IMG/VR virus record: IMGVR_UViG_3300017958_000027
Coordinates: 1 to 37,602 of that record
Source: a virus
Reading direction: 5' to 3' (one strand)
Length of the DNA stretch: 37,602 nucleotides
This document shows, one piece after another, positions 1-37,602 of this stretch (its first letter is position 1; every line of letters begins with the position of its first letter). Both the position numbers and the translations under genes were made by a program. The notes below the pieces were generated by a model. The model worked only from the letters and a program-made list of their open reading frames with translations, was not told the DNA's origin and searched no databases.

Positions 1-55
1 AAGTGTTGACAGGTAAACCGTGAATCTCTGCTTCGGTTTCGTTAATAGCTGTCAT
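1..55 (-). CDS. Unidentified gene, 5' end only (partial)
   Basis: An ATG on the minus strand at 55-53 opens a frame that runs off the left edge of the window. The visible peptide starts MTAINETEAEIHGLPVNT. An AAGGA-like ribosome binding site lies about 13 bases upstream, inside the gp32 stop region, and the gene begins 6 bases after the gp32 stop, so the two are probably co-transcribed. Eighteen residues are too few to recognise a family. In T4 the gene after 32 is 59, but nothing visible supports that identity here. Confidence 0.5.
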   Translation of the reverse strand, partial: MTAINETEAEIHGLPVNT

Positions 56-61
56 ATTGTT

Positions 62-1045
62 TTACTGTCCTTGACGTGCTCTAATCATTGCTAGAATGTC
101 TTGAGCGTTGCCGCCATCTGCAGGAGCCGCTTCAGCCGCTGGTGCTGCCGCTGGTGCTTCTGCTACTGGAGCCGCTGGTGCTGCTTCAGGTGCTGGTGTA
201 GGAGCCGGAGCAGGAGTAGTAGCCGCCGGTGCTACTGGATCGCCTGTACGTGCTGCCATACCTGCTGGACGGAAGTATTGACCCCAGCGATCCATATCAA
301 ATGCTTCACCGTCTACAGACGCTTCAAACATTTCTTGCATCACTTTAAGTTCTACTTCACCTGGCTTTTTAGGTAGGAAGTCAGCTAGATTAAACAAACC
401 GTGTGTGTTAACTGCATTCATTTCAGCATCGTTTAGTGGACGATCTCTACGTGCCCAGTTAGATGTTGAATAGTCTGCATATCCGCCTTTTGAAGTTTTG
501 TTAAGACGGAAGTCTACACCTGCTGTGTAATCTGTTGGCAACTCTTCCATATCAGGATCCATAAGAGCCTGTTTAATAATCTGGAAGATTTGAGGACCAA
601 TGATAAATCTACGGATTGGATTCTCCGGAGTCTCATCGTCACTTAGTGGGTTATCTACAACAAAGCCTTGGAAGATATATGAACGCTTCTTCCAGTATTT
701 ACGACCCATATCTTCTAGAGTTGGATCTTTAAACCAGCCGCGTACTTCGTTAAGAATATTACACTGCTCGCCGTACATTTCCATACACGGAATCTGTACT
801 TGTACTGGACGTGAATCAGTTTCGCCTTTGACGCCTGCAAATGGTAGTTTAATTACCAAACGCTCTTGCCAAAAGAAAGTGTTATCAGCGTTGCCATCAG
901 GAAGGAAACGAAGCGTTGCGCTTTCGCCTTCTTTAATATTCCAAAATGGGTAAATGCTGTTGTCACCACCGCCTGACTGACGGTTGCCTGAAGCGCCTGC
1001 TTCTTGTTCTTTGAGCTTTGCTCGGATTTCTGCTAATGATGCCAT
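62..1045 (-). CDS. 32: gp32-like single-stranded DNA-binding protein
   Basis: This is the T4 gp32 family protein that coats single-stranded DNA during phage replication, recombination and repair. The basic N-terminal arm (MASLAEIRAKLKEQ) corresponds to the cooperative-binding segment. The OB-fold core spans roughly residues 30-255 and is rich in aromatic and basic residues (YPFWNIKEG, GRKYWKKRSYIFQGF). Only two cysteines are present (C87 and C95) in the region where T4 gp32 uses one His and three Cys to bind zinc, so zinc binding may be altered. Residues about 265-312 are an Ala/Pro-rich linker, and the protein ends GGNAQDILAMIRARQGQ. Its length (327) is close to the 301 of T4. The start is set by AGGAGG 9 bases upstream. 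It has its own sigma70-type promoter at 1106-1134, consistent with early or middle expression. Confidence 0.92.
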   Translation of the reverse strand: MASLAEIRAKLKEQEAGASGNRQSGGGDNSIYPFWNIKEGESATLRFLPDGNADNTFFWQERLVIKLPFAGVKGETDSRPVQVQIPCMEMYGEQCNILNEVRGWFKDPTLEDMGRKYWKKRSYIFQGFVVDNPLSDDETPENPIRRFIIGPQIFQIIKQALMDPDMEELPTDYTAGVDFRLNKTSKGGYADYSTSNWARRDRPLNDAEMNAVNTHGLFNLADFLPKKPGEVELKVMQEMFEASVDGEAFDMDRWGQYFRPAGMAARTGDPVAPAATTPAPAPTPAPEAAPAAPVAEAPAAAPAAEAAPADGGNAQDILAMIRARQGQ

Positions 1046-1105
1046 AGTTAGTGCCTCCTAATTGTTTATGCCTATGTATGTGCCTTTTCTTGTAGCACAG
1101 TGTAT

Positions 1106-1134
1106 AATATACACTCTACTACTTAGCGTGTCAA
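1106..1134 (-). promoter_or_regulatory. Sigma70-type promoter of gp32 with palindromic -10 region
   Basis: On the minus strand a -35 TTGACA (1134-1129) and a -10 TATATT (1111-1106) are separated by exactly 17 bases. The predicted start is near 1099, giving a leader of about 55 bases with a strong AGGAGG. The -10 lies inside a perfect 17-bp inverted repeat, AGTGTATAATATACACT (1099-1115), which could be an operator or simply a symmetric -10. No late-promoter motif is seen here. Confidence 0.75.
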
Positions 1135-1145
1135 GTTATTTTCTT

Positions 1146-1173
1146 AAAAAAACTTGAAAAAAATCATCAAGTT
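1146..1173 (-). terminator. Possible terminator after the LysM protein gene
   Basis: On the minus strand AACTTGA (1173-1167) pairs with TCAAGTT (1157-1151) across a 9-base loop, followed by five T. The stem has few GC pairs, so it is a weak candidate. A second small hairpin (AGCC..GGCT) overlaps the stop codon just before it. Confidence 0.4.
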
Positions 1174-1182
1174 AGCCAATTC

Positions 1183-2841
1183 TTACAAACCGGCTAATCT
1201 TTTGATATCGTTTTCTTCTTGCGAAGCTACTGGTGCTACATTAACTTCTTTAAAATCTGCGTAAGTTTCTTGAATACGCTCAATAAATGCTTTTGCAGGA
1301 TTAATGTACTGCTCACCGTAATCTTTTTCTACTGCTGTTAGTACTGCTGTTTCGCCTTTTGGAAACTGACCGTTTTCTCTGTCAAACAACGAAAGAATAA
1401 ACTCGCTAATTGGAATTTGTTTTTCTTTAGGTCTAGCTTCTTCATTTTCTGGTACGCAGTTAGGAACTTCTTTTCCGTTCTTTTCCTTCATACCAATCTG
1501 TTTGTAACCTTTCCAACAAGGATCATCATCTTCTGCTACAGTACGATCACTAAACTGACCTAATAGAGTATCAATTTCTGATTCAATTTCCTCGCCGTAA
1601 TTTTTAAATCCACCAGGTGGCAAACCTCTAGAAGCACCGTCTGGACCAGCCCCCATAAAGTAAGGCATTTTTATAATTTGTCCAGGTTGTATCATTGATG
1701 GATCTTTAATGTCTGGGTTTTCGTCCATAATTGCCTGAATTGCTTCTTCTGGCGCACTTCCTTGGAAGTTTGCATTTTTAAATCTTTTGTATATACTAAA
1801 GATAGTGTCGCCTTTTTGTACTTTGTAAGTTTCCGCAGGTAATTCTTCTGATAAGTCATCTGGGCCTAATTCAATTGCACGAGTTGCTTCACTTACTAGT
1901 TTGTAAACATATGGAAATACATCTTTTAGTTCTTCATTAAACTGTCTAATAGTAAGTTCGTCAATCCAATTTTCTGCAATATCTGCAGGCACGTCTTCCA
2001 TTACAGGTACTTCATAAGATTCAACAGCGGCTTTATAGTATGATTCTTTTTGTAGGCTTGCAACTGTCTTTTTAATTGTGTCTAGTCTTTCAACAACAGC
2101 ATCCATATAACCTGATAGACCTTCTGCCATTACGCTTGAGCGATTCATATATGTTTTAAATTTACGTAAGTTAGCTAGTTCTTCTGATAGTCCAGTAATA
2201 TGTTTACCAAATTCATCGTATGGTTTGCCGCCTTCTGCTACGTGACGAGCCATTGCACGAGCACCGTTTAAGTGTTTGAAAGGATAAATGAACTTTTCGC
2301 CTTCAGCACTTTCAATGTAGATTTTTCCAATTTTTTGTGTTCTACCTGATGCTAGTTCTTGATTTACACTCTCAGTGTGTTTAATAGTTAATCTTGCGTT
2401 ACCAATATTTTGATAACTCATCTTACTTGTGCCATACATTTTAGACTCGCTCATTGTCTGTTCTCCGCCCTGTTGCTGTGCTAGGAATTTGTAATCTCTT
2501 TTATCTAAGTTTGACTTTGTAATATCTCTTGTGTCAAATTGTAATAATCTTTTTTTAGCAAATACACGCAACTCTTTTAAAAAGTTGTACCAGTTTTGTC
2601 TAGTGATAGTATCTTCATTTTCTACAAAACTGTTGCTATACATAACAGCAAGTTTATCTTCGCTAATGCTAATACTAACTTTTCCTACGTTACGGTCGCC
2701 TTCTTTGTAATCAAAATCAAAAAATCGGGCTGTTAGTGGGTCATTGGTTACTTTCCCGGCTTCGTCACCAATTGTAACGCTAGGAAAACGTCCACGGATC
2801 TTATTAAATAGATCTTCTGCTATGTTGTCAAGACTCTTCAT
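1183..2841 (-). CDS. LysM-domain virion-associated protein (unknown role)
   Basis: A 552-aa protein of unknown exact role. Residues about 338-395 form a LysM module (YKVQKGDTIFSIYKRF ... IQPGQIIKMP), a fold that binds peptidoglycan or acts as a generic interaction domain. Residues about 440-465 carry a Cys-containing motif beginning DPCWKGYKQIGM and ending VPNCVPE. I associate this motif with assorted proteins of marine phages, but its function is unknown to me. There is no signal peptide or membrane segment. The frame stays open to a TTG at 2856, but the ATG at 2841 is preferred: it gives MKSLDNIAEDLF and sits exactly 5 bases after a late-promoter motif. The start region lies beside the gp17 stop, so the two genes are neighbours in one late block. 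A structural or tail-associated role is inference. Confidence 0.6.
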   Translation of the reverse strand: MKSLDNIAEDLFNKIRGRFPSVTIGDEAGKVTNDPLTARFFDFDYKEGDRNVGKVSISISEDKLAVMYSNSFVENEDTITRQNWYNFLKELRVFAKKRLLQFDTRDITKSNLDKRDYKFLAQQQGGEQTMSESKMYGTSKMSYQNIGNARLTIKHTESVNQELASGRTQKIGKIYIESAEGEKFIYPFKHLNGARAMARHVAEGGKPYDEFGKHITGLSEELANLRKFKTYMNRSSVMAEGLSGYMDAVVERLDTIKKTVASLQKESYYKAAVESYEVPVMEDVPADIAENWIDELTIRQFNEELKDVFPYVYKLVSEATRAIELGPDDLSEELPAETYKVQKGDTIFSIYKRFKNANFQGSAPEEAIQAIMDENPDIKDPSMIQPGQIIKMPYFMGAGPDGASRGLPPGGFKNYGEEIESEIDTLLGQFSDRTVAEDDDPCWKGYKQIGMKEKNGKEVPNCVPENEEARPKEKQIPISEFILSLFDRENGQFPKGETAVLTAVEKDYGEQYINPAKAFIERIQETYADFKEVNVAPVASQEENDIKRLAGL

Positions 2842-2846
2842 AATAT

Positions 2847-2854
2847 TATTTATC
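2847..2854 (-). promoter_or_regulatory. Late-promoter motif GATAAATA upstream of the LysM gene
   Basis: The minus strand reads GATAAATA, then ATATT, then ATG (2841). With T4 late-promoter geometry (-13 to -6), +1 falls on the A of the start codon. No Shine-Dalgarno sequence fits in between, and the motif overlaps the end of the gp17 gene. Confidence 0.5.
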
Positions 2855-4433
2855 AATAATTTGTACTAATGAAGATCGGCATTGGTGGCTCATAATCTTC
2901 ATCGTGTTCTGCTTGGTTAAATGAATCATAGATTCTAGGATCCCAATCTTTTAATACTGCCATCATTCTAATTGCAAGAAGTGTTGCACTAACTAAATCG
3001 TCTGTCATTCCTACTTTTGCTTGATAACTTGATCCAGTTGCTACGTATCCTTTTAATTCAGAAATAAAAGGTTTACTATGTATAGTCATTTTATCATTTT
3101 CGATCATAGTTTTTAAACGACTGCAAGCAGTTACTTTTGTACTATGCGTTGTGTTAAATCCTTTGCGGAACTTACGAACGTGTCCTTTTCGGATAGGCTC
3201 ACTGACGAACAAACCCGGAATGTTCTCTTCTCCAAAATCGTTTATAACGATAAGGGCAGCCTCACCTAGTCCATTGTTCTCCACGCTCCAATAAATCCCT
3301 TGCGGGTTTTTTGTTTGTTCTTCTATATATCTACAAATATCTGCAAGAACTCTAATCTGTCCGGGGATAGCAGTACTGTTATGTTGCCATTCTGCTACTT
3401 GTTCATATGTAGGCAATTCGTATACTTGTATCGCAGCATTATCACCACCAGTGCCCATTGCTGGATCAAGAGCAACTGCGTATGTGTACTGCGAGCTTGG
3501 TTTTTTATACCAGCGTGTTTGCCCCATATTTAATACTGGGCTCTTGCCTTCCATCACAGCAAGTTTAATTGAGTTAATAAGAGTTTCGTCAAATACTAAG
3601 AACTCACAACCATATTCACGTCTAAACTTTTCTTCGCCAATGCGTCCAATTTCTTCTGCTTTCCATTCTTCATCACGGTCAGGATGCTCACTCCAATGTG
3701 CTACAAAAGAACGAAAACCATTAATACCAAGATCGCTTTCGTTGCCGTGGTCGTCAAAACGTTGTTCTGCTTGTTTCCAGATAGTAGCAAATGTATCTTC
3801 GTCACTGTTAGGTGTGCTTGTAATAATAGCACGACCACCTGTTGCTAGTGTAGGTGAAATTGAAGTCCAAAACTCTTCCGCAATGTTGGGCATAACAAAC
3901 GCAAACTCGTCACAGTATAGTAGCGAGATAGACATACCACGTCCTGTATTGCCTGTTGTTGTTTGACTTACAATTCTACTACCATTTTCAAACTCTATGC
4001 TACCTTTGTTGTATGATGTAACACCTGCTCTAATATGGTCCGGACACGTTTCATACACATAGCGTATACGTGCCATAATTTCCTGAGCACCTGTATATTT
4101 GTGTGCCGCAATAAGAATAGTTTGGTCTGGATTAAACATAGCATACCAAGCAAGATAGATAGCAGCACAAGTAGTCTTGCCTGTCTGGCGTGGCATCATA
4201 TTAATATTAAATCGGTAATTATGATACGTATCCATTAGACCTAATTGATAGTCATATGGATCAAACAGCAACTTACCTTTTACAGGATGCTGAATATAAG
4301 CAAAGTTTTTTGCAAAATACAAATACCCATCTTTAGGATCCATACATTTTGCAATGTCTTCAATCTGCTCGTTTGTAAATGTTTCTTGTTTATTGGCTTT
4401 TTTAATTAATACGCCGTCTAATGATGCTGCCAT
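2853..4433 (-). CDS. 17: gp17-like terminase large subunit
   Basis: The DNA-packaging motor of T4-like phages: an N-terminal ATPase pumps DNA into the prohead and a C-terminal RNase H-like nuclease cuts the concatemer. Visible motifs are Walker A PRQTGKTT (residues 81-88), Walker B LLYCDE (171-176), and the coupling-motif area ITSTPNS (204-210). In the nuclease domain the acidic residues are D323 (ALDPAMGTGGDN), E385 (SVENNG) and D478/D479 (MTDDLVSATLLA). At 526 aa it is slightly shorter than T4 gp17 (610) and appears intact. It follows a hairpin terminator and its own late-promoter motif. There is no ribosome binding site, and the ATG is 5 bases after the motif. Confidence 0.95.
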   Translation of the reverse strand: MAASLDGVLIKKANKQETFTNEQIEDIAKCMDPKDGYLYFAKNFAYIQHPVKGKLLFDPYDYQLGLMDTYHNYRFNINMMPRQTGKTTCAAIYLAWYAMFNPDQTILIAAHKYTGAQEIMARIRYVYETCPDHIRAGVTSYNKGSIEFENGSRIVSQTTTGNTGRGMSISLLYCDEFAFVMPNIAEEFWTSISPTLATGGRAIITSTPNSDEDTFATIWKQAEQRFDDHGNESDLGINGFRSFVAHWSEHPDRDEEWKAEEIGRIGEEKFRREYGCEFLVFDETLINSIKLAVMEGKSPVLNMGQTRWYKKPSSQYTYAVALDPAMGTGGDNAAIQVYELPTYEQVAEWQHNSTAIPGQIRVLADICRYIEEQTKNPQGIYWSVENNGLGEAALIVINDFGEENIPGLFVSEPIRKGHVRKFRKGFNTTHSTKVTACSRLKTMIENDKMTIHSKPFISELKGYVATGSSYQAKVGMTDDLVSATLLAIRMMAVLKDWDPRIYDSFNQAEHDEDYEPPMPIFISTNY

Positions 4434-4438
4434 ACAAA

Positions 4439-4446
4439 TATTTATT
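4439..4446 (-). promoter_or_regulatory. Late-promoter motif AATAAATA upstream of gp17
   Basis: The minus strand reads GAATAAATA, then TTTGT, then ATG at 4433. The 5-base gap puts the predicted +1 on the start codon. The motif follows the T-tract of the upstream terminator by one base, so gp17 appears to be insulated from the gene before it. Confidence 0.6.
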
Positions 4447-4447
4447 C

Positions 4448-4472
4448 AAAAAAATAGGGCCCGTAGGCCCTA
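4448..4472 (-). terminator. Rho-independent terminator between the 215-aa gene and gp17
   Basis: The minus-strand stem TAGGGCC / GGCCCTA (4472-4466 and 4461-4455) is perfect over 7 bp with a TACG loop closed by C-G, a UNCG-type tetraloop in RNA, followed by seven T. This is the cleanest terminator in the window. Confidence 0.85.
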
Positions 4473-4489
4473 AGTGGTATAAGAATGTA

Positions 4490-5137
4490 TTAGTTCTTTT
4501 TTTCTGCTTTAGCTGCGTGAACTGCCTTGCGTTGTGCATCTGACTTGTATTTGCCTTCAAGTGCTGCCATAAGTTCTTCTTTGATTTTGTTTTTTAGCTC
4601 TTCTGCTTCTACTGCCATAGGGTTGTCACCGTCTTGTGTAGCAGCATATGCCTTTTTCTCTCTATTGATTCCGCCTGATAAATCTTTTGTCATTGTTTTT
4701 GTATCAGCGTATTCTTCTTCAGGTGAATTGTCCCAATCTTCTTCAACATCGTCGTCCATCATTTCTGGACCATCTGTTGAAATTTTCATCATCTTTTTCA
4801 TATCACCCATTTCAGCATCGTGCGGATCTGGAAGCATTTTCATATCAGGTGGTGGCATATGTACAGGTGCGTCCTGTGGTGCTTTTGCACCGCCCATTAA
4901 TCTAATTAAATCTTCTACTGCATCGCCACGTGCATTAAGTGTAACATTCATTGAAACTTTTTCTTCTGGTTGTGACATTGCTGGAGGCTGCATTGGCATT
5001 TCATCCATTCCGCATTCTTCAACTTGTTGAATAGACTCTAAAATTGCCTTCATATCGTTTACGTTTGCTGCACCTGCTGACGGTTTTTCGCCTCTAGCTG
5101 CTGCATCCATATTTTCTAAGATTTTTTTCATATCCAT
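4490..5137 (-). CDS. Small acidic Met/Pro-rich protein, unknown function
   Basis: A 215-aa hydrophilic, acidic, low-complexity protein that I do not recognise with confidence. Two related segments, MKKILENMDAA (residues 3-13) and MKAILESIQQV (29-39), look like an internal duplication. The middle is rich in Met, Pro and Asp, and the C-terminus is a Lys/Ala-rich amphipathic stretch (LKNKIKEELMAALEGKYKS). No transmembrane segment or catalytic motif is visible. It starts 4 bases after the stop of the 185-aa gene and ends in front of a strong terminator, so it is the last gene of a gp16-to-terminator segment. Its place between gp16 and gp17 suggests a packaging or head role, by context only. The start is supported by AGGAGG in the upstream gene's last codons. 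Confidence 0.6.
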   Translation of the reverse strand: MDMKKILENMDAAARGEKPSAGAANVNDMKAILESIQQVEECGMDEMPMQPPAMSQPEEKVSMNVTLNARGDAVEDLIRLMGGAKAPQDAPVHMPPPDMKMLPDPHDAEMGDMKKMMKISTDGPEMMDDDVEEDWDNSPEEEYADTKTMTKDLSGGINREKKAYAATQDGDNPMAVEAEELKNKIKEELMAALEGKYKSDAQRKAVHAAKAEKKN

Positions 5138-5141
5138 TTTA

Positions 5142-5699
5142 TTAGCCTCCTACGACCGATTTGTTGTTTTCTGATTCGCCAATGTCCTTAGACTCGCCTG
5201 CTGGAGTGCCTGAAATTGGATCAACTTCACGTTCTTTACGAGCTGTTTCTAGTTCTTTTAATAAGTCCATTACTCTGCTACCTGCTACACTTTCTTGTGC
5301 GCTTTCGCCGCCCATATCTTCTGTGTTAAGCATCGACTCGTATGGCTCGTTTTCTTTTTCTTCTTGGTATTCTTCTTGTGGTGCAAGTGGATCACGTACA
5401 ATAATGTTGCTTTGCGGGATATTGCAACACTTGCCTAAATACTCTTGTAATACTTGCACAGTAGTTGGATATGTAACTTCTGCTTCAAAGTAAGTTACAT
5501 CAATGTTTTCTAACTGTGGAAAATCTAATGGGCGTTTTGAAATAGGTACTCGCTTGCCGTCAGTAACTTTTACCACACCATATTTTCCTAGTGCAGATTC
5601 AATTCCTGCTTTACAGTCAGCGGCATAATCTCCTGCTACGCCAATTTTAAAATCATATGTCTTTTTAGACTCTGTTAAATATTCTGAAAAACTTTTCAT
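5142..5699 (-). CDS. Putative internal head protein with capsid-targeting-like N-terminus
   Basis: A 185-aa protein of no recognised family. It opens MKSFSEYLTESK, closely resembling the T4 capsid-targeting peptide of internal proteins (MKTYQEFIAEA). It contains L-T-E, fitting the gp21 prohead protease rule (L/I)-x-E. Residues 15-105 look like one compact domain (YDFKIGVAGDYAADCKAGIE ... NIIVRDPLAPQ). The rest is acidic and probably disordered. The gene lies between gp16 and gp17, among head and packaging genes. A late-promoter motif (GATAAATA, 5721-5728) lies about 21 bases upstream, with a weak GGGA ribosome site. Delivery into the head is inference from the N-terminal peptide alone. Confidence 0.55.
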   Translation of the reverse strand: MKSFSEYLTESKKTYDFKIGVAGDYAADCKAGIESALGKYGVVKVTDGKRVPISKRPLDFPQLENIDVTYFEAEVTYPTTVQVLQEYLGKCCNIPQSNIIVRDPLAPQEEYQEEKENEPYESMLNTEDMGGESAQESVAGSRVMDLLKELETARKEREVDPISGTPAGESKDIGESENNKSVVGG

Positions 5700-5719
5700 A
5701 TTTGTATTCCCGCTTTGTA

Positions 5720-6220
5720 TTATTTATCCATATTCTTTAGTTTTTCTAATAAACTATTACGGTCTGTAACTACATACCCTTCGCCTGAAACAATGTTCCC
5801 GTCGCCCGGGCTACTATCTCTATCCATTTTTTCTTTTTTAAGTTGCAATTCGATCATCTTTAATTTTTTATCCATCTTTGCAACTTTAGCATCTAATGAT
5901 GTTTTTAACATACCGCCAGCAACTTCAAATACACGCCCACTATAACGTGCTTCAACATTCATACCTAAGTCCATTAAGTCTTCATATGCGTCCAATGCTT
6001 TTTTAGCAATATCTTCTAATTCTTCATCTGCTTTATCACCTAAGCCTTTAACTCTTGGTAATGCACTTGCAATTTTATCTAGCTCTTGTATATCACGCTG
6101 AGTTTCTGCTATTTCAACAATAGTAGTTTCTTTTTTTGTTTTTTTATCTTCAGCTTTTGCTTCGTCTACAATTTCTTTAGAGTCTGGCAAATTTAAAAGC
6201 TCTTCTAATTTTTTAGTCAT
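5720..6220 (-). CDS. 16: gp16-like terminase small subunit
   Basis: The small terminase subunit recognises the DNA to be packaged and regulates the gp17 ATPase, as oligomeric rings. The 166-aa sequence is mostly helical and charged. A Lys-rich N-terminus is followed by helices around IAETQRDIQELDKIASAL (residues about 37-54). The segment VEARYSGRVFEVAGGMLKT (about 99-117) then leads into a coiled coil with LDAKVAKMDKKLKMIELQLK, a pattern typical of T4-like gp16. Length matches T4 (164). It starts 29 bases after the gp4 stop, downstream of a late-promoter motif that overlaps that stop. No clear Shine-Dalgarno is seen. Confidence 0.85.
   Translation of the reverse strand: MTKKLEELLNLPDSKEIVDEAKAEDKKTKKETTIVEIAETQRDIQELDKIASALPRVKGLGDKADEELEDIAKKALDAYEDLMDLGMNVEARYSGRVFEVAGGMLKTSLDAKVAKMDKKLKMIELQLKKEKMDRDSSPGDGNIVSGEGYVVTDRNSLLEKLKNMDK
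5721..5728 (-). promoter_or_regulatory. Late-promoter motif GATAAATA upstream of the 185-aa gene
   Basis: The minus strand reads GGATAAATAATACA, with the motif overlapping the gp16 stop codon. Predicted +1 is near 5715, leaving a short leader of about 16 bases before the ATG at 5699. Confidence 0.55.
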
Positions 6221-6246
6221 TATATTATACCATTATATGCTACTAT

Positions 6247-6254
6247 TATTTATC
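6247..6254 (-). promoter_or_regulatory. Late-promoter motif GATAAATA upstream of gp16
   Basis: The motif CGATAAATAATAG covers the stop codon of gp4. The predicted start near 6241 gives a leader of about 20 bases before the gp16 ATG. The leader holds a tiny M-V-stop reading frame (ATGGTATAA), possibly by chance. Confidence 0.5.
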
Positions 6255-6690
6255 GTCTTGTGCCACCTTGGTGAAATATATCATTTTCGGTTATTACTCT
6301 AAATTTAATTCCTTTTTGTTTGCAATAAGCATACGCTGCTGACCATTTTGCTTGATTAACTATATAACTTGCTTGGTTAACACGACTGCGACCTACTTTT
6401 TCTCTTATTGCTTGATTAGCAGGTTTAACTTCTATTAATTCAACTCTTTTTGATCCGCCCTTATCTGCATAGGCAATAAAGAAATCAGGAACATAAATTG
6501 TGTGCTTGCCTGTTAAAGGATTTTTATATGGAATACGTATTGCTTCGCTTGCCCATTTTTCTACACTAGGATGTTCGTCACAGAATTTCATAAAATGAAA
6601 TTCCCAACTGCTTCTGTAAGTTGGAGTTTTTGTGCCTATGTACTTTTCAGGAAATTTAGGTGTAAACTTCCCCTGAGCAAATCTAGCCAT
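6250..6690 (-). CDS. 4: gp4-like head completion protein (PD-(D/E)xK nuclease fold)
   Basis: Matches T4 gp4 (also called gp50/65), which acts at the end of packaging to prepare the filled head for tail joining. The 146 aa include a nuclease-like constellation: E30 in SSWEFHF, D69 in YVPDFFIAY, and E87-x-K89 in VELIEVKP. This is the TnsA/PD-(D/E)xK arrangement. Length agrees with T4 (150). The ATG is 1 base after the stop of the 122-aa gene, suggesting translational coupling. The ribosome site is weak. Confidence 0.88.
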   Translation of the reverse strand: MARFAQGKFTPKFPEKYIGTKTPTYRSSWEFHFMKFCDEHPSVEKWASEAIRIPYKNPLTGKHTIYVPDFFIAYADKGGSKRVELIEVKPANQAIREKVGRSRVNQASYIVNQAKWSAAYAYCKQKGIKFRVITENDIFHQGGTRR

Positions 6691-6691
6691 A

Positions 6692-7060
6692 TCACGCTAC
6701 AATATTTCTTTTTTCAATCTTGTCAGCTGATTCAGTTCTTTTATATCCTAGGGTACTTGTTTTAGGTCTATTATAGTTTAGCACTTCTGTAACAATAGCA
6801 CTTAGCTGAACTTCGTCTAACCCTTTTAGTGTATCTAGTAATTGAAAAACATTAACACTATCGAGTTTTGCCTGCTGAAGTAGAGTAGTTGAAACACTAA
6901 TTGCGCCTGTTTTGTCAAAGCCGCGTTTTGTAAAAAATGTAACTACTGCATCTACTTGGTTTGACGGAAAACTTAATTCTTTTGAAAAGTATGTATCAAA
7001 AAACTTAGTTACTCCTTTGTCATTAAAATTGCTGGGTTTTTCTTTTGGTAAACTTGACAT
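6692..7060 (-). CDS. Conserved-looking small protein, unknown function
   Basis: A 122-aa soluble, mostly helical protein that I cannot assign. The N-terminus is polar (MSSLPKEKPSNFNDKGV). The body has amphipathic helices (VTKFFDTYF, QVDAVVTFFTKRGF, VFQLLDTLKGL, VQLSAIVTEVLNYNR), and the tail is basic. It has a good ribosome site (AAGGAAA). The gene lies 12 bases downstream of the tube-fold protein and is coupled to gp4, so a role in head or tail assembly is likely by context. Confidence 0.6.
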   Translation of the reverse strand: MSSLPKEKPSNFNDKGVTKFFDTYFSKELSFPSNQVDAVVTFFTKRGFDKTGAISVSTTLLQQAKLDSVNVFQLLDTLKGLDEVQLSAIVTEVLNYNRPKTSTLGYKRTESADKIEKRNIVA

Positions 7061-7072
7061 AATTTTTCCTTA

Positions 7073-8344
7073 TTAATCGAATTGTGCCTTTGCTGCATTT
7101 GATAAAGCATCGTAACTTATTCGAGCTCCATTAATACCGCCAGTGCCCCCATTAGCTTGATATTGTTTTTGGAAGTTTTGAAATCTTGCGTCATCAATAG
7201 TTTGTGGACTTGTATCACCAGTAGTTGTCGATGTTGCATTGTTTGATGTTAATGCTGAAAGTCCTGCTATTGCTGCTGTAGCAACTAATAATTGTCCTGA
7301 GCCACCGCTACCTGAACTCTTTGGAAAGAATGTTTGCGACACACCAGAAACATCAATTCCTGCTACACTGCCAATAGCATTTGTGATTACTCTCATTCCG
7401 CCTTCTCTAAGACCTTCAACACCGTTATCTCTTACACTATTAAACAAGTTAACTGCTGCGATACCTGCCTCTAACGGATTGCTAAAGTTCTTACCTTGAG
7501 TAATGTATTCGTATAAATCAAGACCAGTACCAAAAATACCATCAATACCTAATTGTCCTCCACCTAATGGTGTAATAGGACTAGGTGTTACATCGTAATG
7601 ATCAGACTTACCAAATCCTGAAGGTTCACCGTTTTCGCCTGCTTCAACGTGTCCTCTATCATAAAACACAGTATCATAGTTTATAGTAATTCTGTTTTCG
7701 AGCGGATTGCTTTCACCGTTAGCAACTGTATCGTGTTCCCAGTTTGAAATAATTGGATTTACAAGAGTATATTTTGTATAGCTCTTACGAGCCATTTGTG
7801 CAATTTCAATTCTATCAAAAAATGGTACGTTTGGTATATTATTGTCCATACCAAACTTAAATGTATTAGTGCCCGGGCCGTCATACAATGTATCCCCAGT
7901 TCTTCTATTACCGTAAGAACCGTCGCTTGTTGTATGATGACCATCTGAGAAGTAATATCTGTAATATGCTTCTAAAAGTGCTGTAGTAGCACCATAGTTA
8001 TCATCGTGGAATGTTATATTTACTGGGCTATAATCAATCCTTGTTTGAACATTCTTTTTACGATTATATTTGTTTTTAGTTTCAACTGCTGCTGTAAATT
8101 TAGGCAAATCTGCTTGTTTAACAAGCATACCAATTTCGTGTTTATACTGATCAACTTCTGGTATTACTGCCTTTGCTTGCTCAGTAAGATAAAACGTTAC
8201 GTGATATGTAAACGATAACTTAGGAGCGTGTTTTTGTGTGTCAACAACATAGAGACGAGAGGCGTGTTGCCAATCGGCCATATTACCTTTTGGACTTAAT
8301 ATCCCGTTTGCAATGTTGTCTAAAAATCCGTTGAACTTTGCCAT
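7073..8344 (-). CDS. Tail-tube-fold protein, baseplate tube initiator candidate (gp54/gp48-like)
   Basis: A 423-aa virion protein. The first half (to about residue 240) has features of the gp19/gp54 tube fold: YHVTFYLTEQ, a strand followed by VKQADLPKF, KKNVQTRIDYSPVNITFHDD, and YTLVNPIISNWEHDTV. Similar proteins in marine T4-like phages are annotated as gp54-like baseplate tail tube initiators, and I follow that from memory of the family. The second half is Gly-rich and flexible, and includes a short hydrophobic stretch LLVATAAIAGLSAL (about 351-364) that could insert in a membrane or line the tube. Placement directly after gp19 supports a tube or baseplate role. It lacks a ribosome site: the ATG lies 5 bases after a late-promoter motif. 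Confidence 0.6.
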   Translation of the reverse strand: MAKFNGFLDNIANGILSPKGNMADWQHASRLYVVDTQKHAPKLSFTYHVTFYLTEQAKAVIPEVDQYKHEIGMLVKQADLPKFTAAVETKNKYNRKKNVQTRIDYSPVNITFHDDNYGATTALLEAYYRYYFSDGHHTTSDGSYGNRRTGDTLYDGPGTNTFKFGMDNNIPNVPFFDRIEIAQMARKSYTKYTLVNPIISNWEHDTVANGESNPLENRITINYDTVFYDRGHVEAGENGEPSGFGKSDHYDVTPSPITPLGGGQLGIDGIFGTGLDLYEYITQGKNFSNPLEAGIAAVNLFNSVRDNGVEGLREGGMRVITNAIGSVAGIDVSGVSQTFFPKSSGSGGSGQLLVATAAIAGLSALTSNNATSTTTGDTSPQTIDDARFQNFQKQYQANGGTGGINGARISYDALSNAAKAQFD

Positions 8345-8349
8345 ACTAA

Positions 8350-8357
8350 TATTTATC
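8350..8357 (-). promoter_or_regulatory. Late-promoter motif GATAAATA upstream of the tube-fold gene
   Basis: The minus strand reads AAAGATAAATATTAGTATGG: the motif, a 5-base gap, then the ATG at 8344. It is preceded by a strong terminator (8383-8409). Predicted +1 coincides with the start codon. Confidence 0.6.
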
Positions 8358-8382
8358 TTTGGAAATTATGTACGTATATAAT

Positions 8383-8409
8383 AAAAAAGGGAGCTCAACG
8401 GCTCCCTTT
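8383..8409 (-). terminator. Rho-independent terminator after gp19
   Basis: A perfect 9-bp stem AAAGGGAGC / GCTCCCTTT (8409-8401 and 8394-8386, minus strand) with a 6-base loop runs into a T-rich tract. It separates gp19 from the tube-fold gene, which has its own promoter. Confidence 0.85.
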
Positions 8410-8434
8410 AATATTGAATGGCGCAGGAGTTGTA

Positions 8435-9061
8435 TTAAACGCCGCCGCCGGTTACTAATGTATTTACTGTACGTCCGACTGCTGTACCAATACCAGTACC
8501 TTCTGGAGTTTGGATAGCATTATCATAACGGATGCTTAGTGTAACTGTTACAGGCTCATTAGCACTGTAAGCAAGTTGGTTATAAGCAGCGTTTTGTACA
8601 AAACAACCGTATAGTTCGAATGTTTCAAGTACGTTAGGTGTGTTAGCACCATTACCGCCGTCTAAGATTTCAATACGTGTTGTAAACTTGTAATCTTGTC
8701 CTGATGCTGCACTTGACTGCTCGTAGAAGTCGAATTGCTTCTGTAGTTGTTCGCCAACTAGTTTTTGTACGTTGTTGTTTACATCTTCACGCAAGTTAAG
8801 TGTAATTGCTTCCCAAGTATGCTTACCTGCTAGGTATGCACGTGAGTTGTAAACTTCAATTGGAATTTCTTCAAAGCTAACTGTTGGACGAGTTACGTCT
8901 ACTACTTGCTTTGTTAATTCTGTTGTTGGTGTTGATACACCAAAGTTCTCTAGTGTTACACGGAAACGGTACTGTAGCTTAGGCATTAACAAGCCTTGGC
9001 TTGCAGCTGAGTCACCTGTTGCTAGTGGAACTGTAATCTTTGATAGTGTTGAAATTGCCAT
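8435..9061 (-). CDS. 19: gp19-like tail tube protein
   Basis: The major tail tube subunit, which polymerises inside the contractile sheath and forms the DNA channel. The 208 aa show the T4 gp19 pattern: LMPKLQYRFRVTLENFG near the N-terminus, VVDVTRPTVSFEEIPIEVYN, AGKHTWEAITLNLREDVNN, and ETFELYGCFVQNAAYNQL with VTVTLSIRYDNAIQ near the C-terminus. It is somewhat longer than T4 gp19 (163). It has a late-promoter motif (GCTAAATA), a leader and a good AGGAGA ribosome site, and is flanked by terminators on both sides. High, independent expression fits a major structural protein. Confidence 0.92.
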   Translation of the reverse strand: MAISTLSKITVPLATGDSAASQGLLMPKLQYRFRVTLENFGVSTPTTELTKQVVDVTRPTVSFEEIPIEVYNSRAYLAGKHTWEAITLNLREDVNNNVQKLVGEQLQKQFDFYEQSSAASGQDYKFTTRIEILDGGNGANTPNVLETFELYGCFVQNAAYNQLAYSANEPVTVTLSIRYDNAIQTPEGTGIGTAVGRTVNTLVTGGGV

Positions 9062-9082
9062 TCTTTGTTCTCCTGTTACAAG

Positions 9083-9090
9083 TATTTAGC
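9083..9090 (-). promoter_or_regulatory. Late-promoter motif GCTAAATA upstream of gp19
   Basis: The minus strand reads GCTAAATAC followed by a short leader with AGGAGAAC and the ATG at 9061. The arrangement is nearly identical to that upstream of gp18 (same motif, same ribosome site). Confidence 0.6.
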
Positions 9091-9092
9091 AA

Positions 9093-9122
9093 AATTAGGC
9101 CCCGTATTTCAGAGGCCTAATT
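9093..9122 (-). terminator. Probable terminator after gp18
   Basis: AATTAGGCC pairs with GGCCTAATT (9122-9114 and 9101-9093, minus strand) over 9 bp with a 12-base loop, ending in a short T run. It lies between gp18 and the gp19 promoter. Confidence 0.65.
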
Positions 9123-9129
9123 CTATGCC

Positions 9130-12100
9130 TTATAACCCGCTAATTTCTCCAGTGTTCTTGAGTCTTAGTGGAATGTAAATAAACTCAACTGCTTTAACAG
9201 GTTCAATAGCAATGTCTAAGTATAGCTCATTTCTATCAACTCTGCTTGGAGTGTTGTTTGATTCATCACAAACTACTAAGAAGTCATATAGTGCTCTTTG
9301 ACCTACAAGCTCGAGCATTAAGCTCTCTGCTGCTTGTTTGATCTCATCACGTGTGATCTTATCATTTGGTTCAAAGATATAAGGTTTAGCAAGCTGATTC
9401 AACTGGCTGCGTAAGTAAATTACTAAACGTGCTACGTTGATTCTGTCTAGTGCGCTTGAGCCTCTTGCACGAGTTTTCTGTCCATAGTTAACAAGTCCTG
9501 CACCACTAATAAACGTAATTGGGTTAATAGCTTGTGCATATAGTGTATCACGCTGACCTTCGTTCAACGCTACTGTTACAAATTCGCCCTCAGCATCTAC
9601 ATAACCTGTTGCTGTAGCGTTTGTAATACCACCACGTCTTGTACCTGCTGGAGCAAACCAAGGATAGCTAACTTGGTCACTTAGTGCAACTGTGCGTAGC
9701 ATCATATGACTTGGCGGAACAACTACATTGTTGCCTGCGTTGTCACTTGTAAAGCCCCAAGGATAAAAAATACCAAAGTATTCATCACGGCTAGTTAAAC
9801 CGTCGTCGTTATCTTCTGGTGCTAGTGCTTGGTTAGTTGCCCAGTTGTTTAATGAAGTTGCATCTGATGGTAGTCTAGCTGGAGTGTCACCAATAACAAA
9901 TGCACTTAGGCCTCTGTCATAGTTTAATGTGATCATTTCACCAATTAGCTCTGGATAACCTGGAGTTGCCATCAAGTTAAAGATTCTTGACTCGTCATCT
10001 CTAATGTCATCGTTTGAGTTAACCATAGCTTGTAGTGCTTGTACAACAACCTTACGCTGTGCTTTACGTCCAAAGCTACCTGAACCGTCACCTTGGTTAC
10101 CTGACTCAGTTACCCAACGATGTGGATAGTAGTCTGCCATTGCTTCGTCGTTTAGGCGTTCGTTGTCACCGTTTACATCAATGTAATTGCGTACAAACTT
10201 CTTAACGTTAAAACCAGAACGTCTTAGGTTCCATAGCAACATACCTTTTGGGTATAGTGCTGGATCTGGAGCATCCGGATCTAAGTAGTCTGAAGTTAAT
10301 AGTGCATCAATGTCACCTGCTTCGTCACTGTTTTCGCCTGCTGTGTTATAACGTGCATCTGCAAATAATACGCCATCTTCGCTAGTTTGATCTGCTGTAT
10401 CTAACAAGATCCAACGATTAGCAACTGGTGTATTTTGTAGGTCTGCATTAAACTTATAAATTAATGGATAATTTTCTAAGTCTGCTGTGCTAATCCATAA
10501 GTCGCCGTTTACAAGTGCTGTGCCGTCGCTTTGTAGTAACGGAGTGCTTGCACTTACGATTGGACCGTTTGGATCACAATCTGCATACTCTGCGCTAAAG
10601 TTATGATAACCAACCCAAGTATCGCCATTGTGGATCATAATGTCAACTTCGTCAACAATTGAATTGTACCATAATGCACCGTCATTTGTAAGAGCAGTTA
10701 CTGGATCATTTTGTGCAGTGTAGAATGCTACTTCTGAACCAGATGAGTTAGTTGTTGCTTTCCAAAGTGTGCCACGTAGTTGTAATGGAGCAGTGTCGCC
10801 ATCTGTTCCCGGCTCGTAGTATAAGTTTGGAGTACCGCTGTTTACATTTGCAAAATGTGCAAAGCCCATATTGCCTAACACTGGTGTTGAACCGTCGTCT
10901 GTTAGTTTAATATCGCCGCCTTTTGAGTGAGTAATAACAACTTTATTGCCTGTTGTAACTTCTGCGCTAACGTATGGTACGCCTGCATTTGTAATTGCTT
11001 CTGCAATTAAATCTGCGTCAGTGCTTGCACCTGTAGTTGTAATTTCAATAACAGTAATTGTAGTTAGTTCACTTGAGTTAGGTGCTGTTGCTTGAATACC
11101 TAAGTTATAAGTGTCAGCTGTAACACCGCTTGAACCAATTGCTGCACCAATGATTGTTGTTGGAGCAACTGCATTACGCTTGAATACTTTAAATGTTGCT
11201 AGTTTTTGTGAGTCACCTGCTACATTTGATTGTACATATACATCGCCTGCTGCAATGTTTGCACCGTTGCCTAGCTTATCTAGACTGTTTAAAGCTTCTT
11301 CGTTTGATGCAAAAATTGGTGCGTCAATTGGCTCCCAAAGTTTAGTTGCATCATTAAATACTTTCATTCTCCAACGTGCGCCGTTTCCTGGCTCAGTTGT
11401 TTTAATCCAAACAGAACCTGTTGGGCGAGGATATGAATCGCTTACTTTAAATGAAGGAACTCTAGTGTGTTTGTCAACGTGTAGCTCTGGTGGATAGTAA
11501 GTACCGCTTGCAATACCTAGCTCACCTAATAGAGTTGCGTCACCGCTAATTTCTAATGAACCAACTGCTGCTGAATCTGCTTCGGCGCTGTCTGTTCCAT
11601 CGCTGTAAATTTCTAAACGTCCGTCAACTGCTTTTGCACTAATGTTTCCTAATGGAAATAGTGAAACAATGTTGTCAGCTACTTCGCCAATTGTGTTAGC
11701 ATTTGTAACTGTTACTGTTGTTCCGTTAATAGTAAATGTAGTTGATGCTTGGGAAAATGATGGGTTAGACTTGCTGCCACGTACTGTTGCCCAGCTTAGT
11801 GTCCAAGCCTCTGAACCTACTAATACCCAAGTTCCTGAAGCATTTCTGTAGAACATTCTAGCAATAGTTGAGCCAAATACTACAGCATAATCACCGATGG
11901 CACCGACAGTTGCTTTTGGTGTTTTACCTGTTGTTCCGTTAGTTGCTTGACTTCCGTCTGTTAATTTTGTAGAATCTGTAATAACAATTGGAGTTTTGCT
12001 TGTAAATGTTTGACCGCCTGTTGTTGTAACGCCGGCGCCATTCCATTCTTGAATTCCAAATTGTGATGTTTGTGTATCTAACCAATAAGTACCCGCTGCA

Positions 12101-12489
12101 GGTGTTGCTGCTGGTGCGTCTGAACTTGGCTGGATTTCTGCTAGGTCAATATCTGCTCTAACTACCCACGCTCTGTTTGAAACGCCTAAATATGAATAAG
12201 CAGCTTGCAAACCGTATTTATTCAGTTCGCCTGCGTGAATTGGGTTATTGTTGTTATCTGTGTAAAATAGTGGATCACCGAACGTATCTGCAAGATCTCG
12301 TTGTGATGTTAATAAGTATGGTTTACCAGCATTTGCCTTTAGCGTACCTTGTGCTGTTCCTGTTCCACTAGCGTTTAGCTTGTTAGAAGCAGAAGCAACA
12401 AAAATCATTGGTGTTGTGCCAGGTTCTGCCGGAGTGTAGAAACTTTCGTCAATTACTTTGACTTCTACTCCTGGTGATGTTAATGCCAT
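9130..12489 (-). CDS. 18: gp18-like contractile tail sheath protein with large insertion
   Basis: The contractile sheath subunit. The N-terminus (LTSPGVEVKVIDESFY, then TPMIFVASAS) and the C-terminal 300 residues (RINVARLVIYLRSQ, FEPNDKITRDEIKQ, AVEFIYIPLRLKNTGEISGL) are typical of gp18. At 1119 aa it is far longer than T4 gp18 (659): residues about 120-700 are insertion material. The insertion contains repeated small modules of the form G-(T/D)-x-(W/Y)-x-x-T ... W, at about 132-151, 358-391, 415-438, 604-628 and 662-699. Insertions at this place would project from the outside of the sheath, as T4 gp18 outer domains do. A good AGGAGAAC ribosome site and a CTAAATA late motif precede it. It is intact, with no frameshift. 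Confidence 0.93.
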   Translation of the reverse strand: MALTSPGVEVKVIDESFYTPAEPGTTPMIFVASASNKLNASGTGTAQGTLKANAGKPYLLTSQRDLADTFGDPLFYTDNNNNPIHAGELNKYGLQAAYSYLGVSNRAWVVRADIDLAEIQPSSDAPAATPAAGTYWLDTQTSQFGIQEWNGAGVTTTGGQTFTSKTPIVITDSTKLTDGSQATNGTTGKTPKATVGAIGDYAVVFGSTIARMFYRNASGTWVLVGSEAWTLSWATVRGSKSNPSFSQASTTFTINGTTVTVTNANTIGEVADNIVSLFPLGNISAKAVDGRLEIYSDGTDSAEADSAAVGSLEISGDATLLGELGIASGTYYPPELHVDKHTRVPSFKVSDSYPRPTGSVWIKTTEPGNGARWRMKVFNDATKLWEPIDAPIFASNEEALNSLDKLGNGANIAAGDVYVQSNVAGDSQKLATFKVFKRNAVAPTTIIGAAIGSSGVTADTYNLGIQATAPNSSELTTITVIEITTTGASTDADLIAEAITNAGVPYVSAEVTTGNKVVITHSKGGDIKLTDDGSTPVLGNMGFAHFANVNSGTPNLYYEPGTDGDTAPLQLRGTLWKATTNSSGSEVAFYTAQNDPVTALTNDGALWYNSIVDEVDIMIHNGDTWVGYHNFSAEYADCDPNGPIVSASTPLLQSDGTALVNGDLWISTADLENYPLIYKFNADLQNTPVANRWILLDTADQTSEDGVLFADARYNTAGENSDEAGDIDALLTSDYLDPDAPDPALYPKGMLLWNLRRSGFNVKKFVRNYIDVNGDNERLNDEAMADYYPHRWVTESGNQGDGSGSFGRKAQRKVVVQALQAMVNSNDDIRDDESRIFNLMATPGYPELIGEMITLNYDRGLSAFVIGDTPARLPSDATSLNNWATNQALAPEDNDDGLTSRDEYFGIFYPWGFTSDNAGNNVVVPPSHMMLRTVALSDQVSYPWFAPAGTRRGGITNATATGYVDAEGEFVTVALNEGQRDTLYAQAINPITFISGAGLVNYGQKTRARGSSALDRINVARLVIYLRSQLNQLAKPYIFEPNDKITRDEIKQAAESLMLELVGQRALYDFLVVCDESNNTPSRVDRNELYLDIAIEPVKAVEFIYIPLRLKNTGEISGL

Positions 12490-12530
12490 TGTCGTTCTCC
12501 TGTTGTACGAATCGATAGTTTTGCTACTTG

Positions 12531-12537
12531 TATTTAG
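12531..12537 (-). promoter_or_regulatory. Late-promoter motif CTAAATA upstream of gp18
   Basis: The minus strand reads CTGCTAAATACAAG, followed by a leader of about 35 bases with AGGAGAAC and the gp18 ATG. It is divergent from the HNH gene's motif 58 bases away. An 11-bp palindrome CGGTTAAACCG (12558-12568) lies between the two. Confidence 0.55.
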
Positions 12538-12594
12538 CAGACAGTATAGAAAATCACCGGTTAAACCGCCCCAAAAAGGGACTAAAAAGGTGAG

Positions 12595-12601
12595 CTAAAT
12601 A
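12595..12601 (+). promoter_or_regulatory. Late-promoter motif CTAAATA upstream of the HNH-like gene
   Basis: The plus strand reads GCTAAATACAATATGAG: the motif, a 4-base gap, then the ATG at 12606. There is no room for a ribosome binding site, so a leaderless mRNA is predicted. Confidence 0.5.
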
Positions 12602-12605
12602 CAAT

Positions 12606-12941
12606 ATGAGACCATTATGCAAATGCGGCAAGCGACCAGCTGCTATAAACTACAAAAAAGGTGATAAAACATATTACCGTAAGTTATGCGAAACTTGTTT
12701 ACGCAACGGGTTAGGTCACGGTATACCTAAATGGGAGCAAAAAGGTTATAAGAAATTAGATACTTGTGAAAAGTGTGGGTTTAAAAGTAAACACCCCGAA
12801 CAGTTCAATGTGTTTCATATCGACGGTAATTTAGAGAACTGTCGTCCTAGTAACTTAAAAACAATTTGTGCTAATTGTCAACGAGTTCTTCAAAAGGAAG
12901 GTGTACGTTGGAAACAAGGTGACCTAGTCCCTGATTTCTAA
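12606..12941 (+). CDS. Zinc-binding HNH / endonuclease VII-like protein
   Basis: A 111-aa basic protein with two zinc-knuckle pairs, C5-x-C7 with C28-x2-C31 and C54-x2-C57 with C88-x2-C91. Between the second pair is the ββα-metal signature FHIDGNLENCRPSNLKTIC (H71, D73, N83), as in HNH nucleases and T4 endonuclease VII. The usual final His after the last Cys pair is Gln92, so activity is uncertain. A small family of this type occurs in marine T4-like phages, from memory. The gene stands alone on the plus strand between gp18 and the kinase, and its 3' 71 bases overlap the convergent kinase gene. It could be a free-standing homing-type nuclease or a DNA-repair or resolution factor. Confidence 0.7.
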   Translation: MRPLCKCGKRPAAINYKKGDKTYYRKLCETCLRNGLGHGIPKWEQKGYKKLDTCEKCGFKSKHPEQFNVFHIDGNLENCRPSNLKTICANCQRVLQKEGVRWKQGDLVPDF

Positions 12942-13431
12942 AAATAGTTCTAGTTAGTATAGCAACATTTTTTTCTAGTCTATCTAAAGAACCATTATTA
13001 TCAATAGTGTAATCACACATCCACTGTTCAATACTCATAGAACTAGGATCTTCCGTAGGCAAGTGATCGCAACGATCTACCCAAATAGCATAATCAAAAA
13101 TTTCTTCATTTTGCATTGCAAAGAATTCACGTTTATTACGCAGTCCGCAGTATATTTGATTTTGGGCAAACAAGTTGCGTCCAAGACGTGCCAAATCATC
13201 TTTACAATAGTCGTGTATCATATTGTACCATTCTGTGCGATGATTGTGTCGATCTGCGTAACATTCTTCTTCGTTAGCGTATCCGTATTTGTCTTTTAAA
13301 TCGTTAAAAATAAAAAGCTCAGAACAAAACTTTGAGCTTGATTGAAATGTATAACCGTATTTTTCAAGCATTTCGCAGACGGTATCTTTGCCGTGTCTGC
13401 CGTGTCCGACAACAAGTAATTTTGGTAACAT
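12871..13431 (-). CDS. gp1-like deoxynucleoside monophosphate kinase
   Basis: A P-loop kinase expected to phosphorylate dNMPs for phage DNA synthesis, as T4 gp1 does. The 186 aa begin LLVVGHGRHGKDTVCEML, with Walker A GHGRHGKD at residues 9-16. A central basic/acidic helical region follows (DRHNHRTEWYNMIHDY; DDLARLGRNLFAQNQIYCGLRN), then a nucleotide-binding strand YAIWVDR and the C-terminal NQGLGHLVSNVHLPFEELV. Length is shorter than T4 gp1 (241). A consensus sigma70 promoter (13461-13489) and AGGAG lie upstream, consistent with early expression. The last 71 bases overlap the 3' end of the HNH-like gene on the other strand. Both C-termini look natural. Confidence 0.75.
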   Translation of the reverse strand: MLPKLLVVGHGRHGKDTVCEMLEKYGYTFQSSSKFCSELFIFNDLKDKYGYANEEECYADRHNHRTEWYNMIHDYCKDDLARLGRNLFAQNQIYCGLRNKREFFAMQNEEIFDYAIWVDRCDHLPTEDPSSMSIEQWMCDYTIDNNGSLDRLEKNVAILTRTIFRNQGLGHLVSNVHLPFEELVDN

Positions 13432-13460
13432 ATAATTAGAAACTCCTAAAGTATCTGTAT

Positions 13461-13489
13461 ATTATATGTTATTATGCAATCTTTGTCAA
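13461..13489 (-). promoter_or_regulatory. Consensus sigma70 promoter of the dNMP kinase
   Basis: On the minus strand TTGACA (13489-13484) and TATAAT (13466-13461) are both perfect consensus with a 17-base spacer. The predicted start near 13454 gives a leader of about 23 bases containing AGGAG. The -35 lies inside the end of the 72-aa gene. Confidence 0.85.
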
Positions 13490-13690
13490 CCGTTTTTTTG
13501 CTTGGCGTTGTGCCCAGGCCGCTTCAAACCCTAGCTCACCATATGCTGCTCTTTCGTGGTTACCCCACAAGCGTCTCAAATAAGATTCATATGTGCTGAG
13601 AATATCTTCTTCTTTCCAAGATTCGGGAATGAGCATACCTTTGACTAGCCAGTAGTAACGATTAGCTTCTTTGAGTTGAAAGTATGTCAT
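13472..13690 (-). CDS. Small hypothetical protein (72 aa)
   Basis: A short basic, aromatic-rich protein (MTYFQLKEANRYYWLVKG ... RRLWGNHERAAYGELGFE ... AQRQAKKRLTKIA). It is probably helical, and I do not recognise it. It lies between the gp13-like gene and the kinase on the minus strand. The ATG is 4 bases after a TGTAAATA motif in a palindromic ACTGTA..TACAGT setting, with no ribosome site. Its coding nature rests on context and a sensible composition, not on a family match. Confidence 0.5.
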   Translation of the reverse strand: MTYFQLKEANRYYWLVKGMLIPESWKEEDILSTYESYLRRLWGNHERAAYGELGFEAAWAQRQAKKRLTKIA

Positions 13691-13694
13691 ACTG

Positions 13695-13702
13695 TATTTA
13701 CA
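13695..13702 (-). promoter_or_regulatory. Weak late-promoter-like motif TGTAAATA upstream of the 72-aa gene
   Basis: The minus strand reads ACTGTAAATACAGTATG. The motif departs from TATAAATA at one base and ends 4 bases before the ATG. The 14-base sequence ACTGTAAATACAGT is an inverted repeat around a central AA. Confidence 0.35.
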
Positions 13703-13727
13703 GTAGACTTAAATTATAGCGTTAACA

Positions 13728-14483
13728 TTAACCAATAGTGAAGCCGTAGCCTGTACCGCCTGCAACTGCTTGTGAAACTTCAGTTTCAAGTTTTTCCATT
13801 TCTGCTTGTGCTTCTGCTTTTAGAGCATCACCGTTTAGTGTTGATCCGCCTTGCGGTCCAGCAATAGTAGCAAACTTACTTCTTGCTTCACCTAGCATAA
13901 ACTTACAAGCAGCAAGTGTGTAATCTTTAATCCATTGAATTGCTAGATAATCATTAAGTAGTTGCTCGTCTGGACGATAGTTGTAGCAATAAAGTAATAG
14001 GTCTTCTTCTGCTCTTGGACGTTGAAGAATTGTTAATTGCTTGCTTGTAGAATTCCATTTAAATTCAATAAACGAGCCGAACATTCTTCCTACTAGTTCT
14101 TGATATTGACTAAAGAAATCGTATGTTGCAAGTCCACCAAGGTTAGAACTTGCTAACATATATGTATTTGTGTATGCCATATTGAATGGTTCAAACAATG
14201 TGCCGCCATCACCACCACCGCTACGTGAGCCAATGCTTCTACGGAAAATCTGTCTTACTTCAACTACTTCGTTTGGTAATATATACGTGTTTTGATCAAG
14301 TACAGTAGGCATAAACATATATGACTCTTCAACTGCATTATCACTTCGTTGTCTAAAACGAGTTAGTGCTTTTTTCAAAGCAGTTTCATAATGTACCGGA
14401 TCTAATTCGACATCAACCATACCTCCGCCTAACATTGCGTGTACGTAATCGAATATTTCTTGTTTTTGTGTTGCTAGTGACAT
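13728..14483 (-). CDS. gp13-like neck / head-tail connector protein
   Basis: A 251-aa virion protein. The N-terminal helices (QEIFDYVHAMLGGGMVDVEL, then HYETALKKALTRFRQRSDNA) match the connector fold seen in marine gp13-type neck proteins. They are followed by YMFMPTVLDQNTYILPNEV, VVEVRQIFRRSIG, FKWNSTSKQLTILQRPR, and a helical C-terminus with IQWIKDYTLAACKFMLGEAR. The Gly/Ser-rich patch SRSGGGDGG (residues 87-95) is probably a loop. The T4 homologue gp13 works with gp14 to close the head after packaging. The name is from resemblance and from the divergent gp14- and gp15-like neighbours. It has a late-promoter motif and a GGAGAG ribosome site. Confidence 0.6.
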   Translation of the reverse strand: MSLATQKQEIFDYVHAMLGGGMVDVELDPVHYETALKKALTRFRQRSDNAVEESYMFMPTVLDQNTYILPNEVVEVRQIFRRSIGSRSGGGDGGTLFEPFNMAYTNTYMLASSNLGGLATYDFFSQYQELVGRMFGSFIEFKWNSTSKQLTILQRPRAEEDLLLYCYNYRPDEQLLNDYLAIQWIKDYTLAACKFMLGEARSKFATIAGPQGGSTLNGDALKAEAQAEMEKLETEVSQAVAGGTGYGFTIG

Positions 14484-14501
14484 ACGAATCTCTCCATAAA
14501 G

Positions 14502-14509
14502 TATTTATC
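14502..14509 (-). promoter_or_regulatory. Late-promoter motif GATAAATA for the gp13-like gene (left arm of a bidirectional promoter)
   Basis: The minus strand reads CGATAAATACTTTATGGAGAG, giving a short leader with a ribosome site before the ATG at 14483. It forms an inverted repeat with the plus-strand motif at 14511-14518: TATTTATCGAATAAATA, one base between the two 8-mers. Confidence 0.6.
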
Positions 14510-14510
14510 G

Positions 14511-14518
14511 AATAAATA
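14511..14518 (+). promoter_or_regulatory. Late-promoter motif AATAAATA for the gp14-like gene (right arm)
   Basis: The plus strand reads GAATAAATA, then TGTAT, then ATG at 14524. The 5-base gap puts predicted +1 on the second ATG of the frame. An upstream in-frame ATG at 14518 overlaps the motif itself and would not be in the transcript. Confidence 0.6.
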
Positions 14519-14523
14519 TGTAT

Positions 14524-15909
14524 ATGCCAAGATTAAGTTTATACAAACCAGAAAAGGGCCAAGACTATGCATTTCTAGATCGTCAGATTACAGAAATGTT
14601 TACAATTGGCGGTACAGATATTAACATTCACAAGTATCTAGGACCTGAAAATCCAGATGCAGAGAATGCTACTGCGGATCAGCCTCAATATGATGCTGTT
14701 AAAGAAACTAATATACAAGACTTGTTATTTTTAGAAAACAGAGACCGCAAGTATGATCCAAACATTTATACAATGCGTGGCATTTATAATGTACAAGACG
14801 TTGATTTTAACTTATCACAGTTTGGTATGTTTTTAGACAATGATACGTTGTTTATGACAATTCCAATTAATAGCTCAGTTAAAACTCTTGGCAGAAAAAT
14901 TATGAGCGGAGATGTAATTGAGTTACCGCATATGAAAGACGAATATGCACTCAACGATTACAAAGTTGCACTAAAACGCTTTTACGTTGTAGAAGATGTT
15001 AACCGTGCAAGCGAAGGATTTAGTCCTACTTGGTATCCGCACTTATACAGATTAAAATTAAAACAAATTATTGATAGTCAAGAATTTAAAGAAATACTTG
15101 ATTTACCAGCTGATGCTGATAACGACAACGGCGATACTCTTAGAGATATGCTTTCAACATATGAACGTGAAATGCAAATTAACGATGCTGTTATAAATCA
15201 AGCAGAAGCAGATGCAGCTAAATCAGGATATGATACAAGTCATTATTATAATTTAGAAGTTAAATCGGATCCAACAACCGGTAGTGATGTACAAATTACA
15301 AAGGTAGATGGAGAATCAGTAACAGTTCCACCGTCTAAGATCGGATATAGTGGATATTTGCTAGGTGACGATTTAGCACCCAACGGAGAAACATTTGGAC
15401 ACGGAATACAATTTCCTGTGACAGCGACCGAAGGCGACTATTTTTTAAGAACAGACTTTATGCCTAAACGTTTGTTTAGATATAACGGAACAAGTTGGAT
15501 TAAAATGCACGATGTAGAACGTATGACTATGACAAATACAGATACTAGAATGACTCAAAAAGGTACGTTTATTAATAACGACAACTATGTATACAATGAA
15601 AAAGTTGCAAGCCAAAGTGTTGTTCTTACAGAAGGCGATATTGTAATTACAACATCATTGGCATTCCCAATTGATGCGCTATATCTAGAATTAAAATATG
15701 ATATATACAGAAAAAATTATGTAATTGCTAATAGCGAAGGACTAATTACTGCTAATAGCGATAATACAATTTTAATTACACTTCCTGAAATTGCAGGAGT
15801 ACAAGACACTATTGAATACGATGGTCAATGGACTATTAACTTCTACAACAACAGAGTAGCAGAACGTCAAGGACTTTCTAAAGCACTAAGACCTAAGGCA
15901 GACAACTAA
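14524..15909 (+). CDS. gp14-like neck protein, extended
   Basis: A 461-aa virion protein starting MPRLSLYKPEKGQDYAFL. Residues about 65-200 resemble the T4 gp14 layout: an aromatic-rich strand region (YTMRGIYNVQDVDFNLSQFG), an SSVKTLGRKIMSGDVIELPH segment corresponding to gp14's 'GDLIYFP', then VALKRFYVVEDVNRA and WYPHLYRLKLKQI. T4 gp14 is only 256 aa. The extra C-terminal part contains a W-rich module (GDYFLRTDFMPKRLFRYNGT followed by SWIKMHD, about 308-334) and β-rich sequence. The start at 14524 is chosen because of the promoter position and the family-like MPRL start. It overlaps the gp15-like start by TAATG. Confidence 0.65.
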   Translation: MPRLSLYKPEKGQDYAFLDRQITEMFTIGGTDINIHKYLGPENPDAENATADQPQYDAVKETNIQDLLFLENRDRKYDPNIYTMRGIYNVQDVDFNLSQFGMFLDNDTLFMTIPINSSVKTLGRKIMSGDVIELPHMKDEYALNDYKVALKRFYVVEDVNRASEGFSPTWYPHLYRLKLKQIIDSQEFKEILDLPADADNDNGDTLRDMLSTYEREMQINDAVINQAEADAAKSGYDTSHYYNLEVKSDPTTGSDVQITKVDGESVTVPPSKIGYSGYLLGDDLAPNGETFGHGIQFPVTATEGDYFLRTDFMPKRLFRYNGTSWIKMHDVERMTMTNTDTRMTQKGTFINNDNYVYNEKVASQSVVLTEGDIVITTSLAFPIDALYLELKYDIYRKNYVIANSEGLITANSDNTILITLPEIAGVQDTIEYDGQWTINFYNNRVAERQGLSKALRPKADN

Positions 15910-17339
15910 TGCAACATTTTTATGACGGACAGGTTAGAAGATATCTTACACAATTAGTAAGAATGTTTAGCGGATTTAAATATCAAGACGGTAAAAGCCA
16001 ACAAGTTACTGTGCCTGTTATGTATGGAGATATTACTAGACAAGTAGGTAGTATTCTTAGAGACAACTCAGAAAACAAAATACCTAGCGCACCTAGAATG
16101 GGTGTATATATAACCGGTTTAGAAATGGATAGAACTCGTACAAGTGATTCGTCATATGTAAACAAAGTTAACATTAGAGAACGTGCATTTGACGAAAACA
16201 ATAACGAATACTTAAACATAGAAGGCAAAAACTACACTGTAGAACGTTTAATGCCAACTCCATATAACTTAACTGTTAATGTAGATATTTGGACTACTAA
16301 CACAGATCAAAAATTACAAATTGTTGAGCAAATACTTACATTGTTTAATCCAAGTTTAGAAATACAAACAACAGACAACTATTTAGACTGGACTAGTTTA
16401 AGTGTTGTAAACTTAGAAAGTATTAGTTGGAGTTCAAGAAGCATTCCTACTGGAACAGATAGCGATATTGATGTTGCTACACTAACCTTCCAAACTCCAA
16501 TTTATATTAGTCCGCCTGCAAAAGTCAAACGTTTAGGTGTTATTACAGAAGTTATTACTAAAGTTTTTGAAGATACACCAGTAGTAGGTCTTGATACAGA
16601 ATCAAATCTAAGAACAAATATATTTGTTGCACCTAGTGGCGAAGTTGCTCGTACTAAGACTGACAAACGTTGGCAGGATTCTTTAGGTCAATTAAATGTT
16701 AAAGCAAATGCATATCAAGATGCAGAATTACTTATTTTAAATAATACAGCAAAATTAGTTAAAAATGGTGTAGTAGGAGGGTTTGAATGGCCTGCGTATG
16801 TCAAGGCATTCCCGTCAACATTTGAAGCCGGAATTACTGCTATTAGACTAAGTCGTGCAGATTGGGAATATGATATTATTGGCAGAATCGCTATTAATCC
16901 TACTGACGAAACAGAAGCAATTATTGACTGGGACGATGATACAATTCCTACCGATACTGTAATTGGCAGTTCGTTAGGAGAGCGTAGTAAAATTGATTAC
17001 ATTATAGACCCTACTAAATCAAATCCTCAATCGTTTGGATTATCTAGCAATCCTAGAATTTTATTACTAGGACCAATTGGTGACGAAAGAAATGCCGACG
17101 GTGCAGATGCTTGGAAAAACTTAGACGGCACAGATTTTGTAGCAAGTGAAAATGACATTGTAGAATGGAATGGATCTAGCTGGGAAATTGTTTTTGATGC
17201 AGACGTTGACGTAAGCATTTACGGAACAGTGTACACAACTAACCTTAACACAGGTGTTCAATACAAATTTGACCAGGGCGAATGGATATTATCGTTTGAA
17301 GGTGAATATCCAAACGGTACTTGGGCTTTAGATTTCTAA
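15909..17339 (+). CDS. 15: gp15-like tail completion / sheath stabiliser, extended
   Basis: A 476-aa protein. Residues 1-205 match T4 gp15, the ring that ends the tail and joins it to the neck: MQHFYDGQVRRYLTQLVRMF, VTVPVMYGDITR, PTPYNLTVNVDIWTTNTDQK, LQIVEQILTLFNPSLE, and DVATLTFQTPIYISPP. T4 gp15 is 272 aa, so about 200 residues are added at the C-terminus. That extension carries W-rich modules (NDIVEWNGSSWEIVF, VQYKFDQGEWILSF) of the same kind as those in the sheath and the gp14-like protein. Its start overlaps the previous stop (TAATG), indicating coupled translation, and the Nudix gene follows after 13 bases. Confidence 0.85.
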   Translation: MQHFYDGQVRRYLTQLVRMFSGFKYQDGKSQQVTVPVMYGDITRQVGSILRDNSENKIPSAPRMGVYITGLEMDRTRTSDSSYVNKVNIRERAFDENNNEYLNIEGKNYTVERLMPTPYNLTVNVDIWTTNTDQKLQIVEQILTLFNPSLEIQTTDNYLDWTSLSVVNLESISWSSRSIPTGTDSDIDVATLTFQTPIYISPPAKVKRLGVITEVITKVFEDTPVVGLDTESNLRTNIFVAPSGEVARTKTDKRWQDSLGQLNVKANAYQDAELLILNNTAKLVKNGVVGGFEWPAYVKAFPSTFEAGITAIRLSRADWEYDIIGRIAINPTDETEAIIDWDDDTIPTDTVIGSSLGERSKIDYIIDPTKSNPQSFGLSSNPRILLLGPIGDERNADGADAWKNLDGTDFVASENDIVEWNGSSWEIVFDADVDVSIYGTVYTTNLNTGVQYKFDQGEWILSFEGEYPNGTWALDF

Positions 17340-17352
17340 CATAATTACTTGT

Positions 17353-17787
17353 ATGAGCAAGCAAATTATTTGTAGTGGAGCACTACTCTATTCTCTCGAT
17401 ACTAAGCGTTTCTTATTTTTACATAGAGCAAATGGTAAGAATAAAGACGTTTGGGGTCTAGTAGGTGGCACTAACGAAGGAGAGGAAACTCCTTGGGAAG
17501 GCTTAAAACGTGAAATCTTTGAAGAGATTGGCGAAGTAGCAATTAAGAAAACTATTCCTTTAGAAACTTTTGTGTCTAATGATACTAAGTTTCACTTCCA
17601 TACATATCTATGTGTAATAGACAAAGAATTCCTCCCAAATCTTAACGACGAGCATAACGGATATGCTTGGGTAGAATTTGGCAACTGGCCAAAGCCGCTA
17701 CATTTTGGACTTCAAAATACTTTAAACAAAAAAGTTAATTTATCTAAATTAAAAACTGTTTTTGAAGTTATAGATTTACTTGACTAA
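17353..17787 (+). CDS. Nudix hydrolase
   Basis: A 144-aa enzyme of the Nudix family, which hydrolyses nucleoside diphosphates linked to another group, such as nucleotide sugars or oxidised nucleotides. The Nudix box runs from about residue 39 to 62 and fits G-x5-E-x7-REU-x-EE-x-G, containing TPWEGLKREIFEEIG. The last hydrophobic position is Glu then Val, a small deviation. Ordinary β-strand flanks (ICSGALLYSLD; FHFHTYLCVID) and an acidic C-terminal helix are present, with no N-terminal extension. It sits just before hldE, so its substrate may be a nucleotide sugar, but a GDP-mannose-type or housecleaning activity is equally possible. Confidence 0.9.
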   Translation: MSKQIICSGALLYSLDTKRFLFLHRANGKNKDVWGLVGGTNEGEETPWEGLKREIFEEIGEVAIKKTIPLETFVSNDTKFHFHTYLCVIDKEFLPNLNDEHNGYAWVEFGNWPKPLHFGLQNTLNKKVNLSKLKTVFEVIDLLD

Positions 17788-17808
17788 ACAAGTTAAAGGT
17801 AGTATAAT
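17780..17808 (+). promoter_or_regulatory. Sigma70-type promoter of hldE
   Basis: A -35 TTGACT (17780-17785) and a perfect -10 TATAAT (17803-17808) are separated by 17 bases. The -10 lies in a 13-bp palindrome TAGTATAATACTA (17800-17812). With standard spacing +1 falls at 17815, exactly the A of the hldE start codon, so the transcript would be leaderless. Confidence 0.7.
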
Positions 17809-17814
17809 ACTATT

Positions 17815-18954
17815 ATGAAAGTTCTAGTAATTGGCGATGTAATAACTGACAAATATATTTATGGAACAAGCACACGTTTGAGTCCAGAAGCTCCTGTACC
17901 GGTTGTAAATCTAGCAGACGTTAAGATTTCACAAGGAGGTGCAGGTTTAGTATTTAAAAACTTAAAAAGTTTAGGCGTTGATGTTAAAATGCTTAATCTA
18001 TCAAATCCTTCAAGTGTAAAAACTCGTGTAATTTGTGACGGGCATTATATTACAAGAATTGATGAAGATTACATTACTGACGGTCAAGAGGCACTTAAAT
18101 CTATATTAGAAAAAGACTTTAGTGAATATGAATATGTTATCCTAAGCGATTATAACAAAGGCGTATTAGAACATTCAACTAATATTATTGCACACCTTAA
18201 TAGTTTTGGTTGTAAAGTAATTGTAGATCCTAAGCGCCACGCAAGTTGCTATGAAGGTGCTTGGTTAGTTAAACCTAATGGTTCAGAATTTGAAGGCTTA
18301 GGATTTACAAAATGGCTTGGTAATATCATTACTACAAATGCATCTAAGCCTGTTATAGCAGAAATTGACAAAGAATATTATACTGTATCAGTAGAACCTG
18401 TAGAAGTGTCAGATGTTACAGGAGCAGGAGATTGCTTCTTAGCAGCATTTGTTTATGCACTTACTAAAGGATACGATTATCAAAAAGCATTAGAAATTGC
18501 AGTTAGCGGATCAACACAATCAGTAAAGCACGTAGGTACATATATTTTAACAGAAAAAGATTTGCAGCAAAAAGTTATTTTTACTAATGGTTGCTTTGAT
18601 GTACTGCACAAAGGACACCTTACATTGCTAAAAGAAGCTCGGATGCTAGGTGATAAATTAATTGTAGGTCTTAACAGCGATGACAGCGTAAAGCGTTTAA
18701 AAGGCGCTCTAAGACCGTTTAACAACGTTGAAACACGTATGGAACAGTTACTATTAATTCCGTATGTAGACGAAGTTATTGTTTTTGATAACGACACTCC
18801 ATATGAATTAATTCAAAATTTAAAACCAGACCTAATTGTTAAAGGTGGTGATTATACTGTAGAAGAAATTGTAGGACACGACTTAGCACCTGTGCATATT
18901 GTGCCTACAGTAGAAGGATACAGCACAACAAGAATTTTAGAGGCACAAGAATGA
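17815..18954 (+). CDS. hldE: HldE-like bifunctional heptose 7-phosphate kinase / heptose 1-phosphate adenylyltransferase
   Basis: Two domains, as in bacterial HldE. The N-terminal PfkB-type kinase (about 1-248) has GDVITDKYIYG (7-17), RLSPEAPVPVV (21-31), LSDYNKG (110-116), VDPKRH (137-142), and the anion-hole motif DVTGAGD (200-206). It would phosphorylate heptose 7-phosphate at C1. The C-terminal nucleotidyltransferase (about 253-377) has FTNGCFDVLHKGH (256-268), RLKG (294-297) and KGGDY (343-347), and would join ADP to heptose 1-phosphate. At 379 aa it is about 100 shorter than E. coli HldE (477). The kinase lacks a segment between residues 60 and 68 and is trimmed elsewhere. It overlaps hldD by ATGA. 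Base composition is like its neighbours. Confidence 0.9.
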   Translation: MKVLVIGDVITDKYIYGTSTRLSPEAPVPVVNLADVKISQGGAGLVFKNLKSLGVDVKMLNLSNPSSVKTRVICDGHYITRIDEDYITDGQEALKSILEKDFSEYEYVILSDYNKGVLEHSTNIIAHLNSFGCKVIVDPKRHASCYEGAWLVKPNGSEFEGLGFTKWLGNIITTNASKPVIAEIDKEYYTVSVEPVEVSDVTGAGDCFLAAFVYALTKGYDYQKALEIAVSGSTQSVKHVGTYILTEKDLQQKVIFTNGCFDVLHKGHLTLLKEARMLGDKLIVGLNSDDSVKRLKGALRPFNNVETRMEQLLLIPYVDEVIVFDNDTPYELIQNLKPDLIVKGGDYTVEEIVGHDLAPVHIVPTVEGYSTTRILEAQE

Positions 18955-19769
18955 AAATTTTAATTACAGGACACAAAGGATTTATTGGTCAAAATTTAAC
19001 CTTTTATCTTCAAAACGATCACGAGTTATTTGGCTACGATTGGCAAGAAGAACATTTGCCAGAAGTTGAAGGATTTGATTGGGTAATTCACGTTGGTGCT
19101 ATTTCAAGCACAGCAGAACGAGATGTTGATAAAGTAATGCTACAAAATTACGAGTTCAGTAAGTGGTTATACAATCAGTGTAATACAAAAGGTGTAAATT
19201 TTCAATATGCTTCTAGTGCAAGCGTATACGGTCCTTATGAAAAGTTTAATGAAGACGATCCTAAACTACCACAATCGCCATATGCCTGGAGCAAGTATTT
19301 GTTTGACCGCTGGGTTTGGCAGCAACAACATAATGTTGTAATTCAAGGATTCCGTTATTTTAATGTATATGGTCCGTTAGAAGATCATAAAGGAGACCAA
19401 GCAAGTCCATTAACAAAATTTATTAAACAAGCAAAAGAAACAGGTACTATTGCATTGTTTGAAAACAGTGACAAGTATGAAAGAGATTTTGTGTTTGTAG
19501 GTGATGTATGTGAAGCACACAAACAACTACTTGAAAACAAAGAACCTGGATTGTATAACATTGGTACAGGTAAAACAGAAAGTTTTCAAAAAGTTGCAGA
19601 ACTAATTGCAAAAACATATAATGCAGAAATTAAATATGTTCCAATGCCTGAGCATTTAAAATCGCAGTATCAAGAATATACTTGTGCAGATATAGAAAAA
19701 TTAAGTAAAGTTACAAGCATTAACTTTGCAACAGTAGAGGAATACGTAAATGGAACAGCAGCCAACTAG
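18951..19769 (+). CDS. hldD: HldD-like ADP-glycero-manno-heptose 6-epimerase
   Basis: An extended short-chain dehydrogenase with the NAD(P) motif GHKGFIG (7-13), S88/S89 in YASSASVYG, and the catalytic pair Y111-x3-K115 (YAWSK). The rest follows E. coli HldD closely: GFRYFNVYGP (133-142), DHKGDQAS (145-152, with the lysine at 147 that would be the second catalytic base), RDFVFVGDV (178-186), YNIGTGKTESFQKVA (202-216), and PEHLKSQYQEYTCADI (233-248). It would convert ADP-D-glycero- to ADP-L-glycero-D-manno-heptose. Length is 272 against 310 in E. coli. The start overlaps the hldE stop by 4 bases, and the 3' end overlaps the cupin gene by 20 bases. Confidence 0.9.
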   Translation: MKILITGHKGFIGQNLTFYLQNDHELFGYDWQEEHLPEVEGFDWVIHVGAISSTAERDVDKVMLQNYEFSKWLYNQCNTKGVNFQYASSASVYGPYEKFNEDDPKLPQSPYAWSKYLFDRWVWQQQHNVVIQGFRYFNVYGPLEDHKGDQASPLTKFIKQAKETGTIALFENSDKYERDFVFVGDVCEAHKQLLENKEPGLYNIGTGKTESFQKVAELIAKTYNAEIKYVPMPEHLKSQYQEYTCADIEKLSKVTSINFATVEEYVNGTAAN

Positions 19770-20151
19770 AAAATCAGGTGTAGACCAAAAAGGATGGGGC
19801 TACGAAATGATATGGGCAACTAATGACAAATACTGTGGAAAGATTATGGTCTTCACAAGAGAAATGGCACAAACTAGTATGCATTTCCATAGAGAAAAAG
19901 ATGAGACTTGGTTTGTTAACAGTGGCAAATTTAAAGTGAAATGGATTGATACGAAAGATTCTAAATTATATGAGCAAGAACTTGCAGAAGGATCTACTTG
20001 GCATAATCCGCCATTACAACCGCATCAACTTATTTGTTTAACTAAAGAAGGAAGTGTAACAGAAGTAAGTACTCCGGATAGTGTTGAAGATAATTATAGA
20101 ATTGGTCCAGGAGATTCTCAAAAATTAGCTGAGGAATCAAATGGAAATTAA
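19750..20151 (+). CDS. Single-domain cupin, possible sugar-phosphate isomerase/epimerase
   Basis: A 133-aa cupin. After an N-terminal GWGYEMIWATNDKYCGK comes the first cupin motif, TSMHFHREKDETWFVNSGKF (residues 43-62), with metal ligands H45, H47 and E51. The second motif is in WHNPPLQPHQLICL, with H77 or H84. The overall look is that of type II mannose-6-phosphate isomerase cupins and the small cupins often seen in sugar-nucleotide clusters. It overlaps hldD by 20 bases and the next gene by 11, so it is surely co-translated with the heptose genes. Its reaction is not determined. It might isomerise a sugar phosphate feeding the pathway. Confidence 0.75.
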   Translation: MEQQPTRKSGVDQKGWGYEMIWATNDKYCGKIMVFTREMAQTSMHFHREKDETWFVNSGKFKVKWIDTKDSKLYEQELAEGSTWHNPPLQPHQLICLTKEGSVTEVSTPDSVEDNYRIGPGDSQKLAEESNGN

Positions 20152-20707
20152 AGATCATTTTGCCGTTCCTATATTGCATTATTACATTCCGCAAGAATTA
20201 GCTGACGAACTTGAAGTGCGACTAACTCCAGAGTTAAACAAGTTAGAACATAACGGTGATGAATACGATTACCGTAGATCAGATTTTTGGGAAACTAAAA
20301 TTTTATATCACGAACTTGCGCCCGAATTAACTGACGAGTGGACCAAGTGCATTGCACATTACAAAGAAGCAACTAGTATACAGACCGGCGAAGGATTGCA
20401 TTATTGGACGCAAGACTACAAGGACGACGAAGGCCACGATATGCACGGTCACGGAATTGACGGTATTAGCGGAATTTATTGGCTACGTGCAAATGAAAAC
20501 GCTGGATATATTCGTATGTATAATCCTAATACTGTTGCAGAATATGTACAACACGATGATCCAAATAAACCTTACTTTCAAGCCCAGTTAGATATTAAAG
20601 CAGAAAAAGGCAAATTGATTTTATTCCCGTCTTATTTAAAACACAAGGTTATAACTAAACGCAAAGATGTTATTAGAACAACTATTGCATTTAATGTAGG
20701 ATTATAA
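20141..20707 (+). CDS. 2-oxoglutarate/Fe(II)-dependent oxygenase-like protein
   Basis: A 188-aa double-stranded β-helix enzyme. The iron site is suggested by HGHGID (H102 or H104, and D107) followed by GISGIYWLRA, the distal H168 in FPSYLKHKV, and R179 in RTTIAFNVG for 2-oxoglutarate. This arrangement matches the small 2OG-Fe(II) oxygenases common in marine T4-like phages. A hydroxylation target (glycan, protein or nucleotide) cannot be read from sequence. It overlaps the cupin gene by 11 bases and ends one base before the GmhB-like gene, so it belongs to the heptose operon. Confidence 0.8.
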   Translation: MEIKDHFAVPILHYYIPQELADELEVRLTPELNKLEHNGDEYDYRRSDFWETKILYHELAPELTDEWTKCIAHYKEATSIQTGEGLHYWTQDYKDDEGHDMHGHGIDGISGIYWLRANENAGYIRMYNPNTVAEYVQHDDPNKPYFQAQLDIKAEKGKLILFPSYLKHKVITKRKDVIRTTIAFNVGL

Positions 20708-21385
20708 ATGTCTTATAATATGTGGGGCAATGCTCCTAAAAAACAACCAACACAAAGTCAAATTAATTGGAGCAATACTCCAAAGCCTGAAGAAATTCCA
20801 TACTATGATACCGTACACAACATTGCACCTAAAGTTGTTGTAGGGTTAGATCGTGACGGTGTAATTAATGTTGACAAAGGAACATATACATATCGTGTTG
20901 AAGACTTTGAACCTATTCCAGGTAGTTTAGAAGCAGTTGCAAAAATTAGACGTCTTGGGCATAAAATTGCAATAATTACAAACCAGGGCGGTATTGCAAA
21001 AGGAATTTATACACCTGACGATGTAGAACGTGTACACGACTATATGTTTCAACTATTAGGAGAAGCAGGATGTGCTAGTATTGATGCGCTATATTATAGT
21101 GAGTCAAGTTTGCGAGCAGACAATTACGCTAAACCTAACACAGGTATGTTTAAACGTTGCGAAGACGAAATGCCTTTTATTAAATTTTCAAAAGGCTTTT
21201 TTGTAGGTGACAAAATTAGTGATCTAAAGGCTGCATTTAAAATGGGTGCAAAACCTGTGTTAGTGCTTACTGGACACGGTAAAGAAACACTAAAAGAATT
21301 AAATAAATTTTCTAATCAAAAAATAAAGAAAAAGACCATCGTTTTTGATGATCTTTCTCAGTTTGCAGATTATTTAGATCGTTAA
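20708..21385 (+). CDS. gmhB: GmhB-like heptose 1,7-bisphosphate 7-phosphatase (HAD family)
   Basis: A histidinol-phosphatase/GmhB-type HAD enzyme, expected to remove the 7-phosphate from heptose 1,7-bisphosphate between the two HldE steps. Motif I is DRDGVIN (48-54), motif II TNQGGIAKGIY (91-101), motif III K142 in AKPNTGMF, and motif IV GDKISD (167-172). It departs from E. coli GmhB in lacking the zinc-binding Cys/His loop: the corresponding stretch is SESSLRADNYAKP. An N-terminal tail of about 40 polar residues is added. It begins right after the preceding stop, and its stop overlaps the convergent oxygenase stop by 3 bases. The operon context strongly favours GmhB over HisB. Confidence 0.82.
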   Translation: MSYNMWGNAPKKQPTQSQINWSNTPKPEEIPYYDTVHNIAPKVVVGLDRDGVINVDKGTYTYRVEDFEPIPGSLEAVAKIRRLGHKIAIITNQGGIAKGIYTPDDVERVHDYMFQLLGEAGCASIDALYYSESSLRADNYAKPNTGMFKRCEDEMPFIKFSKGFFVGDKISDLKAAFKMGAKPVLVLTGHGKETLKELNKFSNQKIKKKTIVFDDLSQFADYLDR

Positions 21386-22005
21386 TCTTCTAAAATTCTA
21401 AAGTTAGCACTAATAGACGATCTAACAGTATCACTTTTATTCCAAGTAACATAATGTTCTAGTGTGCTAGGAAACATAACAATATCTCCATCTTCTAAAA
21501 ACGGATTATGTCTTTTAGTCCATCTTTCAGGTTCATTAAATAAATGCATATTACCAGGACTAAAAGGTTCTGACCCTCCATCATAAAAGATAAACTGTCC
21601 GTACTTGCCGCTGTTTTCAACTGTATTTTCTCCAGGCAGATCTAACATATATGCACAGCTAATAATGTTGTTATCTCCGCTGTGTGCGTGTATCTCTTGA
21701 TGCTGTCCTTTATGATATCTATTTGCCCAAGCATACGAATGTATCTTATTATGAAATTCTTGTTTTAAACCAATTTCTTGTATGTATGGTCCTAGTACGC
21801 CTTGTATATTTTCGTAAAATAAATGCCAAGGCAATTTTTGATTAAGATCTTCGTGATGAATTGTAGTGTCGCAATCACAATCCCATTTATCTGATTTTCC
21901 AAATGCTTCTGGATCATTTAAATGAGGCATAAATGCTTCTTTAATTTTTTCGTGATTAGGCATTTTAGTTTTTAAAATTAAACTACCAAATACTAATTCA
22001 AACAT
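21382..22005 (-). CDS. Second 2OG-Fe(II) oxygenase-like protein
   Basis: A 207-aa double-stranded β-helix protein of the same broad family as the oxygenase at 20141, but divergent. Likely ligands are H106/H108 in QEIHAHSGDNN, H184 in FPSTLEHYV, and R195 in VRSSISANF. The region SCAYMLDLPGEN is the usual strand after the first His. It has a Cys/Asp-rich patch WDCDCD (41-46). Its start overlaps the carbamoyltransferase stop by 8 bases, so it is the last gene of the glycosyltransferase-carbamoyltransferase operon and converges on gmhB. The substrate is unknown; glycan or protein hydroxylation would fit the context. Confidence 0.8.
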   Translation of the reverse strand: MFELVFGSLILKTKMPNHEKIKEAFMPHLNDPEAFGKSDKWDCDCDTTIHHEDLNQKLPWHLFYENIQGVLGPYIQEIGLKQEFHNKIHSYAWANRYHKGQHQEIHAHSGDNNIISCAYMLDLPGENTVENSGKYGQFIFYDGGSEPFSPGNMHLFNEPERWTKRHNPFLEDGDIVMFPSTLEHYVTWNKSDTVRSSISANFRILED

Positions 22006-23797
22006 TTTCTACCTTTACTAATTTTCCTAATTCTGGCAAATATAAGTATTCAATATCACTTTTTCCTAAAGTATAAAATGCATTTTCTAATGTTTCAACT
22101 AACGGATCTCCACCTAAGTTAAAACTTGTATTGAATACAATAGGACATCCTGTTTTATTTTTAAATGCTTTAATTAATTTATAATAATTAGGATTTTGTT
22201 CTTCATTTACTGTTTGAATTCGACACGTTCCGTCTACGTGAATAATAGCAGGAATCTTTTCTTCAATACCAGGTTGACAGTTTACAGCATACATCATTGT
22301 AGGAGAAGATTTCATACCTCGTAGGTCAAACCATTCGTGTACATCTTCTTCTAAAATACTACCTGCAAACGGACGGAAATATTCTCTATGTTTAACACTG
22401 TTAACAAAATCTTTACCGTCTGGATCTGTTGGATCATAGAGTATACTTCTATTACCTAATGCTCTAGGTCCATTTTCTGAACGTCCTTGAAAAATTGTTA
22501 CAATATTTCTGCTAGTAATTAAATCAACAACATCTTCGTCTGTTGCATCAGTAACCTCTGCTCCATATTCTTCGCATAATTTGTTAACATCTTCGATAGT
22601 AATATTTTGTTCAGGACCTAAGTATACAGTTTCTGCTTGTGGATAAACTTCAGTATCTTTAGTAATACTTCTATATGCCCAAAGTGCTGCACCCATTGCG
22701 GTGCCGCCGTCATTAGACACTGGTTCAACGTAAATGTTAATTCCTTCTTCTTCTAACTCTTTTAAGTAAAAATAGTTAGCAACACAATTTAAGCCATAGC
22801 CGCCACTAACTACTACATTTTTACAACCACTAATTTCTACAGCAAATCGAATAACATCTGCTGCTGCTTTTTGTGTTTGTTTTTGGATAGCGTATGCTAA
22901 ATCTCTTCTATTTTGTAGTAGAGTTGCATCACCTCGGGTCTCTGGACGCTCTCTTAAAAACTCATATAATGATTCATTAACAATTGATCCATTTGGATAT
23001 CTAGGAATAAACAAATTTCTGTTACTTAACGGAGTTGGCCAACTTGCATTACTGTCAAACACTTCTGGAATTTCAGGATTTTCTTTTCCGTATGGAAATA
23101 ATCCCATTGTTTTGCCAGCTTCGATAGCGTCCCATCCGCAATACTCAGTAACCGCTTCGTAACATTTTACAATTCCTGCTCTATCTGATAATGATGCTTG
23201 ATAAGATCCTGTATTGTTTCCAAAAATGTCAGTGTCAGGTCCTTCTTCTGCAATAGTAGGCAAATAGTCTTTACACCCTAGTGTTTTATATAATGTTTGA
23301 ATGTTATCAGGATAAGAGCATTTGTAAATAGTTTCAGTTTCCCACATATATCTAGGTTCACCTTGCATATCAATTGGAAAACAAGTTCCTGCACCGTCAA
23401 TAATTACTGCTGTTGCTTCTTCAAATCCTGATCTATAAAATGCTAAACTGGCGTGCATTTTGTGATGCAGCTTTGCAACATCGATAACTTGTGGATGACT
23501 ATCCCAAGGATGTCCGTCTTCAATTAGTCCTACCTTTCTAGCAAGACCTGTGTATATATCTTCATTTGTGTAGTCTAGTCGCCCGGCAGTATCATTTAAT
23601 TCCTGTGTGTGAGAAATTACCATATAGTCTAGCTTGTCTGTGTACTCTAAAATTTTTAAAATAGATGCTAAAGGACCACCGTCGTATTTTTTACGGGTAA
23701 GTCTTTCTTCTTCTATAGAAAAAACAATTTCGCCGTCTTTTAATAAACATACTCCTGCATTGTGTCCTCTTGCAACACCAGCAATCCACAAACTCAT
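21998..23797 (-). CDS. NodU/CmcH-type O-carbamoyltransferase
   Basis: A 599-aa enzyme of the TobZ/NodU family, which uses carbamoyl phosphate and ATP to carbamoylate a hydroxyl of a sugar or antibiotic. The N-terminal Kae1-like domain starts WIAGVARGHNAGVCLLKDG. It has the metal-binding histidines H111, H112 and H115 (KLHHKMHASLAF) and IIDGAG (132-137), with VVSGGYGLNCVAN further on. The C-terminal domain has GRSENGPRALGNRSIL and FRPFAGSILEED, typical of the family, and CPIVFNTSFNLGGDPLVET near the end. The start at 23797 is chosen over an in-frame ATG 39 bases upstream because AAGGAGGTCA lies just before it and it overlaps the preceding stop (TAATG). It probably decorates the heptose-containing glycan. 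Confidence 0.92.
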   Translation of the reverse strand: MSLWIAGVARGHNAGVCLLKDGEIVFSIEEERLTRKKYDGGPLASILKILEYTDKLDYMVISHTQELNDTAGRLDYTNEDIYTGLARKVGLIEDGHPWDSHPQVIDVAKLHHKMHASLAFYRSGFEEATAVIIDGAGTCFPIDMQGEPRYMWETETIYKCSYPDNIQTLYKTLGCKDYLPTIAEEGPDTDIFGNNTGSYQASLSDRAGIVKCYEAVTEYCGWDAIEAGKTMGLFPYGKENPEIPEVFDSNASWPTPLSNRNLFIPRYPNGSIVNESLYEFLRERPETRGDATLLQNRRDLAYAIQKQTQKAAADVIRFAVEISGCKNVVVSGGYGLNCVANYFYLKELEEEGINIYVEPVSNDGGTAMGAALWAYRSITKDTEVYPQAETVYLGPEQNITIEDVNKLCEEYGAEVTDATDEDVVDLITSRNIVTIFQGRSENGPRALGNRSILYDPTDPDGKDFVNSVKHREYFRPFAGSILEEDVHEWFDLRGMKSSPTMMYAVNCQPGIEEKIPAIIHVDGTCRIQTVNEEQNPNYYKLIKAFKNKTGCPIVFNTSFNLGGDPLVETLENAFYTLGKSDIEYLYLPELGKLVKVENV

Positions 23798-24819
23798 TAG
23801 TGACCTCCTTGATGAACTACGCCGTGCGTTGGGCAAACTTGACCATCTTGTTGCTGCATTTCTGCAGGCGGCCTTGGCGCACTTCTTTTTGATTTTCCTG
23901 TTTGTTCTTTAATTGATTTTACAATATCATTAACGTGTTCTTTACTCATATTCATAGCTTTGTCATTAATTCTGTCAGGCTCTTCTTCTAAACTAACTCT
24001 AATAGGACTGTAAACTCTTCTACCGTCTCCAATATCAAAAATTGTAACATCTTTATCATTTACATAAGACGTATTAATTGGAAAAGTACTGCCAGTAACA
24101 ACTGTTGCCTTTGTTCCTAATGCCTTTGCTACGTGTTGTCCTACACTATCGCAGCCTAAGAAATGATCAGCTTCTGCAATAACACCAGACCATATTCTTA
24201 AGTCAGGAATTTGAGGCTGCGCTAATGGTGTTTCATTTTGATTTTCTTCATACAGATCTAAGTGTATTTCACTCATAATAATAACACCATATTCTTGTTT
24301 TAATTGATTTGCTACAGCAAGCATATCTTCAACTCTAAAACTTCTTGACGTTTGATCAATTAAATTTTGTTCAACTCCTCTACCAAATGGCTGAATAACA
24401 ACTACTTTATCAAATCCTGTAACGCCTCTAACCTCGTCAACAACTGACTTGCCTTGTGCAAGTTCTGCTTTACTAAGATTAATAGTCGGCGAAGGAAGTT
24501 CTCGAATTCCTTTTTTATTGATTTCAATATCAAACGCTTGCGCAATACTACATTTTTGATTATAGTATTCCCAGACTCTATAAGGTTCAGGACTTACACA
24601 ATTTCTATCTTTAATAAATTGTTCAAATAATCCTTTATGCCAAGTGTCGTATGCACGTTTGTGAAGTGTAGGATGTCCTTTGTAAAAATCCATACCACCT
24701 TCGCATACAATAATAAAATCATCATCAGGATTTTCTTTTTCGTACAATTCAAAGGCAGGTATTGATGTTACAACACGGCCTGCGCCGCCGTTGATAAAAA
24801 ATGCTGTTGATCGTGTCAT
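23797..24819 (-). CDS. GT9-type glycosyltransferase (heptosyltransferase-like)
   Basis: A 340-aa GT-B enzyme. The N-terminal GGAGRVVTSIPAFELY (11-26) corresponds to the 'GDxLxxxPA' loop of ADP-heptose:LPS heptosyltransferases. VVVIQPFGRG (139-148) opens the second Rossmann half, and ADHFLGCDSVGQHVAKALGT (217-236) followed by VVTGST is the nucleotide-sugar site of GT9. The last 35 residues form a Pro/Gln-rich tail ending CPTHGVVHQGGH, a possible small metal site. With HldE, HldD and GmhB nearby, ADP-heptose is the natural donor. The acceptor may be host LPS core or a virion protein. It has a perfect TATAAATA late promoter. Confidence 0.78.
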   Translation of the reverse strand: MTRSTAFFINGGAGRVVTSIPAFELYEKENPDDDFIIVCEGGMDFYKGHPTLHKRAYDTWHKGLFEQFIKDRNCVSPEPYRVWEYYNQKCSIAQAFDIEINKKGIRELPSPTINLSKAELAQGKSVVDEVRGVTGFDKVVVIQPFGRGVEQNLIDQTSRSFRVEDMLAVANQLKQEYGVIIMSEIHLDLYEENQNETPLAQPQIPDLRIWSGVIAEADHFLGCDSVGQHVAKALGTKATVVTGSTFPINTSYVNDKDVTIFDIGDGRRVYSPIRVSLEEEPDRINDKAMNMSKEHVNDIVKSIKEQTGKSKRSAPRPPAEMQQQDGQVCPTHGVVHQGGH

Positions 24820-24845
24820 TAAGGTACCTTTTTGTAATTACAAAA

Positions 24846-24853
24846 TATTTATA
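24846..24853 (-). promoter_or_regulatory. Perfect T4-type late promoter TATAAATA of the glycosyltransferase operon
   Basis: The minus strand reads CTATAAATATTTTG, followed by a leader of about 20 bases including the palindrome TTGTAATTACAA and a weak AAGG, then the ATG at 24819. It is preceded by a terminator, so this operon starts a new transcript. Confidence 0.7.
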
Positions 24854-24887
24854 GTACACTTATTTGTGCAATTACAAAAGTGGTTTC

Positions 24888-24914
24888 AAAAATAAAGGCA
24901 GTAAGAACTGCCTT
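24888..24914 (-). terminator. Rho-independent terminator of the fibre cassette
   Basis: AAGGCAGT / ACTGCCTT (24914-24907 and 24902-24895, minus strand) is a perfect 8-bp stem with a TCTT loop, followed by TATTTTTG. It ends the fibre transcripts after the chaperone-like gene. Confidence 0.82.
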
Positions 24915-24938
24915 CATTTATCTTCTTAAAATTTTATT

Positions 24939-25736
24939 TTAAGTATTTGGCTCGTCGTAATCAGTTTCACCAAAATCAATTAATGTTGTTCTAGGAAGCA
25001 TTGAATCTACAAGAATTTGTGGAATTCCTGCATCTTCCATTGCTTGAGGAAGATCTCTTAGTAACTGTCTATACCTTTCTAACTCAGCGACTTCGTCTGC
25101 TTTACTGTCGCCTAATGCCTTTAATGCAAGGTATTGTGCATCAGTATTTGCAAGTAACTTCATTCTGTGTTCTCTAATTTGAACCCAGGTTGGAGCTGGA
25201 CCAATTATGTCTTCCATAGTATTTTTTACTAATACAATTTTTTTAGTTTCAAAATCCCAGTAAGAACGCTGATCACAATATAACTCATCTGGGTGTATAG
25301 GATAAGGATATTCAAAGTTTTCATAACCCGGTGGTGATTCAATAATTTTTTGACCAACTTCGTGTATATAATCTTCAGCATCCATAAAGTTATTATGATA
25401 ATCACTTAACACTTCTGCTGCTAGGGGATCTTCAGCGCAATCAAATTTAATTAAACTTGTTTCTTCGGCTGGTTCAAATTGAACCTCGTCTGGAAGTTCA
25501 AAATCTCTATATACACGTTCAAACTGTCCAGTTTCCTTGTCTGCAAAAAAGTAAAGATACTTTGGACCAATATACACAGTTTCAATAGTGTCTGTATTAT
25601 CCCAACCATCTAAATAGTTGTCATTTGGACATTCATAACTGTATTCAACTTTAATCCATTCAGTACCGTGCTCGTCAGTCATTTCAATGTCATCAATTTC
25701 AACACCTAAATTTGTTTTTATATCTATTGTTGCCAT
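24939..25736 (-). CDS. Tail-fibre assembly chaperone-like protein
   Basis: A 265-aa acidic protein. Residues about 180-235 have the pattern of phage tail-assembly chaperone C-terminal domains: W-x-x-(I/V)-R-x-x-R-x-x-L-L-x-x-T-D, seen as PTWVQIREHRMKLLANTD, and later RYRQLLRDLPQ. The N-terminal 170 residues are acidic, Tyr-rich and probably β-structured. I do not recognise them; they include DNYLDGWDNTDTIETVYIGP. It is the last gene of the fibre cassette, 4 bases after the stop of the Cys-rich gene, where fibre chaperones usually sit. It probably helps fold or attach the Cys-rich or S74 fibre. The position relative to the terminator supports a complete gene. Confidence 0.65.
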   Translation of the reverse strand: MATIDIKTNLGVEIDDIEMTDEHGTEWIKVEYSYECPNDNYLDGWDNTDTIETVYIGPKYLYFFADKETGQFERVYRDFELPDEVQFEPAEETSLIKFDCAEDPLAAEVLSDYHNNFMDAEDYIHEVGQKIIESPPGYENFEYPYPIHPDELYCDQRSYWDFETKKIVLVKNTMEDIIGPAPTWVQIREHRMKLLANTDAQYLALKALGDSKADEVAELERYRQLLRDLPQAMEDAGIPQILVDSMLPRTTLIDFGETDYDEPNT

Positions 25737-25740
25737 ATCA

Positions 25741-26604
25741 TTAACTCCAAGTAATTCTTACTAATCCTGGCATACCAGGTGTTCCTAAGCAGAAACATAT
25801 AAAGTTACCACACCAAGATTTCATATTACTCATACCGCCCATTGCAATAAGTCTAAATCCTCTACAACAACTTGCACATCCACAGTATGTTCTACTGTTA
25901 CCTAAGTAATAAGAGTGTTGGTTGTTTAAACCATATGATTTACTTGTAAACTGTTGTCTTGAGTTACAATCACAGTTACCTCTTGACTTATAAAAGTTTG
26001 GTTCGCCACCTAAGTCTGCGTGATCCCATTTACAACCTATACAAATACCTAAGTTACAGAAACCTTCAGTTCTGTTTGCTTGGTTGTTACATTCACAAGT
26101 ACAATAAATTGTATAAGCACCTTGGCCGCCTGGCATACAAGTACAGCATAATCCTGCACCACTAACCCAAGATGCACAACCTCTAGGTCCTTGACAACAA
26201 CCAGTAAAACAACCACAACCGTTATTGTTTGTACCATTGCCGCCAGCGCCAATACAGTAGTTGTATCCGCACCCTGGAACAAATTGTCCATCAATTCTTC
26301 TAATTGTTTTTCGACCGTAGTATCCGCCAAATGAGCCACAAGAAGCAATGTCACATCTACAGCTAAAGCAGCAGTGTCCTGAACCTGAGCCTCCCCCGCT
26401 CCATACTTCAAATGTAATTACTGACGCACAAGTACAAGCAGACCAAGTGCCGCAACGTCCGCAGTGTGCTCGACACCTATGAGTACCGTTACATATTAAG
26501 CAGGTGTTGTAGCACTGGAACATTCCGCCTGCAACTTGCCCTTGTGATCTTTGACAAGTACCGTCTGGAAATCTAATTCCGTCACTATATAAACAGGTTG
26601 CCAT
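25741..26604 (-). CDS. Cysteine- and glycine-rich fibre-cassette protein
   Basis: A 287-aa protein with about 40 cysteines, many in CxC, CC and GCG arrangements (for example GHCCFSCRCDIASCGS and TYCGCASCCRG), along with many Gly, Asn and aromatic residues. It begins MATCLYSDGIRFPDGTC, recalling the 'GIxFPDGTxQ' start of many phage fibre proteins, and ends GTPGMPGLVRITWS, a typical end of Gly-rich marine phage fibre proteins. There is no signal peptide. The start is set by AAAGGAGAGG in the end of the S74 fibre gene, and the ATG directly follows that stop. A receptor-binding tip or adhesin like gp38 of other T4-like phages is the best guess. Why so many Cys are kept in a protein made in a reducing cytoplasm is open. 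Confidence 0.65.
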   Translation of the reverse strand: MATCLYSDGIRFPDGTCQRSQGQVAGGMFQCYNTCLICNGTHRCRAHCGRCGTWSACTCASVITFEVWSGGGSGSGHCCFSCRCDIASCGSFGGYYGRKTIRRIDGQFVPGCGYNYCIGAGGNGTNNNGCGCFTGCCQGPRGCASWVSGAGLCCTCMPGGQGAYTIYCTCECNNQANRTEGFCNLGICIGCKWDHADLGGEPNFYKSRGNCDCNSRQQFTSKSYGLNNQHSYYLGNSRTYCGCASCCRGFRLIAMGGMSNMKSWCGNFICFCLGTPGMPGLVRITWS

Positions 26605-28821
26605 TTATGCCTCTCCTTTTAAACTATTTATTTCCGCTTTTAATTCTTTAATTGCTTCTACAAGTAACGGAACAACTCTCTCGTATTGCAATGTTATATA
26701 TTCTTCTCCTGAAATGCTGTTACCATCTAAATCTCTATCAAACGGAGCATCGTGAATAATTTCTGGAAGAACTTTTTGAACTTCTTGAGCAATTAAACCT
26801 ACTTCTGTTTTTTCTTTATCAAAGTCATCTGGTGTGTTTTCATTCCAGTTATATGTTACACCGTTAAGTGATAGTACTTTATCTAGTGCGTTTGGAATGT
26901 TTTCAATGTTGGTCTTAAGTCTAGCATCTGAAGTGTTTGAAATAATGTTACCAGTTGCTCTGTGAATACCGCTTGTTTGCGCACCGTCACTTTGTGTTGT
27001 AATCTTAGTGCCGCCGTTGTAGCGCATTTCTGTTTGTGCATTAAACACACCGTAGAACAGCCATTCGTTGTTTGCATCATCGTAAATACCAGTAGCATTT
27101 GCATTATCGTGCATAAACACAACTCGTCCGCCAATGCTATAACCTTCCCAACCGCCGTGTGCTCCACCGTCAATTTGAATTGAACCGTAGTTGCCGCTTA
27201 CTGGTTGGAAGTAGCCGTTGCCTGTGTCACCTAAACGTACACCAGTAGTGTTAATAGTCATTTCACGACTACCACCTGTGTATAAACTGATTGTATCAGC
27301 TTCAAAATCAATGTATGTGTTGGTATCGCCAGTATGTCTAATATAACGTGCAACGTCTAAGTTACCAGTTGCTTCTAGTGAAGTAAATTTACCTGTTGAA
27401 GCAGTTGTAGCACCTACTGACATATTGTTAATAGAGCCGCCGCCTGCTGGCGAAAGTGTAGCTGTACCAGTGCCACTTGGTGAAATTGTTACGTTAGCAT
27501 TTGCTGGCGAAAATCCAACTGTGCTAGTTGCATCTAGTGTAGTAAACTGTCCTGAGCTTCTTGATACGTTACCAATTGGACCTACAAAGCCGCCTCCTGA
27601 ATAAACACGTTTAGCAATACTTGCGCCACCTTCACATCGTAGTGTACCTGTGTCGCCACTGTTATTTGAAGCATCTGTTGTGCCTGTAAAGTCTACAGTT
27701 GAGTTTGCAGTTAGTGTAGTAAATGCACCGCTATTAGCAGTTGAACTACCAATTGGTGTATTTTGAATGCTACCTGCATATATTGCGCCACTAGCACCTA
27801 TACCACCTGTAACAACTACTGTACCAGTTGTTGTATTAGTTGCTGCTGTATTAGCAGTAAATGTTGTTGCGCCATTTGATGCTAGTGTTGTAAATGCACC
27901 TGAGCTACGAGTTGTACTACCAATTGGAGTACTTTGTAAACTGCCGCCGTATATTGCACCGCTTACACCTAAACCACCAGTTACAACTAATGTACCTGAT
28001 GTTGTGCTAGATGATGCTGTATTTGCTGTAAATGTTACTGCACCTGTTGCACCTAAACTTGTAAAGTTTGCTTGTGCAGGGTTACTAGCACCAATGCGCA
28101 TATTAGTAATGCTGCCAAGTGTATCTGAACTAATATTTAATGTACCGCCTGCCCCAATAGTAACATTGCCGCCTGGATCAATAGTAACACTACCAGTTCC
28201 TGTTGGCGACATATTAATTGTTTGGTCTGCTGCTGTAAATTCTAAGTTACCTGGAAACGCTGTTGGTTTTCCTGCTTCGCCTAGTGTAATTGTTCCTGAC
28301 GCAGATGCTAAAATTAAGTTTCCTGTAGGACGGATAGTAGCTGTTGCCCCTGGCTGAATGGAGACAGAACTTTGAGGACTAACGTCTACTGTGCCGGTTC
28401 CTGTTGGTTTAATTTCTACATTGTTGTCTAACGGATTAAGTTCTACTTTTCCGTCTGCATTTAGTACATTATTAAATGTAACTGGTAATTCAAATACTGT
28501 AGTACCAGCTAACGCACTTGTTAGAACGTAGTTGGTGCCATCTGATGTTAACTGGTATGTTGAGTTTGTTGGAATTTCAATCTCAGTACCAATTGTAACA
28601 CCGTTACCTGTAATAGTTCCTGCTGATGTAGCGATAGTGATCATATCACTAGTAGCATTATAAAATGTTTGTCTGCTACCAGGGAAAAATACAGGACTTA
28701 CCATAGTTACAGTATATCCCGGAGTACCAGTTAAACTAATAATTCCCCCTGTAAATGCATAGGTAAAAGTAGTTTCTCCTGTTACTTCCAGTGTCTGTGG
28801 TGCTGTATTATAACGTGCCAT
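26605..28821 (-). CDS. Tail fibre with C-terminal S74 intramolecular chaperone
   Basis: A 738-aa fibre subunit. The N-terminal and central part is β-rich and repetitive, with stretches such as TGTVVVTGGIGASGAIYAGS and IGSSTANSGAFTTLTAN repeated three to four times, plus short triplet motifs (GTGTVDVSPQ, GTGSVTIDPGG) typical of trimeric β-helical fibres. Residues 631-738 are a Peptidase_S74 / intramolecular chaperone domain: SDARLKTNI (Ser and Lys of the self-cleavage site), VGLIAQEVQKVLPE, and the C-terminal coiled coil LVEAIKELKAEINSL. After trimer folding the domain is expected to be cleaved off just before S631. The ribosome site is AGGGGAAA. Confidence 0.9.
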   Translation of the reverse strand: MARYNTAPQTLEVTGETTFTYAFTGGIISLTGTPGYTVTMVSPVFFPGSRQTFYNATSDMITIATSAGTITGNGVTIGTEIEIPTNSTYQLTSDGTNYVLTSALAGTTVFELPVTFNNVLNADGKVELNPLDNNVEIKPTGTGTVDVSPQSSVSIQPGATATIRPTGNLILASASGTITLGEAGKPTAFPGNLEFTAADQTINMSPTGTGSVTIDPGGNVTIGAGGTLNISSDTLGSITNMRIGASNPAQANFTSLGATGAVTFTANTASSSTTSGTLVVTGGLGVSGAIYGGSLQSTPIGSTTRSSGAFTTLASNGATTFTANTAATNTTTGTVVVTGGIGASGAIYAGSIQNTPIGSSTANSGAFTTLTANSTVDFTGTTDASNNSGDTGTLRCEGGASIAKRVYSGGGFVGPIGNVSRSSGQFTTLDATSTVGFSPANANVTISPSGTGTATLSPAGGGSINNMSVGATTASTGKFTSLEATGNLDVARYIRHTGDTNTYIDFEADTISLYTGGSREMTINTTGVRLGDTGNGYFQPVSGNYGSIQIDGGAHGGWEGYSIGGRVVFMHDNANATGIYDDANNEWLFYGVFNAQTEMRYNGGTKITTQSDGAQTSGIHRATGNIISNTSDARLKTNIENIPNALDKVLSLNGVTYNWNENTPDDFDKEKTEVGLIAQEVQKVLPEIIHDAPFDRDLDGNSISGEEYITLQYERVVPLLVEAIKELKAEINSLKGEA
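26608..26931 (-). other. S74 intramolecular chaperone domain (coding)
   Basis: The codons for residues 631-738 of the fibre. The predicted autocleavage lies between T630 and S631, by the rule for this family, in which Ser and Lys of S-x3-(L)-K act together. Confidence 0.8.
27510..28080 (-). repeat. Tandem coding repeats in the S74 fibre
   Basis: Three degenerate copies of a unit of about 60 codons, each with F-T-(S/T)-L, then TxTFTANTA, VVTGG(L/I)G(V/A)SGAIY, and (S/N)TPIGS. They are recognisable at DNA level around 27510-27720, 27720-27900 and 27900-28080. The boundaries are approximate. The repeats probably build the fibre shaft. Confidence 0.7.
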
Positions 28822-28841
28822 TCTCTATTTCCCCTGTCTAA

Positions 28842-29162
28842 TTAAGTTGTCGAAGTTTCGATGCCGTATACAGTTATACCAACGTCATTAGAATTTACAT
28901 TTGCTACTATATTTAGTCCGCCTTGCATAACTAAACCTGTACGCTCAAATACACCGTTTGGAATAATAACTGTATTCCATTCAATCCATTCTTCATCGTT
29001 AGGCGTTGATGTTGTTGCCATTGCCAACTTCATTGAAATTGACGTTGAATTTCTGTTTGTGATTGAGACATTCGCTACAGCATATGTTCCTACCGGTACT
29101 GTATAAACAGTAACATCGGTATTTGCTGTTAAGTCCTGTACTCCTAATCTTCCTGTTGCCAT
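28842..29162 (-). CDS. Small β-rich fibre-cassette protein (106 aa)
   Basis: A 106-aa protein with alternating hydrophobic strands (DVTVYTVPVGTYAVANVSIT, then SISMKLAMATT, GVFERTGLVMQGGLNIVAN, VGITVYGIE). It looks like a single β-sandwich. Similar small proteins accompany fibres in marine T4-like phages, from memory; the function is unknown, and it could be a fibre cap, hinge or decoration. The ribosome site GGAGAAA lies just upstream. It begins 16 bases after the giant fibre stop and ends 20 bases before the S74 fibre start. Confidence 0.65.
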   Translation of the reverse strand: MATGRLGVQDLTANTDVTVYTVPVGTYAVANVSITNRNSTSISMKLAMATTSTPNDEEWIEWNTVIIPNGVFERTGLVMQGGLNIVANVNSNDVGITVYGIETSTT

Positions 29163-29178
29163 TTTAATTTTTCTCCAT

Positions 29179-32100
29179 TTATCTGCTTAAGAAGTATCCA
29201 AGTGCTACTGGAGCTCCATCAATACCGCCTGTAAAGTTCATCTTCGCTTTAATATTTAGCTGACCTCCACTAGTTGTAGTGATTTCATCGTTTGCAATGA
29301 ATATTACACCTGCTGTTAGTGTGTTAACGTTTAGACTTGATTGACCACCACCAATTTGTGCTGTAATGTAACTCTTAATAGCACGTTGCGTTGGGACAAT
29401 GTTGTCGCTGTTTTCAGTAAAGAACGGGTCTGTACTGAACTGTGTAATAACAGCTGATCCAATACCAACTGCAATACCGCCAAGTTGCAATGACTGCAAG
29501 CCTGCTAAGTTAAATGCGTCTGCATCCAATGTCGCAGTACCAGTGGACTGCTGAACACCAAACAAGTTACCAACGTTAAAGTTACCATCTTGGTCGGTTG
29601 ATGTAAAGAACACCCTTCCGCCGCCGCTACTTAACTGTTGTCTATCAATACTTGCAGAAGTAATATCTACGTATGGATAGTTTGTTTGTGCTTGGTTACC
29701 AGTACCAATGTACAAGAAGTCGTGTCCTGTTAGACGTACTTGCGAGTACTTATTAGTTGTAGTAATTGTTGTACCGTCTTTCGGAGCATTTAGTGTTACT
29801 AGTCCTGGGCTAACTTGGAATGTTGCTGTATAGCTTCCTGGTTGTCCAATAACATTACTAATTGTAACCAACTTGTACCATCTGTTTTCAATGTTGTCAA
29901 ATACAACGTTTGAACCAGGTTCTGGTAATTCAAACAATCCGCGTACTGCAATAAATGTACTTGGCTGATACAAGTCTGCACTACCGTCACCGCCTAGTTC
30001 AGCAGTAGCAGTTGTATAACCTGTACCTCTGTTTGTAAACGTTGGGTTAGCTAATGCACCATTTCTAATTCTTGGCCAAACTGCTGCATCAATTGTTGAG
30101 TTAGGATCAGTAATTGTTACTTTTGGTCCTGCTTCAAATGTTACAGTACCAATTGCATCAGAAGCAACAGTTTCAATATCAAAACTTGCTCCGCCGCTTA
30201 GTAGACTTACTTCAATATCTGTTCCACTAATTGCACTAACGTAGTAAACTGTTTCACTATTTAAACCAACTGCGTCAGCGCCAACAAATACAATTGGCTG
30301 GTTCAAGTACAAGTTATCTGCACTATCAATTTCAATAGTGTTTGGTGCAGTTGAACTTAATACTGTTCCAACTGGATAACCTGATCCTGGTTCTGCTAGT
30401 CTAATGCTTGTAATAGCACCATCTTCGTCAGTACATCTACCTAGTGCTTTAGCACCTGTTTTAAGTTTAAGTGCTAATCCAGTTGTTGCAGCCTGTGTAC
30501 CGTTACCTACAGTCCAAACCGGAACGTTTCCTGGGTTACCAAAAGCAACACCTTGGAAGTCTTCAATAGTTCCATCAATAAATCTTTCTGTCCAAACAAG
30601 ACCGTATTGGCTTGTAGCAACAAAGTTACGTCCTACAGCTACAAACAAACCTTGACCATAACTTATATTTGACCAAATATTATTGCCAACTTGTGCAACA
30701 GCTTTCTTCAGTGCTGAATTTGCTGCTACCCAAGTTGCGCCATTGTCTGTGCTTACTGCTACTTCACCTGAGTTAGCTAGTGCAACAAATCTTCCATTAC
30801 CATATTCAATTGCTGTCCAATCTCCTGTAGCTGTTGGAAGTGCTCCGCCTGCTGTCCAAGTAATACCATTTGTACTAACTGCTGATTCGTCACTTCTTGA
30901 AATTGCAACAAATGTTGATGCGCTGTATGCTACACCAATAAATGAGTCAGTTCCACTAGCAAGTGTAGTAATAGTTCTTGAAACCCAAGCACTACCATCA
31001 GTTGATGTTGCTGCACCGCCGCTGCCATCACCACCTACAGTTACAAACGTTCCATTACCATATGCAATATCTTGATTTGCAGTACCCGGAAGTGCTGCGC
31101 CTGCTGTCCAGTTGTCAGTAGCGGCTGCACTTGCTGCTAGTGAAGCATTTGCGTTACTAGTAGTATCAATAGCTACCCATTGTGCGTCATCATCTGTAAT
31201 TACTACGGTTGGAGCACTTGTGTATCCTGAACCACGTATTGGGTCATCGTCACCGTCAACATCAATTGTAATTGTTGCAACACCACCATTGTTTATTGTA
31301 GCTGATACTTGAGCTTGATCGCTGCTTCCGCCTCCAGTAAGTGTTACTGTAGGAGCACTTAGGTATCCTCTACCATATGAGTTAACAATAATTTCAGTAA
31401 CTTTGTCTGTTTCTGCTGTTACTGTTGGTGCTGCTGCATAACCTGCACCAGTACTTGTAATGATAATCTCTTGGATAATACCATCTTTAACAGTAGCAAC
31501 AGCACTTGCGCCACCGCCGCCTTGTGTTGCTGTAAACACAATAGTCGGAGCAGTTACATATCCACGCCCGCCATTAACTACATTTACCTTAGCAATCTGT
31601 GTTGGACCTGGTAAGCCAATGCTGTTTAGTTCACCTAGTTCTGCTTCAAGTACTGCACCCGAACCACCTAAACCACCAACAATAGCTGTTGCTGTTGCAC
31701 CTTGGCCGCCACCAAACGCTACTTTATTCCAAGCACCAGTTACTGGCATTGTACCACCTGCTGCCCAAGTTGTGCCGTCTAGCGAGTAGTTAGTTGGTGT
31801 AGCACCTACTGGCAATGCAATAAATCTATTTGATGCATAATTAAATGCGCCAAAGTCTTGCGTAGTTGCCATTGTAGTGTCGCTTTGTGTAAAGCCAGGT
31901 TCTTGATAATCAATTGCTGCTTCGACTCTGTAACCAGTTGTTAAGTCTAAGTTTGCTGCTGGAGGTGTTCCAGGGCGAACATTATCCCAACCTGCTTCGT
32001 ACATTGTTACACTTTGACCTGTTGTAGTTGTTAGTGTAAATGCTGCGCCGCCTTCGCTATCACTTAATACAAAAGTACCGTCCCAGTTGTTAGTAATGAT

Positions 32101-35100
32101 ATAGTATAGATCATTTTCTACTAAGTTACCAACATCGCCTGCAATGTAAACTGGCATTCCAACATATAGCTGTTCCCAAGGTCCTGTCACTGTTACAACA
32201 TTACCTGTTGCGTTAGTATCAGTAATTGTGAACGGACCTACACTTGGTTTATAAACTTTAGCAACTTTAGTACCGTTGTTAAATTCAATAGCAGTACCGT
32301 ACTGGCCTACACCTGTACCTGCGGTAAGTTGTACGTTCATACCTACATAAGCGCCACCTAGTGCAGTGTCAGTTGCAGCCAATGTAGCTGAAACTTCATC
32401 ACCGCCCTGTGCAACGTTTTGTGCAGATACATAATCGGCGCCACCAACACCGTTACCGTCATCTAAATCAATTATGCGTGTTTCAATAACTGCTTGGTCT
32501 CTGAACTCGTCTTGTACTACCGCTGCATTAAAGCCTGCGCCACTAATTGCAACTTCTGCGTTAGTGTAATCTCTACCAGCGTTTGAATATTCAAAACGTA
32601 ATACTTGTTCTTCACCATCTGTAACAACATTTGCAATTACTGCATCTTGTGATAAGTTGTCAACTTCTGCTGTAATTGGTTCTTCGCCAGTATCAGTACC
32701 TTCAGCAATAACACCGTAAGTACCGTAAGATGAGTTACCGTTTGTAGCACGAATACGTCCACCTAAGTCTGCTAAGTAACCTGAATAGTTGTAGTATGCA
32801 AACACGGATACAAGCTCTGTTAGCGAGTTGTTACCGCTACACCATACACCAATACCATCACTTAGTACTTGTGTAAAGTCGTTTGAAACGATAGATCTGT
32901 TACCACCTGCGTGTAACGCACCGTCGATCTTACAACCAACACAGCCTGTACCAAATGTTGTTACGTTTTGTACATAACAAGATTTGTTAGTTACCCACGC
33001 TTCAGTATCCCAAGGACCAAAGCCTGGATCAAGTGATACATATGCGCCTGCTGTTGGGCGTCTTGTTCCAAAGGAGTTTAGCTCTGTTAAGTTACCACGT
33101 AAGCCGTTAACAGTCATATTACGTACACCTGTAGCGTTTCTTACGTGGAACATATCTGAACGTAGTGATCCGTTTACAGCGTTTAAGTAAAGTTCTGCTG
33201 ACTTCCAAGACTTGTGGTTACCTGGATATTGTAAATCGTATACAATTGAATCAATGTAACGTGTCATATCTCTGCGGCACGCTGCTTCATCAAATGAGTA
33301 TGTTGCAACACTTGATCCAGCTCCGCCTGTAAATGTTAGTGATTCACCGTCTTTTTCGTCGCTAATTTCAACTGTAGTTGCAGAACCTACATTAGTTACC
33401 CAATATGTTTTTCCTGCTTCTACGTCACCAAACGCATTGTCATCGAACTTAATTGGATCGCCTACAGCTAGATTATGTGCTGCTGTAAATGTAATTGTAC
33501 CTGGAGATCCATTAATGTCATTAACTGTTCCGCCGTATTGTGATTTAATCCAAGCAGTTGCTTCGTTTGCTAAGAAGTTTCTGTTTGCTTTTAGTACGTC
33601 TACAGCATTAATAGTTTCTCTATCATTAAAGTAAGTCATTGAACCAGTAATTTCCGGAGTCTGGCCATTACCTTTATCTAGCATATTGATAACAATATCC
33701 ATTAATGCATTTGTACGTTTTAATGCAAGAGCACTACCGTTTACATAAGTTCCAATTTTATTCTTTAATTCTCTGTAAGCCTGTACAGTTGCATTTTTTT
33801 GCGGACCAATTACTTTTTCAGCTTGTGTTCCTCTGTAGTATGATTGTGCTGCTACTGTAGTTAAGAAGTTAGTGTTTAACATCATATCCTTACCAACAGC
33901 TTCTACAATGTAACCAACGTCACGCTCACATTTAGCACTATCGTATACTAGTGTAGGATAGTTTTCTGCAATATATTCAGTAATTGCTGTTTTAATTGCA
34001 GTCATTGAACCTGTTAAGTTTGTAAACTGTTGTTTAAGTGTCGAATCAACACTTGCTAAGTTTCCATTTCTTACAGGATAAGCTGGAATTGTAGCATTAG
34101 GAAAATCAGCCAATGCTGCTACCGGACCATTGAAATATTCTGAAATAGTAAATGTAGTTGTAGTCGGTACTGTTTTAATATAGTATGATGTGCCGTCATT
34201 TAATCCTGCAAATGTAATAGTATCGCCAAGTTTAAGTCCGTGCGCCGCTGACATAGTTAGAACATTACTTGTAATATCAGTAACTACAAGCTCTTCAATG
34301 TCGGTTACATCTCTTACAACATTGTAAAGTGTTGTCATCAACTCTTCAGTTCTTACAACACTATTTGCATCGCCTACAGTTTGCAATTCGTCTCTTACTA
34401 CAGGATCTACAACGTCTTGGAGTGCTCCTGGACTTGAAACTGAGTTTACTGCTAAGCCATTAACAATCTGTTTCATATAGTCATATGCATCAAGTGTTGC
34501 TTGCTGTTCTGCTTGTGGAATTTGCAAGCCATCGGCTGCTCTATTTAGATAGTACTGATATCCTGCTTCTAATGTAGCTGAAGAACTACCGTATGTTAGA
34601 TCATATCTTAATGCATCAACAATATATCCTACATCACGCTTACACTTAGCAGTGTCATAATCTAGTGTAGGATAATTTTGTGCAATATATTCTACAACTT
34701 CTGCTTGAATAAATTTCTTATTTTCCCAAATAATAGAAGCTGCTGCAACATCATTTGCATCTGAAGAAGCATTAGAAACCCATTTAGCAGTTGGAGTTTC
34801 GCCACCGTTAATGTAGCCAGTAATATCATCAATAATTAATTCAATTGCTGCACTTGGGCTAACTGCTGCAATTCTTCTTACTTTTTCTGCTAAGAAGTTA
34901 ATTGAGCCTACTGTTGCTGCTAGTTCATTACTAACTACTTCTTGTGCTGATGTAGTTTGTCTGTAGTATGCCATACCTGCTTTAGTAGTTGCAAAGTTTG
35001 ATCCTGTTGCCAAATCACGTGCAATAGCATCAACCATTAAGCCTGCATCTCTACGACAAGTATCTTGGTTATATTCTAGTTCTTGATGGAACTTTTCTAC

Positions 35101-37602
35101 CCAGAACACAACATCTTCTACAATCTCGTATCTACGATCAACAATGCGATTGTATGCATCAACATTTTCTTTAGCACCCCAGTCTGTAGCAATTTCGATA
35201 GTTGCATTTGGAGCAGAGTTGTTAATCCAATCTAAAACATCGTCAACTCTATCTTGGGCAAATTCAATCGATGCTGCGTTACCCGGAGTACCGCTAGTAT
35301 CTTGCGTTTCTGTTACACCTGGGCTAGTTGTTACTGTTGTTTCTGCAATAACTTCACCGATAACAGTTTTCATTCTAGCATATGCTGCTAGTGTTGCAGC
35401 AATCTCTGAACTATCAATGTTTAATACAAAGTTTGTAAAGTATGCTGCACCTGCAATCAATGATTGTGTATTACCACCGTAAGTTAAGTCGTAACGTAGT
35501 GCATCTAGGATATAACCAACGTCTCTAATACAAGCATCTTGTGCGCTTGCAGAGAAGTCGTTCCATAGAGTGTCATAACCGTTAGCAGGATCATTTAACC
35601 ATTGACGGATTTCATCTTGAATGAAATCGTGGTTTGCAACAATTTGTGCTGCTGCATAATTAAATGTTTCTGTGTTACCAGTTGTGTTACTTGCTGAAGC
35701 ATATGCAGTGTTTGCATATTCAGCGGTACCCCATTCTTTATGTGCTGGGAACACTGTAGGTGGTAACGAGTCTAATCCATTTTGAACGATTGTTTGCATT
35801 CCAATAGTAAGATCGTATGCTCTGTTAGACGGAGCCTTTGAACCTTCACTTGTAAGAACACTCAGAGTTAATTCTAATAACTGCTCTTCAATATATTCAA
35901 TTGTTTGTACAGTAGCGTTAAGTTGATTATTTACAACAACTTCAGTTGAAGTAATACCTCTACGATATGCTAAACCTGCTTGTGCGCTACGGAAATCACT
36001 TCCAAATAAAATGTCATATGACATTGCGTCAACAATATAACCAACATCTCTTGCACACTTAGTTTCGTCATAAGTTAAATTAGGATATAACTCATTAATG
36101 TATGCAATCGCACCTGTTTGAATAACGCTAGATCTTTGATCAATAATATCTTTCAAAGTCTGTAATGCAGAATCTGTCCACGCATCTGACGGAGTAATAA
36201 GTGCTGGAAGCAATCCAGTATCAATTGTATTTTTGATTTCTGTAATTCTGTCAGCTGCAAATGCTGCTGCACCTGCACTACCGGCTGTTCCGCTAGTATC
36301 TTGTGTACTTACATTGCTTGCAGATTTAGTAATTGCTACGCCTGTTGCAATATCATCAATGATGTCTGCAATACGAGTTTGTACAGCAATCGCTGCTGCT
36401 TTTTGATCACTTGGCTCCTGGAAGATACCATCAACGTAATAAGATCTTGCAGCAACAATAGTTTCTAAATTGCCTCTGTATGTTAGATCGTATTCTAGTG
36501 CATCAATAATTTTGCCAATATCTCTTGTGCATTTGTTCTGATCATCTACACTTAAACTTGTCCAAAGTGCATTGTAGTTGTCAGTCATATATGCTTCAAC
36601 TTCATCTTGTATGAAAGTTTTGTTAGCAACTACTAGTCTACGTGCATTAAAGAATCCTGTGTCATAGTTAGTAGGATCAGTAATTGTGTAAGAACTAGGT
36701 GTAGTATCGTTAACTAAAATATCAAGAATTTGTGCAGTTCTATCTTTTACTGCTTGAGTTTTCGAAGTAATTTCTTTAATTTCTTCTCTAACAACATCAA
36801 GTGCAGCAACTGACGGTTCTAATTGATCAGCTAAAACTACTGCGTTTGATGCCAATCCTCTGTGGTATGCCATACCTGATTTTAAAGAGTTAAATGTAGT
36901 TCCAAACAATAAGTCATAACCTAAGCCGTCAACAATATAACCAATGTCTCTTGAACATTTTGCGTGATTATATTCAAATGTGCTGTAAGTATCTGTTACA
37001 TATTGTAGTGTAGCAGGAACAACGGTTGTGTCTGCAAGTAGTGTATCAGCGTCAGTTTGAATGCCTGCTGCTGCCCAACTATAGTCTGGATATGTTTTTG
37101 TAGGTAATGCAATAGTTGTACCTGCTTCAATTGCTTTTGAAACAATTCTAATCAGCGTATCTGCTTCAGCTTGCTCTGTTGCACCTGACATATAACCTTG
37201 TGCAATAGTTGAAAGTTGTTCAAATGCTGCTACAGAAATGTCTCTTTGTGCAACAGGAAGTGTTTCTGCATAACCTTCAAAGTATGCTTTGGCTGCTTCA
37301 TATGAAGCACTGTTACCACCGTACTGAATGTCGTAACTAATAGCATCAATAACACGACCTGTATCTCTTTCACAAATTTCTACACTGTAGTTGTGATTTG
37401 GATAGTTTGTTGAGATCCAAGATGTAAGTGCATTAATAATGTTTGTTCTGTTAGTTTGTAACTCTGTACGAGCTGTAGTTTTAAGAGTTACTCCTGTATC
37501 AGTAAATGTAAGTGGATCAGCAGATGCTGTACCTTGTTGAATAATATCTAGTACTTCTGTCCAATAAGCAGTAGCTCTAGCTGTAGCTGTTGCATCAGAC
37601 AT
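29179..37602 (-). CDS. Giant repeat fibre / virion protein (2807 aa, possibly incomplete at its 5' end)
   Basis: A single reading frame of 2807 residues. In order it holds: nine helical repeats with a C-x-RD-(I/V)-G-Y-I-V-DA-x-x-YD core (about residues 75-1460); a β-helix-like stretch (DMFHVRNATGVRNMTVNG ... SFGTRRPTAGAYVSLDPG ... GALHAGGNRSIVSNDFTQV); GYxxAPTV repeats; Asp-box repeats like those of sialidase-type propellers; and a C-terminal fibre region (GGGRVFFTSTDQDGNFNVG ... NIVPTQRAIKSYITAQIGGG) seen in long cyanophage fibres. It would be a long tail-fibre or whisker-like virion protein. The frame starts with an ATG at the very edge of the window, so a start further upstream cannot be excluded. 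No ribosome site is visible for the same reason. Confidence 0.82.
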   Translation of the reverse strand: MSDATATARATAYWTEVLDIIQQGTASADPLTFTDTGVTLKTTARTELQTNRTNIINALTSWISTNYPNHNYSVEICERDTGRVIDAISYDIQYGGNSASYEAAKAYFEGYAETLPVAQRDISVAAFEQLSTIAQGYMSGATEQAEADTLIRIVSKAIEAGTTIALPTKTYPDYSWAAAGIQTDADTLLADTTVVPATLQYVTDTYSTFEYNHAKCSRDIGYIVDGLGYDLLFGTTFNSLKSGMAYHRGLASNAVVLADQLEPSVAALDVVREEIKEITSKTQAVKDRTAQILDILVNDTTPSSYTITDPTNYDTGFFNARRLVVANKTFIQDEVEAYMTDNYNALWTSLSVDDQNKCTRDIGKIIDALEYDLTYRGNLETIVAARSYYVDGIFQEPSDQKAAAIAVQTRIADIIDDIATGVAITKSASNVSTQDTSGTAGSAGAAAFAADRITEIKNTIDTGLLPALITPSDAWTDSALQTLKDIIDQRSSVIQTGAIAYINELYPNLTYDETKCARDVGYIVDAMSYDILFGSDFRSAQAGLAYRRGITSTEVVVNNQLNATVQTIEYIEEQLLELTLSVLTSEGSKAPSNRAYDLTIGMQTIVQNGLDSLPPTVFPAHKEWGTAEYANTAYASASNTTGNTETFNYAAAQIVANHDFIQDEIRQWLNDPANGYDTLWNDFSASAQDACIRDVGYILDALRYDLTYGGNTQSLIAGAAYFTNFVLNIDSSEIAATLAAYARMKTVIGEVIAETTVTTSPGVTETQDTSGTPGNAASIEFAQDRVDDVLDWINNSAPNATIEIATDWGAKENVDAYNRIVDRRYEIVEDVVFWVEKFHQELEYNQDTCRRDAGLMVDAIARDLATGSNFATTKAGMAYYRQTTSAQEVVSNELAATVGSINFLAEKVRRIAAVSPSAAIELIIDDITGYINGGETPTAKWVSNASSDANDVAAASIIWENKKFIQAEVVEYIAQNYPTLDYDTAKCKRDVGYIVDALRYDLTYGSSSATLEAGYQYYLNRAADGLQIPQAEQQATLDAYDYMKQIVNGLAVNSVSSPGALQDVVDPVVRDELQTVGDANSVVRTEELMTTLYNVVRDVTDIEELVVTDITSNVLTMSAAHGLKLGDTITFAGLNDGTSYYIKTVPTTTTFTISEYFNGPVAALADFPNATIPAYPVRNGNLASVDSTLKQQFTNLTGSMTAIKTAITEYIAENYPTLVYDSAKCERDVGYIVEAVGKDMMLNTNFLTTVAAQSYYRGTQAEKVIGPQKNATVQAYRELKNKIGTYVNGSALALKRTNALMDIVINMLDKGNGQTPEITGSMTYFNDRETINAVDVLKANRNFLANEATAWIKSQYGGTVNDINGSPGTITFTAAHNLAVGDPIKFDDNAFGDVEAGKTYWVTNVGSATTVEISDEKDGESLTFTGGAGSSVATYSFDEAACRRDMTRYIDSIVYDLQYPGNHKSWKSAELYLNAVNGSLRSDMFHVRNATGVRNMTVNGLRGNLTELNSFGTRRPTAGAYVSLDPGFGPWDTEAWVTNKSCYVQNVTTFGTGCVGCKIDGALHAGGNRSIVSNDFTQVLSDGIGVWCSGNNSLTELVSVFAYYNYSGYLADLGGRIRATNGNSSYGTYGVIAEGTDTGEEPITAEVDNLSQDAVIANVVTDGEEQVLRFEYSNAGRDYTNAEVAISGAGFNAAVVQDEFRDQAVIETRIIDLDDGNGVGGADYVSAQNVAQGGDEVSATLAATDTALGGAYVGMNVQLTAGTGVGQYGTAIEFNNGTKVAKVYKPSVGPFTITDTNATGNVVTVTGPWEQLYVGMPVYIAGDVGNLVENDLYYIITNNWDGTFVLSDSEGGAAFTLTTTTGQSVTMYEAGWDNVRPGTPPAANLDLTTGYRVEAAIDYQEPGFTQSDTTMATTQDFGAFNYASNRFIALPVGATPTNYSLDGTTWAAGGTMPVTGAWNKVAFGGGQGATATAIVGGLGGSGAVLEAELGELNSIGLPGPTQIAKVNVVNGGRGYVTAPTIVFTATQGGGGASAVATVKDGIIQEIIITSTGAGYAAAPTVTAETDKVTEIIVNSYGRGYLSAPTVTLTGGGSSDQAQVSATINNGGVATITIDVDGDDDPIRGSGYTSAPTVVITDDDAQWVAIDTTSNANASLAASAAATDNWTAGAALPGTANQDIAYGNGTFVTVGGDGSGGAATSTDGSAWVSRTITTLASGTDSFIGVAYSASTFVAISRSDESAVSTNGITWTAGGALPTATGDWTAIEYGNGRFVALANSGEVAVSTDNGATWVAANSALKKAVAQVGNNIWSNISYGQGLFVAVGRNFVATSQYGLVWTERFIDGTIEDFQGVAFGNPGNVPVWTVGNGTQAATTGLALKLKTGAKALGRCTDEDGAITSIRLAEPGSGYPVGTVLSSTAPNTIEIDSADNLYLNQPIVFVGADAVGLNSETVYYVSAISGTDIEVSLLSGGASFDIETVASDAIGTVTFEAGPKVTITDPNSTIDAAVWPRIRNGALANPTFTNRGTGYTTATAELGGDGSADLYQPSTFIAVRGLFELPEPGSNVVFDNIENRWYKLVTISNVIGQPGSYTATFQVSPGLVTLNAPKDGTTITTTNKYSQVRLTGHDFLYIGTGNQAQTNYPYVDITSASIDRQQLSSGGGRVFFTSTDQDGNFNVGNLFGVQQSTGTATLDADAFNLAGLQSLQLGGIAVGIGSAVITQFSTDPFFTENSDNIVPTQRAIKSYITAQIGGGQSSLNVNTLTAGVIFIANDEITTTSGGQLNIKAKMNFTGGIDGAPVALGYFLSR
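30590..31870 (-). other. Asp-box β-propeller-like region of the giant fibre (coding)
   Basis: Five Asp-box-like motifs are visible: SLDGTTW (near 31775), STDGSAW (near 30995), STNGITW (near 30865), STDNGATW (near 30740) and a degenerate SQYGLVW (near 30605). Each follows a strand of the type YGNGRFVAL. The last four are spaced about 43 codons apart, one per blade. The first is separated by an inserted region. Sialidases and other glycan-binding propellers use such motifs, but no catalytic residues are evident. Confidence 0.6.
31210..31580 (-). repeat. GYxxAPTV repeats inserted in the giant fibre
   Basis: Four short repeats (GYVTAPTIVFTA, GYAAAPTVTAET, GYLSAPTVTLTGG, GYTSAPTVVITDD) separated by 20-40 residues with Ala/Gly-rich linkers. 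They lie between the first and second Asp-box motifs. Such repeats are common in long phage fibres and are probably β-hairpin units. Confidence 0.65.
32690..33165 (-). other. β-helix-like domain of the giant fibre (coding)
   Basis: Residues about 1480-1640, from MFHVRNATGVRNMTVNGLRG to GRIRATNGNSSYGTYG. Short strands alternate with Asn/Gly turns (CKIDGALHAGGNRSIVSNDF, GIGVWCSGNNSLTELVSVF), the look of a right-handed parallel β-helix (pectate-lyase-like). It marks the boundary between the helical repeat half and the β-rich half. Confidence 0.55.
33230..37385 (-). repeat. Nine C-x-RD helical repeats in the giant fibre
   Basis: Cores lie near 37370, 36955, 36530, 36055, 35525, 35050, 34645, 33925 and 33285. 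Each is a segment such as KCKRDVGYIVDALRYDLTYG preceded by a Tyr/Asn-rich strand and followed by a helix ending in a Tyr-rich motif. Spacing is about 135-240 codons. Odd-numbered copies end in Y(G/R/P)(G/S)(N/S). Even-numbered copies have (F/T/L)(G/N)(T/S)xF, most followed by GxAYxR. This is a clear two-type alternation. Confidence 0.8.

Follow-up and report, generated by a model that had tools for sequence, protein, structure and literature searches.

Here we report that a cysteine-rich gene of the virus record IMGVR_UViG_3300017958_000027 very probably encodes the tail-fibre tip with which a marine phage grips its host cell. The gene lies at positions 25741–26604 (minus strand) of the window, that is, the whole 37,602-nucleotide stretch of DNA analysed, and its product is a glycine-rich predicted fibre-tip adhesin of 287 residues, 40 of them cysteines. 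The protein belongs to a family catalogued as 'unknown function' (phrog_4205 and phrog_35878), for which its composition, residue conservation, predicted fold and gene order, as computed here, provide a probable function. Phages of Synechococcus and Prochlorococcus carry the family repeatedly, and it is likely to be the tip with which they recognise their hosts, a gap in marine phage–host biology. Our analysis points to a strongly constrained, cysteine-laced adhesin with a cross-linked or metal-bound tip; it is a known kind of phage adhesin in a new, cysteine-for-glycine version, and a literature search for cysteine-rich cyanophage fibre proteins, covering open-licence papers, found no earlier description of either the version or such a tip.

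The gene is an open reading frame (ORF) that runs from ATG to stop with exactly these bounds, and the plus strand of the same stretch is rich in stop codons. Cysteine accounts for 13.9% of the protein (40 of 287 residues) and glycine for 17.4% (50 residues), as compared with 0.70% cysteine in the remaining 28 main ORFs of the window (82 in 11,786 residues), a rate at which at least 40 cysteines in 287 residues would arise with a binomial probability of about 1e-38. The first-pass annotation, which had called this cysteine content extreme, was correct on that point. It had also drawn on the CxC and CC patterning; CC occurs four times (shuffle mean 4.8), CxC nine times (shuffle mean 5.4, P 0.06) and CxxC six times (shuffle mean 5.4). 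Since these spacings are close to chance for the composition, the protein has no metal-motif signature, and what is remarkable is the amount of cysteine and its conservation. The suggested likeness to metallothioneins, which are small, mostly non-aromatic and unfolded without metal, is ruled out by the length of 287 residues, the predicted β fold and the aromatic content (13 Tyr, 13 Phe and 6 Trp). The next most cysteine-rich protein of the window is encoded by a 186-aa ORF at 12871–13431 (minus strand), with 7 cysteines (3.8%).

Three parts can be distinguished in the protein, all encoded on the minus strand. The N-terminal segment (residues 1–32, MATCLYSDGIRFPDGTCQ...; 26509–26604) is presumably the attachment part; it is kept within the group of 287-aa proteins, unlike the corresponding segments of other subfamilies, and is modelled with a predicted local distance difference test (pLDDT) score under 50. 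This segment had been read as a 'fibre-like start', a reading that found no support, as its [FI]xDGTxQ pattern matches no other ORF of the window. The first glycine-rich loop (residues 67–87, VWSGGGSGSGHCCFSCRCDIA; 26344–26406) consists of a glycine stretch followed by a cysteine-rich turn (C78, C79, C82 and C84), and across 83 sequences W68, G71 and G72 are invariant and C78 almost so. The other cysteine-rich loops and the closing strand (residues 115–287; 25744–26262) contain the core cysteines C117, C132, C143, C156, C188, C191, C213, C243 and C265. The 'fibre-like end' of the earlier annotation, GLVRITWS, is indeed common to the whole family, but it corresponds to the last strand of the predicted TNF-like fold.

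The window protein matches a single PHROG, phrog_4205 (E 5.8e-10, residues 28–287). Searches of annotated phages by tblastn returned no match for the protein, even at E 10, nor for its downstream neighbour, and relatives were reached through two neighbouring genes, a 106-aa gene and a glycosyltransferase-like gene, which led to phages S-CAM1, S-CAM3, P-SSM2, S-SSM7 and Sf-FS3. In each of these five phages, two or three 'hypothetical proteins' (260–356 aa, 24–36 Cys) precede the glycosyltransferase and Nol-like carbamoyltransferase genes, and all ten sister proteins tested matched phrog_4205, phrog_35878 or both. The hypothetical proteins of S-CAM1, S-CAM3, S-SSM7 and P-SSM2 with these matches are direct family members, sharing length class, cysteine core and cassette; the window group differs from them in having the highest cysteine count, its own N terminus and one gene copy in place of two or three. 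Overall, the family has 24–42 cysteines per protein and occurs in the cyanomyoviruses S-CAM1, S-CAM3, S-SSM7, S-SSM6a, P-SSM2, P-SSM5 and Sf-FS3 and in about 90 IMG/VR contigs, as one to three tandem copies in the fibre cassette adjoining a tail-fibre-assembly-chaperone gene. The hosts of all the named isolates are Synechococcus or Prochlorococcus. Two loci in bacterial metagenome-assembled genomes (L110 and L111; Actinomycetota and Flavobacteriales) carry a complete fibre cassette with three cysteine-rich adhesins, and are probably phage contigs misbinned with bacteria. In S-SSM7, the annotated gene SSSM7_117 (locus L018, 10416–10745) overlaps the third cysteine-rich gene in another frame and is unlikely to be a real gene.

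The gene order bears out the first-pass assignment of the protein to a fibre cassette, all genes of which lie on the minus strand. Upstream of the adhesin gene are those for a 738-aa tail fibre with a C-terminal Peptidase_S74 intramolecular chaperone (26605–28821), the 106-aa fibre-cassette protein (28842–29162; phrog_11338, tail), which has 46–48% identity in cyanophages and is common to S-CAM1, S-CAM3 and P-SSM2, and a long tail fibre or virion structural protein with PHROG tail fibre matches (29179–37602; 2,807 aa within the window, the ORF reaching the window end). Immediately downstream is a gene for a 265-aa protein resembling tail-fibre assembly chaperones (24939–25736), with matches to phrog_9740 and phrog_4912 ('tail fiber assembly') and to Phage_tail_APC (PF16778; 26.7 bits, against a cut-off of 26.6); relatives give stronger matches. 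This protein is the probable folding partner of the adhesin, and the same type of neighbour is found in relatives. The downstream genes match one profile at 100 of 100 loci, a figure that is partly circular, the profile having been built from those genes, and the independent support for a chaperone neighbour is therefore that of the Pfam and PHROG matches. The adhesin–chaperone pair is followed, in the same order as in cyanophages, by genes for a glycosyltransferase-like protein (23797–24819; phrog_8954, E 3.7e-135; 45–55% identity in cyanophage cassettes) and a Nol-like carbamoyltransferase (21998–23836), the latter assigned from gene order and from how its counterparts in S-CAM1, S-CAM3, P-SSM2 and S-SSM7 are annotated. 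A P-SSM2-like glycan-metabolism block (17815–23836) adjoins the fibre genes, comprising heptose kinase/adenylyltransferase-like, nucleotide-sugar epimerase, 2OG-Fe(II) oxygenase and carbamoyltransferase genes. In P-SSM2 itself (locus L017, 7261–10127), the gene in the chaperone position sits between the two cysteine-rich genes and matches no chaperone family.

We modelled the window protein with AlphaFold2 from an 83-sequence alignment (pLDDT 64.8, pTM 0.70), together with a sister protein (pLDDT 81.1, pTM 0.80). In the window-protein model, the β core is good (blocks 51–70 and 91–120 at pLDDT 84–89), and the N terminus and several loops are poor. Its best match among solved structures is the tail fibre of phage Pam3 (7ypx_A; Foldseek E 1.1e-4; VIA Z 15.5, 194 residues aligned, rmsd 3.7), and the sister model matches the same chain with Z 17.5 (188 residues aligned, rmsd 2.7). 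Next in both match lists are the Bxb1 tail tip and the TNF-like and glycine-rich domains of ALK/LTK, followed by background; the S16 gp38 structure (6F45), the three-layer polyglycine lattice of T-even/S16-type adhesins, is absent from the lists, which is not evidence against a likeness. Among viral models, family members from S-CAM3 and P-SSM2 rank highest, followed by numerous glycine-rich proteins of phages and by syn9 gp38. At the sequence level, profiles A1 and A2 and an S-CAM1 member found no match in the PDB, and the window protein found none in Pfam, including Gly_rich_2 (PF21722); a relative 68% identical to it (L005) scores 23.1 bits against Gly_rich_2, just below the cut-off of 24.3, and the S-CAM3, S-SSM7, Sf-FS3 and L110 members pass it. 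The predicted models show a TNF-like sandwich running on into glycine-rich loops, as in Pam3 gp24. Only 5 of the 40 cysteines lie in predicted strands, against 9.6 expected, and in the model most sit in loops, the region that forms the receptor-reading tip in Pam3. Low confidence in these cysteine-rich loops prevents the assignment of disulphide partners.

The fibre tip of Pam3 resembles S16 gp38 in architecture; its glycine-rich loops terminate in a variable region proposed to be the receptor site, and the gp24 gene is followed by that of the chaperone gp25, which binds gp24 with 3:3 stoichiometry (PMC9608196). The window protein resembles Pam3 gp24 (PDB 7YPX and 7YFW) in its predicted TNF-like and glycine-rich loop fold over 188–194 residues and in its adjoining assembly chaperone; moreover, Pam3 is a phage of cyanobacteria, as are the named isolates of the family. 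It differs in sequence (17–19% identity) and in composition: the Pam3 glycine-rich domain has 39% Gly, with no cysteine mentioned in the paper, whereas the window protein, from W54 onward, has 17.9% Gly and 13.7% Cys. As it falls short of 39% Gly, we term it a variant and not a plain Pam3-type member, and the α-helical shaft of Pam3 was not found in it. The first-pass idea of cysteine-capped polyglycine in a gp38-type adhesin is thus supported as to class, given the model's match to the gp38-like tip of Pam3 gp24 (PMC9608196). Phage tail proteins with Gly_rich_2, such as Synechococcus phage syn9 gp38, share the WxxPxGV...GGGGxG opening, and sister members pass the cut-off of that domain, but in syn9 gp38 that domain is 28% Gly and contains 2 Cys. 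The ALK/LTK TNF-like and glycine-rich (TG) domain has the same general fold (Z 8–10), a likeness of fold only, in a eukaryotic receptor. Ordinary glycine-rich cyanophage relatives (syn9 gp36 and gp38 and a 485-aa P-SSM2 protein) have 28–41% Gly and 0.4–3.2% Cys in the domain; the cysteine-rich family has means of 19% Gly and 11% Cys, and within it the two contents are inversely correlated (r = −0.52, not corrected for phylogeny). Syn9 gp36, encoded in the syn9 fibre cassette, has 8 cysteines in its 41% Gly domain and lacks a profile match to the family; that it represents an intermediate towards the cysteine-rich family is only suggestive. A second glycine-rich syn9 adhesin, gp39 (locus L113, 17150–18328), resembles an incomplete duplicate with a change of reading frame part of the way along.

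These comparisons suggest how the protein may work. We infer that it is a trimeric component of the virion that binds a receptor, with a TNF-like β-sandwich extending into a glycine-rich loop bundle at the end of the tail fibre. In this family the loops have lost about half of their usual glycine and carry conserved cysteines. The adhesin would be made in the reducing host cytoplasm alongside an assembly chaperone of its own, the product of the next gene. Once lysis has released it into oxic water, oxidation of many of the loop cysteines may form disulphides, stapling the loops into a rigid tip, and the variable residues between these cysteines may bind a host surface glycan or protein. We regard a fibre-tip adhesin of Pam3 gp24-like fold as highly likely, and the whole reading, a receptor-binding adhesin of this type whose loop cysteines are stapled by disulphides after lysis, as somewhat favoured. 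Among the first-pass options, this chemistry corresponds to the disulphide-locked adhesin that forms after lysis, which is compatible with the data and is the one we prefer. The cysteine chemistry is the weak step of the reading, the chances that disulphides are the dominant state of the cysteines being about even. These results raise the questions of what keeps a protein with 40 cysteines soluble in the cytoplasm and of the state in which its thiols exist in seawater.

The cysteines are under strong constraint, as revealed by an alignment of 176 distinct near-full-length sequences, IMG/VR members included. All 40 cysteines of the window protein are kept in relatives of about 80% identity, in which other residues are kept at 76–80%, and 37 of 40 at about 67% identity, in which other residues are kept at 62–64%. 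Among pairs at 60–90% identity, cysteine is the most conserved residue (95.3%, compared with 85.9% for Gly, 80.9% for Trp and 55.6% for Ser); at 20–40% identity it is second to glycine, and no other residue is kept above 50%. About ten columns remain cysteine in at least 85% of sequences at 20–30% identity. Position 156 is cysteine in 61 of 61 representatives, and positions 78, 82, 117, 132, 143, 188, 191, 213, 243 and 265 in 85–95% of them (92–93% for C78 and C82); in alignment A2, C156 and C188 are invariant. Cysteines beyond this core are lineage-specific, and C270 is freely gained or lost. Neutral drift, or a by-product of codon bias in a glycine-rich sequence, would fit the identity of the residues that most often replace cysteine, Gly (20%) and Asn (19%), but the free exchange with Gly, Ser or Thr that the first-pass annotation had named as a sign of drift is not seen, and these conservation data refute drift, to which we assign a negligible probability.

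Among close relatives, 13 of 27 changed pairs differ by a single cysteine (6 of 18 without the labile C270 column), and the total cysteine counts of family members are often odd. These single changes and odd totals argue against strict intrachain pairing but would be compatible with bonds between chains, with pairing of some cysteines only or with metal sites. In a rival reading, the same fibre-tip adhesin would use its cysteines as thiolate sites that bind Zn, Fe or Cu and give the loops their shape; host metal-uptake receptors might recognise these sites, along the lines of the iron 'Ferrojan/Trojan Horse' idea. Such sites would tolerate single-cysteine changes better than strict disulphide pairing would, and they could be filled while the protein is still in the reducing cytoplasm; there is also a precedent for iron in phage fibre tips, through HxH motifs (PMC11705849). 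We nevertheless consider metal sites rather doubtful, since the CxC, CC and CxxC counts are no higher than composition gives, the window protein has only 5 His and none of the HxH iron-binding motifs of the T4 gp37 type, and no known metal-site family is matched. It is unlikely that the cysteines remain free or exchangeable, to react with the host surface or to serve on adsorption as a redox trigger: such thiols should oxidise in oxic seawater, and a structural role is suggested by how strongly about ten core positions are conserved, although the odd and varying cysteine counts and single changes would suit this reading. A further reading places the protein outside the virion tip, as a factor in assembly or as a soluble decoy adhesin set free by lysis. 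It draws on T4, in which the gene after the long fibre encodes a chaperone absent from the virion (gp38; PMC9608196), and on virion proteomics having been found for no family member; we judge it equally improbable, as a separate chaperone-like gene lies directly downstream and the matched fold is that of a virion receptor-binding tip. For the favoured fibre-tip adhesin, one may tentatively go further and envisage redox- or metal-gated host recognition, in which unrelated marine phages share an adhesin whose glycine-loop lattice has become cysteine-stapled or metal-clustered, is assembled reduced within the cell and becomes hard, or takes up metal, once released.

The large terminase of the window phage (2853–4433, minus strand) is closest (55%) to that of the Pseudomonas jumbo phage PA5oct and its kin, not to those of cyanomyoviruses. 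With a PA5oct-like terminase and a cyanomyovirus-like fibre cassette, the window phage is thus a mosaic, and the cassette is present in at least two phage lineages, most simply explained by exchange between phages with common hosts. Neither of the cyanophage markers psbA and cpeT turned up in the window's record or in those of its relatives, but this absence is not decisive, as the records are fragments. The tail sheath protein of the window phage (9130–12489, minus strand; phrog_10581), with 1,119 residues, is much larger than T4-like tail sheaths, which are usually 500–650 residues long.
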